A stretch of DNA of 64,000 bases from positions 744,001-808,000 of the forward strand of contig NC_015172.1 in NCBI RefSeq assembly GCF_000190635.1, in the 5' to 3' direction. The notes under the pieces are model-generated. The model did no database searches and was not told the origin of the DNA. It saw nothing but the letters and a program-made list of their open reading frames with translations. How positions within the stretch are numbered: the stretch's first letter is position 1; each line of letters begins with the position of its first letter. This document shows positions 1-64,000 of this stretch, one piece after another. Made by a program: the position numbers and the translations under genes. Source of the DNA: Syntrophobotulus glycolicus DSM 8271 (GTDB taxonomy: Bacteria; Bacillota; Desulfitobacteriia; Desulfitobacteriales; Syntrophobotulaceae).

Positions 1-180
1 CAACTTGGATGGACGGATAATTCCAAACGTCTGAGGAAATTCATGGAGAAATATTCGGAAATTCAAAAGCTGGAATGGCTTAAATTTAAGCAGGCTGGAG
101 ATCTCATCGAATCGCTAAAAAAGGTTTTGAAACGTGAACGCAGTAAAAAAGATTCGCAAGAAAAACTGCAAAAAGCATAA
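1..180 (+). CDS. GemA-like phage regulator, C-terminal end (partial)
   Basis: The reading frame is open from the first base and ends with TAA at 178-180, giving 59 residues of a protein whose start lies outside the window. The residues (LGW, then RLRKFMEKY, EWLKFKQAGDLIESLKKVL) resemble the C-terminus of the Mu gp16/GemA (DUF1018) family, which in Mu lies in the semi-essential early region before Mor. The lysine-rich end (KRERSKKDSQEKLQKA) is typical of such small DNA-modulating proteins. It sits 48 bases before the Mor-like gene in the same direction, as in Mu-like phages. The family call rests on a short fragment. Confidence 0.6.
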   Translation, partial: QLGWTDNSKRLRKFMEKYSEIQKLEWLKFKQAGDLIESLKKVLKRERSKKDSQEKLQKA

Positions 181-228
181 AAAGATTGAAATTATCCTGC
201 AAATCCTGTATAAAGGAGGTGGTTGGTT

Positions 229-540
229 TTGACCTATGAAGATTGGATGGATGAGATAAAAATCGAAGATCTGCCCTCATGTTACAGAGAAATGGTTGAA
301 ATGATCGGATTCTCAAATACCCTGAAGCTGGCCGACAAGTACCAGGGTACCGGATTTTACTTTCATAAGATGGACTCAGCCATTCAGGAAGCAAGGAATA
401 AACGGATCAAGGCAGAGTTTGACGGAAGCAATCAAAGAAGCCTGGCTAGAAAGTATCGGCTCTCAGAGGTCTGGATCCGACAGATATTAGCCGGTCAGGG
501 TTTTGACGAAAACCAGCTGACAATGTTTGAGTCCACTTAA
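229..540 (+). CDS. mor: Mor-family middle-operon transcription activator
   Basis: This is a small DNA-binding activator of the Mor/C family, which in Mu turns on the middle and late promoters. The body (LPSCYREMVEMIGFSNTLKLADKYQG) is the dimerisation part and the end (NQRSLARKYRLSEVWIRQILAG) is a helix-turn-helix. I take TTG at 229 as start because the AAAGGAGGT at 213-221 then lies 7-8 bases upstream; a TTG at 223 would be too close. It is followed by a strong terminator and a second hairpin, after which the late genes begin, so it probably drives them. Confidence 0.85.
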   Translation: MTYEDWMDEIKIEDLPSCYREMVEMIGFSNTLKLADKYQGTGFYFHKMDSAIQEARNKRIKAEFDGSNQRSLARKYRLSEVWIRQILAGQGFDENQLTMFEST

Positions 541-597
541 GCTTATAAATTAAATTTCTAAACTACTTTTCTCGATCGCTTAACACCTTGAGATATA

Positions 598-630
598 CAA
601 TCCCAGTATAAGAACTGGGATTGTTTTTAT
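598..630 (+). terminator. Rho-independent terminator after mor
   Basis: The arms CAATCCCAGT (598-607) and ACTGGGATTG (614-623) form a perfect 10-bp stem with a 6-base loop, followed by TTTTTAT. It closes the GemA/Mor transcription unit. Confidence 0.85.
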
Positions 631-687
631 TAGTCTTATATCTTTGTAGCTTAACCGGTTGGTTAGGGCGGGATTTGATATATTTGC

Positions 688-716
688 AATCTCAGTAATT
701 ACTGAGATTTTTTGTA
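688..716 (+). terminator. Second palindrome with T-run before late genes
   Basis: AATCTCAGTAA and TTACTGAGATT (688-709) form a perfect 22-bp palindrome followed by TTTTTG. It could be a second terminator, or an operator between mor and the late genes. The stretch 631-687 between the two hairpins is the likely place for a Mor-dependent late promoter, but no confident -35/-10 pair is visible. Confidence 0.5.
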
Positions 717-736
717 TTTATTAAGGAGGATAACTT

Positions 737-1186
737 ATGCAAACGGAAATCGCAACTACCGTTAATCAAGTTTTGACAAATTTGGCCATAGGAGTTTTGG
801 CCCTGCTGGGAGCGCTGGCCTCTTTCTATGTGCAGAAAGGGATCAAAAAGCTGCAGGCCGAGACACGGAAAATTCAGGATGAAGCGACTAGAAACATTTT
901 CGACACTGCGCTTACAAGGCTAAACGATGTTGCTTTAAAGACAGTCAATGCCATTGAGCAAACGGCGAAAAAAGACATTCTGCAGGCTATCACTGAGGGA
1001 ACGGCTGATCGTGATCAGTTAAAAAATCTTGCCACTGAAGCATATGAAGAAATCGTGGCAACCCTTGAACCTGAATATATGAATCTCATTGAAGATTCAA
1101 TGGGTGATGCCCAAGCCTATATCATGAACCTCATTGAAGATAAACTTGTTGAAGTCAAACAGAAATACACACAAATAAACAGCTAA
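737..1186 (+). CDS. Phage holin, LLH type
   Basis: A 149-residue protein with one N-terminal membrane segment (about residues 15-32, LAIGVLALLGALASFYV) followed by a long charged helical domain. This matches the LLH (phage_holin_6_1) family that makes membrane lesions at lysis. AAGGAGG at 723-729 sits well before the ATG. As in Mu, lysis genes precede the head genes. No endolysin is recognisable next to it in this window. Confidence 0.7.
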   Translation: MQTEIATTVNQVLTNLAIGVLALLGALASFYVQKGIKKLQAETRKIQDEATRNIFDTALTRLNDVALKTVNAIEQTAKKDILQAITEGTADRDQLKNLATEAYEEIVATLEPEYMNLIEDSMGDAQAYIMNLIEDKLVEVKQKYTQINS

Positions 1187-1200
1187 GTAAAGGTGAGAAC

Positions 1201-1527
1201 ATGATGCCGGATGTAACTTGGGTAATACAAACCCTTACAATGTTAGCCCTGGCCGTTATTAGCTACTTTATAAAAGACCTCAAAAAAAGCATCCAGGAGG
1301 ATATCGCTGATAACAAACAAAGAATCGAAGACACCAACTGTAAGGTAGAAAAATTAGAGGGCGAATTCAACAACTTTAAAGTTGAACAGGCTAAAGAAAT
1401 CTCGGCTCAATTCAAAGATTATGTATCAAAAAGTGAATTTGTCCGGGTCACGGCCAATTATGAACGCAAACTGGATAAGATCTATGATGCCGTCATGACA
1501 TTGAAAACCGGAAACAAGGAGAGCTAA
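1201..1527 (+). CDS. Membrane-anchored coiled-coil protein (DUF2730-like, Mu gp25 position)
   Basis: A 108-residue protein with an N-terminal membrane helix (about residues 8-25) and then a long heptad-type coiled coil. Order and architecture match the DUF2730/gp25 proteins of Mu-like phages that lie between lysis and small terminase genes. The role is unknown; a spanin-like lysis part is possible. Either of two adjacent ATGs (1201, 1204) could be the start, after AAAGGTGAG. Confidence 0.55.
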   Translation: MMPDVTWVIQTLTMLALAVISYFIKDLKKSIQEDIADNKQRIEDTNCKVEKLEGEFNNFKVEQAKEISAQFKDYVSKSEFVRVTANYERKLDKIYDAVMTLKTGNKES

Positions 1528-1528
1528 T

Positions 1529-1822
1529 ATGGACGACATACAAACAACGAGAAACAAAATGTATCGGGGGCAGGTTATAAAAACGCTGGGTTTTTTCTAT
1601 CCGGATCCCATGTCGGTCGAAGACCTTAAAGGGGCCTTAATAGCTAGGGGAATTACCATTACGGCCGATACGCTGAAGGTCCTTTATTATCTTGAGGATA
1701 AAGAATATATCCGTCTTAAAGATGGCTGTAAGGAATTCAGCGACGATGACATTGTGGAACTGACGGCCAAGGGAATTGATCTGCTGGAGTCCACAATCAT
1801 AGATCCCGGCGTTATTCTGTGA
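1529..1822 (+). CDS. Winged-helix phage protein (VpaChn25_0724 / Mu gp26-like)
   Basis: A 97-residue protein starting 2 bases after the previous stop, with an AAGGAGAG ribosome site inside the upstream gene. Alternating helices and a beta hairpin (SVEDLKGALIARG, TLKVLYYLEDKEYIRLKDG, VELTAKGIDLLES) have the look of a winged helix. In Mu-like phages this small protein lies just before DUF3486, and it may act with the terminase. Function is inferred from position. Confidence 0.6.
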   Translation: MDDIQTTRNKMYRGQVIKTLGFFYPDPMSVEDLKGALIARGITITADTLKVLYYLEDKEYIRLKDGCKEFSDDDIVELTAKGIDLLESTIIDPGVIL

Positions 1823-1829
1823 GGCGCTT

Positions 1830-2390
1830 ATGTCTAAGAAGCGCAGAACTAGAATTTTTTCAAAGATAGACGAGCTGCCGGCAGAACTTCGGGAAGAAGT
1901 CAACTGGATGCTGTACAGCCCGGCCTATACTTATTTGGATATCGCCCTATGGCTTCAAGAAAACAACTATGACATATCCAGATCAGCCGTGGGCAGATAC
2001 GCCCTCCGGCAAAATGCGGTGGCTCAAAAGCTCAGAGAAGCACAGGAACAAACTAAGGCTTTAGTCAATGTCATTAAACAGAATCCGGAGGCCGATTATA
2101 CCGAGGCCACCATGCAGATGCTCATGAGTGAGCTGACCAAAAAAATTGCCAGCGCACAAGAGGAATTTGACGAGATGGACCTGGACAAAGCCGGACGCCT
2201 GGTCGTAGCAATATCCCGCACTAAAGTTTACAAAGATCGGGTCAAGGCAGATTTAATGAAAAAGGTTGACCTGGCCTTTACTAAATTCAAAGACCAGATA
2301 CCGCAGGTCATCAAGAATGATCCGGACTTAAGCCGGCGCATGGAAGAATTGCTGGAAGAAGCGAAAGCCCTGGTGTTGACCGATGAATGA
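1830..2390 (+). CDS. Small terminase subunit, DUF3486 family (Mu gp27-like)
   Basis: A 186-residue protein with an N-terminal DNA-binding part (PAELREEVNWML, then YTYLDIALWLQENNYDISRSAVGRY) typical of DUF3486, followed by a helical oligomerisation region. In Mu-like phages the family is the small terminase partner that recognises phage DNA for packaging. Its end overlaps the large subunit start by 8 bases, so the two are probably translationally coupled. Confidence 0.8.
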   Translation: MSKKRRTRIFSKIDELPAELREEVNWMLYSPAYTYLDIALWLQENNYDISRSAVGRYALRQNAVAQKLREAQEQTKALVNVIKQNPEADYTEATMQMLMSELTKKIASAQEEFDEMDLDKAGRLVVAISRTKVYKDRVKADLMKKVDLAFTKFKDQIPQVIKNDPDLSRRMEELLEEAKALVLTDE

Positions 2391-4038
2391 TTTGGAACAG
2401 TTTGCCGGGCAGTTTGGGAAAAGTCAGGCACTCTCCTTTCCGGAATATTGCCTGAAGCATATTATCCTGGATGACCTTACACCGTATGATGTCTACAATC
2501 GTCCATACATGGCGGAGATTGTAAAGACCAGCTTCAAACATCCGAACTCTGTCGTGTCCAAAGGAGCACAGACGGGTTTCAGTACTTATTATCTGGCGCG
2601 GGCTATGTATATGGTGGACGTACTGGGAGCTAATCTGATCTACTACCTTCCTACTGACAAACTCGCAATCCGATTTGGAGAAACCCGCTTTGATCCCTAT
2701 GTTGACCGCAGTGAATATTTGAAGTCACGCCTTATGGGAACTGATAAGGCGGGTTTGAAACAAATAGGAACTCACTTCTTTTATATGTTAGGTTTGCACG
2801 GTAAAGGTGGGGCGATCTCCATTCCGGCAGATGAGATCTTATTTGATGAAGTTGCCTTGATCAACCGTGAAAACATGGATCTGGCCCAGGACAGGATCCT
2901 GGCTTCTAAACTCGGTTGGCAAAGATACTTCTCTGCCCCATTGTTCGAGGAAGACGGAATCGACGAACTGTACCGCCAGAGCGATATGCGGAAATGGCTG
3001 GTGAAATGCTCAGGCTGTAATCACTACTCAATTGTGGAAGAAGATTTTCCGGATAACATCCTGGAAACGAAAGATTCAGACAAAAGGTCTATTCGGATTA
3101 TTTGTTCGAAGTGTGGCAAACCTCTGGATGTTGCCCAAGGAAAATGGGTCCCAGAACATCCGGATAAAACGGATGAGACTATAGGTTATCGGGTACCGCA
3201 GCTGATCATTCCAGACGCCAGGCTTGACCTTATCTGGAGCCGTTGGAAACGTGCCCAGGGGAAACCCAATAAGCTGGCCCTAGTCCGCAGGTCCGCGCTT
3301 GGGATTGCCGACAGCGGGAATATGCAGCCGATCAACTCCACAACATTGCAACTGGTGGAAGCCGCAGGAGATTACTACTTCCAAGACTCTTCTGAAGAAG
3401 CTTGCGGGATCGGGATCGACATGGGCGACGCCGCCCACGTTGCGGTGCTGGCTCCCTACAAAGAAGACGGGTTCCGGATTGTGGCCGCCTGGCATGTTGA
3501 CGTGGAAGATCTGTTGGAGATGATCCCACACCTGGAAGAAACATATAATGTCGGCTGCCTGGTGATTGACGCCATGCCATACAAGACGGAGTCCAAACGG
3601 GTGGTCAGGATCCTACAGACAGCTACCGGTTACATCCAATACTTTAAACAGAATTACAAAGAATCGACCGAAGGTGAAGAAGAAAAACAGGTTAACGTCA
3701 TTCAGGTGGATCGGGATGAGTCCCTGGATGAGACAACGGAACTTTTCGGCTGTAACCCACCCAGGGCACTGCTTTTTAAGCCCAGAAATATCGAGGAAGA
3801 GAACACCCTGGAAGAAATACGCCGACAATTGAAGAAGCTCCTGAAGGAAGAGATTATCGGAGCTGACAGCAACAAACGGATTAGTTATAAAAAGAACGTG
3901 GAAAATCACTTTGGTATGGCTATCAATTCCGGCCGGATTGCCTTGAATCAGATGGGTGTTCATGGGAAGAAAAAAGGCCCGGCGATAAGCGGCGGTCAGG
4001 TAATCGGGCGGAGCTTAGCCTCAGACATTCACTGGTAA
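2383..4038 (+). CDS. Terminase large subunit (GpA/gp28-like)
   Basis: A 551-residue packaging motor. The ATPase half shows a Walker A-like SKGAQTGFST near residue 54 and an acidic DEILFDEVA segment near residue 150 as Walker B. A zinc-ribbon-like insertion (CSGC...CSKC, about residues 207-245) resembles GpA-type terminases. The nuclease half begins with GIDMGDAAHVAVL around residue 345. It follows the DUF3486 gene and precedes the portal, the standard Mu order. Confidence 0.85.
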   Translation: MNDLEQFAGQFGKSQALSFPEYCLKHIILDDLTPYDVYNRPYMAEIVKTSFKHPNSVVSKGAQTGFSTYYLARAMYMVDVLGANLIYYLPTDKLAIRFGETRFDPYVDRSEYLKSRLMGTDKAGLKQIGTHFFYMLGLHGKGGAISIPADEILFDEVALINRENMDLAQDRILASKLGWQRYFSAPLFEEDGIDELYRQSDMRKWLVKCSGCNHYSIVEEDFPDNILETKDSDKRSIRIICSKCGKPLDVAQGKWVPEHPDKTDETIGYRVPQLIIPDARLDLIWSRWKRAQGKPNKLALVRRSALGIADSGNMQPINSTTLQLVEAAGDYYFQDSSEEACGIGIDMGDAAHVAVLAPYKEDGFRIVAAWHVDVEDLLEMIPHLEETYNVGCLVIDAMPYKTESKRVVRILQTATGYIQYFKQNYKESTEGEEEKQVNVIQVDRDESLDETTELFGCNPPRALLFKPRNIEEENTLEEIRRQLKKLLKEEIIGADSNKRISYKKNVENHFGMAINSGRIALNQMGVHGKKKGPAISGGQVIGRSLASDIHW

Positions 4039-4051
4039 ACGAGGAGGAAAT

Positions 4052-5311
4052 ATGGACAGATCACTGCTCGGACAAACAGGATCACAACTACAGGCAATGA
4101 TTTACGCATTTGACGGAGCTGTCTACAATCCGGAAGCTATCCGCCTGAAAGAATACGAGCGTATGTTAGATACGGATGAAACCGTAGGTATCGCCTTCGA
4201 TTTCCTTTCTCTTTCGATCTTAAGCCTAATGGGTACCTATCATCATCCTGACGATAAAATAACTACTTTCATCCATGAATGCCTGGAAGGTATGCAGGAC
4301 AGCCTACCGATCGCCGCTATGGACATTCTTTCGGCTCTCTGGGCAGGGTTTTCAGCCACTGAAATTGTCTGGAAGCCAGAAGGAAGACAGATTAAGCTTG
4401 ACTACATGGCAACCTATCACCCTTCTACGATCACTTTTGTACTTAATAACCGGGGCCGCCTGAGTGGTGTGAAGCAGCGCTGGATATTCTCGGCTCTGGA
4501 TACGGACATCCCGGTCGAAAAATGCCTGATCTATACGCACAATAAACGGTTCAACAACTATTACGGGATCTCTGCCTTTAAACGGCTGCGAAAAAATTGG
4601 CTTCTAAAAGACGCTTTTCTAAAGATGTGGGCGCGGGCTTTGGATAAATACGGGACCCCGCTCACCACAGCAATTGTCCCTGAAGGAAATGTAGTCGATC
4701 CAGAAACAAACGAAGAAATATCCCAGTTAGGATATGCGACTAAGCTACTGGCTAATCTGCAAAACGGCACCGCTTTGGCTTTATCGGCCAAAGGAGATAA
4801 AGATAACCGCCTGCCGGACATCAAAACGACTTTTCCCGGCAGCGGCGTCGGGGATTCTTTTAACCAGGCCGTCGGATACCTAAATAAAATGATCTGCCGG
4901 GGCCTCCTCATTCCCTCGCTGGTTCTGGATGAGGGCGCACGCAGCGGAAGTTATGCTTTGGGGGAAAGTCACTTTGACGCTTTTATGTTGGGGATCCGGA
5001 CAATTTATGTGCAGGTGACAGACATTATCCTGGATCAACTCATTCGGCGTCTGGTTGAATATAACTTTGGACCGCAAGACGAGTATGGCACCTTTCAAGA
5101 AAAGCCGCCCGGATCGGACCAGATTAAAGTACTTTCAGAAGCTTTCCAGGCACTGACAAACGGCGGGTATATGGATCCCTCTGTTCAAGAAGATCTGAAT
5201 TATGTCCGGGTTGCAACCGGCCTGCCGGAACGGGAAGTAAAAGAAGCAACTAAAGAGACAGTGAAAAAGAGTTATTCCCGGTATTTGAGAGGCGATGACA
5301 ATGGACAGTAA
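4052..5311 (+). CDS. Portal protein, DUF935 (Mu gp29-like)
   Basis: A 419-residue portal protein of the DUF935 family, which forms the ring through which DNA enters the head. Features include GIAFDFLSLSIL near the N-terminus, a central WSAGFSATEIVWK-type segment, and RGLLIPSLVLDEGARSGSYALGESH in the crown region. GAGGAGG precedes the ATG. It overlaps the F-like head gene by 17 bases. Confidence 0.88.
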   Translation: MDRSLLGQTGSQLQAMIYAFDGAVYNPEAIRLKEYERMLDTDETVGIAFDFLSLSILSLMGTYHHPDDKITTFIHECLEGMQDSLPIAAMDILSALWAGFSATEIVWKPEGRQIKLDYMATYHPSTITFVLNNRGRLSGVKQRWIFSALDTDIPVEKCLIYTHNKRFNNYYGISAFKRLRKNWLLKDAFLKMWARALDKYGTPLTTAIVPEGNVVDPETNEEISQLGYATKLLANLQNGTALALSAKGDKDNRLPDIKTTFPGSGVGDSFNQAVGYLNKMICRGLLIPSLVLDEGARSGSYALGESHFDAFMLGIRTIYVQVTDIILDQLIRRLVEYNFGPQDEYGTFQEKPPGSDQIKVLSEAFQALTNGGYMDPSVQEDLNYVRVATGLPEREVKEATKETVKKSYSRYLRGDDNGQ

Positions 5312-6128
5312 AGCGCTTTTTTGGCAGCTGGATCAAGCGGAATCTCGGCAATTACAGCGTTGGGAATCCTGGATCAAGGCTGTAGAGCGCAGCATCCCCT
5401 GGCGGGAAATGGAACGCCTGGATAAAGCATCGGGAACGCAACTATCAAAACTGGCTCTCCTGCCGGAATTTCAGGTTAACATCACCGGCCTGGGAAAAAT
5501 CATGGCTGACCATGGTGCAGAAATGATCGGCGCCGGCATGGCGCACGGTGACCTCCTTGTGGCCGAACTGCACAAAAAGTATCGTCCGCGCAAGCTCGCT
5601 GATCTGCCGGGATGGGATCCGGAGAAGGCAACACCAACGCCGGAAGAAGCAATCAGCGTCATGGAACGCAGATCTCTGGTGCTGTCCGGAGACGTCGGGC
5701 TACAAATGGAAGCCGATATCAAAAAAACCATGGTGGAATATTTGATCGGGACCTCGCGCGATGAGACGGAAAGCCGGATCGTGGATCTGTTGCAGGATAC
5801 ACAGGAACGAGCCTCGCTGATCACGACGACGGAAAGCACCTACGCCTATAACCGGGGCCGTCTCGTAAGCTTCAAGGAAAACGATGTGGATTATGTTCGC
5901 TTCAGTGCTATTCGGGACGGGCGAACGTCTGAGCAGTGTAACAGCCGCCACGGACTGATCATGCGCTTGGATGATCCAAGATTGGCTGACAATACGCCTC
6001 CTCTGCATGGCCGCTGCCGATCGGTTTTAGATCCGTTGTACAGCGAATATCAGCCAGAAATGCTGACAAAGGAAAATCAGGATTGGAGTAAGGTGGTAGC
6101 CCTGCCGAAAGGCTGGAGAGCTGCTTAA
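5295..6128 (+). CDS. Minor head protein, Mu F-like (gp30)
   Basis: A 277-residue protein with the Phage_Mu_F domain in its second half: TTESTYAYNRGRL, then the conserved DGRTSEQCNSRHG and TPPLHGRCRSVL motifs near residues 205-245. Family members are minor capsid proteins needed for head assembly. The start may be ATG 5295 or ATG 5301; both overlap the end of the portal gene, which suggests coupled translation. Confidence 0.85.
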   Translation: MTMDSKALFWQLDQAESRQLQRWESWIKAVERSIPWREMERLDKASGTQLSKLALLPEFQVNITGLGKIMADHGAEMIGAGMAHGDLLVAELHKKYRPRKLADLPGWDPEKATPTPEEAISVMERRSLVLSGDVGLQMEADIKKTMVEYLIGTSRDETESRIVDLLQDTQERASLITTTESTYAYNRGRLVSFKENDVDYVRFSAIRDGRTSEQCNSRHGLIMRLDDPRLADNTPPLHGRCRSVLDPLYSEYQPEMLTKENQDWSKVVALPKGWRAA

Positions 6129-6149
6129 CCTATAAAGGAGGTGATGGAA

Positions 6150-7154
6150 TTGGATAGTGAAGATCAAAAAGGCAAGCTCAAAATCCCGTTTTTTAGACTT
6201 GGTGCCTGGGTACACCCCAAATATGGCCCCATTAACGGTACCCAAGAAATGTTTAATCAAATGGTACAAAACTTTAACCAGCATGTTCTTGGTCGCCCTG
6301 TCTTTATACGCCTTGGTCATTCAACCGCTGCGGCTCCGGTTTTTGGAAATGTTCCGGCTGAAGCCTGGGTAACGGATTTGAAACAAGATGGTCCCATACT
6401 TTACGCTTTGGCCATTCCGACCAATGAGGAAATTCAAGAGGCTGTGCGCAATAAACAATACCGGTTTGCCAGTGCCGAATATGAGCTGAATTATATTGAC
6501 AAAGAAACAGGTACAAACCATGGAGCTGTTTTAAGTGCGATAGGACTGACAAATGAACCTTTCCTGACTAAGCTACCGGATACTGTGGTGTTATCAGAAC
6601 AAAATCAAGATGTTTTCTATTTGGATTATAAGGAGGTAGAAAAATCAATGACTGAAGAAAATGTAAACAATCCATTTCAAAAGCTGGCGGAAACTCTCAT
6701 CAATTTTTTTAAAACTGCCGACGGGACACCCAACATGGCTTTAGCACAAACACAGGTAAAGCCGCCTTTAACGGAGGAGCAGCAAACCCAGCTGGCAGAA
6801 GTCCCGAAACTCACTGAACAGTTAAAGCAGACTCAAGCTCTTTTAGAGGAACAGGTTGCAAAGACCCAGGAAGCTATTATCGATCACAAGCTGGCTGAAC
6901 TGGTTGCTCAGGGAATCCCGCCTGTTATGACGGAAAAAATCCGTCCGATACTTTTAGCCCAGGGAGTTGAGGGCAAAATCAAGCTGGCGGATGGAACAGA
7001 AAAACCTCTTGCCGACGTCTTGCTGGAAACCCTGGCAGCTCTGCCGCAGGATCAAAGAGTAAAGCTTTCGCAGGCCGGCTATCAGAGCAGCCGAAAAAAT
7101 GGCTTGACAGCTAAAGATCTCTATGGGGATATTGTTCCGGGATTAAAAGATTAA
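6150..7154 (+). CDS. Mu I-like prohead protease with C-terminal scaffold part
   Basis: A 334-residue protein. The N-terminal half is the Mu I protease domain (RLGAWVHPKYGPINGT, VFIRLGHS, RFASAEYELNY, LSAIGLTNEP), which cleaves scaffold and itself during head maturation. The C-terminal half is helical and charged, as expected of a scaffold. I take TTG 6150 as start because AAAGGAGGTG at 6134-6143 is then correctly spaced; GTG 6141 overlaps that site, and ATG 6144 is too close. A separate internal start at 6648 is described below. Confidence 0.85.
   Translation: MDSEDQKGKLKIPFFRLGAWVHPKYGPINGTQEMFNQMVQNFNQHVLGRPVFIRLGHSTAAAPVFGNVPAEAWVTDLKQDGPILYALAIPTNEEIQEAVRNKQYRFASAEYELNYIDKETGTNHGAVLSAIGLTNEPFLTKLPDTVVLSEQNQDVFYLDYKEVEKSMTEENVNNPFQKLAETLINFFKTADGTPNMALAQTQVKPPLTEEQQTQLAEVPKLTEQLKQTQALLEEQVAKTQEAIIDHKLAELVAQGIPPVMTEKIRPILLAQGVEGKIKLADGTEKPLADVLLETLAALPQDQRVKLSQAGYQSSRKNGLTAKDLYGDIVPGLKD
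6648..7154 (+). CDS. Nested in-frame scaffold protein (Mu Z-like)
   Basis: Inside the protease gene and in the same frame, ATG 6648 is preceded by ATAAGGAGGT at 6628-6637, a near-perfect ribosome site with 10-base spacing. Translation from here gives a 168-residue protein identical to the protease C-terminus. Mu uses the same arrangement: gene Z is an internal start of gene I and encodes the scaffold. The sequence shows the site; its use is inferred. Confidence 0.75.
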   Translation: MTEENVNNPFQKLAETLINFFKTADGTPNMALAQTQVKPPLTEEQQTQLAEVPKLTEQLKQTQALLEEQVAKTQEAIIDHKLAELVAQGIPPVMTEKIRPILLAQGVEGKIKLADGTEKPLADVLLETLAALPQDQRVKLSQAGYQSSRKNGLTAKDLYGDIVPGLKD

Positions 7155-7167
7155 GTAGGTGGACCGG

Positions 7168-7539
7168 ATGACTAAGAAGAAACGGCTCACACAGCGCGAG
7201 AAGCGTTTGATGGCCGAGGCAAAGAAGGAGCTCCAAAAGAGGGGCGTCCTTCCGCCCGACAAGGCTAGGCTCAACCGCAAGAAGTTCGCGGCGGAAGTTC
7301 TCGCCGAGTTTGACGAGTTCGGCGGCATAGAGGACACGCTTTATTTGCACAAGGCTATCTACTGCATGGTCGGCCCAGATATGAGAGAGGTTTCGTCCGA
7401 GCAAGTCGGCGTCCTCAAGCTACTCAAGATCGCGATCGAGACTAAAAAGTTCATGAAGGGGCTCTCCTCAGAGGGCCGCTCTCAATACACAATTGGGGAA
7501 TATATCGACAAGGTCGTCCACCCCATCATGAGACTTTAA
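7168..7539 (+). CDS. Unrecognised gene between protease and capsid (possible moron)
   Basis: A 123-residue basic protein that I do not recognise. The first 45 residues are very lysine/arginine-rich (TKKKRLTQREKRLMAEAKKEL, shortened here) and the rest is mixed helical. Codon use is visibly richer in C/G third positions (CTC, GTC, AAG) than in the flanking head genes, suggesting separate acquisition. AGGTGG at 7156-7161 fits ATG 7168; GTG 7159 lies within it. It is followed by a 160-base non-coding stretch with phased GCGTTA repeats before the capsid gene. Confidence 0.6.
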   Translation: MTKKKRLTQREKRLMAEAKKELQKRGVLPPDKARLNRKKFAAEVLAEFDEFGGIEDTLYLHKAIYCMVGPDMREVSSEQVGVLKLLKIAIETKKFMKGLSSEGRSQYTIGEYIDKVVHPIMRL

Positions 7540-7568
7540 TCTGAGTGCCAGATCCCCTGTAACAGCTT

Positions 7569-7605
7569 GCGTTAATACTGCGTTACTGCGCGTTATTTTG
7601 CGTTA
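7569..7605. repeat. Four GCGTTA repeats at helical spacing
   Basis: GCGTTA occurs at 7569, 7580, 7590 and 7600, with steps of 11, 10 and 10 bases, so all four copies face the same side of the helix. They lie in the untranslated gap between the unrecognised gene and the capsid gene. This looks like a protein-binding array. No binding protein is known to me. Confidence 0.6.
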
Positions 7606-7698
7606 GAAATCCTCGGAGATAGGAATACCTCAATCCAAACTTCAAACAGCTCTAAAGAGCCTTATAATGAAAATTCAATTAAAGGAGTGTGACCTAAA

Positions 7699-9030
7699 AT
7701 GCCGGAAGATATTCAAAGCTTGGACGGTACGGTGTTAACTGAACTTGCTCAGACCTTTGAGAATCACAAAACTACGATTAGAACATTTTTTCCTGTGCGT
7801 GAAGTACCGGAGTCGAAGGTAACGGTTGAACGCGTTTACAGCGGTGCAGGGATGGCTCCGCCCGTGGAAAAAGGACAGCCTGATCCTCTGGGCGATGGAG
7901 ATAGACAGGTAGATTCTCAAACATACGAGCCAGTTTACAGCCGGGAATCCTTTCCTGTCCCCACAGAGAAGCTGAACAATCTGCGTATGCCGGGGACTTT
8001 GAACGAAAAATACGGGCGCCAATACATTGCGGATGAAACCAAACGTTATGTATCCCGGAGTGATTTACTCTTTGATTTCTTAGGAACTCAGATGTTTCAA
8101 GGTCAAGTAAATTATACCGACCCGCGCACCAAAAAGACTGTAAACATTTCCGCCGGGATACCCTCTGCCCATGTGATCACGACTGTACCAACTAAGCCAT
8201 GGACGGATCCCGACGCTACCATAATCGATGATATTGACGAGATGAAAAAACTCATTCGCAACAACGGGAAAGTGCCGGCGACTCACATTTTTATGACAAC
8301 CGACATGTGCAGTATAATGGCCAGAAATAAACAGGTTATTTCCCGCGCGGAATCCGCCAGGGACACCGGGTTTGTTGTATTCAAAGATGGTGACTTGATC
8401 AAGATCTGCGGATTGGAAATTATTTTGCAGGATACCGTATATGAAGCTTTAGCGCTGGCAACCGCCCCGAGCGGCACGATTAAAGTTAACACACCGTCTC
8501 CGGCAGCTGGGACTGCTGTTGAACTCACGATCGGCGGCGTCAGCAGTGGAACATATACGGCTGTTGATGGCGATACCGCAACTAAGGTTGCTGCAAATCT
8601 TTGCAACTTTATTAATAGCAACCCGGTCATGCCGGTAACGGCCACCGTGTCTGGTACAACCATTACGGTGAAACCGAAAAATGAACGCCTTAATCAAGAG
8701 ATCGAGTTTTCATCAACCGGCGATATTGTAATCCAGATCACCGGATCTCCATTAGAAGTGACAGGCAGCGGTCTGGTTAAAACGGTTACTAAGATGATTC
8801 CGGATCACAAGGTTGTGATCTGCTGCAAGGAATTTGCGGGAGAAACTGTCGGACGCACAGATTTTGTAATTGGTGAACATCCGGAGGGCAAACCGGGAAT
8901 TTGGTCAAGAGCAGCTAATTCTATACCTCCTGCTGCTCCGGGAGTTATAGTACAAATTGGCCGGGCCGGGGCACCTTACCTCCTGCATCCGGATTGGGTT
9001 GTTGTCAGAACTGTTTATACTCCAGGTTAA
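7699..9030 (+). CDS. Major capsid protein (phage_cap_E type) with inserted domain
   Basis: A 443-residue capsid protein of the E/HK97-like fold (VREVPESKVTVERVYSG near the start, THIFMTTDMCSIMAR mid-protein, PGVIVQIGRAGAPYLLHPDW at the end). Residues about 255-355 form an inserted beta-rich domain (GTIKVNTPSPAAGTAVELTI, then VTATVSGTTITVKPK) similar to Ig-like or sheath-type insertions; it may decorate the capsid surface. AAAGGAGTG precedes the ATG. It is the most heavily expressed head gene in such phages, which fits its having its own upstream region. Confidence 0.8.
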   Translation: MPEDIQSLDGTVLTELAQTFENHKTTIRTFFPVREVPESKVTVERVYSGAGMAPPVEKGQPDPLGDGDRQVDSQTYEPVYSRESFPVPTEKLNNLRMPGTLNEKYGRQYIADETKRYVSRSDLLFDFLGTQMFQGQVNYTDPRTKKTVNISAGIPSAHVITTVPTKPWTDPDATIIDDIDEMKKLIRNNGKVPATHIFMTTDMCSIMARNKQVISRAESARDTGFVVFKDGDLIKICGLEIILQDTVYEALALATAPSGTIKVNTPSPAAGTAVELTIGGVSSGTYTAVDGDTATKVAANLCNFINSNPVMPVTATVSGTTITVKPKNERLNQEIEFSSTGDIVIQITGSPLEVTGSGLVKTVTKMIPDHKVVICCKEFAGETVGRTDFVIGEHPEGKPGIWSRAANSIPPAAPGVIVQIGRAGAPYLLHPDWVVVRTVYTPG

Positions 9031-9087
9031 GAAACGGAAAAGAGGTGAAACCGGCTGGATGGTAACTCCATCTAGCTGGGCTGCAAA

Positions 9088-9516
9088 ATGTATTGTACCC
9101 CTGAAGATATCCGATCAGAAAACGAACTTTTGCGCGATACCGAAACTTTCCCTGATGGAACGATCCTGCCATATATAGAGCGGTCTCAGACTCGAATAGA
9201 AACAAAGCTATCTAAGCGGTACAGAGTTCCCTTAGCGGAACCTGTACCGGAGATTGTCAAAACCATTGCGGTGGAAATGGCCTGTGGGTTTGTCCTGATT
9301 GGGGAAACAGCCAGCCGGAGCATCCAAGAGATCATCAATCTCGGCAACAGCAAAATCAAGCGGGCAGACACTGATCTGGAAGAGCTGATTGAAAAAGGAC
9401 TGATCGATTCCATTCCCGGCATTGTCATGGCGACCGCGCCGGGAAGTGACAACCGGCCCCAGATCGGCAGCACTACTCCGAACAAAAGCCCGATTGAAGG
9501 AGCGCTCGACTGGTGA
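9088..9516 (+). CDS. DUF1320 head-tail protein (Mu gp36-like)
   Basis: A 142-residue protein with the DUF1320 pattern (YCTPEDIRSEN, ILPYIERSQTRIETKLSKRYRVPL, IAVEMACGFVLI). In Mu-like phages it sits directly after the capsid gene and is thought to be a head completion or adaptor protein. No strong ribosome site precedes ATG 9088, and a stop codon 13 bases upstream rules out a longer ATG start. Its end overlaps the next gene by 4 bases. Confidence 0.75.
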   Translation: MYCTPEDIRSENELLRDTETFPDGTILPYIERSQTRIETKLSKRYRVPLAEPVPEIVKTIAVEMACGFVLIGETASRSIQEIINLGNSKIKRADTDLEELIEKGLIDSIPGIVMATAPGSDNRPQIGSTTPNKSPIEGALDW

Positions 9517-10109
9517 AGTATGAAATCAAATCGGATGATATTGAACCCATTCAAAAAAAGATGGAGATTCTCCTTTCCAGGGGGCTGGACTTAAAGCCGA
9601 TGATGAGGACAGCCGGAGAAATTATGCGCGCTTCAGCCGGCAGGAATTTTGAGGCTGAAGGCAGGCCATCCAGATGGAAACCATTATCATCGGCTACGAA
9701 AGAAATATATTCCGGTAAGCTCCTGGATGAATATTCCCAGACAAAAGGCTACCAGAACGCCAAACGGGAAAGCACTCGAAAAAAGCGCAGCCAGGCGCAT
9801 GTGCAGGCAAGACTTGGGGGTCGAAAGCTCCTGCAAGGCGAAGGCGATCTGAAGAAGTCTATCGTGATCGGAGAAATCACTTCCAGCAGCGTCAAGGTTG
9901 GTTCCTCTCTTCCTTATGCCCGGATCCACCAGCTAGGCGGGACAATCAAGCCTAGACGGAAGAAAGTCCTAATGATTCCCCTGGGCGGCGGTAAGTTTAT
10001 GTGGTTGAAAAAAGTTACAATACCTGCCAGACCGTATCTTCTCTTTCAAAGCGAGGACCAGACGGCGATCGTTCGGGCGTTGGATAGCTATTTTTTAAGG
10101 AGTTTGTAG
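9513..10109 (+). CDS. Virion morphogenesis protein (Mu G-like)
   Basis: A 198-residue protein of the phage virion morphogenesis (Mu gpG) family, a tail-completion type protein. Diagnostic segments are GRPSRWKPLS, LLQGEGDLKKSI, and LPYARIHQLGGTIKPR followed by IPARPYL near the end. It starts with GTG overlapping the upstream TGA. It lies before the tail sheath, as expected for a head-tail joining factor. Confidence 0.85.
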   Translation: MKYEIKSDDIEPIQKKMEILLSRGLDLKPMMRTAGEIMRASAGRNFEAEGRPSRWKPLSSATKEIYSGKLLDEYSQTKGYQNAKRESTRKKRSQAHVQARLGGRKLLQGEGDLKKSIVIGEITSSSVKVGSSLPYARIHQLGGTIKPRRKKVLMIPLGGGKFMWLKKVTIPARPYLLFQSEDQTAIVRALDSYFLRSL

Positions 10110-10110
10110 C

Positions 10111-10584
10111 ATGGCGGCAGTAAGCGATATTATTCGCAAAACGGTAGATGTGTTAAAAGCAGAATCCGGGCTGGCCGAAATCAAGGAATGGCAGGAAGTC
10201 AATAACTTAATTACTTTAAAGTCGCCTGGGATCTCAGTCGGATTAGAAAAAGAAACCTTTACGGCATATGACCGCAAAGTTGATAATGCTGAAGCCAATT
10301 TAAAGATCTATGTCTGGGTCAAAGATTCGGATCCCGCTAGAGGTGAGGCGGAAGTCAGAACACTGTCCCACATTGTCAGGCTTGCACTGGCAAAGGATCT
10401 ATATCTCAGCGGGCTTGTTGATTCGGGCTTTGTTTCCGGAATTGAATACCTGACAGCGGATGCCGGAAAAGAAATCCTAATCCACCTGGCGGAGATCGAT
10501 TACCAAGTAAGTTATCTGGCCGAACGGACCGAATATGCCCCAGCCCTGGATATCGGAGAAATCAAGATTGAAAACGATGATTAA
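10111..10584 (+). CDS. DUF1834-like tail protein (Mu gp37 position)
   Basis: A 157-residue protein starting 1 base after the previous stop with AAGGAG well placed. Position just before the sheath and the mixed alpha/beta pattern (AEANLKIYVWVKDSDPARGEAEVRTL shortened) fit the DUF1834/gp37 group of tail terminator-like proteins. I do not see a fully diagnostic motif, so the family call is moderate. Confidence 0.55.
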   Translation: MAAVSDIIRKTVDVLKAESGLAEIKEWQEVNNLITLKSPGISVGLEKETFTAYDRKVDNAEANLKIYVWVKDSDPARGEAEVRTLSHIVRLALAKDLYLSGLVDSGFVSGIEYLTADAGKEILIHLAEIDYQVSYLAERTEYAPALDIGEIKIENDD

Positions 10585-10605
10585 ATTTAGAAAGGAGTGT
10601 TAGAA

Positions 10606-12015
10606 ATGGCGAATGAATATATTGAGCCCAGGATTGCTATTGATGAGTCGGATGTCGGATCCCAAATTCAACCGGAAGTCAGTTTATCCGGAATAGGTAT
10701 CGTCGGAACTTTTGAAAAAGGGCCGGTAAATCAGGCTGTTTTCATACAAAGCGCCAATAAATTGAAGTCTGTATTCGGCTCAGACAAAGCTGGGCTAACC
10801 GGAATTAAAAGCGCACTAGGAGCGTTGAACCAGGGAGCTAGTGATCTGAAGATTGTCCGGATTGGGACGGCTTCCATCAAAGCCGCAGAGCGAATGTTAA
10901 AAGACAGCACTGATACCGACAGTGTTAAAGTTACAGCGGCATCGCCGGGAACTTGGGGCAATGAGATCAAGGTTGCCGTAGCTGAAGGAACTCTAGAGAA
11001 TACCTTCAGAATCATTGTAGTCTACGGGTCAGAATCAGAAACCCTGGATAATCTCACCTTGAACAATTTGGGCAGTGTTGTTTCGCAGTATGTGACTCTG
11101 GACAAAGTTGAAGGTGCTGCCCAGAATCCTAAAAATGTTACCGCTGCTCCGTTGACCGACGGCGATGACGGGGCAACGACCACGGATAGTGATTACGTGG
11201 GAGCTGTGGATGAGAATGGGGCCGCATCCGGATTAAGAGTACTGGAGACTGCACAGGTCGGTCTGGTACTCTGTGCCCAACAATATGGCACTACGGTGCA
11301 GAACGCCATTATTGCGCATTGTGCCAATGCTTCGATCGGACAAGGGTTGAGGGTCGGGATTTTGAATACGAACAAAGGATTGACTCCCGGCACAGTAGCG
11401 GCTCTGACCGCATCCCTGGATTCTGACCGGGCCATTGTTACCTATCCATGGGTTGAACCCAGCGAGGCCGCCGGCGCCTATGTGGCGCCTGACGGTTATT
11501 ATGCCGGACTCCTGGCAGTGCGCAATTCCAATACCAGTCCTTCCAACAAACCGATGCTTGGGATTAAATCCACGGAAAGAGATCTGACGGATGCGGACGT
11601 GAAAGCTTTGACTTTGGCCAGGATCAGCCCGATCACGTTAATGCCGCGCCGCGGCGGGTTTGTGGTCCGCAATGGAGTAACCCTGTCAGCCTCTGACGCC
11701 TGGAGCCAAACTTGTATCCGCCGGGCCGCCGATGAGATTAACATGGAAGCCTATGACGCTATTCAGTGGGCAATCAGTGCCGAAAACACACCGGAGCTGA
11801 GGGCAGCAGTGGCCGCTCAATTGGATGCCATGTTACTTACTAAAAAGCAAAAAGGCCGGATTTACGATTATCAGTCCACGATCTGTGATGATACAAATAA
11901 TACAGCAGAATCAATTGCGGCCCGGATTCTCAATGCAGTTATCCGTCCCCGTTTTACTTATCCGGCGGACTATGTGAATCTCTTTGTTCAAAGACAAACC
12001 GGATCCGGAAGTTAG
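10606..12015 (+). CDS. Contractile tail sheath protein
   Basis: A 469-residue sheath protein, meaning the tail is contractile (myovirus type). N-terminal handshake strand region (YIEPRIAIDESD), a variable middle domain, and the conserved C-terminal core (LARISPITLMPRRGGFVVRNGVTL, then FTYPADYVNLFVQRQ) are present. I use ATG 10606 because AAAGGAG at 10591-10597 is then 8 bases upstream; GTG 10597 lies within that site. Confidence 0.88.
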   Translation: MANEYIEPRIAIDESDVGSQIQPEVSLSGIGIVGTFEKGPVNQAVFIQSANKLKSVFGSDKAGLTGIKSALGALNQGASDLKIVRIGTASIKAAERMLKDSTDTDSVKVTAASPGTWGNEIKVAVAEGTLENTFRIIVVYGSESETLDNLTLNNLGSVVSQYVTLDKVEGAAQNPKNVTAAPLTDGDDGATTTDSDYVGAVDENGAASGLRVLETAQVGLVLCAQQYGTTVQNAIIAHCANASIGQGLRVGILNTNKGLTPGTVAALTASLDSDRAIVTYPWVEPSEAAGAYVAPDGYYAGLLAVRNSNTSPSNKPMLGIKSTERDLTDADVKALTLARISPITLMPRRGGFVVRNGVTLSASDAWSQTCIRRAADEINMEAYDAIQWAISAENTPELRAAVAAQLDAMLLTKKQKGRIYDYQSTICDDTNNTAESIAARILNAVIRPRFTYPADYVNLFVQRQTGSGS

Positions 12016-12027
12016 GAGGTTCATTAG

Positions 12028-12297
12028 ATGACGATTAGGATACTTGATAACTGCCCGGCGTGCGGTGCCTGCCTGATGGTCTGCCCGGTAAAGGCACTCG
12101 CGATATCTGGCAGCAAATTGACTGTAAATGAAAGCTGTATTGAGTGCGGGTTATGTATTCAGCAATGCCCAGTGCAACAGCTGGTACTGCCGAAAGATAC
12201 CCCTTCTCCCTCCCCTGCCGGCAAGGGGAAAGGAAAACGCTCGGAAGATATCCAGGCTAAGGAGGTGAAAAATAATGCCAAAGTTACAGGGGTTTGA
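12028..12297 (+). CDS. 2[4Fe-4S] ferredoxin inside the tail operon
   Basis: An 89-residue bacterial-type ferredoxin. Two complete cluster motifs are visible: CPACGACLMVCP (residues 9-20) and CIECGLCIQQCP (residues 37-48), each with the CxxCxxCxxxCP pattern. A basic proline/glycine/lysine tail follows. It has a good AGGAGGT at 12014-12020, starts 13 bases after the sheath stop, and overlaps the tail tube start by 23 bases, with the tube's own AAGGAGGTG inside it. So it is a genuine operon member. A ferredoxin here is not part of the standard Mu tail set; redox supply or a structural Fe-S role are both possible. Confidence 0.9.
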   Translation: MTIRILDNCPACGACLMVCPVKALAISGSKLTVNESCIECGLCIQQCPVQQLVLPKDTPSPSPAGKGKGKRSEDIQAKEVKNNAKVTGV

Positions 12298-12709
12298 TGT
12301 TTCGGTGACGATTACCGGGGCAAACGGTCCTGATCTCGTTGGTGAATACCAGGAAGTAGAATTTACGATCAAAGAAGATTCAGAGAAATATTTAGCCTTG
12401 GGTGAGCGGATTGCTGAACTTCTGGATGGAGAGATCTCCATTGAGGGGAAACTTAAGCGCGGCCATACTCAGTTGGATATTATCAACCGTATTTGGGGCA
12501 CAAAAACTCTGAAACGAGGAGAAAAGATACCTTCTTCACCACGTTTCACAATTTCGTTCAATATAAATGCAAAGGATAAAGGCTTTTCTGGAAGGTACCG
12601 CCTGCTATCAAGCAAAATTGATGAGCTTGCAATTAAAGCCCAGGCCGGCAAGGATGTAGTCTCGGAGGATTTAAGCTTTAAGTCCGAGGGAATTGAACCT
12701 GTTAAATAA
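12275..12709 (+). CDS. Tail tube protein
   Basis: A 144-residue protein of the contractile-tail tube family (DUF2001/PF09393-like): beta-rich with GFDVSVTITGANGPDLVGEYQEVEF near the start (shortened here) and a conserved RGHTQLDIINRIW segment. It lies after the sheath as in most myophages, apart from the ferredoxin wedged between them. AAGGAGGTG lies 8 bases before the ATG. Confidence 0.82.
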   Translation: MPKLQGFDVSVTITGANGPDLVGEYQEVEFTIKEDSEKYLALGERIAELLDGEISIEGKLKRGHTQLDIINRIWGTKTLKRGEKIPSSPRFTISFNINAKDKGFSGRYRLLSSKIDELAIKAQAGKDVVSEDLSFKSEGIEPVK

Positions 12710-12729
12710 CTTGGAGGAGGTAAAACCGA

Positions 12730-13214
12730 ATGGAAAACCGGATATTTGGCCCGCTTACCCTACCCAGCGGGAAAGAAATCAAATTTAGGGAGCCGCTGGG
12801 AATCGACAGAAGCAGCGTGATGCAGTTTGTAAATATCTCTGAAGACAACATAATCAATAATGCCTTGCTCATTGACGAATACGTATCCGCGAAGTGTATC
12901 ACTGAGATCGATGGAGCGCCTACTACGGGCGAATATAAGACTCTTTTTGACAACTGGAAATCCAGCGATATTTTATTTTACAAACGGGTTTACGAAAAGT
13001 GCGTGGGGATAGGTACTGATCTACAAGAGGAGGCAGACAAGGCCGCAGATTTTTTGCTCAAAAATTAGACCTTTACCGCTGGAGCCAGCTCGCGAAAGCA
13101 TTCAATGTTTCCCTGACTGAGTGGTTAAATATGACACAGCAAATGAAAAGTGCAGTTTGGCGATCGCTGGAATGGTATAGTGAGCAAATAAAAATAGCTT
13201 CTGAAAATAATTAA
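12730..13214 (+). CDS. Tail assembly chaperone with probable -1 frameshift extension
   Basis: Frame zero gives a 112-residue protein (12730-13068). A T TTT TTG slippery heptamer at 13050-13056 lies 9 bases before its stop, and slipping back one base opens a frame running to TAA at 13212-13214. The extension reads as real protein (YRWSQLAKAFNVSLTEWLNM...RSLEWYSEQIKIASENN, joined) and gives a 161-residue product. Short and long chaperone forms made this way, located just before the tape measure gene, are known from lambda G/GT and many other long-tailed phages. The frameshift itself is inferred. Confidence 0.75.
13050..13056 (+). other. Slippery heptamer TTTTTTG for -1 frameshift
   Basis: The codons GAT TTT TTG place the heptamer in the correct X XXY YYZ phase. 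The downstream -1 frame is open for about 52 codons with phage-like content. A CAAAAAT stretch at 13059-13065 is a weaker alternative slip site. Confidence 0.7.
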
Positions 13215-13261
13215 GCCACCCTGATGGGTGGCAATGAGTAAGGGGCGGTGTCCCCGCCCCT
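13215..13261. terminator. Two tandem GC-rich hairpins
   Basis: GCCACCC/GGGTGGC (13215-13232, 4-base loop) and AGGGGCGG/CCGCCCCT (13241-13261, 5-base loop) lie between the chaperone stop and the inverted membrane gene. Neither has a long T-run on the plus strand. They may attenuate late transcription or end the minus-strand gene. Confidence 0.5.
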
Positions 13262-13262
13262 A

Positions 13263-13490
13263 CTAAATTTCCTCTTTAGCTGCTATTTGTTTTGCTTTAA
13301 TTTTCGCCCAGGTATGACGCATTTCAAAATAAAAAAGTATAAACAAAATAATGAACCATAGCCATAAAGGACCGCCGAAAAAAGCTTGAAATAATGGTGC
13401 CAGCACAATAAAGACAAGACCCATTATTATTAAACCAAAAACCAGATTAGGTATTTTATGAAAAAGAATGTCAAAAATTGAATCAAACAT
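13263..13490 (-). CDS. Small inverted membrane protein within tail operon (moron-like)
   Basis: A 75-residue hydrophobic protein on the opposite strand to all other late phage genes, lying between the tail chaperone and tape measure genes. Two membrane helices are visible (LVFGLIIMGLVFIVLAPLF and LWLWFIILFILFYF) and a basic, charged tail follows. GGAGGTG lies 7 bases before ATG 13490; a GTG further upstream falls inside that site. The position and direction suggest a cargo gene expressed from the prophage, for example for superinfection exclusion, but no family is recognised. Confidence 0.65.
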   Translation of the reverse strand: MFDSIFDILFHKIPNLVFGLIIMGLVFIVLAPLFQAFFGGPLWLWFIILFILFYFEMRHTWAKIKAKQIAAKEEI

Positions 13491-13560
13491 TTTAAACACC
13501 TCCCATAACTTAATGTGAATTATATACCAAATAAAGGGACTTTACAATAGGAGGATCTAA

Positions 13561-15627
13561 ATGGCTAGTACTACTATGCAGGTGGCCTTAATCCTGACGG
13601 CAGTTAATAACTTAGGACCAAATATTAAATCGGCTAAGAATATGATTGTCGGTCTGGGGAAGACGGCGGCTGAAACCCAAAAACGCATCAATGATCTTCA
13701 AAACCTGAAGGCTTCCGGAGTGGCAGATATCCGTTCAGGGGCGGCTATGCTTGTGCCGCTTGAAGAGGCTCTTCGCAAAGCGGCCTTATTTGAAGATGTG
13801 ATGAATGATGTAGGAATCGCCAATTATGATGCTTCTATTCCCTTAAATATGCAAAAAGAACAGTTAGAAGAATTGTCTGACCTGGCGTTAAAATTAGGCG
13901 CTGAAACCAAGTTCAACAATACGGATGCGGCTAACGCCCAAATGGAGTTGCTGAAAAACGGGATGGCCTATCAGGATGTTATGGAAGGCGGAGCCAAGGC
14001 TTCCATGTATCTTGGGCAAACGGCGAAAGCCGCACCTGAAACTGCGGCGGAAGCCGTCAGCCAGTTGACTAACATGTTTCAATTGAACGGCAACCAGCTG
14101 ATGCAGGTGGCTGACGATATCAACCGGGCCGCTAACGCCAGTAGCGCCGGGGTACAGGCTATCATGAATGATATGCAGCAAACCGGAGGGACAGCGAAGC
14201 TGCTGGGGCTGACAGCCAAGGATACTTCCCTCATGCTGGGGACCCTGCACAACATGGGGTTAGGCGATTCATCCGGAAACTATCTAAATGATATGCTGCT
14301 TAACTTGAATAAGGCCACACCAAAGGCCCGCAAAGCACTAGAAGAAATGGGACTGCTCAAAGATGCTACGGTCACATATACGAAATCCGGAACAATGAAA
14401 GTCAGTGGCGGTCAAAACAGCGTTTTTAATTCGCAAGGTCAAATTAAAAACGCTCAGAGTCTCGTCGAAAGTTTACGCGCCTCTATGATTGGCGTCGATC
14501 TCAGCAGTTTGTATGACACCAACGGAAAGATGCTGCCGGATGATGAAATTGCGTCTATGGTGGAGTCGAGTAATAAGTTAAAAGCACTCCAAAACTTTAA
14601 GGATGTTTTCGGGATACAGGGGATGAGAGCAGCGATTGCCCTGGCGCAAACAGGTAAAGGCAGCTATGAAGAAATGGTTGGAAAAGCCGGTAACATGAAA
14701 AGCATCGAAGAGCAAGTTATCTCCCAACAAAGTACGCTGATCGGTAAACTTGAAACGTTGAAAGGATCCGCGGAAACGTTAATGACTTCATCAGGAACTC
14801 CCATGATCGAGGAATTGAAAAGTTATGCTGATACGGCAAATCAGATCGTAGATACTATCCAAGTATGGACAACAGCTCATCCGGAAGCGACAAAGGCGAT
14901 AATGAAAACAGTTATAGCTTTAGGTGGGCTGCGTATTGGACTCGGTATTGGTAAGCTTCTTACGTCACAATTCGGATTTATGGGCATTGGTATAGGTAAT
15001 GCTGCATCGAAGGTAATTGGCTTTGCCTCAACTTACAGCTATTTCCGCCAAGGATCAGGGATTTTTAGATCCCTCTGGAGCGCAATATCTTTCGGTAGTC
15101 CTGTTTTAACAAAAGCGGGATCAATCGTTGGAGGTTTTGGTGGTAAAGTACTGACCGCAGGCAGCCAGGCATTGATAGCCGGGGGCCGTATGGCGTTAGC
15201 CTGGGTAATCGGCTTAGGTCCTGTCGGTTGGATTGTAGGCGGTGTCACATTAGCTATCATTGCTGCAGTAGCCGCCTGGAAAACCAATTTCGGAGGGTTT
15301 CAAGACTGGGTAATTAAATGGGCAACTAAAGTGGTTGAAATCATCAATAAAGTGCGGAATTTTTTTGGGGCGTCTTCCTTGGAATATGACTGGATGGTCC
15401 AATCTAGCGACGGAAAAAATCTGCAGGCATTAAATAGCCCAAAGACAACCCCATTTTTGGGAGACGGAAGCAAAACAACCGACAACCGTCAGTTTAATTT
15501 CCAGATCCAAAGCACGGATCCCAAAGCAGCCGCTGGTGAAGTTAGTTCGATTTTAGGCGGCAAAGGCATGGATAAATACCAAATGTCCAGAGATCCGCGC
15601 TTTTCATCTGATCCGGTATATCCCTGA
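13561..15627 (+). CDS. Tail tape measure protein
   Basis: A 688-residue protein with the TP901-type tape measure core (residues about 65-380: AALFEDVMNDVGI, ETKFNNTDAANAQMELLKNGM, NMFQLNGNQLMQVADDIN) and hydrophobic glycine-rich segments near residues 450-580 that would meet the host membrane. It sets tail length and lies after the chaperone. TAGGAGGAT precedes the ATG. Confidence 0.85.
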   Translation: MASTTMQVALILTAVNNLGPNIKSAKNMIVGLGKTAAETQKRINDLQNLKASGVADIRSGAAMLVPLEEALRKAALFEDVMNDVGIANYDASIPLNMQKEQLEELSDLALKLGAETKFNNTDAANAQMELLKNGMAYQDVMEGGAKASMYLGQTAKAAPETAAEAVSQLTNMFQLNGNQLMQVADDINRAANASSAGVQAIMNDMQQTGGTAKLLGLTAKDTSLMLGTLHNMGLGDSSGNYLNDMLLNLNKATPKARKALEEMGLLKDATVTYTKSGTMKVSGGQNSVFNSQGQIKNAQSLVESLRASMIGVDLSSLYDTNGKMLPDDEIASMVESSNKLKALQNFKDVFGIQGMRAAIALAQTGKGSYEEMVGKAGNMKSIEEQVISQQSTLIGKLETLKGSAETLMTSSGTPMIEELKSYADTANQIVDTIQVWTTAHPEATKAIMKTVIALGGLRIGLGIGKLLTSQFGFMGIGIGNAASKVIGFASTYSYFRQGSGIFRSLWSAISFGSPVLTKAGSIVGGFGGKVLTAGSQALIAGGRMALAWVIGLGPVGWIVGGVTLAIIAAVAAWKTNFGGFQDWVIKWATKVVEIINKVRNFFGASSLEYDWMVQSSDGKNLQALNSPKTTPFLGDGSKTTDNRQFNFQIQSTDPKAAAGEVSSILGGKGMDKYQMSRDPRFSSDPVYP

Positions 15628-15649
15628 TTTTTAGTAAGGAGGGAATGTT

Positions 15650-16219
15650 GTGGACGTATATCTGGATAGTTTTAAGTTTAGTCCTGCTCCGCGCCAGAAG
15701 ATAAGCTATAACAATCCCAGGGTATTAGCGAAGCTGGACATTCCTGGGGCGGCCCCCTCCTATCAGGATATGGGAGAAGACGGGACAGTCGTCAGCTGGT
15801 CTGGAGTATTGACCGGTAATGCTTATGCCAGCGCAGTGCAGCTTGAAAACATGAAAAATACCGGTAAACCGGTACAGCTCAGAGTGACGGACTGCCCGGA
15901 GCTGAGTATCCCGGTACGGATCAGCAAATTCGAATGGGATTTTGTACGTAAAGATTATGTGTCCTACAGCATTGAATTGTTCGGCGAGCCTCCTGAGTCT
16001 CCCCTTGAACCGGTGATTGTATCGAAAAACACATCATCTGTTCAAAGTGTGACGGTAACACCAGTTAAAACATACACCGTGGTCGCAGGGGATACACTTT
16101 GGGCAATATCAAGCCGTTTTTTGAGTAAACCCACCCGCTGGACAGAAATTGCGAAGCTAAACGGAATTGCTGACGAAAGAAAGTTACAAATCGGTACCGT
16201 ATTAAAAATACCCAGTTGA
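15650..16219 (+). CDS. LysM-containing tail/baseplate connector (Mu N / XkdP-like)
   Basis: A 189-residue protein with a beta-rich N-terminal domain and a C-terminal LysM module (residues about 140-189: YTVVAGDTLWAISSRFL...LNGIADERKLQIGTVLKI, joined). In contractile tails of Firmicutes a LysM protein between tape measure and hub joins tube and baseplate. GTG 15650 is the start, after AAGGAGGG. An ATG at 15645 is in another frame. Confidence 0.75.
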   Translation: MDVYLDSFKFSPAPRQKISYNNPRVLAKLDIPGAAPSYQDMGEDGTVVSWSGVLTGNAYASAVQLENMKNTGKPVQLRVTDCPELSIPVRISKFEWDFVRKDYVSYSIELFGEPPESPLEPVIVSKNTSSVQSVTVTPVKTYTVVAGDTLWAISSRFLSKPTRWTEIAKLNGIADERKLQIGTVLKIPS

Positions 16220-16230
16220 GGAGCAAGATC

Positions 16231-17295
16231 ATGAAAGCACCAAGAGCAATTTTGGAAGTATCGGGGGTTAATGTTAGGTGGCAGGATATCCTGGATATCC
16301 GTTTAGAAAACACGCTCTATCTGGCAGCGGACAGTTTTGATGCCACACTTCGGAATGATCTCCTGCTTTCGGATTGGTTTCGGAAACAGCAGGAAGTCAA
16401 GATCTATTTTGGTTATGTAGAGAATCCACAGTCTTGGACCAAAGCAGATCTGAAGCATCTTTTTACTGGCCAGATCGATGGAATTAAACCGGAATGGTCC
16501 GGTAAAAAAATAGTCAGGCTGATTGGCCGGGACTATTCGTCCCCCCTGATTGACACGGAATACTCGATAGCTTTTGAAAATCAGACATCCAGCCAAATAG
16601 CCGGTATCCTGTCTAAAAAATACGGACTGAAGCCTGTGGTCACGAATACAAGCGCCGTAGCGGACAAAGAATTAATGGCCAATAAAAAAGAATGGGAAGT
16701 TCTGCAGGCCCTGGCAGATCTGGAAGGCTTTGTGTGCTATGTAACCAAAGATAAAGAATTGTACTTTGGCCCGCGCAAGGAAACAGATGAGGCTGTCATT
16801 GCAAAACTTTATAATAACGGTCCTGGTCAGGTCAACTGTACCTTAAACTTTGATGATTCGGCAGTCGGGATTGTGAATAAGGTGACTGTCAGGCATTGGC
16901 TGGGTGCAAACAAAAAACTGATCGAAGCATCAACTGTAAATCAAAGTCTGCTCTCCGCTATGGGGGGGCAGGTCAAGGAACGAATTGTCTATGAAAGTAA
17001 AGCCAAGACCGTTGCTCTGGCCAAGGAGTACGCCGAAAAAAGGTTAAAGGAATGGTCGCGAAATGTAGTCACAGCTGAAGGCTTCTGTGTCTTAAATTCA
17101 GAAATGGTTGCGGAGAAAAAAGTACTTTGTCAGGGGTTCGGTCGATTTACAGGTGAATATTATCTCAATCAAGTCACTCATTCCCTAGCCAAAAGTGACG
17201 GAGCAAAAACTGAGTTCAATTTGACAAATCTCCGGCCTGACGATGCGGAGCAGTATCGACAGGATCTGTATGATAACAATGAAAAGACAATGTGA
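16231..17295 (+). CDS. Baseplate hub protein (gpD / Mu gp44-like)
   Basis: A 354-residue hub protein of the phage late control D type, forming the base of the tail tube above the spike. The pattern VNVRWQDILDIRLENTLYLAADSFDATL, split here, and LIGRDYSSPLIDTEYS are typical of the first beta-barrel domains. ATG 16231 follows GAGGAG at 16218-16223; a TTG at 16216 lies on top of that site. It overlaps the next frame slightly. Confidence 0.78.
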   Translation: MKAPRAILEVSGVNVRWQDILDIRLENTLYLAADSFDATLRNDLLLSDWFRKQQEVKIYFGYVENPQSWTKADLKHLFTGQIDGIKPEWSGKKIVRLIGRDYSSPLIDTEYSIAFENQTSSQIAGILSKKYGLKPVVTNTSAVADKELMANKKEWEVLQALADLEGFVCYVTKDKELYFGPRKETDEAVIAKLYNNGPGQVNCTLNFDDSAVGIVNKVTVRHWLGANKKLIEASTVNQSLLSAMGGQVKERIVYESKAKTVALAKEYAEKRLKEWSRNVVTAEGFCVLNSEMVAEKKVLCQGFGRFTGEYYLNQVTHSLAKSDGAKTEFNLTNLRPDDAEQYRQDLYDNNEKTM

Positions 17296-17318
17296 TGAAA
17301 TGCATTGGAGGAAAATCT

Positions 17319-17582
17319 ATGCAAGCTATGTTCCCTCAGCTGGGTGTTCTAACTTCGATTGGCGGTAATACCGCAAGGGTATATCTTCCTCTTTTCAAAG
17401 TCGAAACCGGTTGGATCCGGATCAGCTCCAATCTGCTTTATGAACTAGAGGTTACCCTGGCCGGACAGCCTGGGACTTTTGATAAGATCGCGTATGACAC
17501 CCTGAAAATTGGGGATGAAGTTTTAGTGGTATTTGCCAACGGGGATATAAATCAAGGGATTATTACTGTTCGCGTAGGATAG
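17319..17582 (+). CDS. Small OB-fold baseplate/spike-associated protein
   Basis: An 87-residue beta-rich protein (GGNTARVYLPLF, TGWIRISSNL, KIGDEVLVVFANGDINQGII) resembling the OB-fold part of baseplate V/gp45 proteins but without a long spike domain. TTGGAGGA at 17305-17312 favours ATG 17319 over ATG 17292. It lies exactly where Mu carries gp45. Confidence 0.65.
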   Translation: MQAMFPQLGVLTSIGGNTARVYLPLFKVETGWIRISSNLLYELEVTLAGQPGTFDKIAYDTLKIGDEVLVVFANGDINQGIITVRVG

Positions 17583-17593
17583 GTGGGGTATTT

Positions 17594-17995
17594 ATGGCAG
17601 ATGAAATGGATGGCTTGGGCACATCATTGAGCTTCAGCCTGAATGAAAGTTTGAGAGTAAATTACTTAGGGCACTATGATCTGGTTTCCGGAAACGAAAA
17701 TGTTCATCAGGCTGTGCAGCTGCGGCTTAATACTCCGGTGGGATCCTTGGTACTGCACCCGGAATATGGTAATGCGATATTTGATATTATCTCCGAACCA
17801 ATGGATGATGATTTCCCAGTTAAAGCTGAACTGGCGGTAAGAGAGTGCCTGGCTACCGAAACACGGATAAATGTAGCTAGTGTGGCAGTCAAGATGCTTA
17901 ATGAAAAAAGAACCGCACAAATCTTTATTAAATATTCCATAAATGAAGATGCGGAAATAACTGAGATCATGCTGGAGGTGCCATATGGAATTTAA
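17594..17995 (+). CDS. Baseplate wedge protein, GPW/gp25-like (Mu gp46)
   Basis: A 133-residue wedge protein. The run ENVHQAVQLRLNTPVGSLV, then HPEYGNAIFD, is the signature of the gp25/W family, which is lysozyme-like in fold but structural. Its end overlaps the J-like gene by 11 bases. Confidence 0.8.
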   Translation: MADEMDGLGTSLSFSLNESLRVNYLGHYDLVSGNENVHQAVQLRLNTPVGSLVLHPEYGNAIFDIISEPMDDDFPVKAELAVRECLATETRINVASVAVKMLNEKRTAQIFIKYSINEDAEITEIMLEVPYGI

Positions 17996-19094
17996 GGATT
18001 ATAAACAGGCTAGAGATGAAATGATTGCTAAAGCGGCAGACTCTTCCGATCTCACGGACTGGAGTCCTGGGACAGCAAATTTATCTTTAATGGAAGCCGT
18101 GGCAACCGGCTTGGCCGGAGGGTATCACACCATACAGCAATTGATGGAAACGCATTTTATCACTACCGCTGGGCTTGAATACTTAAAGCTTTATGCAGAG
18201 GAATTAGACGTTCCTTGGGATCCAGGAGTAGAAGCTGTCGGAGAGATTATTTTTTCAAGGACTTCACCGGCACCTTTCAGTGAAAACATTCCTGCCGGAA
18301 CAACATTTCGCACTTTAGATGGAAAAATTGAAGTTGAAACGACAGCAGATTGTACATTGGCCCAGGGAGAAACGGAAGTGTCGGCGGCCGCCATGGCGAC
18401 AATGGTCGGCACCACCGGAATGCTACAGACGGGTACCCAGATGAAGATCTTCGGGATCTCTGTCAGTCTGGTGGAAAGTGTCGTTGTAGCGTCTCCGGGA
18501 TTTACAGGTGGCTGCGATCCAGAAACGGCGGAGCAACTTCGGCAGAGACTCTTAATCATTCGCCGTTCTCCGGGAACGTCAGGCAACAAGGCGCAGTATA
18601 TAAAATGGGCGCTCAGCATTTCAGGGGTTGGCGGGGCTTATGTGGAGCCGCTATGGGCCGGGCCGGGAACGGTTAAGGTTTATTTAATTGACACGGCGAA
18701 GCAGCCGGCCTCCGCTGGACTGATAGAAATTGTGCAGAATTATATTGATCCACTTCCCCATGGTTCCGGATCCGGGCAGGCGCCGATCGGCGCGGTGGTG
18801 ACTATCGTCGCGGCGCCGGCGGTGACGATAACCATCACAGCCACAGTGGCCCTTATTCCGGAAATGGACCTGGAAGAAGTCACAGAGAAATTCATTTCCG
18901 GTGTGCAAAGTTATTTGAGTGAAATTGCCTATTCCGCCGATCCAACAGTCCGCATTGCTAAGGTAGGCAATATTCTCCTGGACACTCCGGGCATCATTGA
19001 TTATTCCGAGTTGAACATCAATAGCGGTACCGGAAATATAACAGTCGGTCCGGGATCTGTGGCTATTTTAGGGACGGTGAGCCTGAATGAATAG
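17985..19094 (+). CDS. Baseplate J-like protein (Mu gp47)
   Basis: A 369-residue baseplate J family protein, which links wedges and tail fibres. Visible landmarks are DLTDWSPGTANLSLMEAVA, the IPAGTTFRT segment, the GGCDPETAEQLRQRLL and GTSGNKAQYIKWALSI motifs near residues 168-210, and VKVYLIDTA. Overlaps at both ends suggest coupled translation. Confidence 0.88.
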   Translation: MEFKDYKQARDEMIAKAADSSDLTDWSPGTANLSLMEAVATGLAGGYHTIQQLMETHFITTAGLEYLKLYAEELDVPWDPGVEAVGEIIFSRTSPAPFSENIPAGTTFRTLDGKIEVETTADCTLAQGETEVSAAAMATMVGTTGMLQTGTQMKIFGISVSLVESVVVASPGFTGGCDPETAEQLRQRLLIIRRSPGTSGNKAQYIKWALSISGVGGAYVEPLWAGPGTVKVYLIDTAKQPASAGLIEIVQNYIDPLPHGSGSGQAPIGAVVTIVAAPAVTITITATVALIPEMDLEEVTEKFISGVQSYLSEIAYSADPTVRIAKVGNILLDTPGIIDYSELNINSGTGNITVGPGSVAILGTVSLNE

Positions 19095-19632
19095 CACGGA
19101 GCAAATGCTGAATCTTTTGCCGGGTTACTACGCAACAGGAGAAAGCCGGGCAATGCTGGACGTTTTTGGAGATAAGCTGGAAGAGTTTCGGGACGGGATC
19201 TGGGACGTGGTTGATCAATTCTTTGTAAACACTTCCACCTGGGGACTTGATCAATGGGAAAAAGAGCTGGAGTTAAGCTCATATCTTGGAAAACCTGAAA
19301 GCGAGCGCAGGAGCCGGATCATTTCCAAGCTCCGGGGAGTCGGTACTGTAACGGTCAAGCTGATCCAGAACGTTGCCCAATCCTACGATGGTGGGCTGGT
19401 AACAGTAGCCGATCATCCTGAAGAAAGTTATTTCGTTATCAAGTTTGTAGATACAAAAGGGATCCCGCCCAACCTGGATGATCTCAAAGATGCGATCGAA
19501 GAAATAAAACCGGCGCATTTGGAAGCAGTCTATGAGTTTACCTATAACACCTATGATTATTTGAACCAGTTCACTTATGAGTATCTTGAAAGTTTCTCTT
19601 ATAATCAGCTCAGAAATGAAAAATTATCTTGA
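19087..19632 (+). CDS. YmfQ/DUF2313 tail protein (Mu gp48-like)
   Basis: A 181-residue baseplate protein of the YmfQ/DUF2313 family: LLPGYYATGES at the start, STWGLDQWEKELEL, then PESERRSRIISKLRGVGTVT. It lies between the J-like protein and the fibre, the expected gp48 site. The end (YDYLNQFTYEYLESFSYNQLR) is rich in aromatic residues. Confidence 0.82.
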   Translation: MNSTEQMLNLLPGYYATGESRAMLDVFGDKLEEFRDGIWDVVDQFFVNTSTWGLDQWEKELELSSYLGKPESERRSRIISKLRGVGTVTVKLIQNVAQSYDGGLVTVADHPEESYFVIKFVDTKGIPPNLDDLKDAIEEIKPAHLEAVYEFTYNTYDYLNQFTYEYLESFSYNQLRNEKLS

Positions 19633-19646
19633 AGGGAGTGATACCA

Positions 19647-21185
19647 TTGGCCGATTATACATTGAACTATAATCTGAAAAAGCCAGCCGGGAATGAAAAT
19701 TTTGATGTTGCCGACCAGAACGGGAACATGGGGCTGATCGATATAGCCCTTAAAGAAAATGCTGATGATATTGCCTCGGTTGCAGATGAGCTCGCGGCGC
19801 ACAAGGCGGATGAAGCGACATTATTGGCTGATTACATTCGTCAACCAGGCTATGGTATAACATCCGGCGCAAATACCTACACGATAACGCTGTCTCCCGC
19901 TCCCATATCCCTGGATGATGGCATGTGTATAGCTGTTAAAATCGGTACAACCAACACAGGAGCGGCTACACTTAACCCTAATAGTCTTGGTGCAATAAGC
20001 CTTGTGAAATCAGACGGAAGCGCCTTTGCCGCAGGGGAACTTGTCTCAGGCAGGATTTACACCTTTCGCCATAGTGGCACATCTTTTATATTACAGGGTG
20101 AAGGAAGTGGATTAACTCAGGTTGATTACGTAGGCTTTAGCGGATTTTTAAAAAAATGTGAAAAAGTTTCAAATCCAACAGCCTTAAGCGCGGAACGAAG
20201 GGATTTAGCAGCCACAACTGTAGGTGGATATGCTCTTTTTGGCGGTGGGGGCACAGGCACCGTAGTAGACGCCTATGATGCTTCTCTTACTCGAAGCACA
20301 CCAATAGCCTTAAGCGCGGCACGCCATAGCTTAGCAGCCACAACTGTAGGTGGGTACGCTCTTTTTGGCGGTGGGGGCGACAGCAGCGCCGTAGTAGACG
20401 CCTATGATGCTTCTCTTACTCGAAGCACACCAATAGCCTTAAGCGCGGCACGAGGGGATTTAGCAGCCACAACTGTAGGTGGATATGCTCTTTTTGGTGG
20501 AGGGTACGGCAGCGCCGTAGTAGACGCCTATGATGCTTCTCTTACTCGAAGCACACCAATAGCCTTAAGCGCGGCACGAAGGGATTTAGCAGCCACAACT
20601 GTAGGTGGATATGCTCTTTTTGGTGGAGGGTACGGCAGCGCCGTAGTAGACGCCTATGATGCTTCTCTTACTCGAAGCACACCAATAGCCTTAAGCGCGG
20701 CACGAGGGGATTTAGCAGCCACAACTGTAGGTGGATATGCTCTTTTTGGCGGTGGGGGCACAGGCGCCGTAGTAGACGCCTATGATGCTTCTCTTACTCG
20801 AAGCACACTAACGGAATTAAGCGCGGCACGCGCACGTTTAGCAGCCATAACCGTAGGTGGATATGCTCTTTTTGGCGGTGGGAGCAGCAGCGCCGTAGTA
20901 GACGCCTATGATGCTTCTCTTACTCGAAGCACACCAACGGAATTAAGCGCGGCACGCTATGGCTTAGCAGCCACAACTGTTGGTGGATATGCTCTTTTTG
21001 GCGGTGGGTACATCGGTAGTGCCAGTAATATCGTGGACGCTTACCTCAGTGTTATGGATATTCCCGTCACAATCGGCAGTAAATACAATTTCGGGAGCGG
21101 AGAACAGACGGCAGCAACAACCATAATAACAGCGCCAGCGCCGATAACCGGTTACATCAAATATAAGAAAGGAACGATAAACTAA
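19647..21185 (+). CDS. Tail fibre with seven Kelch-like repeats
   Basis: A 512-residue receptor-binding fibre. The N-terminus (ADYTLNYNLKKPAGNENFDV, ending DIALKENADDI) is a typical baseplate-attachment segment. Residues about 180-465 are seven repeats of 41-43 residues (LSAAR..LAATTVGGYALFGGG, then VVDAYDASLTRSTPI), a Kelch-type blade pattern, so the tip is probably a beta-propeller. Differences between repeats concentrate at two short loops. TTG 19647 with GAAGGGAG upstream fits better than TTG 19629. Confidence 0.85.
   Translation: MADYTLNYNLKKPAGNENFDVADQNGNMGLIDIALKENADDIASVADELAAHKADEATLLADYIRQPGYGITSGANTYTITLSPAPISLDDGMCIAVKIGTTNTGAATLNPNSLGAISLVKSDGSAFAAGELVSGRIYTFRHSGTSFILQGEGSGLTQVDYVGFSGFLKKCEKVSNPTALSAERRDLAATTVGGYALFGGGGTGTVVDAYDASLTRSTPIALSAARHSLAATTVGGYALFGGGGDSSAVVDAYDASLTRSTPIALSAARGDLAATTVGGYALFGGGYGSAVVDAYDASLTRSTPIALSAARRDLAATTVGGYALFGGGYGSAVVDAYDASLTRSTPIALSAARGDLAATTVGGYALFGGGGTGAVVDAYDASLTRSTLTELSAARARLAAITVGGYALFGGGSSSAVVDAYDASLTRSTPTELSAARYGLAATTVGGYALFGGGYIGSASNIVDAYLSVMDIPVTIGSKYNFGSGEQTAATTIITAPAPITGYIKYKKGTIN
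20181..21051 (+). repeat. Tandem DNA repeats of about 123-129 bases in fibre gene
   Basis: Seven near-identical units encode the Kelch-like blades. Units three and four are almost the same base for base, and the phrases GTAGACGCCTATGATGCT and ACTGTAGGTGGATATGCT recur in most units. Such repeats can gain or lose units by recombination. Confidence 0.85.
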
Positions 21186-21517
21186 TGATAAAATTTAAGA
21201 TTTGGGACAGACAAACGGATTTATACCCCTTGGTTGGAGGCAAGCTTACTCCCGAGCAGGTCTACGAAAAATGGGGATGGACACAGTCCCCCAGCGCAGT
21301 AGTACTCATTACAGAAGAAGGAGGGGTCCTTGGGAGTATTGACAATCTGGCTATCCTTAAAGCAAACCATGGAATTACCGCCGAAGATACTGAGCAGGCT
21401 ATCGCCGAGATCGAAGCCATCATGAACACCCCGGCCCCGGAGCCTGTCGATCAGAATGAGGCGATTGTCGCACGGCTGGATTACATGATCATGATGAATG
21501 AGGAGGGAACTTTGTAA
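21185..21517 (+). CDS. Tail fibre-adjacent protein, probable fibre chaperone
   Basis: A 110-residue protein starting right at the fibre stop. It has a compact alpha/beta N-terminus (FKIWDRQTDLYPLVGGKLTPEQVYEKWGW, shortened) and an acidic helical end. Its place directly after the fibre suggests fibre assembly. The family is not certain. A very small XkdX-like gene follows with a 1-base overlap. Confidence 0.55.
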   Translation: MIKFKIWDRQTDLYPLVGGKLTPEQVYEKWGWTQSPSAVVLITEEGGVLGSIDNLAILKANHGITAEDTEQAIAEIEAIMNTPAPEPVDQNEAIVARLDYMIMMNEEGTL

Positions 21518-21654
21518 TGTTAGACTTTAAAACCATTAATAGGTACTACAAGGAAAAATACTGGTCTAAAAAAATGATCTGGAATGCCGTAGTAAAGGGA
21601 TATATCACCGCCGCCGAATATGAGGAAATCACCGGGGAATCGTACCAGGCGTAA
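21517..21654 (+). CDS. XkdX-family small protein
   Basis: A 45-residue protein (LDFKTINRYYKEKYWSKK, then AVVKGYITAAEYEEITGE) with the XkdX pattern of a short aromatic/basic helix followed by G-I/T-EY-ITG. XkdX proteins lie next to fibre genes in PBSX-like and many Firmicutes phages; their job is unknown. GAGGAGGGA lies upstream and the stop overlaps the next ATG. Confidence 0.8.
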   Translation: MLDFKTINRYYKEKYWSKKMIWNAVVKGYITAAEYEEITGESYQA

Positions 21655-21833
21655 TGTCGCAGATGTCGCTTTTAGTAAAAAAATGTCCATATTGTAAAGG
21701 CAAAAATCTTTATCTTAAACGGACATGGCCTACAGAACAACATGGTTGCAGGGATTGCGAGAAGAAAATCGCTATCATGCGCAAAAATGGAATGAGTGAA
21801 GAGTTAATCAGGAAAGTATTTTCCGTGAGATAA
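21654..21833 (+). CDS. Small zinc-ribbon protein (Com-like position)
   Basis: A 59-residue protein with CPYC (residues 11-14) and CRDC (about residues 32-35), a zinc-binding knuckle pair, then a basic helical tail. It begins in the stop of the XkdX gene (TAATG). Mu carries a similar-sized zinc protein, Com, at its right end as translational activator of mom. No mom-like gene follows here, so the likeness is only in size, cysteines and place. Confidence 0.65.
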   Translation: MSQMSLLVKKCPYCKGKNLYLKRTWPTEQHGCRDCEKKIAIMRKNGMSEELIRKVFSVR

Positions 21834-21878
21834 CGCTCTTTTACACAATAAAGATGAACAAATATAGGGATGGTTGAT

Positions 21879-22037
21879 ATGGTTCATAGATTTTCCAAAA
21901 AAATATTATTTCAAATAGAAGATATGAAAATTAAGGGCAATTCTATTAAACAGATAGCTAAAAAGCTTAAAATAACACCTACAGATGTGAAAAATGGGTT
22001 AAATAAAATATACGAGCAAGAATTTAGAGAAGGGTAA
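21879..22037 (+). CDS. Small helix-turn-helix protein at prophage right end
   Basis: A 52-residue basic protein whose second half (SIKQIAKKLKITPTDVKNGL) has the spacing of a helix-turn-helix. It is the last gene before a strong terminator and the probable prophage end. AGGGATGG upstream is only a weak ribosome site. The role is unknown. Confidence 0.5.
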   Translation: MVHRFSKKILFQIEDMKIKGNSIKQIAKKLKITPTDVKNGLNKIYEQEFREG

Positions 22038-22085
22038 GATTAGTTCACATATGTTAGCAGAAGATTGGAGCATTGTTAGTTAATA

Positions 22086-22126
22086 ATCATACCCAAGGGA
22101 AATTGATTTTTACCCTTGGGTATGAT
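22086..22126 (+). terminator. Strong terminator at the end of the phage late operon
   Basis: ATCATACCCAAGGG (22086-22099) pairs perfectly with CCCTTGGGTATGAT (22113-22126), a 14-bp stem with a 13-base loop that contains T-runs. It is symmetrical enough to work in both directions. The surrounding 22038-22247 holds no gene. Confidence 0.8.
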
Positions 22127-22165
22127 ACACAAATGTAGGAAGGAAAAATTAATTTAAAAAAGTAA

Positions 22166-22210
22166 TTTTTGCAGAATAGTTTGCGAATTTTTGCAAAAAT
22201 TTTTGCAAAG
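22166..22210. repeat. TTTTTGCA repeats, candidate prophage right end
   Basis: TTTTTGCA-type units occur at 22166, 22188 and 22200, with a related TTTGCGAA at 22180. Mu-like ends carry clustered transposase-binding repeats and end in CA. This cluster lies between the last phage gene and foreign IS debris, the right place. The exact junction cannot be fixed without the left end. Confidence 0.35.
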
Positions 22211-22247
22211 CTACATTAAAAACTAAGTTATAAGCTATAATGAAGGC

Positions 22248-22484
22248 ATGAGTAAAAAAAGAAGAAATCACCAACCAGAATTTAAAGCCCAGGTCGTCTT
22301 GGAGTTACTCCGAGAAGAAAAGACAGTGAATGAGCTTGCATCCGAGCACCAGATCAGCCCAGTGCTAATAAGCCGATGGAAAGCTGAGTTTATGGAACGT
22401 GCGGCTGAAATATTTAAGAAAGGACCGTCTGATACGGAAAAAGAGCTGGCAGAAAAAGAAGCGCATATCGCAGACTTAGAGAGA
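22248..22484 (+). pseudogene. IS3-family orfA transposase fragment
   Basis: The start and first 79 residues of an IS3-type OrfA are present (KKRRNHQPEFKAQVVLELL, then a helix-turn-helix NELASEHQISPVLISRWK). The frame then leaves the family after IADLER and joins a piece of another transposase. OrfB is absent. This is a deletion remnant. Confidence 0.8.
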
Positions 22485-22488
22485 TGCG

Positions 22489-22702
22489 GTGGAAGGAAAA
22501 TTCGGCGAAGGAAAGCGGTTCTATGGACTTGGTCGGATCATGGCCCGTCTTAAGGAAACCAGCGAGACGGTAATCGCTATGCAGCTGTTGGTAATGAACC
22601 TGGAGCACAAGCTCCGGATTCTATTACTCAATTTTATGAAAGCCTATTTTAGGCTGAATAGATTGGCCTATTGAAAAATTAAATCTGTTCAGCAATCCCT
22701 AA
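22489..22702 (+). pseudogene. C-terminal end of a DDE transposase (IS1182-like) plus element end
   Basis: Only the last 60 or so residues remain: GKFGEGKRFYGLGRIMARLK and IAMQLLVMNLEHKLRILL, typical of IS1182-type transposase C-termini. After the stop at 22674, the sequence AATCTGTTCAGCAATCCCTA recurs at 56414, marking the element end. It is fused directly to the IS3 fragment. Confidence 0.75.
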
Positions 22703-22746
22703 ATAAATGATTCGATGACTAAAAGCAAAAGATTGGATGGTGCATT

Positions 22747-23190
22747 TTGGAGATAAAAAGTATTTGCGAAAACAAAAAGCAGTTCCTGGATTTACTCTTG
22801 TTAGCTGATGAACAAGAATCCATGATAGACAAATATTTAGAGCGAGGAGATCTTTTTGCCTTATATGATAGCGACTTGAAAAGTGTGTGCATAGTTACAC
22901 GGGAAAGTGATGATGTATGTGAGCTGAAAAACATAGCCACTTATGAAAAATGGCATGGTAATGGGTATGGCAGCAAACTTTTGCATCACATTTTTTCACA
23001 CTACAAAGGCAAGTACACGACTATGATTGTGGGAACAGGTGACAGCCCATGGATATTACGGTTTTACGAAAAAAACGGTTTTAGGATTTCGCATCGGGTT
23101 AAGGACTTTTTCATAGACAATTATGACCACCCAATGTTTGATGACGGTATTCAATTAGTGGATATGATTTATTTGAGTAAGGCTCTATAA
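22747..23190 (+). CDS. GNAT-family N-acetyltransferase
   Basis: A 147-residue acyl-CoA-dependent acetyltransferase. The acetyl-CoA loop appears as [20 protein letters not shown] (about residues 65-84), followed by [21 protein letters not shown], the typical beta-4/helix/beta-5 end of GNAT. The substrate cannot be told. The start is TTG 22747 with no strong ribosome site. It is isolated between IS debris and a relaxase remnant. Confidence 0.8.
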
Positions 23191-23339
23191 CTTAGTCAAC
23201 ATTCTTACCCAAAGGACGAAGAAACGCAATTATCGTATGAAATTAGAAACGGGTCAATATATTTAGATGTTTTATTAATTAATACCCTCTTAAAATATTA
23301 ATAATTTTCTGGATATTTGGCCCGGTTGCCGTTCGACTC

Positions 23340-23490
23340 CCTGTCCTCTCTGAAATTCAGGCCGCGCACAGTGCCGAGCCTTCCTTGTATAACGCTGCCA
23401 TCCGGTATCTGGATGATCTGAAAGCGTCCGGCGAAGCCGTTACACCCAGGAAATGGCGGGCCGAGAAGGATCACCTGACCGCTGATAGGC
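23340..23490 (+). pseudogene. Relaxase/mobilisation protein fragment
   Basis: One frame reads EIQAAHSAEPSLYNAAIRYL, then DDLKASGEAVTPRKWRAEKD and HLTADR, which resembles a conserved stretch near the C-terminus of relaxases from mobilisable elements. No start and no relaxase domain remain. It marks a lost integrative element next to the toxin-antitoxin pair. Confidence 0.6.
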
Positions 23491-23491
23491 A

Positions 23492-23535
23492 AAGCAAAAC
23501 GCCGTACAGGGTTTCCCCGGTACGGTGTTTTGCTT
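23492..23535. terminator. Long hairpin ending the toxin-antitoxin operon
   Basis: AAGCAAAACGCCGTAC (23492-23507) pairs with GTACGGTGTTTTGCTT (23520-23535) with one G-T pair and a 12-base loop. It directly abuts the toxin stop on the minus strand. Confidence 0.75.
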
Positions 23536-23816
23536 CATCTTCCAAACAGATCGCTGTGGGTTCCGGTACGGGCCAGTGTCAGTACAAGAATATCATTATC
23601 CACGCGATACACAAGCAGCCAATCGCTTTGAATATGACATTCCCGATGGCTTATCCAATTCCCGGATAGCGTGTGGTCGCGGTTGGTTTCAGGTAGGGGC
23701 ACGCCCTTGGCAAGCAGACGTATGATATCGTCCAGCAAATTGACATTTTGCCCGCGTTTCATCGCCAGCTTGTAGTCCTTCTTGAATTGGGATGTCCAGA
23801 CAACGTCCAGTTTCAT
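23535..23816 (-). CDS. yafQ: YafQ/RelE-type mRNA interferase toxin
   Basis: A 93-residue toxin of the YafQ group of type II systems, which cleave mRNA on the ribosome. Family landmarks are visible: WTSQFKKDYKLAMKRG at the start, H-LSGNWISHRECHI in the middle, and the end DWLLVYRVDNDILVLTLART followed by GTHSDLF. Catalytic histidines and aspartates are in place. Its start overlaps the antitoxin stop by 4 bases. Confidence 0.92.
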   Translation of the reverse strand: MKLDVVWTSQFKKDYKLAMKRGQNVNLLDDIIRLLAKGVPLPETNRDHTLSGNWISHRECHIQSDWLLVYRVDNDILVLTLARTGTHSDLFGR

Positions 23817-24091
23817 CTTTTTAGCTCCCTCAACGCTTCCTCTACATCGCTGTAGCGTTTCGCATTGGGGTCGCGGGCAATACGTTCGGCTTCCTGCATC
23901 GCCGCAATGGTTTCGGCATTGGGCTGATTGAGCGAAACATCAAAGGGAATCCGGCCTTCCCGAAGCGATTGGCGAACAAAAATATTGAACGCCGTGGAGA
24001 GGTTCATCCCCAATTCGTTAAACAGCGTGTCAGCCTGCGCTTTCAAGTCGGCATCCATGCGGATGCTGATGTTGGTAGTGGAGCCAGCCAT
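23813..24091 (-). CDS. dinJ: DinJ/RelB-type antitoxin
   Basis: A 92-residue antitoxin. The N-terminus (TTNISIRMDADLKAQADTLF, then NELGMNLSTAFNIFVRQ) is the ribbon-helix-helix DNA-binding domain, and the C-terminus wraps the toxin. ATG 24091 is chosen because AAAGGAGATGA lies just upstream; a longer frame upstream has no ribosome site. Autoregulation with the toxin is expected. Confidence 0.92.
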   Translation of the reverse strand: MAGSTTNISIRMDADLKAQADTLFNELGMNLSTAFNIFVRQSLREGRIPFDVSLNQPNAETIAAMQEAERIARDPNAKRYSDVEEALRELKR

Positions 24092-24105
24092 ACAATCATC
24101 TCCTT

Positions 24106-24161
24106 TCGTGCTGGTAGTTATATTATAGATGATCGCACGAAAAACACAACACAATGCACGA
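24106..24161 (-). promoter_or_regulatory. Toxin-antitoxin promoter with TCGTGC operators
   Basis: On the minus strand TTGTGT (24149-24144) and TATAAT (24127-24122) are separated by 16 bases. TCGTGC at 24106-24111 and its complement GCACGA at 24135-24140 flank the -10 box, and a third GCACGA lies at 24156-24161. This is a plausible autoregulatory operator set. Confidence 0.6.
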
Positions 24162-24369
24162 AAAATATTTTCATTAAGGAGCTGCGACGAGTTGGAGTTT
24201 GACCGCATGGGCGACAGGCGCACATCTTGTTTTTCTGTCTTTCCTGAATATGCCGGGTTAAACTGAACAGTTTGACCATTAAAATTGAACAGTGAGAACG
24301 AAAATGACCGTTAACCTTAGAGGGGCGATCATTTTGGTTTTATTGGATAAGAACTTTGTTTTAAACATC

Positions 24370-24786
24370 TCATCCCTCTATAGGAAGAATATTTCTCCAA
24401 CCTCCTGCGGCTGTAATATCTTCTGCATCAGCACAAGCATAAGCCTCGCATAAAAACCCCGAAACCTCTGATCCATCCGACAGTTCAATTTTGCCGAACC
24501 CAAGAGGAGCAGGGATGGCGTCAACAAAGCTGCCAAACTGAGTGTGAGGCATTTCCCAGATTTCAACCTGGATTGACGCTCCTCCATGGCTTCTTTTCAG
24601 CAGGCCTGGTTTGGCCGGGTTTGTCGGCAGTTTAAATAATTGATATTTGGATGCTGTTGATGTCTCGCGGATAAAAAGGGCTTCATGTTCCAGCATCTGT
24701 TTTTCCAACGGCAGCCCGCGCATGTGCAAACCGCATACGGCAACAAAGATGTTGCCTTCTTTTGGTTCAAAATGTGTTATTTTCAT
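24370..24786 (-). CDS. Stand-alone C-terminal domain of allophanate hydrolase
   Basis: A 138-residue protein matching the C-terminal domain normally fused to the AtzF amidase: GLPLEKQMLEHEALFIRETS, YQLFKLPTNPAKPGLLKR, the GGASIQVEIWEMP and FGSFVDAIPAPLGFGKIEL segments, and GFLCEAYA...DITAAGGWRNIL. In full-length enzymes this domain finishes conversion of the N-carboxycarbamate intermediate. The AtzF amidase at 34814 lacks it. Its promoter matches that of the main operon. GTG 24789 directly precedes ATG 24786; AGAGGTGA lies upstream. Confidence 0.85.
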   Translation of the reverse strand: MKITHFEPKEGNIFVAVCGLHMRGLPLEKQMLEHEALFIRETSTASKYQLFKLPTNPAKPGLLKRSHGGASIQVEIWEMPHTQFGSFVDAIPAPLGFGKIELSDGSEVSGFLCEAYACADAEDITAAGGWRNILPIEG

Positions 24787-24845
24787 CACGTTGTCTCACC
24801 TCTTTTTAAATTTACTAAGTTGGCTTCTTATTGTAAGATAGTCAC

Positions 24846-24876
24846 ATAGTAAACCTTATAGTAAGGATAAAGTCAA
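24846..24876 (-). promoter_or_regulatory. MerR-type promoter for the AtzF C-domain gene
   Basis: On the minus strand TTGACT (24876-24871) and TACTAT (24851-24846) are 19 bases apart, the over-long spacer typical of MerR-activated promoters. The dyad CCTTA-TAG-TAAGG (24854-24866) is centred in the spacer. On the plus strand TTGTAA-19-TTATAG overlaps it and may serve the divergent regulator gene. Confidence 0.75.
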
Positions 24877-24893
24877 TACTGGAGGCACTTAAA

Positions 24894-25715
24894 ATGAACC
24901 CAAGTATACTAATTGGTGAAATGGCTCAGATACACGGGATATCTGCTCAAACATTGAGGTATTACGACAGGATTGATCTATTTAAACCTTCCTATACAAA
25001 TGAAGAATCCGGTTACAGGTATTATGGGATTGAACAATTTGCCCATCTGGAATCCATTCTTTTTTTAAAGGGCATGGGAATGCCGCTTAAAGAGATTAAA
25101 AATTATTTTCAAAATCGGGGATTGAATTCCATGCTGGAATTATTGCAGAAAAGAATGGATTTTATTAATAACGAAATAGTTAAGTTAAGTAATAAAAAGA
25201 AAAAAATAGGTTCGATACTGGAAAAAGTAAATAATTATCTGGATAAGAATATTATGGGGAAATGCCGAATTCAACAGATGCCGCAAAGAGATATGCTGTT
25301 TTTTACTTTTGGGACCAGCGATATCTATGTTGAGCATGAGTTTGGCATTAAAAAACTGGGTATGGAGATCAAGAATATTGATGAACTTTACCTGAATCCG
25401 TTCGGGTCAGTTATTGACAAAAGCGAAATAGAAAAAGGCGGCAGTTCAAATTACAAAGGAATTACCATGGTATTCGAGAACGAAGTGCCTGATAACGTTG
25501 CTACCGTTCCTTTGCCGGAAGGTACCTATGCCGTAATGGCCTTTGCAGGAACATATAAAGATATTGATCTATATTTGCAGGAAATAATAAAGTGGATCAA
25601 GGAAAACGGCTGGCGGATCATAGGGGATGCACTGGTCTTGATTATTACAGACAAAGCCTATTCCGATTATGAATATGAGTACATCAGTGAAATACAAATA
25701 CCTGTAAATAAATGA
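24894..25715 (+). CDS. MerR-family regulator with GyrI-like effector domain
   Basis: A 273-residue regulator. N-terminal winged helix-turn-helix (IGEMAQIHGISAQTLRYYDR, then GYRYYGIEQFAHL), a dimerisation coiled coil (about residues 80-125), and a C-terminal effector-binding domain of the BltR/GyrI kind. Such proteins untwist promoters with 19-bp spacers on ligand binding. Exactly two such promoters lie beside it: one for the AtzF C-domain gene and one for the PII/ABC operon. The ligand is unknown; guanidine or a pathway product is a reasonable guess. Confidence 0.85.
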   Translation: MNPSILIGEMAQIHGISAQTLRYYDRIDLFKPSYTNEESGYRYYGIEQFAHLESILFLKGMGMPLKEIKNYFQNRGLNSMLELLQKRMDFINNEIVKLSNKKKKIGSILEKVNNYLDKNIMGKCRIQQMPQRDMLFFTFGTSDIYVEHEFGIKKLGMEIKNIDELYLNPFGSVIDKSEIEKGGSSNYKGITMVFENEVPDNVATVPLPEGTYAVMAFAGTYKDIDLYLQEIIKWIKENGWRIIGDALVLIITDKAYSDYEYEYISEIQIPVNK

Positions 25716-25782
25716 AAATTTGTAAAAATAAAACCTAAATATCAATAACATAATAAAAAGATCAATATTCGATTATTTTCTA

Positions 25783-25813
25783 TTGACATTATAATTACTA
25801 TAAGGTTTATATT
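25783..25813 (+). promoter_or_regulatory. MerR-type promoter of the PII/guanidine operon
   Basis: TTGACA (25783-25788) and TATATT (25808-25813) are separated by 19 bases. The spacer contains ATTACTATAAGGTTTA, nearly the same as in the minus-strand promoter at 24846-24876. This points to joint control by the MerR-type protein encoded just upstream. Confidence 0.8.
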
Positions 25814-25848
25814 AGTATCAGGTTATATAGCCAATGGATACGGAGCAA

Positions 25849-25929
25849 AGGTGCTGCTGGAAAAGCGGGCACCTCTGTTTTTTTTCGGGGACAGCCTGCG
25901 GATCAGGTCAGTCCCCGAATTTTATTTTT
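25849..25929 (+). promoter_or_regulatory. Leader with two tandem terminator-like hairpins
   Basis: AGGTGC/GCACCT (25849-25874) is followed by a run of eight T; CGGGGAC/GTCCCCG with an inner CCTG/CAGG (25886-25917) is followed by ATTTTATTTTT. Both lie between the promoter and the first gene, so they should stop transcription unless antitermination occurs. I see no match to a guanidine-II or guanidine-III aptamer. An ANTAR-type or other antitermination system is possible but unproven. Confidence 0.6.
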
Positions 25930-25947
25930 AGGAGAGGTGATGTAAAA

Positions 25948-26274
25948 ATGGTCATGATCGAAGCATTTGTTAGGCCGGAGAAAACAGATTTTATCCTTGC
26001 CTGTTTACTTGAGCAGGGCTTTCCGGCAGTAACACGGGTCAGCGTTCTGGGAAGAGGAAAACAAAAAGGGTTAAAGGCTAACGCTGTTTACTATGGAGAA
26101 CTGCCCAAAGAATTAATCATTATGATTGTGGAAGACAAGGATGAAGATAAGGTTGTCGAGGCTATGATGAAAAGCGCTAAGACCGGAGATGAAGGGGCTT
26201 ACGGCGATGGAAAGATCTTTGTAACGCCGGTCAGTTCAGCTTACACAATCAGCAGCGGCAAGGCTGAATTATGA
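25948..26274 (+). CDS. PII signalling protein, NifI1-like
   Basis: A 108-residue PII protein with the NifI1 look: MIEAFVRPEKTDFILACLLE, GFPAVTRVSVLGRGKQKGLK, a short T-loop with VYYGELPKE, and GDGKIFVTPVSSAYTISSG. NifI proteins normally sense 2-oxoglutarate and ATP and shut off nitrogenase. Here no nif genes are present; the target may be the ABC importer or the carboxylase. ATG 25948 follows GGAGAGGTGA. A second PII gene lies 27 bases downstream. Confidence 0.82.
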   Translation: MVMIEAFVRPEKTDFILACLLEQGFPAVTRVSVLGRGKQKGLKANAVYYGELPKELIIMIVEDKDEDKVVEAMMKSAKTGDEGAYGDGKIFVTPVSSAYTISSGKAEL

Positions 26275-26301
26275 TAGCGGCATTGCGGAATGGAGGTTAA
26301 T

Positions 26302-26658
26302 ATGAAAAAAGTGATGATCATAATCAGGCCGGAGAAATACCGCTATACTAAAGAAATTCTGGAACAAGAAGGTTTCGATGCTTATAGTGTGGTCAATGTC
26401 TTGGGCAGGGGCAAAAAACAGGTTGAGTTTTCTCTGGGTGATGAAATCCATAGTACCGGTGACAAAAACGATCATCGTTTAATCACAAAAAAATTAATCA
26501 CCATTTACATTAACGACGAGGAAGAGGAGAAACTTTGCAGCACTGTCATAAGAAGCAACCAGACTGAACAGGCAGGCGACGGCAAAATATTTGTTGTACC
26601 CGTTAAGCGTAGTATCAGAGTAAGGACCGGCGAAGAGAATGAAAATGTCTTGATCTAG
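26302..26658 (+). CDS. PII signalling protein, NifI2-like
   Basis: A 118-residue second PII protein: KKVMIIIRPEKYRYTKEILE, DAYSVVNVLGRGKKQVEFSL, then KLITIYINDEEEEKLCSTVI and GDGKIFVVPVKRSIRVRTGE. The central T-loop region lacks the usual uridylylated tyrosine motif and resembles NifI2. GGAGGT at 26292-26297 favours ATG 26302 over ATG 26290. NifI1 and NifI2 act as a hetero-oligomer in known cases, so this pair is probably one regulator. Confidence 0.8.
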   Translation: MKKVMIIIRPEKYRYTKEILEQEGFDAYSVVNVLGRGKKQVEFSLGDEIHSTGDKNDHRLITKKLITIYINDEEEEKLCSTVIRSNQTEQAGDGKIFVVPVKRSIRVRTGEENENVLI

Positions 26659-26746
26659 ACGAAACATGGACCTTGGTCTGGACAGAACATGGACAAAAGA
26701 CAATATAGTAAAAAAGAAAGAATTAAAATAAGGAAGGATAAAACTC

Positions 26747-27799
26747 ATGAAAAAATTAATCTCTTTATTATTGGTCCTGGTATTGTCAATGATCGGCGGC
26801 TGTTCGTCTCAGCAGGAAGCCGGCAGCAATACACCGGCCGACAAGAAAATTACGATAGGAACTTCGCCTTATCCAGCATGGTATGTCTGGTATATAGCCA
26901 AAGAAGAGAACCTGTTTGCAAAATACGGACTGAATGTTGATCTGGTATATTTCCCAGTTTATAGTGATAGCTTACAGGCTTTTAACACAGGCAAACTTGA
27001 CATGCTCAATATTGCCGCTTGTGATACGATAGCTCCTTATAATCAGGGCGTAAAATTCAAAATTATAGATATTAATGACAATTCCAACGGAGCAGATGGC
27101 TTGGTGGCTAAAAATAAATATAAAAATATTAAGGACCTCAAGGGCCAGCAGGTTGTTACAGAATATGGTACGATCGAGCATTTCTTTCTGTTGAAGGCTC
27201 TGGAATCGGTTGGAATGAAGGAAAATGATATCACTTATACAAATATGACAGTAAACGACAGCGGAATGGCTATGCTTTCAGGAAAAGTGGAAGCGGCTTG
27301 TGTTTGGGAACCCTCACTGTCACAAGCTCTTGCCGGCAAAGAAAACCACCTGATTTACAGTTCGGCCGATACACCTGGACTCATACCAGATTTGTTGATC
27401 GCCAGCGACGACTTGATCAAGAATAACCGCGAGGATGTATTGAATCTGATTAATGCCTATCTTGATGCCCTGGAGTTCTACAACGAGAATCCTGACAAAG
27501 CGGCAGCGGATATGGCCAAACAGGCTGGTGTCTCTGCGGATGAGATGAAACAAATGATGGCCGGATCAAAATTATTCTCTATTCAAGACAACATCTTGGC
27601 GATGACCGAAAAAAAGGACAGTTACTTATATTTGCCTTATACGTTGACCGAAACGGCAAAATTTCTTAAGAGTGTAAACATGATCGACAATATTCCGGCT
27701 AACCCTGAAGCGATGCTTGATACATCATTTTTAGAAGAAATCAGTAAGAACAGGCCGTCCTTTACTCCTCCGGATACCAGAGCTTTAGCGAAGAAATAA
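26747..27799 (+). CDS. ABC importer substrate-binding lipoprotein (guanidine-type, SsuA/NMT1 fold)
   Basis: A 350-residue lipoprotein: signal peptide ending in the lipobox LSMIGGC (Cys about residue 24), then an NMT1/SsuA-like periplasmic-binding fold (TIGTSPYPAWYVWYIAKEEN, FNTGKLDMLNIAACDT, VEAACVWEPSLSQAL). It catches the substrate outside the cell for the two following genes. Operon context with guanidine-degrading genes suggests guanidine or a relative as substrate; the fold alone would only say small nitrogen or sulfur compound. Confidence 0.85.
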   Translation: MKKLISLLLVLVLSMIGGCSSQQEAGSNTPADKKITIGTSPYPAWYVWYIAKEENLFAKYGLNVDLVYFPVYSDSLQAFNTGKLDMLNIAACDTIAPYNQGVKFKIIDINDNSNGADGLVAKNKYKNIKDLKGQQVVTEYGTIEHFFLLKALESVGMKENDITYTNMTVNDSGMAMLSGKVEAACVWEPSLSQALAGKENHLIYSSADTPGLIPDLLIASDDLIKNNREDVLNLINAYLDALEFYNENPDKAAADMAKQAGVSADEMKQMMAGSKLFSIQDNILAMTEKKDSYLYLPYTLTETAKFLKSVNMIDNIPANPEAMLDTSFLEEISKNRPSFTPPDTRALAKK

Positions 27800-27814
27800 A
27801 GGGGGGGCTGTATC

Positions 27815-28606
27815 ATGAGAAAGTTCTTTGCCATCCGTACAAAAATCAATTTGAAAATATTTAACGCTCTTGCGGCAGGTGTCTTTCTGCTGATCCTGAT
27901 CCTCTGGATGGTGTTGAGTGAACAAGGATCAATCAGTCCCATATTTCTGCCAACGCCCCGGTCAGTTTTTGGATATCTTGCCAATGTAATGACTACCGGT
28001 CAAATCTGGTCCGATATCGGCATCAGCTTTTACCGCATCTTTATGGGATTTATTCTTGCCGCTGTCATAGGTATCCCCCTAGGCATTTTGGCCGGAACGT
28101 TCAATTTTGCGGAAGCATTGATTCAGCCGGTATCTGAATTTATCCGCTATATGCCAGTACCAGCCTTTGTTCCTTTAATCATGGTTTGGGTGGGGATTAA
28201 TGAAAGTGCCAAGATTGCGGTAATATTCCTTGGTACACTATTTCAGCTTATTCCCATGGTTGCGGACAGTGTCAGGGCTGTTCCGGATGATCTTTTAAGT
28301 GCCGCGTACACCTTGGGGGCTAAGCCGCGTACGGTTATTTTAAAGGTTATTATACCGGCTATAGCCCCCAGGACGATGGATACCCTGCGTATCATGATGG
28401 GCTGGGCCTGGACATACCTGGTTGTTGCCGAGCTGGTGGCGGCCAATAGCGGTTTAGGTTATAGCATACTAAAAGCCCAGCGTTTTTTAAAAACAGATGC
28501 CATTTTTGGAGGAATTTTAATCATAGGCTTCCTGGGATTAATGACCGACAGACTCTTTGTGCTGGCGAACAGGAAATTGTTTCCCTGGGCGGAGGGAGGC
28601 AGCTAG
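27815..28606 (+). CDS. ABC importer permease (SsuC/TauC-like)
   Basis: A 263-residue membrane protein with about six helices and the permease EAA-type loop (SAAYTLGAKPRTVILKVIIP, near residues 165-185), which docks on the ATPase. It starts 15 bases after the binding-protein gene with AAAGGGGGG upstream. The TauC/SsuC family moves small organic N or S compounds; substrate assignment comes from context. Confidence 0.88.
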   Translation: MRKFFAIRTKINLKIFNALAAGVFLLILILWMVLSEQGSISPIFLPTPRSVFGYLANVMTTGQIWSDIGISFYRIFMGFILAAVIGIPLGILAGTFNFAEALIQPVSEFIRYMPVPAFVPLIMVWVGINESAKIAVIFLGTLFQLIPMVADSVRAVPDDLLSAAYTLGAKPRTVILKVIIPAIAPRTMDTLRIMMGWAWTYLVVAELVAANSGLGYSILKAQRFLKTDAIFGGILIIGFLGLMTDRLFVLANRKLFPWAEGGS

Positions 28607-29446
28607 ATGTTTTGGAAAAAGAAGAATGTTGCACGTGGAAACAACACTGTGATCGAAGTGCGTGTGGCCTCTAGCAAGATCGTTGTTGACAATCTGAGGA
28701 AAGCCTATGGCAGCAAGGAAAAGCAAACGACTGCCATAGACAATGTCAGTATTGAAATCCTGGACAATGAATTTGTCAGTATAGTCGGGCCTTCGGGCTG
28801 CGGAAAATCTACTCTGCTCCGTATATTAGCCGGGTTGGATGAGGCAACCGGAGGGACTGCTACGGTTGATGACACTTTAATCGATAGACCAGGAGCGGAC
28901 AGAGGAATGGTATTCCAGTCCTATACACTCTTTCCCTGGCTGACAGTAGAAGAAAATATTCAGTTTGGGCTGAAGATTAAAGGAATACCCAAAAAACAGG
29001 CTAATGAAATTGTTGACCGCTACCTTGACATTATTAAGCTGAAGCCTTTCCGTAAAAGTTATCCCAAGGAATTATCGGGGGGAATGAAGCAAAGAGTGGC
29101 GATTGCCAGGGCCCTGGCAAACAGCCCCAAAGTATTGCTGATGGACGAACCATTTGGAGCTTTGGATTCTCAGACTAAATCCGAGATGCAGCTTTTAATG
29201 AGACAGATTTGGCAGGTAGAAAAGCCAACCGTGGTTTTTATTACACACGACATTGAAGAAGCAGTGTTTCTCTCTACTCGGATTTATGTTATGAGCGGGC
29301 GGCCAAGTGGAATAAAGGCCAATATCCCTATCTATTTGCCATATCGCAGGTCAATCAGTCTTAAGGAAACGATGGAATTTATGGGATATAGACACAAGCT
29401 CACTGCTTTGCTGCAGGAAAAAGAAGAATCCATTGGGTTGGAATAA
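28607..29446 (+). CDS. ABC importer ATPase (SsuB/TauB-like)
   Basis: A 279-residue ATPase: Walker A GPSGCGKST (about residues 63-71), Q-loop FQSYTLFPW, signature LSGGMKQR, Walker B VLLMDEPFGALD and the switch histidine in VFITHDIEEA. The ATG directly abuts the permease stop, so translation is coupled. The N-terminus has about 20 extra basic residues before the ABC core. Confidence 0.92.
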   Translation: MFWKKKNVARGNNTVIEVRVASSKIVVDNLRKAYGSKEKQTTAIDNVSIEILDNEFVSIVGPSGCGKSTLLRILAGLDEATGGTATVDDTLIDRPGADRGMVFQSYTLFPWLTVEENIQFGLKIKGIPKKQANEIVDRYLDIIKLKPFRKSYPKELSGGMKQRVAIARALANSPKVLLMDEPFGALDSQTKSEMQLLMRQIWQVEKPTVVFITHDIEEAVFLSTRIYVMSGRPSGIKANIPIYLPYRRSISLKETMEFMGYRHKLTALLQEKEESIGLE

Positions 29447-29451
29447 ATAAA

Positions 29452-29600
29452 GTGAACAGCAGCGAATGCCTTCTAGGGTTCCGCGGAATGTATTGCTTAC
29501 TTCCGGGCTGGTCCAAGAGGAGGCGCGTGCCGATCGGCGCGTACACGGAGGGAAAAAAACCCGGGAGGTCTGGATTTACAGCTTTCCCGGTTTATTTCTG
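29452..29600 (+). ncRNA. Guanidine-I (ykkC) riboswitch with terminator
   Basis: The conserved ykkC elements appear in order: TTCTAGGGTTCCG (29471-29483), GGGCTGGTCCAAGAGG (29505-29520), TACACGG (29542-29548) and CCCGGGAGGT (29560-29569). A terminator then forms from CCGGGA (29561-29566) and TCCCGG (29585-29590) followed by TTTATTT, overlapping the aptamer's last helix, which is the usual ON-switch design. It sits inside the operon, between the importer and the carboxyguanidine deiminase genes, so guanidine would raise expression of the catabolic part. Confidence 0.93.
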
Positions 29601-29632
29601 TTCTGAAATCATTTGTTAAGGAGTTGATTAGC

Positions 29633-30370
29633 TTGACAAGCAATTTAGGGAATATGAATACAGGTTGGAAGACAACCCTGCGTTCCGGTGAAAAATGGTC
29701 GGGAATAGTTGGCAGAAACAAATTGTTAAAATTTACGGCGATGGAAGCAGGTGCCAATATTGCAATGCTGCTTTTTAACAGCAGGGATCTAACTGAAAAA
29801 TATAGTATGCCGGATACGCTTAAAGCCCAGCATACGGCCCATCTTACCAGAGGAAACGTATTGATGAGCGATAATGGGCGTATCTTGGCAAGCCTGGTTG
29901 AGGATAGACTGGAATGGCATGATACCATTTCGGGTATCACTACGCGGGTTCAGACAGATGAGAAATATGGCAGGACGGATTATCAACAGAAAAAGAATAT
30001 GTGGCTGCGCAGCGGCTATGAGAATTTCATGGTAGAGCTGGTTAGGAATGGGCTGCAGCCGCGCGACATGGCAGCTCCGGTTAATCTTTTTTCCAAAGTG
30101 CAATGTGATGATGAAGGAAATATGCGTTATATTGAAGGGCATTGCCAACAGGGAGATACGGTTGCCCTGCGTACGGAAATGGATGTTTTAATCATTTTAT
30201 CCAACACCCCCAATCCGCTTGACGGGAGAACCGCCTACCCTTCCGTACCTGTGGCGATAGAAGTGCTGCCGGCCATACCGGCAGATTTCCAGGATTATTG
30301 TGTAAATAACTGTCCCGAGAACCGGAGAGCTTATGAGAATACTCGGGAGTACTATTTATTGCTCGAATGA
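29633..30370 (+). CDS. DUF1989 protein, carboxyguanidine deiminase subunit (first of pair)
   Basis: A 245-residue member of the urea carboxylase-associated (DUF1989) family: KFTAMEAGANIAMLLFNSRD, DTLKAQHTAHLTRGNVLMSD, CQQGDTVALRTEMDVLIILS. Members long called UAAP1/UAAP2 are known to form carboxyguanidine deiminase (CgdAB), which releases ammonia from carboxyguanidine to give allophanate. TTG 29633 follows TAAGGAGT with good spacing; a TTG at 29624 is too close. It is the first gene after the guanidine riboswitch. Confidence 0.85.
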   Translation: MTSNLGNMNTGWKTTLRSGEKWSGIVGRNKLLKFTAMEAGANIAMLLFNSRDLTEKYSMPDTLKAQHTAHLTRGNVLMSDNGRILASLVEDRLEWHDTISGITTRVQTDEKYGRTDYQQKKNMWLRSGYENFMVELVRNGLQPRDMAAPVNLFSKVQCDDEGNMRYIEGHCQQGDTVALRTEMDVLIILSNTPNPLDGRTAYPSVPVAIEVLPAIPADFQDYCVNNCPENRRAYENTREYYLLLE

Positions 30371-30460
30371 CTGATTGATAGGCTTCCGGTGAGTAACTGG
30401 ATTAGCGCAGGAGAGATTTCAGTTAAGCTATAGGATGAGTATGATGAGGGAGGAATGAAA

Positions 30461-31114
30461 ATGCAGGGTTCATTTAATAGAAAAGAAAGCAGCAGACGGG
30501 AAAAAGACGCCGTTTATACCAAGATTATTCCGGCTGGTGAAGGATGGCTGCATGAACTGGAACCGGAACAAGTATTAAGGATAGTGGACATGGAAGGCAA
30601 CCAGGCTGTAGATACAATGTTTTATGATGCGGATAATCCGCAAGATCATTATAGTGTTACCCAAACCATAACCGGGCAGGCCAATATATTCCTGACGGCC
30701 GGTTCTGTGCTGCGAGCGGAGTCAGGCAAACCTCTCCTTACGATAATAGCCGATACTTGCGGCAGGCATGACACTCTGGGAGGAGCATGTTCCGCCCAAA
30801 GCAATACGGTAAGATATTCTCGTGATATCCAGTTCATGCACAATTGCCGGGATACGTTTATCAATGAACTTGCCAAGAGTAACGGTCTTTATCAAAAACG
30901 TGACTTAGCTCCCAATATCAATTTCTTTATGAATGTTCCGGTAACACCGGAAGGCGGACTGGAATTTGCCGACGGGGTATCAGCCTCCGGCTGTTACGTT
31001 GAATTGCGGGCCGAATGTCGGGTCAGTGTGCTTATCAGCAACTGCCCGCAGCTTAACAATCCTTGCAATGCTTATAATCCGACACCTATACAATTGCTGA
31101 TTTGGAGTAACTAA
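30461..31114 (+). CDS. DUF1989 protein, carboxyguanidine deiminase subunit (second of pair)
   Basis: A 217-residue paralogue of the previous protein: VLRIVDMEGNQAVDTMFYDA, TLGGACSAQSNTVRY, and a C-terminal CRVSVLISNCPQLNNPCNAY. Conserved Cys/His/Asp residues suggest a metal site, as expected for the deiminase. GAGGGAGG at 30446-30453 favours ATG 30461 over ATG 30455. It lies 13 bases before the carboxylase gene. Confidence 0.85.
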   Translation: MQGSFNRKESSRREKDAVYTKIIPAGEGWLHELEPEQVLRIVDMEGNQAVDTMFYDADNPQDHYSVTQTITGQANIFLTAGSVLRAESGKPLLTIIADTCGRHDTLGGACSAQSNTVRYSRDIQFMHNCRDTFINELAKSNGLYQKRDLAPNINFFMNVPVTPEGGLEFADGVSASGCYVELRAECRVSVLISNCPQLNNPCNAYNPTPIQLLIWSN

Positions 31115-31127
31115 AGGAGTTTTTAGG

Positions 31128-34100
31128 ATGTTCACAAAAATTCTGATTGCCAACAGGGGAGCGATCGCTCACAGAATAGAACGGACCCTGCAAAAAATGA
31201 AGATAAAGTCCGTCGCTGTGTATACCAAGGCTGACCGTGACAGCCTGCATGTCAGCGGCGCTGATGAAGCCGTGCTCATCGGCGAAGGTCCTGCCAAAGA
31301 CAGTTATTTAAATGCGGAGCTGATCCTTGAGACTGCCGTTGCCGCCGGTGTTCAGGCTATCCATCCGGGATACGGATTCTTAAGCGAAAATGTTGATTTT
31401 GCCAAGGCGTGCGCGGAAAAAGGCATGATATTTATCGGGCCGGCGCCAGAGCAGTTAGAGCTGTTCGGGCTTAAGCATTCTGCACGTGAGATGGCAGAAA
31501 AAGCAGGAGTTCCTTTGCCTAAAGGGACCGGTCTGTTGGCGAATTTAGAGGAAGCGCTTACCGCGGCAGGACAAATCGGCTATCCGGTCATGCTTAAAAG
31601 TACGGCAGGCGGCGGCGGCATAGGGATGAGAATTTGCCAGAATGCTGAAAGTCTATGTGCAGCATATGAATCGGTAAAATACCTGGCTAAAACCAACTTT
31701 AAAGACGATGGTATTTTTTTGGAAAGCTATATTGCCAGGGCCAGGCATATTGAGGTTCAGATTTTCGGCAGCCGTTCCGGTGAGATCATCGCTGTCGGCG
31801 AGAGGGACTGTTCTGTCCAAAGGAGGAACCAAAAGGTGCTGGAAGAGACCCCGGCACCAGGCCTTCCTCAGCATATCAGGAAGGAGATGCATGAAGCGGC
31901 AGTCAGACTGGCAAAATCAGCCGGTTACCAAAATGCGGGAACAGTTGAATTTCTATATGATACTCAGGCCCAGCAGTTTTATTTTTTGGAAGTGAATACT
32001 AGACTTCAGGTTGAACATGGGGTTACAGAAGAACTGTACGGGATCGATCTGGTAGAGTGGATGATCCGAGAAGCGGCCGGAGAGCTTGATCATCTGGCAG
32101 GCAGGCTAAACTGGCCGGATGGTCACAGCATCCAGGCCAGAATCTATGCTGAAGATTGCTGGAATAATTTTATGCCGAGCAGCGGCCGCTTAGATCAAGT
32201 AACTTTTTCTGAACAGGCAAGAACTGAGACTTGGATTCAGGATAATGTTGAGGTAACTACGCTGTATGACCCGATGCTGGCCAAGATCATCGTAAAAGGG
32301 AAGGACCGGAAGGATGCGCTGCAAAAATTAAAAGAGGCTCTTGCCGGTACGGGCATCTACGGGCTGACGAGCAATCTCCAATATATCGAATCTCTGTTGG
32401 AAAACGGTGATTATACCCTGGGCAGGCTTGATACGCATATGCTCGATGAATTCTGGCCTGAATCCCCGGCCCTTGAGGTCCTGGACGGGGGGATTCAGGC
32501 CACCGTCCAGGATTATCCCGGCCGCACAGGCTACTGGAATGTAGGGGTTCCCCCCTGCGGTCCTATGGATTCCCAGTCTTTTCGATTGGGGAACCTTTTG
32601 CTTGGTAACGATGAAGGACTCCCGGGTATTGAATTGACGCTTAAAGGGGGAAGTTACCGCTTCAGAAGCAGGGCCTGGTTTTGTTTGACAGGCGCCGACA
32701 TGAAGGCAAAGCTTGACCATCAGGAGGTGCCAATGTATACGCCTGTTGAGGCTATGGCAGGGCAGACCCTGGCATTTGGTGAAGCAGAATGTGGAATAAG
32801 GACATATTTGCTGATTGGCGGAGGCTTTGATATTCCTGAGGTGTTAGGAAGTTCATCCACTTTTACGTTAGGCGGTTTCGGCGGGGTAAACGGCCGGGCA
32901 TTGCGGAAAGGGGACGTCCTGCGGTATAAAGGGCTGAAACAGCAGCCGCTGATGAAGACAATACCTGCAGACAGCCGGCCCGGAATAAGGAATGATTGGA
33001 CAATCGGTGTTATCCCCGGGCCTCATTGTACGGTTGAATTCCTGAAAGCCGGATTTTTAAGGGGACTGGTATCCACAGAATGGGAAGTCCATTTCAACAG
33101 CTCGCGTACCGGGGTGCGGCTCATCGGACCAGCGCCTGAATGGAACAGGCAAGATGGGGGGGAGGCCGGACTCCACCCTTCAAATATTCATGATACGGCT
33201 TATGCGGTCGGAACGCTGGATATGACGGGCGATATGCCGATTCTGCTTGGTCCTGACGGGCCAAGCCTGGGAGGGTTTATTTGTCCGGTCACAACCGCAT
33301 CGGCAGAACTCTGGAAGATTGGTCAGCTTCATCCGGGAGACAAAGTGAGGTTTCAGTTGCTGACAATCGAGGAAGCGGAGCAGCTTTGGCGTGAACAGGA
33401 AATAACATTAGCCGGAATTGTTAAAGAGATCAAAACAATTCCTACAGGAAAGAAACCTGTGGCAAATCGTCTTCGAGAGGAACAGTTACAGGAGAAACAA
33501 CTGCTGCCGGAGGACTATCCTGTTCTGTACAGCAACAGTAAGGACTTTCCACTGTCGGTTAAAATACGTTGTGCCGGAGATGCCTGCCTGCTTGTGGAAT
33601 ACGGAGAAATGGAACTGGATCTGCGCCTGAGGTTCCGTGTCCACTCGCTTATGCAGGCGATACAGGAGAAACAGGCCATTCCAGTAATAGATCTGACCCC
33701 TGGCATCCGATCTCTCCAGCTTCATATCGACATGAAAAAAACAAAGATCAGAGAAGCAGTTCAGAAAATTATAGAGATTGAGGGAGAACTTCCTCCCTTG
33801 GAATCGGTAAAACTGCCTTCGCGTATAGTGGAACTGCCGCTATCCTGGAATGATCCCGGGGCCAGAACTGCGATGCAGCGCTATCAGCAAAATGTAAGGC
33901 CGGATGCTCCGTGGTGCCCAGATAATATTGAATTTATCCGGAGAATCAACGGACTGGATCGTATGGATGCTGTTCAGCAGATTCTATTTGATGCGACGTA
34001 TCTTGTTTTGGGCCTCGGCGATGTTTATCTGGGTGCGCCGGTAGCAGTTCCGCTTGATCCCAGGCACAGGCTGGTAACAACAAAATACAATCCTGCCAGG

Positions 34101-34772
34101 ACCTGGACACCGGAAAATGCCGTAGGGATTGGCGGTGCTTACCTCTGCGTTTACGGTGTCGAGGGACCTGGGGGATACCAGCTTACCGGCAGAACAATCC
34201 AGATGTGGAACAGATTGCGTTCCACAGAGAGTTTTGAGAAAGGAAAACCTTGGCTGCTGAACTTTTTTGATCAAATAAGATTTTACCCGGTTTCTGCGGA
34301 AGAACTTCTCCAACTGCGGGAAGATTTTTTAAGAGGAAAATTTAATGTGAAAATAACGGAGACCACGTTTGATTTCGGTGAGTATCTTGGCTTTCTCGAA
34401 GGAATAAAACAGGAGGCGACTGCTTTTAAGAATCATCAGCAAGCGGCCTTTAATGCCGAGCGGGAGAGCTGGAAACAGCTTGGCTTAGCCGAATATGTTT
34501 CGGAACAACCGCCTGTCCCGGATGATGAGGCAAATGTGCTGCCTGAAGGTACGGAGGGAATATACGCCAATGTTCCCGGCAGTGTATGGAAGGTACTGGT
34601 CAGGGAAGGGGAACAGGTCAAAAAAGAGCAGCCGCTGGTCATCATGGAAAGCATGAAAATGGAGTTCGCCCAAAACGCTTCAAATGACGCAGCGATAGAA
34701 AAGGTATTTGTCAAACCGGGAGATATAGTAAATTCCGGTCAAATCTTAATATGGTTGAAGCCCAGCTGCTAA
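31128..34772 (+). CDS. Biotin-dependent guanidine/urea carboxylase
   Basis: A 1214-residue multidomain enzyme. Residues 1-445 are biotin carboxylase (KILIANRGAIAHR, STAGGGGIGMR, ERDCSVQRRNQK). About 448-770 is the KipA-like half (VQDYPGRTGYWNVGVPPCGP) and about 805-1060 the KipI-like half of the carboxyltransferase. About 1140-1214 is the biotinyl domain with VIMESMKMEF, the modified lysine being near residue 1177. Such enzymes are often annotated urea carboxylase, but next to a guanidine riboswitch and DUF1989 pair they carboxylate guanidine. It needs biotin, supplied by the following operon. Confidence 0.9.
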   Translation: MFTKILIANRGAIAHRIERTLQKMKIKSVAVYTKADRDSLHVSGADEAVLIGEGPAKDSYLNAELILETAVAAGVQAIHPGYGFLSENVDFAKACAEKGMIFIGPAPEQLELFGLKHSAREMAEKAGVPLPKGTGLLANLEEALTAAGQIGYPVMLKSTAGGGGIGMRICQNAESLCAAYESVKYLAKTNFKDDGIFLESYIARARHIEVQIFGSRSGEIIAVGERDCSVQRRNQKVLEETPAPGLPQHIRKEMHEAAVRLAKSAGYQNAGTVEFLYDTQAQQFYFLEVNTRLQVEHGVTEELYGIDLVEWMIREAAGELDHLAGRLNWPDGHSIQARIYAEDCWNNFMPSSGRLDQVTFSEQARTETWIQDNVEVTTLYDPMLAKIIVKGKDRKDALQKLKEALAGTGIYGLTSNLQYIESLLENGDYTLGRLDTHMLDEFWPESPALEVLDGGIQATVQDYPGRTGYWNVGVPPCGPMDSQSFRLGNLLLGNDEGLPGIELTLKGGSYRFRSRAWFCLTGADMKAKLDHQEVPMYTPVEAMAGQTLAFGEAECGIRTYLLIGGGFDIPEVLGSSSTFTLGGFGGVNGRALRKGDVLRYKGLKQQPLMKTIPADSRPGIRNDWTIGVIPGPHCTVEFLKAGFLRGLVSTEWEVHFNSSRTGVRLIGPAPEWNRQDGGEAGLHPSNIHDTAYAVGTLDMTGDMPILLGPDGPSLGGFICPVTTASAELWKIGQLHPGDKVRFQLLTIEEAEQLWREQEITLAGIVKEIKTIPTGKKPVANRLREEQLQEKQLLPEDYPVLYSNSKDFPLSVKIRCAGDACLLVEYGEMELDLRLRFRVHSLMQAIQEKQAIPVIDLTPGIRSLQLHIDMKKTKIREAVQKIIEIEGELPPLESVKLPSRIVELPLSWNDPGARTAMQRYQQNVRPDAPWCPDNIEFIRRINGLDRMDAVQQILFDATYLVLGLGDVYLGAPVAVPLDPRHRLVTTKYNPARTWTPENAVGIGGAYLCVYGVEGPGGYQLTGRTIQMWNRLRSTESFEKGKPWLLNFFDQIRFYPVSAEELLQLREDFLRGKFNVKITETTFDFGEYLGFLEGIKQEATAFKNHQQAAFNAERESWKQLGLAEYVSEQPPVPDDEANVLPEGTEGIYANVPGSVWKVLVREGEQVKKEQPLVIMESMKMEFAQNASNDAAIEKVFVKPGDIVNSGQILIWLKPSC

Positions 34773-34813
34773 AAAAGAAAGCGGAAGGTAAAACGAAGAG
34801 GAAGTGAAGCAGA

Positions 34814-36157
34814 ATGATTATCCTGCCTGAAAAACTTACGCTGTCCTGGTTAAGAGAGCATTATCTGCAAAGTAAAATTGACCCGGAACAGGTCATAGCT
34901 GAGATAAGCTTACGAGCGGAAGCGGCAGCGAATATGAGTATTTGGATCGTCCCTCCTGATCCTGAATGGATCAGGCCGTATTTGGACAGGTTATCTGAAC
35001 TGGAAATAGACAGTCATCCGTTATGGGGAATCCCCTTTGCGATAAAGGACAATATAGACCTGGCGGGTGTGCTGACTACGGCTGCTTGCCCGGATTATGC
35101 CTATATGCCGGATCAAAACGCGGCCGTGGTTGACCGGCTGATCGAGGCAGGCGCGATTCCCGTAGGGAAAACAAATCTTGATCAGTTTGCAACCGGACTA
35201 GTGGGGACAAGAAGCCCGTTTGGAGCAGTGCCTAATGCTTTGCGGCAAGAATTGATAAGCGGAGGGTCGAGTGCAGGTTCGGCAGCATCTGTTGCCAAAG
35301 GACAGGCCGTTTTTGCCCTGGGAACGGATACAGCCGGTTCGGGGCGTGTTCCGGCAGCTTTAAATGGGCTGTACGGCTGGAAACCAAGCTGCGGCGCTTG
35401 GCCGCTGAGTGGTGTTGTTCCGGCCTGCGCCAGTCTTGACTGTGTTACGGTCTTTGCGAATTCCATAGATGATTGCCTGGTTGTCGATCATGCTGTACGC
35501 GGACGAGATGCGGAAGATCCCTGGTCACAAGAATATCCTTATCCGGAGCCCCAAAGGCCTGAAAGGATCTTTTTACCGGCAAAGGAACCTGAATTTTTCG
35601 GCCCATTTGCCGAAAATTATCAACTGGCCTGGCATAAGACTGTGGATAGAATCAGGAAAATCTGGCCGGAAACATCAACAATTGACGGTTCACTGCTGGA
35701 ACGAGCTGCCGGCATATTGTACGAAGGCCCCTGGATTGCTGAAAGGTGGGCTGATTTAGGCCGGTTTGTGGAGACACACCCCGGCAGCGTATTGGATGTC
35801 ACCGAGAAAATTTTGCGCAGTGGGATACATTTTGACGCAGCTTCTCTTTTTGAAGCAATCCATGAATTACAATCGATGAAAGCGCAGGTCAAAAAGCTGC
35901 TTCATGAGGCGGTTCTTATCTTACCAACTTGCGGGGGAACATGGACCAGGGAACAGGTAATCGAGGATCCTGTTAAGAAAAACAGCGCCCTCGGCAAGTA
36001 TACGAATCATTGCAATCTCCTGGATCTGTGCGCGGTTGCAGTGCCTTCCGGCTGGGCGGCAGAAAACCTTCCTTTCGGGATCACTCTATTTGCGCTTGCG
36101 GGGAAGGAAGGTCTGCTTGCCGGATTCCTATCAAATGCAGGGAAGCACAAAGGATAG
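34814..36157 (+). CDS. atzF: Allophanate hydrolase, amidase part only
   Basis: A 447-residue amidase-signature enzyme: Lys78 (WGIPFAIKDN), the cis-serine in SGGSSAGSAAS (about residues 149-159) and the nucleophile near Ser176 (GTDTAGSGRVPAALNGLYGW). It cleaves allophanate to ammonium and CO2. Full AtzF is around 600 residues; this one ends right after the amidase domain (AENLPFGITLFAL...), without the C-terminal domain, which is encoded at 24370-24786. It closes the guanidine operon. Confidence 0.9.
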   Translation: MIILPEKLTLSWLREHYLQSKIDPEQVIAEISLRAEAAANMSIWIVPPDPEWIRPYLDRLSELEIDSHPLWGIPFAIKDNIDLAGVLTTAACPDYAYMPDQNAAVVDRLIEAGAIPVGKTNLDQFATGLVGTRSPFGAVPNALRQELISGGSSAGSAASVAKGQAVFALGTDTAGSGRVPAALNGLYGWKPSCGAWPLSGVVPACASLDCVTVFANSIDDCLVVDHAVRGRDAEDPWSQEYPYPEPQRPERIFLPAKEPEFFGPFAENYQLAWHKTVDRIRKIWPETSTIDGSLLERAAGILYEGPWIAERWADLGRFVETHPGSVLDVTEKILRSGIHFDAASLFEAIHELQSMKAQVKKLLHEAVLILPTCGGTWTREQVIEDPVKKNSALGKYTNHCNLLDLCAVAVPSGWAAENLPFGITLFALAGKEGLLAGFLSNAGKHKG

Positions 36158-36183
36158 ATTTGGATTGCAGCGCAGCCAAATCT

Positions 36184-36217
36184 ATTGTAAACTAAAATAT
36201 ACAAAAATGTTTACAAT
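36184..36217 (+). promoter_or_regulatory. BirA operator before bioY
   Basis: ATTGTAAAC (36184-36192) and GTTTACAAT (36209-36217) are a perfect inverted repeat with a 16-base spacer, the form of Gram-positive BirA sites. A BirA with DNA-binding domain is encoded at 38332, so biotin feedback on this operon is expected. Confidence 0.9.
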
Positions 36218-36240
36218 AAGAGTTGAGGAGCAGTACAAAA

Positions 36241-36801
36241 ATGAGTCAAAGTCAGACGCCTAATCTACGGATAATGGTTTTTGCATGTCTTTTTACGGCA
36301 CTAATCATGATCGGAGGTTATCTGAGCTTTCCAATTCCGTTCAGTCCGGTCCCTATTGTACTGGCGGATTTCTTCATCATGCTTGCGGGTTTACTCTTAG
36401 GAGCATCCTGGGGTAGCGCCAGTGTAGGGTTGTTTCTTTTTTTAGGTGCGCTCGGGCTTCCGGTTTTTGCGGGCGGAAAAGCAGGATTGGCAGTTTTCTT
36501 TGGGCCGACAGGAGGGTTCCTGTTCGGATATTTGGCCGGGGTTTTTGTTATCGGGCTGATCGCTGGGAAAGGAAAATCTTCATTGATCAAAGATAGCGTT
36601 GCCTTAATTGTGGGCAACATGCTTTTGTACAGTATGGGCGTTACTTGGCTGAAGCTGGCTTTGAAAATTTCCTGGATAAAAGCATCGGCCTTGGGGTTTT
36701 TGCCCTTCGTACCAGGGATGATCATCAAAATTATTGTTGCCGCAGCCTTGATTAAACGATTAAGGCCCCTTCTTCAGTCGCTTATCACTGATCAAAGATA
36801 A
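36241..36801 (+). CDS. bioY: Biotin ECF transporter S component BioY
   Basis: A 186-residue membrane protein with six helices and the BioY pattern (GGYLSFPIPFSPVPIVLADF, LLLGASWGSASVGLFLFLGALGLPVFAGGKAG in pieces, GPTGGFLFGYLAGVFVIG). It binds biotin in the membrane and works with the EcfA ATPase and EcfT encoded next. GTTGAGGAG precedes ATG 36241. It lies just after the BirA operator. Confidence 0.95.
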   Translation: MSQSQTPNLRIMVFACLFTALIMIGGYLSFPIPFSPVPIVLADFFIMLAGLLLGASWGSASVGLFLFLGALGLPVFAGGKAGLAVFFGPTGGFLFGYLAGVFVIGLIAGKGKSSLIKDSVALIVGNMLLYSMGVTWLKLALKISWIKASALGFLPFVPGMIIKIIVAAALIKRLRPLLQSLITDQR

Positions 36802-36815
36802 AGAGGGAGGGTTAA

Positions 36816-37568
36816 ATGAGCGGCATTCTTGAAACTCAACAGTTAACACATATTTTTCCAAACGGCAAAGCGGCAATTCAGGAGATCAACCTTTCCATAA
36901 AAGGGGGGGAGTTCGTGATTATTGCCGGTCCTAACGGTTCAGGAAAGACCGTTTTGATACGGCATTTTAATGGACTCTTCCTCCCTACGAAAGGGAAAGT
37001 ATTATTGGAAGGGGAGCCGATCACGAAAGATCTGACTGAAGCAAGAAAAAAAATCGGCTTGATTTTTCAGAATTCGGATAGTCAAATCGTTGGTCAGACT
37101 GTTGCTGATGACGTGGCGTTTGGTCCGGAAAATCTCAATTTATCCCGTAAGGAAGTTGATCATCGCGTGAAAGAATCACTGGAAGCTGTAGGATTAAGCG
37201 ATTTGGCTAACCAACAGCCGCATACTCTGTCCGGAGGTCAGAAAAAAAAGCTGACAGTGGCAGGTGTGCTTGCCATGAACCCCCAAATTATTGTTTTTGA
37301 TGAACCATTTACTGGATTGGATTATCCGGGAGTACTTCAGGTATTAAAACAAATCGTTGGCCTGCACAAAAACGGGCATACGATTATTTTAGTAACCCAT
37401 GAGCTGGAGAAAACGCTTGCCCATGCAGGCCGCTTGATTATTATGGAAAAGGGGCGTATTGTCAGGGATGGTGAACCCAGCCAGCTCATTAATGAGGTGG
37501 AGTTATACGGGATAAGGAGACCTTATGGACAAAATCGAAGTGTTGAGACGATGACATGGCTGAGTTGA
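36816..37568 (+). CDS. bioM: ECF transporter ATPase (BioM/EcfA)
   Basis: A 250-residue ABC ATPase of ECF type: Walker A GPNGSGKT, Q-loop IFQNSDSQIVGQTVADDVAFGPEN (the ECF-type VxxDVAFGPEN motif), signature LSGGQKKK and Walker B IIVFDEPFTGLD. It powers biotin uptake with BioY and the T component. A single ATPase suggests a homodimer. Confidence 0.93.
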   Translation: MSGILETQQLTHIFPNGKAAIQEINLSIKGGEFVIIAGPNGSGKTVLIRHFNGLFLPTKGKVLLEGEPITKDLTEARKKIGLIFQNSDSQIVGQTVADDVAFGPENLNLSRKEVDHRVKESLEAVGLSDLANQQPHTLSGGQKKKLTVAGVLAMNPQIIVFDEPFTGLDYPGVLQVLKQIVGLHKNGHTIILVTHELEKTLAHAGRLIIMEKGRIVRDGEPSQLINEVELYGIRRPYGQNRSVETMTWLS

Positions 37569-38320
37569 ATATTTTTCATTACATCCCCCGGGCATCAATT
37601 GTTCATTGCATGGATGGGCGAATAAAGCTGATATGTATGATCCTATTTACTTTGGCGGCAGGGATGGCCGCCAGGGTATTTGATTTGGCCATTTTAACGT
37701 CAGTATTGCTTATTACGCTGATAAGCTCCAGATTACCTCTCAGAAACTTATTCAGGGACATAAGGTATTTTCTTTTTTTAATCGGTATGATAATTGTTGT
37801 GAATTCCTTTAGCGTCCCGGGTACGCCGATTAAGAATATTCCGATTCACAGTTTTACTTGGGAGGGGCTTAATTCAGGCCTGTTATACGGATGGAGGCTT
37901 ATGTTAATTATTCTATTATGTGTGATTTTAACAGGAAGCACTTCTATTTCATCATTAAAAAACGTTATTGAATGGTTTCTCGCTCCCATCCCTTTTGTCC
38001 CGGAAGCCAGGGTAGCTGCTATGTTCAGTTTGACCTTTGTTTTGATACCGCTCATTTTTGATCAAGCTTCCGAAATGCGGGAGGCCCAGAAAGCACGGTG
38101 TATTGATGAAAGAAAAAACCTGTTAAAACGGGTAAAATTATATCTCTATCCACTGTTGCTGCATACGTTTATGCGTGCCGATGAAATGGTACTGGCAATG
38201 GAATCAAGGTGCTATTCCGAAGTTCGGACTAAGGCAGTTTTTCAAACGAACAGTAAGGACTGGCTGCTTTTCACGCTTTCAATGCTGATTTGTTCGATGA
38301 TCTTTTTTCATCGTTTTTAG
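37556..38320 (+). CDS. bioN: ECF transporter T component (BioN/EcfT)
   Basis: A 254-residue membrane protein with about five helices. Coupling motifs typical of EcfT are seen in the cytoplasmic arms (AQKARCID and ESRCYSEVRT-like ARG-type segments near residues 180 and 220). It overlaps the ATPase gene by 13 bases and completes a BioMNY set. Confidence 0.9.
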   Translation: MAELNIFHYIPRASIVHCMDGRIKLICMILFTLAAGMAARVFDLAILTSVLLITLISSRLPLRNLFRDIRYFLFLIGMIIVVNSFSVPGTPIKNIPIHSFTWEGLNSGLLYGWRLMLIILLCVILTGSTSISSLKNVIEWFLAPIPFVPEARVAAMFSLTFVLIPLIFDQASEMREAQKARCIDERKNLLKRVKLYLYPLLLHTFMRADEMVLAMESRCYSEVRTKAVFQTNSKDWLLFTLSMLICSMIFFHRF

Positions 38321-38331
38321 GGGGGAAAATC

Positions 38332-39330
38332 ATGTCTTTAAAACAATCTATTCTTCAAATATTAGAAGAAAACAGAGAAACAAGCATTTCTGGTCAGCAG
38401 CTTGCAAAAAGATTCTCGGTTTCCCGCGCAGCTGTATGGAAAGCCATTAATGCCCTAAAAACAGAAGGATATCAGATTGATTCGGTGACCAACAAAGGTT
38501 ATCGGCTAGCGGAGGATTGTGATATTTTGTCGGCAGAGGGAATTTTACCATTTTTGAAATTAGAATACAAAGATACTGATCTCTATGTCAGTAAAACAGT
38601 TGAATCGACAAATCAAGAGGCAAAAAAATACTCTGCGAAGAAGACTAAGCAGAGGATTCTTATCGTTGCAAATGAGCAAACACTTGGCAAAGGCCGGTTT
38701 GGCAGGACCTTTTTTTCTCCTGAAAATAGCGGTATCTATATGAGCATCATTTTGCCATTAAATATCGAAGCGATAAATGCGGTGTTGATTACCACTGCCG
38801 CAGCGGTTGCGGTATGTCGCGCCATACAAAGTGTGGCAAATGTCCAGCCTCAGATCAAATGGGTAAATGATATCTTTCTGGAGGGCAAGAAGATATGCGG
38901 GATTCTTACCGAAGCCTTTACAAATGTTGAAAGCGGAATAGTGGAAAGCGTCGTAGTGGGAATTGGCGTAAATTTTAAAACAAAACCAGAACAATTTCCG
39001 GATGAGATAAAAGAGACCGCAGCTTCCCTTTTTTCTGGAAAGGCACCGAGTGTAACGCGGAATCACCTGATCGCGGAAATGACAAATCAGCTTTTAGAGA
39101 TTTGCGGCGATTTAAATGATCGTCAATTTTTGGAGGAATACAAAGCGCGTTCAATGGTTTTAGGAGAGAAGATTCAATTTTTTAGGAATAACAGCTGGCA
39201 CATTGCGAAAGTTTTAGATATTGATCCTAATGGCGGGCTGATCATCGAAGATGAGCAAGGCAAAATTCAAACACTGAATTCTGGAGAAATCAGCATACAA
39301 TGGATTAAAACAGAGGAGAAGGAAAGGTAA
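38332..39330 (+). CDS. birA: Bifunctional biotin ligase/repressor BirA
   Basis: A 332-residue protein. The N-terminal winged helix (SGQQLAKRFSVSRAAVWKAI) binds the operator upstream of bioY. The ligase domain shows GKGRFGRTFFSPENSGIYMS, KWVNDIFL and ICGILTEA. It biotinylates the carboxylase and represses biotin uptake when biotin is plentiful. ATG 38332 follows AGGGGGG; an upstream frame extension inside bioN has no ribosome site. Confidence 0.95.
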   Translation: MSLKQSILQILEENRETSISGQQLAKRFSVSRAAVWKAINALKTEGYQIDSVTNKGYRLAEDCDILSAEGILPFLKLEYKDTDLYVSKTVESTNQEAKKYSAKKTKQRILIVANEQTLGKGRFGRTFFSPENSGIYMSIILPLNIEAINAVLITTAAAVAVCRAIQSVANVQPQIKWVNDIFLEGKKICGILTEAFTNVESGIVESVVVGIGVNFKTKPEQFPDEIKETAASLFSGKAPSVTRNHLIAEMTNQLLEICGDLNDRQFLEEYKARSMVLGEKIQFFRNNSWHIAKVLDIDPNGGLIIEDEQGKIQTLNSGEISIQWIKTEEKER

Positions 39331-39413
39331 ACGGGCTTGCTGAAAAACGAGAAGATTCAGGATGACGGTGTGGCTGGGAGGAATGATTCCAGGATTTAGG
39401 GGGTAAAGCGTAT

Positions 39414-40949
39414 ATGAACATTTTCAAAGTCTCTTACAAGGTCGTTCGGGAAAACAATGACGAAATCTATAAAGGGTTTGGGTTCAAGCATCACTCCGAT
39501 GCCACGCAATACTATGTCCACCCGAACAACCAGTCCTTCAAAGGGACAACCACGCTTTGCCAATCTATCGGCGAGGCTCTGGTGCTGTTTTCGCTTTTAT
39601 GTAACGCCGTGGAAAAAGGCGGCGGGGAGTCAATCGGCGACTACTTCGTGAGCGACGACGGTAGTCAAGTATTTCTCTCTGTCAATGTTCCTGACGACTG
39701 GCGGCAAAATGGTGTGGTTGAGCCGAATGTCCATCGCTACGAGGCCCTTATTGACGATGACGAACTGACCGTTGCCGCTTACGACGCTATGGGGCGGTGG
39801 ATTGACGGCAATATGGAGCATTTACACCGGCTCTATAAACTGCTGCCGTGCTTCTGCGTTTTACTTGCCCGTGAATGCCGTCAGAACAGCGACTACGGCA
39901 CAATGCTTTTGAACTTCGCGGAAAATCCAGCCGCAGATACATTCGTGAACTTACACGAGGATTTCTATCAGGCACACAAGTTTGATGAATATGATGTCAA
40001 CTACTCGAACCTAAGCGGTTATGACCGCGGGGGACTTTTGTCATTTTGCGAGAGTTTCGCTGTCATCGCCGAAAACAAGTCTCAAGCGAAAAAGGAGAGC
40101 GAGCGGGAAATCACAATCACAGCATTTGTAGAGGACGCTTTCCTGCCCGAATATCGCTCATTGATTCCGAATATGCCGCCGGAACTGGTTATTCCGAAAG
40201 CCGTGCGCGGCATTTGCAGTGCGGTTACCGGCGGGGATATCCGAGCCGTCCTCTTCCACGGACCCGCAGGCACGGGCAAAACCATCTCCTGCAAACTGGT
40301 GTGTCAGGAAATCGCTCTTCCGATTATGGATGTCATTAACTGCACGGAGAACTTAGACGAATTCGTGCTGGGCAAGTTTATTCCTGAAGAGGACAGGATT
40401 ATCTTCAAAGAAAGCTATGTCACCAAGGCTATCCGTTCCGGCGGAGCGGTCGTGTTTGAGGAGATTAACTTCGCCAAGCCGCAGTACCTGGCTTTTCTTA
40501 ACTCGCTCCTTGACGACAACGGCTTCGTCCGGCTCGACAACGGTGAAGTGGTAAGACGGCATCCGAGCTTCCGCTTCTTTGCCACAATGAACCTTGGCTA
40601 CTTCGGCACGAAAGAACTGAATCAGGCTCTCTATAACCGCTTCAATGTTATTCTGGAACTTGCAGCGCTTTCCGACGAAGCCATCGCCAAGATGCTGACG
40701 ACCCGTGTCCCAGAGTGTGCTGACAAGGTCGATAAGCTGCTTGGCGTGTACCATAAGCTGAAAAAGAAAATCGACAGCGAGGAACTCGACATCGTAATCT
40801 CGCCACGTAACCTTGAGAACTGGGTGCGGCTGGCAAAGTATGAGGGCTACCTTGCGGCCGCCGAAAGGACGATAATCCCAATCGCCAAGTGCGACAGGGC
40901 TATGGAGGAAACCATCCGCGGCATCTTGATGCTTTACAAATGGTTGTGA
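39414..40949 (+). CDS. MoxR/CobS-type AAA+ ATPase (AAA_5)
   Basis: A 511-residue protein: an unfamiliar N-terminal domain of about 240 residues, then an AAA+ core with Walker A HGPAGTGKT (about residue 283), Walker B GGAVVFEEINFA, sensor ATMNLGYFGTKELNQALYNRF and a C-terminal lid. It is paired with a VWA protein, as in MoxR/VWA remodelling systems. Codons are richer in C and G than in the preceding biotin genes. No family-specific function can be assigned; location beside Wadjet hints at defence. Confidence 0.8.
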   Translation: MNIFKVSYKVVRENNDEIYKGFGFKHHSDATQYYVHPNNQSFKGTTTLCQSIGEALVLFSLLCNAVEKGGGESIGDYFVSDDGSQVFLSVNVPDDWRQNGVVEPNVHRYEALIDDDELTVAAYDAMGRWIDGNMEHLHRLYKLLPCFCVLLARECRQNSDYGTMLLNFAENPAADTFVNLHEDFYQAHKFDEYDVNYSNLSGYDRGGLLSFCESFAVIAENKSQAKKESEREITITAFVEDAFLPEYRSLIPNMPPELVIPKAVRGICSAVTGGDIRAVLFHGPAGTGKTISCKLVCQEIALPIMDVINCTENLDEFVLGKFIPEEDRIIFKESYVTKAIRSGGAVVFEEINFAKPQYLAFLNSLLDDNGFVRLDNGEVVRRHPSFRFFATMNLGYFGTKELNQALYNRFNVILELAALSDEAIAKMLTTRVPECADKVDKLLGVYHKLKKKIDSEELDIVISPRNLENWVRLAKYEGYLAAAERTIIPIAKCDRAMEETIRGILMLYKWL

Positions 40950-40984
40950 GGGATTGCTGATGGAGGAAGCGAGGTGAGTTGCCT

Positions 40985-42868
40985 GTGAATAAGGAAATGA
41001 AAAAGACGCTACGGCTCTTTCAATGCGATTTCAACCGCAGCATTGAGGAGAATTTCGCACAGGTTCTCACCGAAAACGAGAAGGTGCGCCTGTTTTTTAT
41101 AAACGAAAACGAAGCTTTTACAGACGGTCGCAACATCGTGGTTGACCCTGCTGTCGGCGATGTATTTTCTGACATCAAGGCGCTCCGCCGTACGGAAGAT
41201 TATTTGCATTTACGGCATACCATTTCCAATGACCCGTGGTACGCTTTGCGGATGATAACGCGAGGGCAGAATATTCACGAAAGCCTGCATATCCTCTATT
41301 CGACTTTCCCCCCGGCAGTAAGAACTGATACCCGTTCGACAACAAAGGCTCGCGCAAAGACGCTGGCTCTAATCTCGAACATTATTGAGGATGCCTTCAT
41401 CGAAGCGGCGGGGTGCAGTATTTACGACAATTTGGAGTTGTACCTGAGTTTCCATCGAATTGCCCTCTTGTTTTGCAATGCGCCCGTTAACGGAACAGCT
41501 GAACGCGCTTTCAAAGAGGAAAACTCCGAAAAGCCCGAACCCCTGCCGATAACCGTTTACCTCAGCTATATGGGAACATTTCTGCTCTATCCGATGATAA
41601 AGCAGGAAGACCCGCCGGAAGCGATCGCCGAGTATGTGGAGCAGACAAAGCAGTTGTTTCTTGGCGGCAGCGTGTGCGGCGGGCCGAAAGAGCGATTCAG
41701 CTATTCCCAGCGCGTGTTTGACATCATCGAACCGCTGATCCCCGAATCCGAGGCGGACATCGATGACAGGCAACTTCAGAAAATGCTATCCGGCACGAAG
41801 ACCCATAGTGGCGATGAAAACGCCATAACGAACATAGTGAGCAAAGGCAGAAACGCGTCTGTTTCACGCCGCCTTTTTACCGACCTTGACGGCAAGCCTC
41901 TACCCAACAAAGACTTCAACGAGCAAGTATTGGTCATCACCAATGATTTTGAGGACGACAAAAATGCCGCATTGAAAATCGTTCTCTTCCAGCCTGTGGT
42001 CGTGACTTGGAAAGGCTCGCAGTTCGATTGCCACAGCATTCATAAAGGTATCGAAATCGTTGAGACAAAACCGAAGCCAAGTTTGAATCTCCGCAAGGCG
42101 TACCAGAACATCTACAACAAGTACCATATAAACATAAACTCATATAACAGCCGTTTTACGCAGCTTCTGAAGACTCGCGTTCTGATGCGTGAGGAAAAGA
42201 AGCTGTTCGGAGCGGGTATTTCCTCTCGTAACCTTACGGATACAAAGAAGCGGTACTGGTATCGAAACAGCGAGGACTTCGGAGTACCCGACATAGCTGT
42301 TCTGCTGCTGATTGACGGTTCCGGCTCTATGGAAGGTTCACGCCGGGAAAGTGCGATGGTATCGAGTGTTATCCTGCACGAAGTGCTGAAAAAGCAAGGG
42401 ATAAACCACGCCATTGTTGAACACAGGGCTATTTATAATGAGCCGAAGGTTGAGCATAACATTCTGATTGACTTCGACGGCAACGACGAGGAAAAATACA
42501 ACATTCTTGCGCTCAATGCCGATGAGGGAACGCGGGAAGGGCTGTCACTGTTTTGGGCGGAGCGTTACATCACCAGCAAAACAACAGCGGAGCAACGACT
42601 GATTATCGTTTTGTCGGACGGCGTTCCGGCGCACAGCGTGAATGACGACAGTTGCTATGTGCCTCCGGTTTCTATTAAGGACACGGCAAACACTGCCGTT
42701 AAGATTATAAAACGCGGCACGGACATTATCGCCGTTGCCCTTGACGATGGCGAAGATTGCGATTGCTACGGACAGTTGTCAGGAATCTACCCGTCGGTGG
42801 TGGCTTGTACGGAATTGAAACGGCTGACCGGGCAGTTGCTCGGAATCATATCTAAACACTTGCAATGA
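40985..42868 (+). CDS. VWA-domain protein paired with AAA+ ATPase (CobT-like)
   Basis: A 627-residue protein with a long helical N-terminal part and a C-terminal von Willebrand A domain. The metal-site motif DGSGSMEGSRRES is intact near residue 447, with later T and D positions (VLSDGVPAHS). Such proteins act with a MoxR-type ATPase to remodel a target, sometimes to insert a metal. The N-terminus also has a zinc-protease-like look around NIHESLHILYS but no full HExxH. GTG 40985 fits GAGGTGAG better than TTG 40979. Confidence 0.75.
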   Translation: MNKEMKKTLRLFQCDFNRSIEENFAQVLTENEKVRLFFINENEAFTDGRNIVVDPAVGDVFSDIKALRRTEDYLHLRHTISNDPWYALRMITRGQNIHESLHILYSTFPPAVRTDTRSTTKARAKTLALISNIIEDAFIEAAGCSIYDNLELYLSFHRIALLFCNAPVNGTAERAFKEENSEKPEPLPITVYLSYMGTFLLYPMIKQEDPPEAIAEYVEQTKQLFLGGSVCGGPKERFSYSQRVFDIIEPLIPESEADIDDRQLQKMLSGTKTHSGDENAITNIVSKGRNASVSRRLFTDLDGKPLPNKDFNEQVLVITNDFEDDKNAALKIVLFQPVVVTWKGSQFDCHSIHKGIEIVETKPKPSLNLRKAYQNIYNKYHININSYNSRFTQLLKTRVLMREEKKLFGAGISSRNLTDTKKRYWYRNSEDFGVPDIAVLLLIDGSGSMEGSRRESAMVSSVILHEVLKKQGINHAIVEHRAIYNEPKVEHNILIDFDGNDEEKYNILALNADEGTREGLSLFWAERYITSKTTAEQRLIIVLSDGVPAHSVNDDSCYVPPVSIKDTANTAVKIIKRGTDIIAVALDDGEDCDCYGQLSGIYPSVVACTELKRLTGQLLGIISKHLQ

Positions 42869-42875
42869 GGAGGAC

Positions 42876-43049
42876 ATGGTTTGCGGAAAAGAGGTAAATA
42901 TGGATAAGAAGTATACGCATATCCATCTTTATGTAAAAGAGTACGATAAATGCGAGCAATTCTTAGTCCTCGATTTTGTTGAGCGGATGGTGCGTGTTTC
43001 AAGTTTCGCGGAGGGAAAGGAATATCAGACAATCTGTCGAAACCTATAG
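42876..43049 (+). CDS. Small ORF after the VWA gene
   Basis: A 57-residue frame (or 49 from ATG 42900) starts 7 bases after the VWA stop with GAGGAGG upstream. It reads YTHIHLYVKEYDKCEQFLVL, DFVERMVRVSSFAEG, a compact alpha/beta pattern. I do not recognise it. Tight spacing and a good ribosome site suggest it is translated and belongs to the AAA+/VWA unit. Confidence 0.45.
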   Translation: MVCGKEVNMDKKYTHIHLYVKEYDKCEQFLVLDFVERMVRVSSFAEGKEYQTICRNL

Positions 43050-43129
43050 TTAAATTGGCTTTAATGAACATCACATAAACATACATGAACCAAAGATGGC
43101 TGGAATTTGAACGGTTTGAAGGGAGCAGG

Positions 43130-44602
43130 ATGGAGCAGAAAAAAAACGAGTTCTCGGAGCATATGTCCTTTGAATTCCTGGAATTATTGCGCAGGAAAAA
43201 TCCGGCCTGGCGGTTATTGGCTTCACCTCAGGCACCCTTTGCCGCGGCCTTTCTCTATCAGGAATTCATCGCGGAAAACAGGCGGCTGGTCGCCGAACAG
43301 GAATTGATCAGCCGCCTGGAAAGTTTTATCGACCGGTTAAGTCAGGGACGGAGTGAGCGCCTTTTTCCGAGAACAGGGCGGGAATACCTGGATGATTGGG
43401 CGAATGACGAGCACGGCTGGCTGCGGAAGTTTTATCCGCCGGGCCAGGACGAGCCCCATTTTGATGTGACCTCTCTGGCCCAGAAGGCCATTGAATGGCT
43501 GTTGAGCCTGAGGCAGCAAACCTTTATCGGCACGGAATCACGCCTGATCACCGTATTTGAGCTCCTGCACCAGATTGTGGAGCGTTCCGAAACCGATCCC
43601 GGCCTGCGTCTGGCAGAGCTGGAACGACGCAAAGCGGAAATCGAGCAGGAAATCACCCGGGTGCAAAACGGACAGGTCGCCCTGCTGGATGAAACGCAAA
43701 TCAAGGAGCGTTTCTGGCAGGCGATGACGATCGCCCGGGAGATTCTGGCCGATTTCCGAGCCGTGGAACAGAATTTTCGGGATCTGGACAGGGGCATGCG
43801 GGAAACAATTGCCACCTGGGACCGGGGAAAAGGAGAGTTATTGGAAGCCGTCTTTAATGAACAGGACGGGATTAGTCAGTCGGAACAAGGGAAAAGTTTC
43901 GCCGCTTTCTGGAAATTTCTGATGTCTTCCTCCTCCCAGGAGGATTTTCAGGAGACCTTGGACAAGGTCTTGCGGCTGAGCGCGGTGCACGATCTGGGTA
44001 CGGGCCGGAATATCCGGCACATTCACCATGACTGGGTGAACGCCGGCGCCCATGTGCAAGAGACAGTGGCCGCGCTGTCCCAGCAGTTAAGACGGTATGT
44101 GGACGAGAATTTTTTGGAGGAGGAGCGCCGGATCAACCAGATTGTACGGGAGATTGAGGGGAAAGCCGTGGCCGTCCGCAATAACCCGCCCCGGCAATGG
44201 GAAATGGCAATTGACGGGGTCGCCCCGGAAATCTCCTTTCCTTTGGACAGGCCCCTGTTCACCCCTCCCCGGCGGCCGGAAATCCAAGACGACGCGATCG
44301 ATGCCGGTGTGGAGGATGTGCCGGCGGAAGCGCTTTTTTCCCAGATTTATGTGGATAAGGAAAAACTAAAGGACCGGATCGGCTGTCTGCTGCAGACCCA
44401 GGACAGGATCACGCTGTCTCGGATCATCGAGCATTATCCGTTAGAATTGGGATTAAGCGAGCTCGTCATCTATCTGGTCATTGCCGGGGAGAGCCCGCAG
44501 GCTGTTTTCCAGCCGGAGGAGGTGGAGGAAGTTTCCTGGACCGATGAGACGGGAAAGAGAAGGGTGGCCAAGCTGGCCAGGATCATTTTTCAGCGGGCTT
44601 AA
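43130..44602 (+). CDS. jetA: Wadjet JetA (DUF3375, kleisin-like MksF-type)
   Basis: A 490-residue DUF3375 protein, the kleisin subunit of the Wadjet condensin. The N-terminus (FLELLRRKNPAWRLLASPQA) and long central helices (ELERRKAEIEQEITRVQNG, RFWQAMTIAREILADF) fit the family; the C-terminus ends in a winged-helix region. Wadjet cleaves small circular plasmids. ATG 43130 follows GGGAGCAGG; ATG 43085 has no ribosome site. It begins the jetABCD operon. Confidence 0.9.
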   Translation: MEQKKNEFSEHMSFEFLELLRRKNPAWRLLASPQAPFAAAFLYQEFIAENRRLVAEQELISRLESFIDRLSQGRSERLFPRTGREYLDDWANDEHGWLRKFYPPGQDEPHFDVTSLAQKAIEWLLSLRQQTFIGTESRLITVFELLHQIVERSETDPGLRLAELERRKAEIEQEITRVQNGQVALLDETQIKERFWQAMTIAREILADFRAVEQNFRDLDRGMRETIATWDRGKGELLEAVFNEQDGISQSEQGKSFAAFWKFLMSSSSQEDFQETLDKVLRLSAVHDLGTGRNIRHIHHDWVNAGAHVQETVAALSQQLRRYVDENFLEEERRINQIVREIEGKAVAVRNNPPRQWEMAIDGVAPEISFPLDRPLFTPPRRPEIQDDAIDAGVEDVPAEALFSQIYVDKEKLKDRIGCLLQTQDRITLSRIIEHYPLELGLSELVIYLVIAGESPQAVFQPEEVEEVSWTDETGKRRVAKLARIIFQRA

Positions 44603-44626
44603 AAGCCGGTTTAGGGAGGGCAAGGC

Positions 44627-45235
44627 ATGAATATTTCCGATGATTTGGCCTGTTCAAGGGCTCTGGTCGCTCTGTTGAAAAACGTTGTCTTTAAGGAGAC
44701 GGACCCGGAACACTGGGAAGTGATCCTGGCCCGGAGATATCAGATTGAGGATTATGTGAGCAAAATCGGTCTCACCCTGATGGTCGACGAGATGGACGGT
44801 TACGGGTATCTGAAACAGCGTTCTTACGGGGAGGGCGAGGAGGAGATCCCCCGCCTGGTGCCCCGCCATGCGTTGAGTTATCCGGTCAGCCTGCTGCTGG
44901 TTCTGCTCCGGAAGCAATTGCTGGAGTTTGATTCAAGCACAGGGGACCAGCGGCTCATCGTCACCCGGCGGCAGATTGCCGAGCGGATGCGTTTGTTCCT
45001 GAAGGATACAACCAATGAAGCCAAAATGGTGGCGGACATTGACAGGCATATTGACCGGATCGAAAAAATGGGTTTCTTACGCCGCTTGCGGGGCAGTGAA
45101 GAGAGCTTCGAAGTGCAGCGTATCCTGCGCGGCTTTGTCAACGGGCAGTGGCTGCAGCATCTGAACGAGCGCCTGGACCTGTACCGGGTTTATGCCGGCG
45201 GCGCGGAGACAGGGGAAGGGGAGGAACAGGAATGA
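44627..45235 (+). CDS. jetB: Wadjet JetB (DUF4194, KITE-like)
   Basis: A 202-residue DUF4194 protein with two winged-helix parts (EDYVSKIGLTLMVDEMDGYG; RQIAERMRLFLKDT...RHIDRIEKMGFLRRL). It bridges the kleisin and the SMC-like heads. AGGGAGGG precedes the ATG. Its stop overlaps the JetC start (ATGA). Confidence 0.9.
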   Translation: MNISDDLACSRALVALLKNVVFKETDPEHWEVILARRYQIEDYVSKIGLTLMVDEMDGYGYLKQRSYGEGEEEIPRLVPRHALSYPVSLLLVLLRKQLLEFDSSTGDQRLIVTRRQIAERMRLFLKDTTNEAKMVADIDRHIDRIEKMGFLRRLRGSEESFEVQRILRGFVNGQWLQHLNERLDLYRVYAGGAETGEGEEQE

Positions 45236-48200
45236 GTTTGTTTAACCTGGAGCGGGAAGAGCCGGGGATGCTTTTTGGAGCGACGCCCGGTTTCCGGCTG
45301 GCCAAGCTGGAAGTGTTCAATTGGGGGACGTTTGACGGGAAAGTCTGGACGTTTTCCCCCGGGGGGGAAACAGCGCTCTTGACCGGTGATGTGGGCTCGG
45401 GCAAGTCTACCCTGGTCGATGCGCTGACAACCCTTCTGGTCTCGCCGCGGAAGGTCGCCTATAATAAAGCGGCCGATGCCAGCGCCAAGGAACGTTCAGT
45501 TACGTCCTACGTCCGGGGTTACTTTGGGCAGAAAAGAAGCGCCGAAGGGACCAGACAGCCAGATTCCCTGCGGGATATCCATCATTATTCCGTCCTGCTG
45601 GCCACCTTTCAGGACCCCGGGCTGTCCCAGTCTGTCACCCTGGCGCAGTTTTTCTGGTATCAGGACGCCCAGAAACCGCCGGCCCGTTTTTATGCTGTGG
45701 CCGATCAGGAAATGTCGATTTCCCGGGACTTTTCCAAGTTTGAGAAGGACGTCCGGGTGCTGAAAAAACGCCTGAAAAACAGCGGTGTCCGGATATTTGA
45801 GGATTATACCCGCTATGCGGAAGTCTTCCGCGGTAAATTCGGGATCGAGCAGGAACGGGCTTTGGATTTGTTCCAGCAGACCATTTCCATGAAAAAGGTA
45901 GAAGCGCTTACGGAATTTGTACGGGTCAATATGCTGCAGATTCCCCATACGGAGCAGGAAGTCGAGAAGCTGAAAAATCATTTTCAGGATCTGAACAGTG
46001 CCCATGAGGCCGTCCTGAAAGCCAAGCGGCAGATTGAACTCCTGAGTCCAGTGGTGGAACAGGGGGAACGCTGCGGGCAGCTGGCCGGCCGGCAAAGCCT
46101 GCTGGAAAAGGCGCTTCGCGCCCTCAGTCCCTGGTTCGCGGAGAAAGCGGAGGCTTTGCTGAGCGCCGAAATCACCGGGCTGGAGCAGGAGCTGCGTCTG
46201 GCCGTAGGGGAGCGGGAACAGGCGGAAGCAAAGCAAAAGGAAATCGAAAAGAATATTGAGGAGATCCGGCGGGCGATTTACGCCAATGGCGGCGAGGCGC
46301 TGGAAGCCCTGAAAACGGAAATCAACAGCCTGCGGGAGATTCTCCAGCACACCCGCAAGGATCGGGCCGTTTATATGGTCCACGCCGAAAAGCTGAACTT
46401 ACCGGCGGCGGACACCCCCGGCATATTCCTGGACAACCGGGCCCAATTGCCGGGATTGAAATCCGCCGAAGAAAGCCTGCAGGGCCGTCTGCACGAGGAT
46501 TTTCGGACGGCCGCCGCGGAAGAGGACAGGGCGGGGAAAGAAGCGCGGAAAGTGGCGGACGAATTGGAATCGCTCCGCTCCCGTAAGACGAGTATTCCCC
46601 GGGAATACGTTGAGAAACGGAAGCAGCTCTGCCGGAACCTGGGGATTAAGGAAGAGGAACTGCCCTTTGCCGGCGAATTATTGGAAGTCCGGGAAGAAGA
46701 AGCGGCCTGGGAGGGCGCGATCGAGCGGCTCTTACATAATTTCGGCCTTTCGCTGCTGGTATCGGAAGAGCATTATCCGGCTGTTCAGCAGTGGGTGGAC
46801 CGGACGTCGCTGGGGATGCGGCTGGTCTATTACCGGGTCCGGCCCGAAGCCCGGCCGTCCGTTTCCGGCCGGCCTCATCCTTCGGCCGTATCGGAGAAGC
46901 TGAAGATCAAACCGAGCACGCCCTTCGGCCTTTGGCTGACCAGGGAGCTCCGCCAGCGCTTCGCCCACGTGTGCTGCGCGAGCAGGGAGCAATTCAGCCG
47001 CGAAACCCTGGCCGTTACCCAAGCCGGCCAAATCAAGTCCAACGGCAACCGGCATGAAAAAGACGACCGCTATGCCATCGACGACCGGCGCCGTTACATT
47101 TTGGGGTTTTCCAACCGGAAAAAAATTGAGGCGCTGGCGGCCAACGAACGGGAGCTGCAAGAGGAAATCCGGTTTTACCGGGATGAAATTGAGGAGATTA
47201 AGCAAAAGCAGGCGGAAAGCCAGCGGCGCCTGAACGCCGTCGCCGGACTGGAAGGAATCACCGCTTTTGCCGATATCGATACCCGCTCCAGGGAAGAAGA
47301 AATTCGCGCGAAAGAAGAGAGACGAAGGAAACTGGAAGAGGGAAGCGATGTGCTGCAGGGGCTGCAGCGCCGGCTGGCCGAGCTGGAGGAAATAAAGAAT
47401 ACGCAAAAAGCAGTGTATGACGGGGCATTTACCCGCGAAATAACGTTACAAACCGGTTTGGCGCGTTTCAGCCGGGACAGGGAGCGCGCCGCCGCAACCG
47501 CCGGGGAAGCCGGGCCGGCCATGCGGGAAGCGGAATATCCTTTTTTAGAAAAGCACAGAGGAAGTGCGTTAAAAAATAAAAAACCGACCTTGGAAAACCT
47601 GACGACCCTGGAACGGGACTACCGGGATTGGATCGAGGAAGAACGCGGCACACTGGCAAGGGAGCTCAATCAGCTGAGAGGCAGAATCATCAAAGCCATG
47701 TCGGAATATAACAACCAGTATCCCGAGGAAACGCGGGAAACCGACCCGAGCATGGAAAGCCTCCCCGACTATGCCCGCATGCTGGCACAGCTGGAAAGCG
47801 ATGGGCTGCCCCGTTTTGCAAAGCGGTTTAAACAATTGCTGCATGAGAATACCATCAACCAGATTGCCCTGTTCCAGGCCAAATTAAAACAGGAGCAGGA
47901 CACCATCAAAAGCCGGATTGAGCAGATCAACGGTTCCTTAAGCGCCATTGACTATAATGAAGGCCGGTACATCCGCCTGGAATATGATGAAACCTATGAT
48001 AACGAGATTAAGGATTTTCGGGTGCAGCTCAAAGCCTGCACGGAAGGGGCCCTGACCGGCTCCGGAGACGAACAATACGCGGAGACGAAGTTTTTGCAGG
48101 TAAAAGCCCTTATTGAGCGTTTCCGGGGCAGGCCGGGCGAGACGGAAAGTGATGCCCGCTGGACCAAGAAGGTGATTGACGTGCGCAACTGGTTCTTATT

Positions 48201-48636
48201 TGCCGCTTCGGAAAGATGGCGCGAAACCGGTGAAGAATACGAGCATTATACGGATTCCGGGGGAAAATCGGGCGGCCAGAAGGAAAAACTGGCGTATACG
48301 ATTCTCGCGGCCGGCCTGGTCTACCATTTCGGCCTGGAAGGTCAGGATGCCCGGCCTCAATCCTTTCGCTTTGTCGTCATTGACGAGGCTTTTCTGAAAA
48401 GCTCGGATGAGTCGGCGCGGTTCGGGCTGGAGCTGTTTAAAAAGCTGGATTTGCAGCTGCTGATTGTCACGCCGCTCCTGAAGATCCCGACCATCGCCCA
48501 GTTTATCGCCCATGTGGGTTTTGTGCACCATGACGATATCCAGCATCGGTCCATGCTGCGCAATATCTCCATTGAGGAATACGAGCGGGAGCGGAAGGCC
48601 CGGGAGGCGGCGCGCTATGTGCACCAGGTGGTCTGA
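45232..48636 (+). CDS. jetC: Wadjet JetC (SMC/MukB-like ATPase)
   Basis: A 1134-residue motor. Walker A GDVGSGKSTLVD lies near residue 53; long coiled-coil arms fill about residues 200-950 with a hinge-like region around 500-620; the signature GGKSGGQKEKLAYTILAAGL lies near residue 1020 and Walker B FRFVVIDEAF near 1045. It loops out DNA for JetD. ATG 45232 overlaps the JetB stop; a longer frame inside jetB is an artefact. Confidence 0.93.
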   Translation: MSLFNLEREEPGMLFGATPGFRLAKLEVFNWGTFDGKVWTFSPGGETALLTGDVGSGKSTLVDALTTLLVSPRKVAYNKAADASAKERSVTSYVRGYFGQKRSAEGTRQPDSLRDIHHYSVLLATFQDPGLSQSVTLAQFFWYQDAQKPPARFYAVADQEMSISRDFSKFEKDVRVLKKRLKNSGVRIFEDYTRYAEVFRGKFGIEQERALDLFQQTISMKKVEALTEFVRVNMLQIPHTEQEVEKLKNHFQDLNSAHEAVLKAKRQIELLSPVVEQGERCGQLAGRQSLLEKALRALSPWFAEKAEALLSAEITGLEQELRLAVGEREQAEAKQKEIEKNIEEIRRAIYANGGEALEALKTEINSLREILQHTRKDRAVYMVHAEKLNLPAADTPGIFLDNRAQLPGLKSAEESLQGRLHEDFRTAAAEEDRAGKEARKVADELESLRSRKTSIPREYVEKRKQLCRNLGIKEEELPFAGELLEVREEEAAWEGAIERLLHNFGLSLLVSEEHYPAVQQWVDRTSLGMRLVYYRVRPEARPSVSGRPHPSAVSEKLKIKPSTPFGLWLTRELRQRFAHVCCASREQFSRETLAVTQAGQIKSNGNRHEKDDRYAIDDRRRYILGFSNRKKIEALAANERELQEEIRFYRDEIEEIKQKQAESQRRLNAVAGLEGITAFADIDTRSREEEIRAKEERRRKLEEGSDVLQGLQRRLAELEEIKNTQKAVYDGAFTREITLQTGLARFSRDRERAAATAGEAGPAMREAEYPFLEKHRGSALKNKKPTLENLTTLERDYRDWIEEERGTLARELNQLRGRIIKAMSEYNNQYPEETRETDPSMESLPDYARMLAQLESDGLPRFAKRFKQLLHENTINQIALFQAKLKQEQDTIKSRIEQINGSLSAIDYNEGRYIRLEYDETYDNEIKDFRVQLKACTEGALTGSGDEQYAETKFLQVKALIERFRGRPGETESDARWTKKVIDVRNWFLFAASERWRETGEEYEHYTDSGGKSGGQKEKLAYTILAAGLVYHFGLEGQDARPQSFRFVVIDEAFLKSSDESARFGLELFKKLDLQLLIVTPLLKIPTIAQFIAHVGFVHHDDIQHRSMLRNISIEEYERERKAREAARYVHQVV

Positions 48637-49795
48637 GCCGCAGTGGATCCGGGAGGAATTAAGGCGGAGATGGGACTCCGGCAGGATTCTGCGGGCGCTG
48701 CTGACAGCGGATGATTTGTTTCCGCTCCGTTTGCCGCTGAAACGACCGAAAAGTAACGAGGTCAATGCAAACTTTGCTGAGATTTCCCATTGGATTAAAC
48801 GGCTCAGAGATCAGAGCAGACAAGGGATTGGTTTTGGCTATGAACTGATCGAAAAGGAAATGGCGCATCGCCAGTCCGGCCGGAATCTTCTGCCGACCCA
48901 TGCCGTTATTCCGACAGTGCGGGATGCCCTGCGCCTGCTGAAAAAGGAACGGGAAGCGGATAAATTCCTGGAGATTGCCGGGACAGTGGCGGCGGACTGG
49001 CCTCCTTTACGGGAATGGGCCGGAAGGTACCCCCATAAAGTTCTGGCCTCCGGAGATGACTGGAACGGAATACTGGCGGTTTTGCGATGGTTTTTCGCTC
49101 ATCCCCGTTGCGGGCTATACCTGCGCCAGCTGGATATTCCCGGGGTTGACACCAAATTTATTGAACATCGCAAAGGGATTTTAACGGAACTGTTGACGAT
49201 TATTTTGCCGGAGGAGACGATTGACAGCAGTGCCTTGTCCTTCGAGCAGCGATTCGGATTGCGGGCCAAGCCGGTCCAGGTAAGAATGCGGCTGCTGGAT
49301 CAGGCGCAATATCTTCAGGGTCTTTCCGATCTGACCATTCCGGTGGAGCAATTGAAAAATTGGAGTCCTGCGGCAGAGCGGGTCTTTATTACCGAGAATG
49401 AGATCAACGGGTTATGCTTTCCTGATACAGGGACCAGTCTGGTGATCTTCGGGCTGGGTTACAGTGTGGATATCTTGAAAGAGGTCGCCTGGTTAAAAGA
49501 GAAGAACATTTATTATTGGGGTGATCTCGATACCCATGGGTTTGCCATGCTGGACCAGGTCCGAAGCTTTCTGCCGCAGACCTGTTCGATGCTCATGGAC
49601 GAAAGCACCTTGTTCAGGCAGCGCCAGCTTTGGAGCGTGGAAGACCAGCCTTTCGGGGGACAGTTGACCCGGTTGACTCCGGAAGAGCACCGGCTGCTCT
49701 GTTCACTGCAGGACAATACGTGGGGCAAGGGTGTCCGGCTGGAGCAGGAGCGGATTTCTTTTCAGCAAGTGAAGCAATTTCTTTCAGCGCTTTAG
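48617..49795 (+). CDS. jetD: Wadjet JetD nuclease (DUF3322/DUF2220, Toprim-like)
   Basis: A 392-residue nuclease subunit. The N-terminal DUF3322 part (PQWIREELRRRWDSGRILRA) is followed by a Toprim-like DUF2220 core with the acidic residues in VFITENEINGLCFP and IYYWGDLDTHGFAML. These are intact, so the system should be active. The start overlaps the end of jetC by 20 bases. Confidence 0.92.
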   Translation: MCTRWSEPQWIREELRRRWDSGRILRALLTADDLFPLRLPLKRPKSNEVNANFAEISHWIKRLRDQSRQGIGFGYELIEKEMAHRQSGRNLLPTHAVIPTVRDALRLLKKEREADKFLEIAGTVAADWPPLREWAGRYPHKVLASGDDWNGILAVLRWFFAHPRCGLYLRQLDIPGVDTKFIEHRKGILTELLTIILPEETIDSSALSFEQRFGLRAKPVQVRMRLLDQAQYLQGLSDLTIPVEQLKNWSPAAERVFITENEINGLCFPDTGTSLVIFGLGYSVDILKEVAWLKEKNIYYWGDLDTHGFAMLDQVRSFLPQTCSMLMDESTLFRQRQLWSVEDQPFGGQLTRLTPEEHRLLCSLQDNTWGKGVRLEQERISFQQVKQFLSAL

Positions 49796-49953
49796 TCGAA
49801 AAATTAAGATGAGGGCGGAAATATGGACGGCTATCCCTCTCATGTTCATTAATCAAACACCGCGATCAGACAAGAGACGATCAAGTTCGGTTTTCAGGTT
49901 ATGTGTCGGCAGAGTCGGAGGCATTGAAGCGGCCTTCGGCTTTATTAATTTGG

Positions 49954-50188
49954 TCATCGCGCTGATTTTTGCCTCCGGCTCTTTGGGGGCCCGTCATTTT
50001 CCTGAAGGGCCTGGGTGTAGGTCAAATTCGTCACCGGTGACGAATTTGGACTGGCGGCGGCGCCGGGGAACTCCGGTCCATACGCTTCGCAGAGCCGCAT
50101 CAGGCTGTCGGTGGTTTGCCGGGAATCGTTCACCGCTTCTTTCAGCCGCAATGACCAGCGGGGTGCGTTCGGGGGTTGGATTACTCAT
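49954..50188 (-). pseudogene. DUF3102 protein remnant
   Basis: Two minus-strand frames together spell a shortened DUF3102 protein: SNPTPERTPLVIAAE, then RLKEAVNDSRQTTDSLMRLC, EAYGPEF and NLTYTQAL. In intact members these lie further apart, so deletions and a frameshift have occurred. DUF3102 genes travel on integrative elements. Its plus-strand counterpart reading is a shadow. Confidence 0.65.
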
Positions 50189-50247
50189 TCTGTTCGTCCG
50201 TCCTTTCGTTCGTGACTGTCGTTACAGAATATGTGGACGAGCTTTTG

Positions 50248-50451
50248 ATGGTGAAAGCCAAATATATTGATCTGATAGGTAAAATGATATGTAATATTAT
50301 TGACCTGAGACGGAATGCGATATTAAATGCGGCATTTAAAGAATTTGCCGAAAGAGGATTTGATGAGGCGTCAACAAACGTAATTGCCAAAGAATCCGGG
50401 ATTTCCAAGGGGTTAATGTTTCATTATGTCAATAGCAAAAAAGACCTTTGA
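50248..50451 (+). pseudogene. Truncated TetR-family regulator
   Basis: 67 residues carry a complete TetR DNA-binding region (RRNAILNAAFKEFAERGFDE, ASTNVIAKESGISKGLMFHY, VNSKKDL) and then a stop. The ligand-binding domain of about 120 residues is missing, so it is probably inactive. Confidence 0.8.
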
Positions 50452-50624
50452 TGAATCTAAATTCAGAAAGGGTCTTGACATTGCAAGGTGCAAACAGCCG
50501 ATCATGGGTTGCCCGGATTGGGGCAACGATTTATAGAAAAACGTCCTATTTATCCGGGGGGAGCCTAGTGAGAATTGTAACGAATTCTCCCTTTTATGGA
50601 TATATGGTTTGAGGAGGTGAACGG

Positions 50625-51020
50625 ATGCCGGATATGGAGAGGCTGTATCAGGAATATGCGCGGCAGGTCTATAAATACATATTCAGTCTTTGCCATCACG
50701 AACAAACCGCCGAAGAACTGGTGCAGGAGACCTTTTACCGCGCTTTTAAGTCTCTGAACCGCTATGATGGGGCCTGCAAAATCTATGTCTGGCTTTGTCA
50801 GATCGCCAAACATCTCTGGTACCAGACCCTTGCCCAGGGCAGCAAGGCTCAGGTCACGGAGCTTTCCCCGGAGATTCCGGCCCCAGGGCATTCGCCGGAG
50901 GAACAGCTGATCCTGCGGGACGGGAAGATGACCTTATTCAAAGAATTGCACCTGCTGCCGGAGCCGATGCGGGAAGTCATGTATCTCAGGCTGACGGGGG
51001 GATTCAGTATTATAATTTAA
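50625..51020 (+). pseudogene. Sigma-70 family sigma factor, truncated at region 4
   Basis: 131 residues with region 2 of an ECF-type sigma factor (LYQEYARQVYKYIFSLCHHE, LVQETFYRAFKSLNRYDG) and the first helix of region 4 (LPEPMREVMYLRLTGGFS). It then breaks into FSIII and stop, losing the helix-turn-helix that reads the -35 box. GAGGAGGTGAACGG precedes the ATG. It was probably followed by a DUF2089 regulator whose remains lie just downstream. Confidence 0.75.
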
Positions 51021-51083
51021 TATTGACTATTACATTATTAAAGTGCATGCTTAATATAGTTAAATATGGAAGGGGTTTACGTA

Positions 51084-51270
51084 TTGCCAATTGAAGTTAT
51101 CCCAGAGTGGATGCTAAATTTAGATGACGAAGACGTCTCGTTCGTAAAGAAATTCAGCAAACGAACCATATCTATCATTCATCAAACGATTAGCTGTAAA
51201 TGGAAAATTTGATTTTGACGCTGCGAAGGTTCTAATTTCCGAGTATAAAAAACATAAAGAGGAATGTTGA
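51084..51270 (+). pseudogene. DUF2089 family remnant with internal deletion and frameshift
   Basis: The N-terminal piece reads PIEVIPEWMLNLDDEDVSFVKKF and, in another frame, the C-terminal piece reads LSFIKRLAVNGKFDFDAAKV then LISEYKKHKEEC with stop at 51268. Both parts match DUF2089 proteins, but the central helix-turn-helix is gone. Confidence 0.65.
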
Positions 51271-51271
51271 T

Positions 51272-51664
51272 ATGAGCTCTATAGTTATCATGTTATCTAG
51301 CCTTATCCTTTTGGCAATATTTGTTGGAATTGTATTCTTGCAAAAACTTCTTACAAAAAAGCACATATTGTTGGGGCTCATATTTCCTTTAATTTCCTTA
51401 TTCAATTCGATGATTATTGACATAGAAATCATATCGATGATAAATAATTTCTATTCAGGGCCAAGAACGATGGAGAAATATCAAAACGGGACACTAATTC
51501 AAAAGAGTACGATTACCACAAATATTGACATTCCAAACACCATTTTGGTTTTAGCGATTTCTAATATTTCCACAATCGTTCTATTTGTAATGTTTTTTGT
51601 TGACCGTAAAAAAATAAAGCGCCAAAAAGAGCTTGCCAAAATGAATATTAGCGATTTAGAATAG
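51272..51664 (+). CDS. Small membrane protein downstream of DUF2089 remnant
   Basis: A 130-residue protein with helices at about residues 3-23, 33-57 and 88-108, the last followed by a basic end (DRKKIKRQKELAKMN). It starts 2 bases after the DUF2089 stop with GAGGAATG upstream. Such membrane proteins commonly follow DUF2089 genes and may form a sensing pair. It looks intact though its partner is broken. Confidence 0.6.
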   Translation: MSSIVIMLSSLILLAIFVGIVFLQKLLTKKHILLGLIFPLISLFNSMIIDIEIISMINNFYSGPRTMEKYQNGTLIQKSTITTNIDIPNTILVLAISNISTIVLFVMFFVDRKKIKRQKELAKMNISDLE

Positions 51665-51774
51665 ACAGTTGGTTTTTTTCTGTCCTCTTTATTACTCCTT
51701 ACCCATAGTTTGCAAGACCAATGTTTATATTTTGTAAAGATATCCAGCCTTGAAAACAAAAAATTGCAAACAAA

Positions 51775-51810
51775 AAAGAGGAATGTTGAAAAAACACATT
51801 TCTCTTTTTC
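51775..51810 (+). terminator. Hairpin with T-run after membrane gene
   Basis: AAAGAGGAATGT (51775-51786) pairs with ACATTTCTCTTT (51796-51807) with one mismatch, followed by TT. It separates the sigma/DUF2089 debris from the ferredoxin-domain gene. Confidence 0.6.
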
Positions 51811-51880
51811 AGCCGCGCCTGCTGTCTGCGAGATAAACGGGAAACCCCCAATTTGAACGTAATATAAGGACGGTGAATCC

Positions 51881-53164
51881 ATGGGACATATTACAAGCAA
51901 AGACGCCTATAAGAATTTAGAAGAAAGAATCAATTGGTTTACCCAGGGGGCGCCGCCATCGGAGAGCCTGTATCATATTTTGCAAGTTCTCTATACAGAA
52001 ACGGAAGCCAAATGGGTCGCGCGTTTGCCGGTCCGCCCGTTTACCGCCCAAAAAGCGGCAAAAATCTGGAAGACCAGTGAAGGGAAAGCGGAAGCTTTTT
52101 TAGAGCAGCTTTGTGAGAAGGCGCTGCTCGTGGATTCCTTTTATAACGGGGTCCGTCAATTTGTCATGCCGCCGCCGATGGCAGGGTTTATTGAATTTGC
52201 CCTGATGCGGACAAGAGGCGACATTGATCAGAAATATTTAAGTGAATTGTATTATCAATATATGAATGTCGAAGAAGATTTTGTTAAGGATCTATTTTTC
52301 GCCACAGAGACCCGTCTGGGGCGGGTTTATGTGCAGGAGCCGGTTTTGACGAATGATAACACCATTCATATTCTGGATTATGAAAGAGCAAGCCATATCA
52401 TTGCGGAAGCAACGCATATCGGCCTTGGAACTTGTTATTGCAGGCATAAGATGTACCATGCGGGCCACCCCTGTGAAATAAATGCCCCCTTGGATGTTTG
52501 CCTCACCCTTGGAGATGTTGCCCGTTCTCTCGCGGAACATGGGCAGCACGCCAGATTAATTGATAAAAAAGAGGCAATGGAAGTATTGGAACGCTCTTAC
52601 GCAGCCAATCTGGTGCAAATTGGCGAAAATGTCCGTGAAGACCCGGCATTTATTTGCAATTGCTGCGGTTGTTGCTGTGAAGCCTTGCAGGCGGCAAGAA
52701 AATTTAGCCCAATGCAGCCGGTGGCCACGACAAATTACATCCCTAAGATTTCCCAAGAATGCGTAGGGTGCGGGAAATGTGCAGAGGTATGTCCGGTCTT
52801 GGCAATTTCCAGGCCAGACAACAAAGAGGGTAGGACGGCAGTTCAAGTAGATCATGAGGTATGTCTTGGTTGTGGGGTATGCGTGCGCAGTTGTCCGAAA
52901 AATGCCGTTGAATTTGTGCGCAGAGAGATTCAAGTCATCACACCGGTGAATAGTACCCATCGGTTTGTCCTGCAGGCCATCGAAAAAGGAACCCTTCAAA
53001 ATCTCGTATTTGATAACCGGGCCTTTGCCAATCATCGTGCGATGGCGGCAGTCCTTGGCGTTATTCTTAAATTGCCGCCGTTCAAGCAGATGCTGGCCAG
53101 TAAACAGTTTAAATCCATCTATTTGGATAGATTATTGTCAAAGGAAAAGGAGAAAGGGCTGTAA
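51881..53164 (+). CDS. 4Fe-4S ferredoxin-domain protein, anaerobe type
   Basis: A 427-residue cytoplasmic iron-sulfur protein. An N-terminal helical domain of about 175 residues is followed by GTCYCRHKMYHAGHPC, a CNCCGCCCE cluster (about residue 263), then two classical clusters, CVGCGKCAEVCP and CLGCGVCVRSCP (about residues 296-335). Similar proteins are frequent in sulfate- and organohalide-reducing Clostridia and are thought to pass electrons; the partner is unknown. It is intact and stands alone amid gene debris. Confidence 0.8.
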   Translation: MGHITSKDAYKNLEERINWFTQGAPPSESLYHILQVLYTETEAKWVARLPVRPFTAQKAAKIWKTSEGKAEAFLEQLCEKALLVDSFYNGVRQFVMPPPMAGFIEFALMRTRGDIDQKYLSELYYQYMNVEEDFVKDLFFATETRLGRVYVQEPVLTNDNTIHILDYERASHIIAEATHIGLGTCYCRHKMYHAGHPCEINAPLDVCLTLGDVARSLAEHGQHARLIDKKEAMEVLERSYAANLVQIGENVREDPAFICNCCGCCCEALQAARKFSPMQPVATTNYIPKISQECVGCGKCAEVCPVLAISRPDNKEGRTAVQVDHEVCLGCGVCVRSCPKNAVEFVRREIQVITPVNSTHRFVLQAIEKGTLQNLVFDNRAFANHRAMAAVLGVILKLPPFKQMLASKQFKSIYLDRLLSKEKEKGL

Positions 53165-53277
53165 ATTTCTGCGGATAGGCTGAGGAGCCGGAGAAGGGGA
53201 TTCTTCGGAAGTAAGAACGATTAAGCGATAGGAGCCGCAACAAAGCCGGAAAGTAAGACAAACAGGAGGAAACCCTG

Positions 53278-53709
53278 ATGAAGAAATTCATACCAATAGC
53301 TTGTGTAGGATGTTTGGTGGTTTTCGGTTATTTTTTATTGAACCTAAACGCTAAAGGTAATCCCAGTATTGATATTGGAAAATCCACAAAGTTCAGCCAA
53401 GAAGAAATACAAGCAGCAGTAGACTGTGTAATTGTAAATTTTAAAGAAGATTTTAAGGGGTGCAATCTCAAAAAAATATGGTATGACGAAGGAGAATCGG
53501 ATTCTGAAATTGGAACTTATATGATTTTTGGAAGAGGTTCGGTCAATGGAGTTAAAGAGGAAAATGTGATTGTTTTGTTCTCAAACTTTGATGTTGGTAC
53601 TGGTGCGGATGCCAGTTTAAATCCGAATTCAACGTATAAGGACTGGAATTGGATACTTATCAGAGAGGATAAGACAGGCAATTGGAAAATAGATGATTGG
53701 GGATACTAA
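53278..53709 (+). CDS. Exported protein of unknown function (DUF4829-like)
   Basis: A 143-residue protein with an N-terminal membrane/signal segment (FIPIACVGCLVVFGYFLL) and a small alpha/beta domain (FSQEEIQAAVDCVIVNFKED ... WNWILIREDKTGNWKIDDWGY, shortened) that resembles the DUF4829/NTF2-like group. AGGAGGAAACC precedes the ATG. The function is unknown. Confidence 0.6.
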   Translation: MKKFIPIACVGCLVVFGYFLLNLNAKGNPSIDIGKSTKFSQEEIQAAVDCVIVNFKEDFKGCNLKKIWYDEGESDSEIGTYMIFGRGSVNGVKEENVIVLFSNFDVGTGADASLNPNSTYKDWNWILIREDKTGNWKIDDWGY

Positions 53710-53741
53710 AGTATTTTTGCGAGGATAGCCACATTTGACTC

Positions 53742-53849
53742 AATGGCGGAGAACACTTAGCCGGAGTGATTCTTAATGCCGTCAAGCAGCAATTCAAAAT
53801 GGACAATAAAGGGGTTTTCGCCGATCTGGCAAAGAGACAGCTGGCTTGA
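53742..53849 (+). pseudogene. C-terminal fragment of an unidentified protein
   Basis: One frame reads NGGEHLAGVILNAVKQQFKM, then DNKGVFADLAKRQLA and stop. It is protein-like but has no start or ribosome site. I could not place it in a family. Confidence 0.3.
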
Positions 53850-54289
53850 TTGTAATCCCTCACACTGCAACCCGATCAAAGGCCATTTCAGAATGCCTGA
53901 ATATATGGCATAATATTCTTATTAATATTGGTACGATAATAATTATATGTACATGATATCCTCAACTTTAAACAAAGAGAGGGTTTTGGATATCGCTAAA
54001 AGTAGCAAACCCTATCAAAAGTAAAATATAATGTTCAAATCTTGTCCGGTTTTTACTGTCTGTGATTAAAGGAAGTCTATAAGCTCATCCTAAATTTGTT
54101 TTTTAGAAAAAAATTTTCAAAGTAACCAAATCATGTCACAAAATCCTCCTTTAATTTGTTCTATTGTTATAGAAATAAAAATCGTTCCACTAAAAGCCAA
54201 GTGTGTGTAACTGACGGATCATACACTTATACCTATCTTCGATATGGCTAAAATAAATATGAAAAATAATGGAGAGGCTGGTGAAGTGA
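53850..54289. other. Intergenic stretch without recognised content
   Basis: About 440 AT-rich bases between a gene fragment and a lipoprotein gene. No open frame of note, no clear repeats or RNA. It probably includes the promoter for the next gene, whose ribosome site GGTGAAG lies at 54279-54285. Confidence 0.5.
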
Positions 54290-55423
54290 TTGAGAAGAGT
54301 GCTTATTCTGTTTATACTCATTGCATTATTATTCTATTCGGGTTGTAATAGCACTCCTGTCGAACAACAGGTTTCAACTGATCAAACTGTTAATCAGGCG
54401 GCGATCCGAACATTTAGCAACGAATTTATTTTGGAGAACAAAAGTATTCCCGAACTTAAGGATCAATCTTTCAATTACATAACGAAAGAATTTAATGGTA
54501 TCCAGGGAGTGATTTGGAATCCTATATGTTTCCTGGACAATGATCGGTTTCTTTATTTGGTTACCAATATGGATTATACGGATCCGTGGGTCTATTGCTA
54601 TAACCTTAAAACGAATAAAGCGGATAAACTCTATCCATCCGAGGGCGGTTTTCAAAATGTATTTATTCAAAATAGCGATAGCTTTTCAATGGTGGACAGT
54701 ACCGCTCTAGTGTCAGTAGAAAAAAATCAGGTTAAAAATAAGACTCTATTTGAAGATTGGAAACAGAAATACAAACAATATGAATCCTGTGATGTCATTG
54801 CCAATCCCCGAACCGGAAAAGTTGTTCTCGTGGACAATCATACAAAAAAATGTACATTAACTGATTTGAATCTGCAAAAGGCAGTGGAGCTGCCTTTAAC
54901 GGGAGTGTATAGTGCCTGCTGGATCGATGACAACAACATCATCCTGGGAGCCTTTGATCATTTTAAGGAGCGTCAGGGCAGTGCTGTCATTACATATAAT
55001 ATTAAAAACGAAACGACAACAAAAACCTATCTTGGGGAGCGGTTTTTTGTTGGCCCCAGCCGAGACTCCGATGAGTATTGCGGATTTGCGTATTTAGATG
55101 ATGACCGCGGCCCTCTGAATACTTTTGGGGTGATCGATTATACCAGGAATAAAATAATTTTTCTGGATTTTCAAAATACATCTGATATCAAATTTCAAAG
55201 TCATTGGGTCATTACGGCAACAACTGAGAAGCCAATCGATTGGGAAGCGTGGGAAAAGACGACTGAGGGAACGGTACAATTGTGCGTTTATGATGTAGCC
55301 GCCAATTCCTATATTATCAGGGACAAGGCTTTACCCCGTCAGGCAGGAATGATCATTTCACCAGACGGCAGGACAATCGTTTATAAAACCTTTGAGAAAA
55401 ATTATATCAACTGGGAGAAATAA
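54290..55423 (+). CDS. Lipoprotein with beta-propeller-like repeats, unknown function
   Basis: A 377-residue lipoprotein. The signal peptide ends at the lipobox LFYSGC (Cys about residue 19). The mature part has recurring D/N-aromatic strands (CFLDNDRFLYLVTNMDY, SACWIDDNNIILGAFDH, GMIISPDGRTIVYK) like a degenerate WD/TolB propeller. It is probably anchored outside the membrane. TTG 54290 is taken as start. No neighbours explain it. Confidence 0.65.
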   Translation: MRRVLILFILIALLFYSGCNSTPVEQQVSTDQTVNQAAIRTFSNEFILENKSIPELKDQSFNYITKEFNGIQGVIWNPICFLDNDRFLYLVTNMDYTDPWVYCYNLKTNKADKLYPSEGGFQNVFIQNSDSFSMVDSTALVSVEKNQVKNKTLFEDWKQKYKQYESCDVIANPRTGKVVLVDNHTKKCTLTDLNLQKAVELPLTGVYSACWIDDNNIILGAFDHFKERQGSAVITYNIKNETTTKTYLGERFFVGPSRDSDEYCGFAYLDDDRGPLNTFGVIDYTRNKIIFLDFQNTSDIKFQSHWVITATTEKPIDWEAWEKTTEGTVQLCVYDVAANSYIIRDKALPRQAGMIISPDGRTIVYKTFEKNYINWEK

Positions 55424-55593
55424 TACTATCTTATGATTTAATGATATAGTCAGCCGGACCGGATGATCTTGAGTGGTTGAAGTCGGCAGCTCTTCTTTAG
55501 GATATAGATGAAGTATTTTTTGTGTCCAAAGACAGAAATGAATTTTATTTTCAAAATTTGCGCAGGTAATCTGTTTTTAGAGGAATGTGAGAA

Positions 55594-56254
55594 TTGAAAG
55601 AGTTTTTAAATCAATGCAGGAAAAGTAACGCCAAAAAAAATCTTAATTCTGAGATAGTAAACACTTTATTGATTTTAATTCTTGGAATTGCCTTAGGGAT
55701 ATTTGCAAAAATCATTGATAACATATCGATAAATGATGAGATTTTATGGCAAAGAATACTTGAAGAAATATCGTTAAGAAATGTACTGTCAAGCTTATCG
55801 GGATGGGCATTTCTCGCTCTGATTATTGCTGTTTACAGTAAACGAGCAGGGAGAGCGAGTATAAATGTATTTGGTTTTTTCACAGGTATGTTAATCGGGT
55901 ATTATTACATTACAATAAACAGTATCTGGATTCTTCCCGAGGACAACTATGCTTTATTGGGGTATCATTACATTAATTACTCCTGTGGCAGCCTTTTTTA
56001 CTTGGTATTCCAAAGGGGAGGGAATATTTTCCATTCTTTGCTCGGCAATAATCCTAAGTATCTTTTTTGATCAGGCTTTTTCTTTCGGGATCTGGTATAT
56101 CAATGTTTCTTATTATACAGAATTGATTATTCTGTTTTTATCAATCGCACTGTTATATAGGGACAAAAAGCAGATAAGTTTTTCACTAATTGGAGCGCTG
56201 GTTATCGCACCTTTTGTTCAGTTTTGCTCATCATTTATTTTTGGTGAATTGTAA
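55594..56254 (+). pseudogene. DUF6518-like membrane protein broken by a frameshift
   Basis: Frame one (from TTG 55594) encodes four helices up to SIWILPEDN, then turns to nonsense. A second frame from about 55949 continues naturally (LYWGIITLITPVAAFFTWYS, then DQAFSFGIWYINVSYYTEL). Together they give one membrane protein of about 219 residues. The break lies near 55940-55950. A sequencing error would give the same picture. Confidence 0.65.
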
Positions 56255-56286
56255 GAATGCATAGGCATTTTTGATGGATTCCCGTT

Positions 56287-56434
56287 GGTTTAATAAAAAT
56301 CATCGCTATGCGGCTGCTGGTCATGAACATGGAGCAGAGACTCCGGATTCTTATACTCAATTTCATCGAAGGGTATTTCAGACTGTTCAGACTTGCTTGA
56401 TTGATCAAGTTTTAATCTGTTCAGCAATCCCTAA
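56287..56434 (+). pseudogene. Second IS1182-like transposase end
   Basis: The last 37 or so residues of a transposase (IIAMRLLVMNMEQRLRILIL, NFIEGYFRLFRLA, stop at 56400) are followed at 56414 by the same 20-base element end as at 22682. The two copies have diverged in the coding part, so they are separate old insertions. Confidence 0.75.
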
Positions 56435-56483
56435 GTATCGAAGATGAACTGCGCCAGATTTCAGGTTAAGGGAGTAACTGACT

Positions 56484-57110
56484 ATGCGCGACAACAAAAA
56501 ATTTTGGGACCGGTATTCCGGGCTGTATGATTTCCAGATTAACCGGTTTAATAAAGCGGCATACGAAGAAATGTACAATTTGATGTCGGAAGTGCTGAAA
56601 GCTGATATGCGGGTTTTGGAGGTCGCCACCGGAACCGGTTTAATCGCGCTTGGCATAGCCAAATTTGTCCGGCAAGTTGAGGCGACGGACTTTTCCCCTA
56701 AGATGATTGAAACCGCAAAAAAGAAAATTGTTCCGTCAAATGTGAAATTTTCTATCGAAGATGCTACAGCCTTATCCTTTGCGCATGACTCGTTTGATGC
56801 GGTCATCATTTCCAATGCGTTGCATATTATGCCGGACCCTGAAGCGGCGCTGGGGAGTATCCGCAGGGTACTGAAACCTGGTGGATTACTGATCGCACCG
56901 ACCTTTGCACATGGGCACCTAAAAAACTCCACCTGGAATCTGAACGCCAAAATACTGAAACTCATCGGGTTTGAAACTTACTCGAAGTGGACACCGGAGG
57001 AATATACCCGGTTTATTGAGAAAAATGGTTTTTCTGTTGGCCGGCGGAAAGGATTAAGAGCCGCATTTCCGCTTGTCTATCTTGAGGCGACTAAAGTCTG
57101 TCAATCTTGA
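56484..57110 (+). CDS. SAM-dependent methyltransferase, UbiE-like class I
   Basis: A 208-residue methyltransferase: motif I VLEVATGTGLIALGIA (about residues 44-59), motif II VEATDFSPKMIETAKKK, then FDAVIISNALHIMPDPEAAL and VLKPGGLL. Length and pattern suit small-molecule or lipid methylation; the substrate is unknown. TTAAGGGAG precedes the ATG. It immediately follows the IS end and stands alone. Confidence 0.82.
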   Translation: MRDNKKFWDRYSGLYDFQINRFNKAAYEEMYNLMSEVLKADMRVLEVATGTGLIALGIAKFVRQVEATDFSPKMIETAKKKIVPSNVKFSIEDATALSFAHDSFDAVIISNALHIMPDPEAALGSIRRVLKPGGLLIAPTFAHGHLKNSTWNLNAKILKLIGFETYSKWTPEEYTRFIEKNGFSVGRRKGLRAAFPLVYLEATKVCQS

Positions 57111-57350
57111 TGGAATGAGGATACTTTACGCCATGATATACCCGGCCAAGGAAAGCCCTTATTTTGGTTCGCGGGCCGGCAGAAGTCGCAAGCTCATCCC
57201 AGCCAAACCTAAGATCTTCCGCTATTTAAGTTACAAGTGGCAATAAATCATAGAAGTTTGTCTTAATAAAGTAATCCTCAAGGCTCAGCTTTCGCCTCTG
57301 GGGTTCATTATATAGGCCGGTAACACGGTATACGAAACCTAGATAACTGG

Positions 57351-57995
57351 TTATACGCTTTTACTCAAAACTCCATTTTCCATACTATATACATAATCAC
57401 ATATCTCGTTTATATCTTCACTGTTATGACTTGCTAATAGAATTGTAACAGATTTAGATTTAAGTTCTAAAAGAAGTTCTCTAATTTTCTTTACACCTTC
57501 TGAGTCAAGACCATTCATTGGTTCATCAAGTATTAATAGTTTAGGTTCTTCCATAAGCGCTTGTGCAATACCTAATCTTTGTTTCATACCTAAAGAGTAT
57601 TTTCTTACTGGTTTTTTATTGTTAGGATCTAATCCAACTAAAGCAATGGTTTCATTTATTTTTTCATCGCTTATTGTATTATTTATACTAGCTAGTATCT
57701 TTAAGTTTTTGAAAGCAGAATATTGAAGTAGGAACCCTGGGTTTTCAATGATTATGCCTGTGCTATCAGGGAAGCTGCCATTCTTAATAGGCTTATCAAA
57801 TACCTTTATTTCACCTTCAGTTATGTTAATTAAGCCACAAACAGCTTTAAAAAGCATACTCTTACCAGAGCCATTTCTACCAACTATTCCATATGCCTTA
57901 CCACTTTCAAGACCTAAACTAACGTTATTAAGTACCTTTGTGCCTTTTATATCTTTTGTTAAGTTGGAAATTTCTACAACTTTTATATTCTCCAT
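57351..57995 (-). CDS. ABC transporter ATPase of AT-rich export/immunity cassette
   Basis: A 214-residue ATPase: Walker A GRNGSGKSM, signature YSLGMKQRLG and Walker B LLILDEPMNGLD. This short type is common in bacteriocin or lantibiotic self-protection transporters. It is the last gene of a minus-strand set with three membrane proteins. The whole cassette is much richer in A and T than the rest of the window, a sign of transfer. Confidence 0.88.
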   Translation of the reverse strand: MENIKVVEISNLTKDIKGTKVLNNVSLGLESGKAYGIVGRNGSGKSMLFKAVCGLINITEGEIKVFDKPIKNGSFPDSTGIIIENPGFLLQYSAFKNLKILASINNTISDEKINETIALVGLDPNNKKPVRKYSLGMKQRLGIAQALMEEPKLLILDEPMNGLDSEGVKKIRELLLELKSKSVTILLASHNSEDINEICDYVYSMENGVLSKSV

Positions 57996-58018
57996 ATTTA
58001 TTTACCTCCAATATTTAA

Positions 58019-58771
58019 TTAATGTAGTATTTGAAATAAATCTCTTTTAACTATAATTCTATTGATAAAAATTAAATTTACAATTATTATAAGGGCTAAA
58101 AATAGGAATGACCATTGATAACTGAAATTAGAAATTATATGTTTTGACAGTATTCCTTGATTGAAAGGAAGGTATTTATCAATTTTAAGAATATCTCCAA
58201 GTGTAATCGATAAAAAAAGTGTCATTATTAGAACTAAAAATGATTGATTGTGTTTTCTGCTAACTAAACTAATAAAAATATATAAAGTTATCAAGTAATA
58301 ACTTGAGAGTGATAGTAACCCAATAATTTTAAAAATTTCACTTATTCCATTTAAATTAAAGTTTATATTAATTACGCTAGCACATATAAACATAATAGAA
58401 GTTCCAAAAATAAAATATATAATGCAAACTGAAAAAGAAGTAATTTGTAAGCAGATATGCCAATATATTTTATTTCCGAGCCTTGGTAACGTATAAATGC
58501 TTCTTCTATCAAGTTCTTTGAAAAAGAAATTACCGATTATATAGATTAAAAAGAATTGATAAAGCCCCCATGTAAATACTTCAATAAGGTTATCATTATT
58601 AGATGGCCCACGAAATATTATATTAATAATTTCACTAAAACTATGACCATCACTGATGGAATTAAATTTTACTACAAATATATAAATAAAAATAATAACT
58701 GTGCAACATAAACTACCTATTGAAAAAACTGAGCGCAAGTTATTTTTTATGATCCTTAAATATCTTTTCAT
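58019..58771 (-). CDS. ABC permease-like membrane protein (third)
   Basis: A 250-residue protein with about six hydrophobic helices and no soluble domain. It begins 2 bases before the previous gene's stop and is followed by the ATPase gene. It resembles ABC-2 type permeases in layout only. Probably a transmembrane partner of the ATPase. Confidence 0.65.
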   Translation of the reverse strand: MKRYLRIIKNNLRSVFSIGSLCCTVIIFIYIFVVKFNSISDGHSFSEIINIIFRGPSNNDNLIEVFTWGLYQFFLIYIIGNFFFKELDRRSIYTLPRLGNKIYWHICLQITSFSVCIIYFIFGTSIMFICASVININFNLNGISEIFKIIGLLSLSSYYLITLYIFISLVSRKHNQSFLVLIMTLFLSITLGDILKIDKYLPFNQGILSKHIISNFSYQWSFLFLALIIIVNLIFINRIIVKRDLFQILH

Positions 58772-58773
58772 AA

Positions 58774-59580
58774 CTATTCCCCATAACTACAATCTTTCTT
58801 CTTTGTTAATTTATTTCCTATGATATATATTAATACGATTAAGATGAACCAATAAGCTAGTTTTGATATTATATAAGTACCATTAGTAACTTCATTTACT
58901 CTAGAGTTCATTATATAAATATTATTGGTGAATGAAAACCTTGATAGATTTCCAGCATCAAAGGCCATGCTTAAAGCATTTAATATAATTACTAATGCAA
59001 AAGAGACTGCCCTTTTCTTGAAAATAATATTACATACAATAAAAAACATAGATATGAAAAACAGGTATAACATAGTAAGAAAACTAGTTATCAATACAAG
59101 TAATATAGGAGTTATTTCTTGTGTGATCAGCTTAATAACTTCGTTATCATACGACAAATTCACTTTACCGGTCATTGTATAAAAGAAATATGGACTCCAT
59201 GAGTTAACAAAGCTCATAAAACTTCCCATTATGATACATATAATATTTATAAAAACAACAATTCCTATAGAAAAAACAAATGCAGATAATACATTTGCTC
59301 TATAAACTTCTTGCTTTGAACTAAATCTAGTATTTAAGTAATTATAAAAATTTTTTTTATCAAAAATATTGTATATAATAACCAGAAAAAACAAATCTAT
59401 ACTATAGAACAATGATAGATATGAAAAATTATTAATAATAAAGTCATAAATATTATATTTATGACTACTAGAAATTAAGTTTAATAGCAAAGAGAATTGA
59501 TAAATAACTAATAAAGCAGAAAATATAAATAGTTTGGTTGTTGAAATTTTGAATTGTAGATAATTACAAATTCTTTTCAT
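58774..59580 (-). CDS. ABC permease-like membrane protein (second)
   Basis: A 268-residue protein with about six helices, many Ile/Asn/Phe residues and a short basic C-terminus (KLTKKKDCSYGE). It overlaps the first permease gene by 17 bases. Likely part of the same transporter; DUF2705-like proteins have similar layout. Confidence 0.65.
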   Translation of the reverse strand: MKRICNYLQFKISTTKLFIFSALLVIYQFSLLLNLISSSHKYNIYDFIINNFSYLSLFYSIDLFFLVIIYNIFDKKNFYNYLNTRFSSKQEVYRANVLSAFVFSIGIVVFINIICIIMGSFMSFVNSWSPYFFYTMTGKVNLSYDNEVIKLITQEITPILLVLITSFLTMLYLFFISMFFIVCNIIFKKRAVSFALVIILNALSMAFDAGNLSRFSFTNNIYIMNSRVNEVTNGTYIISKLAYWFILIVLIYIIGNKLTKKKDCSYGE

Positions 59581-60364
59581 TTTTTACTATCACTCCTGAA
59601 TAAAATAAGCCAAACCCCAATATCATTAATAATATTAGATAAATAAATACATGAGATGTACTTACTATTCGATTTAAAGCATAAACTTGTGCCAAATTAA
59701 AATTAAAAACTCTATTTATTCCCAATATTTCTACCAATGTCCCACAAAGCATATAATAAAAAAACGGAATTATTAAAACTAAATATCTATTTTTTATCCA
59801 AGCTGAAAGCCCCATTGCTAATGCTGCAATAACCATATAACATAAACCAGTAATTAAAATACATATAAGACCATATCCTAATTTATTTGAATAAAATAAA
59901 CTACTAAACGGTCCCCCTACTGTTACTATATTAGATATTCTATTTCCAATTCCATATGTAGAAATCAAAAATATAAGCATCATAAAACTTGCTGCACTTC
60001 CTACTAATGCACTAGAAAGGGCATTTACTATAAATTTTATCCAAACATATTTTTTTATGGACATTCTTGAATATATAAACTTTGCAAATCCAGTTTCTTT
60101 TTCTAATAGGTATGAATCTGAATGGATAATTGTTGCTAATAAGGGAAATATTACAACGAGAAATGCAGCCGGTGAAGTACTCCTTATTCTTGTAAAAACA
60201 TCAATTGCATCAAAATGTTCTTTTGATTCTTTAATCCCATAATGAGGAAAATTGATAAACACTAATAATGGTATAATTAATGCTACTAATGCAATCAAAA
60301 AAGAAATCAGAGCATTTTTCCCAAATAAAGCTCTTTTCATTTCGTTTTTAATATAATGTTTCAC
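59564..60364 (-). CDS. ABC permease-like membrane protein (first)
   Basis: A 266-residue protein with about six helices. The N-terminus (KNEMKRALFGKNALISFLIA) and a DSYLLEKETGFAKFIYSRM loop resemble DUF2705/ABC-2 type permeases. It opens the four-gene transporter set. A degraded IS3 element separates it from the peptide gene at 61133. Confidence 0.68.
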   Translation of the reverse strand: MKHYIKNEMKRALFGKNALISFLIALVALIIPLLVFINFPHYGIKESKEHFDAIDVFTRIRSTSPAAFLVVIFPLLATIIHSDSYLLEKETGFAKFIYSRMSIKKYVWIKFIVNALSSALVGSAASFMMLIFLISTYGIGNRISNIVTVGGPFSSLFYSNKLGYGLICILITGLCYMVIAALAMGLSAWIKNRYLVLIIPFFYYMLCGTLVEILGINRVFNFNLAQVYALNRIVSTSHVFIYLILLMILGFGLFYSGVIVKNEKNL

Positions 60365-60462
60365 GTTAAAACCTATCCCTTCATAGCTTGCTTATATAAT
60401 TAGTGAACCGTCTCTGGTTTGATGGACAAGAAACTGAGATAATATTTTTTTGGAGGTGTCCA

Positions 60463-60990
60463 TTTTTAGTGACAAGGGTAAACGGTATAATCAAGAATTT
60501 AAGTTGTAAATAGTCAAAATGATTGTAGAAAAGGGGGCGAAGTGTCCCTAGTGCTTCTGCTGACGTGGGATATCTGAGCAAACCCTATATCGATGGGTAA
60601 ATCAATATCGAAGAGATTTAAAAGATGCACCGGGTAGTAGAAAACTGTAACCTTCCGACGAAGAAATTCGTCAAATAAAACGCTGTTCCCTCGGAGAGGA
60701 AGATGCCATTCTAAAAAGGCAACGGTATCTTCATAAACTACCGGAAGTAAGATTTCCAGTTCATTGATGAATGGCTTCAAGTTCCGGATGGAGAAGATGT
60801 GCCAAGTTCTTAAGGTTTCGAGGGTATTTTATGCATGAGTGCAATAGGTCAAAAATTAAACGTCAAGAAGATGAAGATAGGCTTGCGGCAGAGCCCCAAG
60901 AAGGTAAGGAATTCAATGAATTAATCGGAAGTCACAGTTTTGCCTGTCTATTTTATCGGGGACAGCTCATTGCTTATCTAAGCTGATGTT
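60463..60990 (+). pseudogene. Degraded IS3-family element (orfA and start of orfB)
   Basis: Broken frames on the plus strand spell an IS3-type transposase in order: KMIVEKGA, VNQYRRDLKDAPGS, PSDEEIRQIKR, then AILKRQR, KLPEVRFPV, and an OrfB start CNRSKIKRQEDEDRLAAE. Several stops and frameshifts are present. The element stops after about 530 bases. Confidence 0.7.
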
Positions 60991-61132
60991 ACAATCTTTA
61001 GTTAATAATTATAATAATGACTCAACTAGCAACCAAAGCAAGTTGAGCCACTATTAACCTATATCAATACATAATTCATTTATGCCTAAGTTTGCTAGAG
61101 CTGTATTGATGCTATTATATTCACAATATATC

Positions 61133-61540
61133 TTATGGATAAATCTTTCCTTCTACATTACACGCATGCCATGTCGAGGAATCTGTTTTCATTGTAGCAC
61201 CAATCGATTGATTTTTCAGAGTGGTTTCTGATACAATATAGTCAGCTCTTGTATTACCAGTTCCTGCAAAATTTGCTATTTCAGAAACTCTTGATCCATT
61301 GTGAGTCATCCAAAAATCTATGCCTGAACCGGCCCAACCTAAATATGAAACGTAGTTCTCCGCATAGCTGTCAGTATTAGTCTTAACTACAACTCCAGTG
61401 TTAAGAGAACCAGTGGCTGGCAACTTAAAATTATATTTGATAGCTTCCTGTGCAAGAGTACCTGCAAAAGCAACTTGTCCCATTAAAGAAATTGCCAATG
61501 CTGCAAATACGGTAAGACCTATTTTTTTCATTTTATTCAT
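61133..61540 (-). CDS. Secreted bacteriocin-like protein (DUF2712-like)
   Basis: A 135-residue exported protein: signal peptide with AISLMGQVAFAG cleavage region (about residue 27), then a beta-rich mature part of about 108 residues (YAENYVSYLGWAGSGIDFWM, RVSEIANFAGTGNTRADYIV, SIGATMKTDSSTWH). It resembles DUF2712/lactococcin-972-like proteins that lie next to ABC immunity genes. GGAGG lies 7 bases before ATG 61540. It may be a toxin released against neighbours, or a surface protein. Confidence 0.6.
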   Translation of the reverse strand: MNKMKKIGLTVFAALAISLMGQVAFAGTLAQEAIKYNFKLPATGSLNTGVVVKTNTDSYAENYVSYLGWAGSGIDFWMTHNGSRVSEIANFAGTGNTRADYIVSETTLKNQSIGATMKTDSSTWHACNVEGKIYP

Positions 61541-61680
61541 TTTTTTCCTCCCTACATAGATTTGATTTTCCTTGGTTTTTCTCTTGTTTTTATAGAATTG
61601 CTAATTTGCCAAAAGAATTTTGAAAAAATTTCCTCCTTCTTCTAAATCTCCCTTCACAAATATCCCCAGCAGGTGTACTA

Positions 61681-61762
61681 TAAAAACACCTACAATTTTG
61701 TGTAGGGGCAAACGCTTTCAGATCATTTGGTACTTTGCCGGTATAGATGATCTGGGGGCGTC
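61681..61762 (-). ncRNA. Candidate structured leader: pseudoknot plus terminator
   Basis: On the minus strand, reading toward the peptide gene: CAGATCAT (61754-61747) pairs with ATGATCTG (61726-61719), and GGCAAA (61739-61734) pairs with TTTGCC (61712-61707). The pairs interleave, so they would form an H-type pseudoknot; ACGC/GCGT adds an outer helix. Directly after it, CCTACA/TGTAGG (61706-61689) is followed by TGTTTTTA, a terminator. This is the layout of a riboswitch or attenuator, but it matches no class I know. Confidence 0.45.
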
Positions 61763-62014
61763 TTTATTTAAATGCGGTAGCATTTAAATACAATAGTAGA
61801 GATAAAGATTTCACATATCAGTTTCTAAATTAAACTTTTTTGGATGTTTATGCAAATAGATTTCCACCAATTTAGACCTCATTTGGGATATTAAACCTTA
61901 TATCTAATAATTATTTTACTATAATCAAAATACTTTTGCACCGAAAAAATGTTGCAGGATACCACAATTATTTTTGCGGTAAACTACAATCGTATATGTA
62001 AGCGCTGCATTTAA
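61763..62014. other. AT-rich intergenic region, promoter side of peptide gene
   Basis: No open frame. It contains a palindrome TTTAAATGC-GGTA-GCATTTAAA around 61767-61788 and several A/T runs. The promoter of the peptide gene and any response regulator sites should be here. Confidence 0.45.
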
Positions 62015-62015
62015 A

Positions 62016-62036
62016 AAGAGCCTCGCGGCTCTTGAA
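62016..62036. terminator. Bidirectional hairpin after the response regulator
   Basis: AAGAGCC (62016-62022) and GGCTCTT (62027-62033) form a 7-bp stem with a TCGC loop. On the minus strand T-rich sequence follows, fitting the end of the two-component operon. Confidence 0.75.
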
Positions 62037-62050
62037 TATTTTTTCGTAAT

Positions 62051-62701
62051 CTATATCAGGTCCTCATTTGGAATAACCCCCAGTCTTCTAGCTTCAAATA
62101 TCGCTTCTGATCTTGAGCGAACATTCAATTTCCCAAAAATCCTAGTCAAATTATATTCAACAACACGCTGACTTATTAACAAATAATCCGCAATTTCCTT
62201 ATTGCTCTTACCTCTGGCAACTTCTTTAAGAATCGATAGCTCCTTTTCATCGAACGATACTCCTTTTTCGTTATTTCCCGATGCTTTAATCTGTAAATCT
62301 TGACGCCTTAGTTGACGTAACAGGGATACGGGGATAACCGTTTCACCACGCAAAGCACATCGAATCGCAGTGACAAGTTGCTCTCTGGAAGCAGTCTTAC
62401 TGATAAATCCTGAGGCTTGTGCTTCTACTAATATATTAAAGTAAGGTGTAATCTCATATCCTGTATAAATGATTATGGGCGTATTCGAATCGATTTCAGT
62501 AACTCTACGAGTTAATTCTAATCCATTGATCTCGGGCAAGTTCAAATCAAACATCAGCACATCAAAAGTCTGACTTTTCAATATCGCTAGGGCTTCCGAA
62601 CTTGAAGTGACAATCGTTACTTTCATATCTTCTTGTTCAATCATGCTTTTGGTACCTTCACCGACAGAAGGATGATCATCGACTAATAATATGTGAATCA
62701 T
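62051..62701 (-). CDS. NarL/LuxR-type response regulator
   Basis: A 216-residue regulator: receiver domain with the phospho-acceptor Asp in DVLMFDLNLPEINGLEL (about residue 52) and Lys in GFISKTAS, then a LuxR-type DNA-binding domain (ILKEVARGKSNKEIADYLLI, then VEYNLTRIFGKLNVRSRSEA). It is encoded after its sensor kinase. It may control the peptide/ABC cassette that follows on the same strand. Confidence 0.92.
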   Translation of the reverse strand: MIHILLVDDHPSVGEGTKSMIEQEDMKVTIVTSSSEALAILKSQTFDVLMFDLNLPEINGLELTRRVTEIDSNTPIIIYTGYEITPYFNILVEAQASGFISKTASREQLVTAIRCALRGETVIPVSLLRQLRRQDLQIKASGNNEKGVSFDEKELSILKEVARGKSNKEIADYLLISQRVVEYNLTRIFGKLNVRSRSEAIFEARRLGVIPNEDLI

Positions 62702-62716
62702 CTTTATCTTTCCTCT

Positions 62717-64000
62717 CTAAATCACTTGTTCTGTTGCCACGAAATTCGTGTCAAGATCCATCCATATTGAAACTTCAAAGCTTTCACCTAAAGTTGAATA
62801 AATACGTGTCTCGCCTCCAAGGCTCGAAACTCGCTCTTTGATTCCGGATAAGCCCATATGATTAGATGTGAATTCCATGGATTGGAGATCCATACCAATA
62901 CCGTTATCGTGGTAATTTAACGCTAATAGACCATTACTATTATCTAATGTAATATTAATTTCTGTTGCTTTTGAATGTTTTGCTGCATTTGCCAGGAGCT
63001 CTTGTACAATTCGATAAATAGCCAGTATATGTTCATAATCTAAATCCAAGCTAAAATCCGTGGCATTGAAATTCACAACATAATCCGTTCGCAACTGAGC
63101 ATCAGCGATTAAATTCCTTATCGCATCTACGATCCTTGACTCATTTAGTAAAGATGGAAATAGATCATTGCACGTGATCCGAATTTCATGGGTTACATCA
63201 AGCAGCCCTTCGGCGATCTTATTTAATTCTTCCCTTAGATCTATAGGTAATCGATCATCCGACGATATTATTTGTAGTTTGCGATACCACAATATTTGCT
63301 CTTGAAGTACAGAATCGTGCAGGTCTGATGCAAGTCGGCGTCTTTCCTTTTCCGATAAGCTAAAGAGAAGGCGGGAAACCCAAGGACGTGCAGTGTCTTT
63401 TTGGCTGACCGCCTCCTCTAATTTATCGATTAAACCCTCAATCATATGTAGGTTTTCATAAACAACGCTAACATAAAAAGAGATGGTTTTAAGCCATACC
63501 CTTTCGTCTTGGTTATAATGGGTTCTATTTATTTTTCCTCTAATCCATAGAAAGTGATATTTGTTCTTCTCTTGACTGACTGTTAGTAAGACCCCATTGT
63601 CTATATCTATCAAATCTCCTACCGAAATTAAGTGGACATTGTTTTCTAACCATTCAAGGATAGTTAGTTTTGGCACATCCTGAGTTCCTGTTTTTATTAA
63701 TAATGAGTAGTCCGAGTCCGTTAAATCCAGTTCCAATAAGGAAATAGATTTGACGGATAAAACTTCTCTTACTTCCGTTATTAATTGTTCTTCTAAATCG
63801 GATACTTTCATTACCTTAGTAATATTCTGAGAAAATCGATTTAAACTCGCTTGAAAGTTAAATTTTTCTCTAAATAGTTTAGAACGAAGGCTCAAATCAA
63901 GTTCTTCTTTGGCATAAAGAAAGGCTATAATTCCAATATAAGTTACAATACCAACCTGAACTCTCTGGACAAACGTAAATCTCTTGGCAAGGTAGAATAA
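62717..64000 (-). CDS. Sensor histidine kinase, DegS/ComP-like (partial, 5' end outside window)
   Basis: The frame is open to the window edge, so the start is missing. Upstream of the apparent TTG at 63895 it still encodes a membrane helix (VGIVTYIGIIAFLYA). The middle has a GAF-like region; the HisKA_3 motif SDLHDSVLQEQILW carries the phospho-histidine, and the ATP-binding domain shows ELLANAAKHSKATEI and DNGIGMDL. It is the sensor partner of the NarL-type regulator, separated by 15 bases. Confidence 0.9.
   Translation of the reverse strand, partial: LFYLAKRFTFVQRVQVGIVTYIGIIAFLYAKEELDLSLRSKLFREKFNFQASLNRFSQNITKVMKVSDLEEQLITEVREVLSVKSISLLELDLTDSDYSLLIKTGTQDVPKLTILEWLENNVHLISVGDLIDIDNGVLLTVSQEKNKYHFLWIRGKINRTHYNQDERVWLKTISFYVSVVYENLHMIEGLIDKLEEAVSQKDTARPWVSRLLFSLSEKERRRLASDLHDSVLQEQILWYRKLQIISSDDRLPIDLREELNKIAEGLLDVTHEIRITCNDLFPSLLNESRIVDAIRNLIADAQLRTDYVVNFNATDFSLDLDYEHILAIYRIVQELLANAAKHSKATEINITLDNSNGLLALNYHDNGIGMDLQSMEFTSNHMGLSGIKERVSSLGGETRIYSTLGESFEVSIWMDLDTNFVATEQVI

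Follow-up and report, generated by a model that had tools for sequence, protein, structure and literature searches.

A NifI-derived PII protein pair encoded with a NitT/TauT importer in a guanidine operon of Syntrophobotulus glycolicus: descent, conserved linkage and a probable role in the control of uptake

To our knowledge, NifI-type PII proteins are known only as off-switches of nitrogen-fixing enzymes. In the window analysed here, a stretch of 64,000 nucleotides from the Syntrophobotulus glycolicus DSM 8271 genome, a first-pass annotation had placed two adjacent PII genes of NifI style at the head of an operon with an ABC importer, a DUF1989 pair, a carboxylase and an AtzF-type hydrolase, and the ORFs, the Pfam matches and the series of genes on one strand agree with this description. 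The locus raises the question of what such a pair would control outside a nitrogenase operon.

PII1 (NifI1-type, 108 aa, positions 25948–26274, forward strand) and PII2 (NifI2-type, 118 aa, 26302–26658, forward strand) were assigned from their ORFs, Pfam matches and tree positions. Both ORFs are intact, and each is preceded by a ribosome-binding-site-like sequence (AGGAG/GGAGG). The Pfam P-II matches (E = 2e-20 for PII1 and 7e-20 for PII2; 73 and 72 bits against a cut-off of 25) place both in the PII superfamily, and AF2 models matched GlnZ (Z 16.5) and GlnK1 (Z 13.3) in a fold search. The best solved relative of PII1 was 9p1x_H (4e-27, the runner-up being at 4e-16), an entry that is labelled solely as 'P-II family nitrogen regulatory protein', contains 12 copies of a 105-aa chain and 6 copies of a 125-aa chain, and was absent from the fold-search results; we infer that it is a NifI complex. 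The gene order, with PII1 adjoining PII2, is that of NifI-type pairs. Tyr never occurs at position 51 of PII1 or PII2 in the importer-linked (hereafter ABC-type) pairs, which also lie outside the GlnB/GlnK clade. Since the neighbours of the window pair are importer and guanidine genes and not nifH and nifD, it was classed as NifI-derived and not as a nitrogenase NifI.

Downstream, on the same strand, are genes for a lipoprotein substrate-binding protein (SBP) of a NitT/TauT (SsuA-family) importer (26747–27799), its permease (27815–28606) and its ATPase (28607–29446), followed by a Guanidine-I riboswitch aptamer (RF00442, 82 bits, 29462–29569). The enzyme genes of the operon, also on the forward strand, encode the DUF1989 proteins UAAP1 (29624–30370, start codon uncertain) and UAAP2 (30455–31114), both above their cut-offs and both carboxyguanidine deiminase subunits, a biotin-dependent guanidine carboxylase of 1214 aa that is annotated as urea carboxylase (31128–34772), and an allophanate hydrolase of 447 aa consisting of the amidase part only (34814–36157). 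An allophanate hydrolase C-terminal domain (AH_C, PF21986) has a gene of its own upstream, in divergent orientation (24370–24789, reverse strand), so that the hydrolase is split between the operon and a separate gene; the short hydrolase form also occurs in Desulfosporosinus relatives. Asp at the positions corresponding to K. lactis 1330 and 1584 serves as the criterion for guanidine carboxylases in PMC11410670, and the window enzyme has both signature residues, D698 opposite N1330 of the K. lactis protein and D965 opposite its D1584. These two residues and the riboswitch support the guanidine chemistry that had been proposed for the operon, and the DUF1989 pair and the amidase part with its separate AH_C gene also belong to that pathway. 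Genes for BioY, an ECF ATPase, an ECF T component and BirA (36223–39330) directly follow the guanidine operon, i.e. biotin uptake and ligation genes adjoin the gene of a biotin-dependent carboxylase. A phage baseplate J protein is encoded upstream of the locus (17985–19094), probably as part of a prophage or tail-like element.

The position of the riboswitch after the ATPase gene and before the DUF1989 genes puts the PII-transporter part upstream of the guanidine switch, and a riboswitch heading the PII genes was rejected on these grounds. Riboswitches before the enzyme genes were also found in three other loci (L024–L026), but none reached the gathering score in the scanned Lachnospiraceae-type and Enterococcus loci. 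Directly upstream of the PII genes lies a gene for a MerR-family protein with a GyrI-like ligand domain (24894–25715, forward strand), which is a candidate regulator of the PII-ABC genes, and between the two is a promoter-like TTGACA-N19-TATATT (25783–25813, forward strand) with an inverted repeat in its long spacer. This arrangement, typical of the geometry of MerR-activated promoters, is kept in the same three loci. The PII1 leader also contains a small ANTAR-like hairpin, AGC[AAAGGT]GCT (25844–25855, forward strand), just before a terminator-like hairpin with a T-run. Hairpins with an AAnGRY loop just 5' of the terminator were found in 9 of 11 PII-importer operon leaders, as against 4/33 nif and 0/12 gln leaders, with covarying stems (AGC/GCT, AAC/GTT, TGC/GCA, GAC/GTC); the nitrogenase locus of the same genome has such a hairpin (L013, 7176, reverse strand). 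The element resembles one half of an ANTAR antiterminator, and the genome encodes one ANTAR protein.

The descent of the pair was examined with trees. In a first tree of 81 PII proteins, PII1 grouped with NifI1 and PII2 with NifI2, apart from GlnB/GlnK, and the NifI1/NifI2 style noted at first sight was borne out for both proteins. Later trees, to which 86 more PII proteins from profile-search loci were added, were built separately for PII1 and PII2 with GlnB as outgroup (supports for the outgroup split 100/100 and 100/99). The 17 importer-linked PII1 proteins formed a single clade with moderate support (93/70, present in 94% of the bootstrap trees), and the 17 importer-linked PII2 proteins did so with supports of 99/98. 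Both clades lay inside the clostridial nif NifI proteins and had an identical sister group, made up of two nif loci (L103 and L108). In the simplest reading, a nif NifI pair was recruited to an importer a single time, with both genes moving as one unit.

Twelve PII genes are present in the S. glycolicus genome, and four NifI-type pairs were found among them, of which two accompany nitrogenases and the other two importers. The absence of nif genes from the surroundings of the pair holds for the window operon but not for the genome, which has a nif operon (nifI1-nifI2-nifH-nifD-nifK) and an anf operon (anfH-nifI1-nifI2-anfD-anfG-anfK) with NifI pairs of their own (both in locus L013). The Anf system of this organism is already on record (PMC3464626). 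The second importer cluster (L014, 6876–17236) has the order PII1-PII2-permease-ATPase-SBP-ureohydrolase-third PII-regulator-urease. Its third PII is very divergent (11454–11741), its regulator is CdaR-like, an Rfam 5_ureB_sRNA lies antisense to ureB, and among solved structures the ureohydrolase is closest to metformin hydrolase and guanidinases, with agmatinases clearly behind.

In other organisms, the arrangement PII1-PII2-SBP-permease-ATPase was found among named genomes in Desulfosporosinus, Lactonifactor, Murimonas, Ruminiclostridium and several Lachnospiraceae and Oscillospiraceae, and among annotated plasmids on a megaplasmid of Enterococcus raffinosus. NitT/TauT importer genes accompanied the PII pair in 17 of 17 ABC-type loci, nearly always in direct adjacency, although these sequences share descent and so do not represent 17 independent events. 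The enzymes beside them were more variable. A guanidine carboxylase was the commonest (window, L024–L035, L045, L057), a ureohydrolase was found in two loci (L014, L148), and in others ADH/ALDH genes without guanidine genes took this place (L036/L098, L097; with a C-N hydrolase in one). Where the guanidine enzyme genes run divergently from the importer operon or are separated from it by kilobases (L030 and L031), the pair remains within that operon. The upstream regulator also varied by lineage (MerR, LuxR-type or PucR/CdaR-type) around a constant importer.

A reverse test was made with Bacillota operons that had been found via UAAP2 and not via PII; the 22 loci from the scan of named genomes, which were chosen by PII, were left out of this count. 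The pair was present in 7/7 operons with the importer (G000, G034, G035, G466, G468, G469, Enterococcus) and in 0/5 without it (G392, G660, G671, G764, Niallia), giving a hypergeometric p of 1/792. The operons without the importer had other permeases or none that were recognised (G392, Niallia), lay near a Pot-type ABC system (G660, G764), or had just one PII gene, of GlnB type, together with an amino-acid permease (G671). No PII genes were found in the Pseudomonadota guanidine carboxylase operons (L058–L061). In a sampled survey (795 genome draws, covering the phylum and one further family), 47 NifI1-like loci were read, and all but two were in a nif/anf operon or beside a NitT/TauT importer; the exceptions were single genes, one of them adjoining an amino-acid permease.

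As judged from these gene neighbourhoods, the conserved partner of the PII pair is the importer and not the carboxylase. The link of the pair with guanidine genes is conserved in other genomes, and of the two outcomes by which the first-pass annotation would have been refuted, a position of both proteins outside the NifI clades or the lack of a conserved guanidine link, neither came about. Its suggestion of control over uptake or carboxylation is narrowed to uptake, because the pair tracks the ABC importer while the enzymes change. Several further PII arrangements were seen in the course of the survey. In L065 (16160–17967) a single GlnB-type PII lies directly before an amino-acid permease and after a guanidine carboxylase operon, and in L150 (8438–10336) a lone NifI1-like PII lies directly before an amino-acid permease and after aminotransferase and alcohol dehydrogenase genes; both are further undescribed PII-transporter links. 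Four Nitrospirota loci (L040, L042–L044, near 10000–10770) have a NifI1-NifI2-like pair followed by citrate/homocitrate-synthase-like and ABC genes; the DNA read around these pairs contained no recognised nif gene.

Several carriers of the ABC-type pair (G463, G467, G469, G470) had no nifH above the NCBI cut-off, although metagenome bins, with possible gaps, are among them; the nifH match of G468 (272 bits) was also below this cut-off. The Enterococcus case, for which the plasmid sequence was the part covered, is more telling than that of the incomplete bins. Together, the distribution and the trees indicate at least one move of the NifI pair to a transporter and a later spread within Bacillota, as far as the Enterococcus megaplasmid, and this recruitment appears to extend from S. 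glycolicus to various related bacteria of gut and soil, even those without recognisable nitrogen-fixation genes.

The importer is of a type for which PII control has a precedent. Among solved structures, its ATPase came closest to CmpD and NrtD of cyanobacterial importers (about 1e-56) and its permease to CmpB (1e-21) and NrtB (1e-16), so that both components are homologous to those of Nrt-type importers. Nitrate uptake by NrtABCD is inhibited by PII through the ATPases NrtC and NrtD, to which it binds (PMC6603209), and an NrtBCD-PII complex has been solved (PDB 8wm7). An N-terminal motif, [IL]E[AV]xx[AGS][NSTR][SNTA] (IEAxxANS), located before the first strand, was found in 16/17 PII-linked ATPases, the sole exception being that of L014, and in 0/34 related ATPases that are not PII-linked (Fisher p = 2e-12, a value in which kinship overstates the independence of the sequences). 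In the window ATPase it occupies codons 16–23 (IEVRVASS; 28652–28675, forward strand). The motif is a candidate docking peptide for the PII pair, but it could instead be a marker of the clade.

Whether the pair could respond to 2-oxoglutarate and ATP, as had been proposed from the first reading, was considered from its ligand-site residues. The Mg-ATP/2-oxoglutarate site of PII trimers lies between subunits, with Q39, K58, G87 and K90 from one and T29', R101' and R103' from its neighbour (PMC8395244). PII1 of the window keeps R9, Q39, K58 and GDGK, but R101 and R103 are replaced by T and S, and three residues are inserted before YGDGK; in PII2, Q39 is replaced while R101 and R103 are kept. The same pattern runs through the ABC-type proteins, again with shared descent: PII1 has Q39, K58, G87 and K90 in 17/17, T101 in 17/17 and S103 in 17/17, and PII2 has Q39 in 0/17, R101 in 17/17 and R103 in 15/17, with an aromatic residue at position 64 (Y in 11, F in 4, W in 2). 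Complementary half-sites as a special feature of the guanidine pair were rejected, since clostridial nif NifI pairs have them too (S103 in 37/40 NifI1, Q39 in 3/40 NifI2). As read from the alignments, a complete site would require an interface between the Q39 side of PII1 and the arginine side of PII2, and these inherited half-sites predict an obligate hetero-oligomer for both ABC-type and clostridial NifI pairs. Because neither protein has both halves of the canonical site, sensing of 2-oxoglutarate and ATP is plausible for a PII1-PII2 hetero-oligomer and not for either protein by itself. The T-loop is the usual target-contacting loop of PII. That of PII1 has 16 residues in 67/67 NifI1-type proteins, whereas the T-loop of ABC-type PII2 (19–26 residues) is about 10 shorter than the long loop of NifI2 (27–37 residues), the two ranges being disjoint.

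These findings make it probable that the NifI-derived pair, moved once to a NitT/TauT importer, serves as a dedicated switch of that importer. The main competing view is that the pair controls the guanidine carboxylase (or the deiminase or hydrolase) in the way that NifI controls nitrogenase. The genes share an operon in most carriers, the enzyme uses ATP, which would make energy and nitrogen control sensible, and PII controls acetyl-CoA carboxylase elsewhere. However, the pair is present without carboxylase genes nearby (L014, L036/L098, L097, L148), is missing where a carboxylase operon has a different transporter (L049, L062, L064, L065), and stays with the importer where the enzymes lie apart (L030, L031), which makes control of the enzymes decidedly unlikely. 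It also seems rather unlikely that the adjacency reflects co-expression only, with the pair acting globally or on another target such as a transcription regulator; PII proteins commonly have several targets, and in the window, L025 and L148 the gene of a MerR regulator immediately precedes the pair, but it is the regulator that changes between lineages and the importer that does not.

Two further alternatives concern the ligand and nitrogenase itself. The importer may be the target of a pair that senses something else, e.g. ADP/AMP or guanidine, through a broken canonical site, as the loss of R101/R103 from PII1 and of Q39 from PII2, with its aromatic residue at position 64, could imply. This is unlikely, since what one protein lacks the other has, so that the two halves would come together at the PII1/PII2 interface, and clostridial nif NifI pairs show the same pattern. 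That the pair is a passenger still acting on nitrogenase in trans would agree with its NifI descent and with the nif and anf genes of S. glycolicus, but those operons have their own NifI pairs, the PII2 T-loop is altered, and the pair also occurs in carriers without nifH above the cut-off and on the Enterococcus raffinosus megaplasmid, so that a passenger role is highly improbable.

A dedicated switch of the importer could have arisen and worked as follows. A clostridial nitrogenase NifI1-NifI2 pair would have been duplicated and moved once in front of NitT/TauT ABC importer genes, and its products would form a hetero-oligomer with complete Mg-ATP/2-oxoglutarate sites at the PII1/PII2 interfaces. 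At low 2-oxoglutarate, i.e. when nitrogen is sufficient, the hetero-oligomer would bind the ATPases, perhaps via IEAxxANS, and guanidine import would stop, which would spare ATP and prevent toxic build-up; 2-oxoglutarate with ATP would release it from the importer. That inhibition would occur at low 2-oxoglutarate is assumed by analogy with NifI and Nrt, and the presumed substrate, guanidine, is taken from the neighbouring genes. The riboswitch would separately set the expression of the degrading enzymes in the window operon, and with the MerR-type promoter and the leader hairpin on the PII-importer genes, substrate and nitrogen status could be read at several levels. Blocking of guanidine import by the NifI-derived hetero-oligomer under nitrogen sufficiency is the most likely reading of the locus. 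The full combination of an obligate hetero-oligomeric, allosteric brake of an organic-nitrogen ABC importer in Bacillota, a split site and docking at IEAxxANS is put forward more tentatively, at somewhat less than even chances.

If this reading is true, PII pairs would be a portable module and not a nitrogenase part, and the locus would offer a non-nitrogenase system for studying how a two-protein PII works, in which the split ligand site would explain the need for two different PII proteins. It would also add a post-translational layer to guanidine use, for which the literature consulted discusses riboswitch control only. A literature search, mostly outside subscription papers, gave no paper joining NifI with guanidine.

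Compared with the NifI1/NifI2 nitrogenase switch of methanogens and clostridia, the ABC-type pair has the same I1-I2 order, falls in the same clades, lacks Tyr51, and shares the 16-residue PII1 T-loop and the ligand-site losses of clostridial NifI. It differs in adjoining an ABC importer without nifH/nifD neighbours, in its shorter PII2 T-loop, and in occurring in genomes without nifH above the cut-off. The control proposed here resembles that of the cyanobacterial NrtABCD (nitrate) and UrtABCDE (urea) systems, where PII acts on the importer ATPases (PMC6603209; 8wm7) and NrtD is one of the solved proteins nearest to the window ATPase, but there a general GlnB-type PII with many targets is used, whereas the window importer is encoded together with a dedicated pair of NifI type. 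As in GlnK-AmtB, where the PII gene adjoins the gene of the transporter that it regulates, the adjacent transporter is the proposed target, although GlnK is a homotrimer of the GlnK clade that acts on an ammonium channel. SbtB likewise is a dedicated PII-family regulator of one transporter (PMC10710835), as proposed for the window pair, but it is a single, distant PII-like protein and SbtA is a bicarbonate symporter. Guanidine carboxylase operons of Pseudomonadota have the same succession of SBP, permease, ATPase, UAAP1, UAAP2, carboxylase and allophanate hydrolase genes, but no PII genes (L058–L061) and an only distantly related importer. PotN, a PII-like protein placed beside a polyamine importer, was not used as a precedent, since the literature search gave only unrelated uses of this name. 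PMC6603209 points to many PII proteins, still uncharacterised, whose genes adjoin those of transporters, and PII control of transporters, including the NitT/TauT importer family, is already well known. What appears to be new is a NifI pair in that role, with a single descent from nitrogenase operons and a tie to guanidine-type importers.
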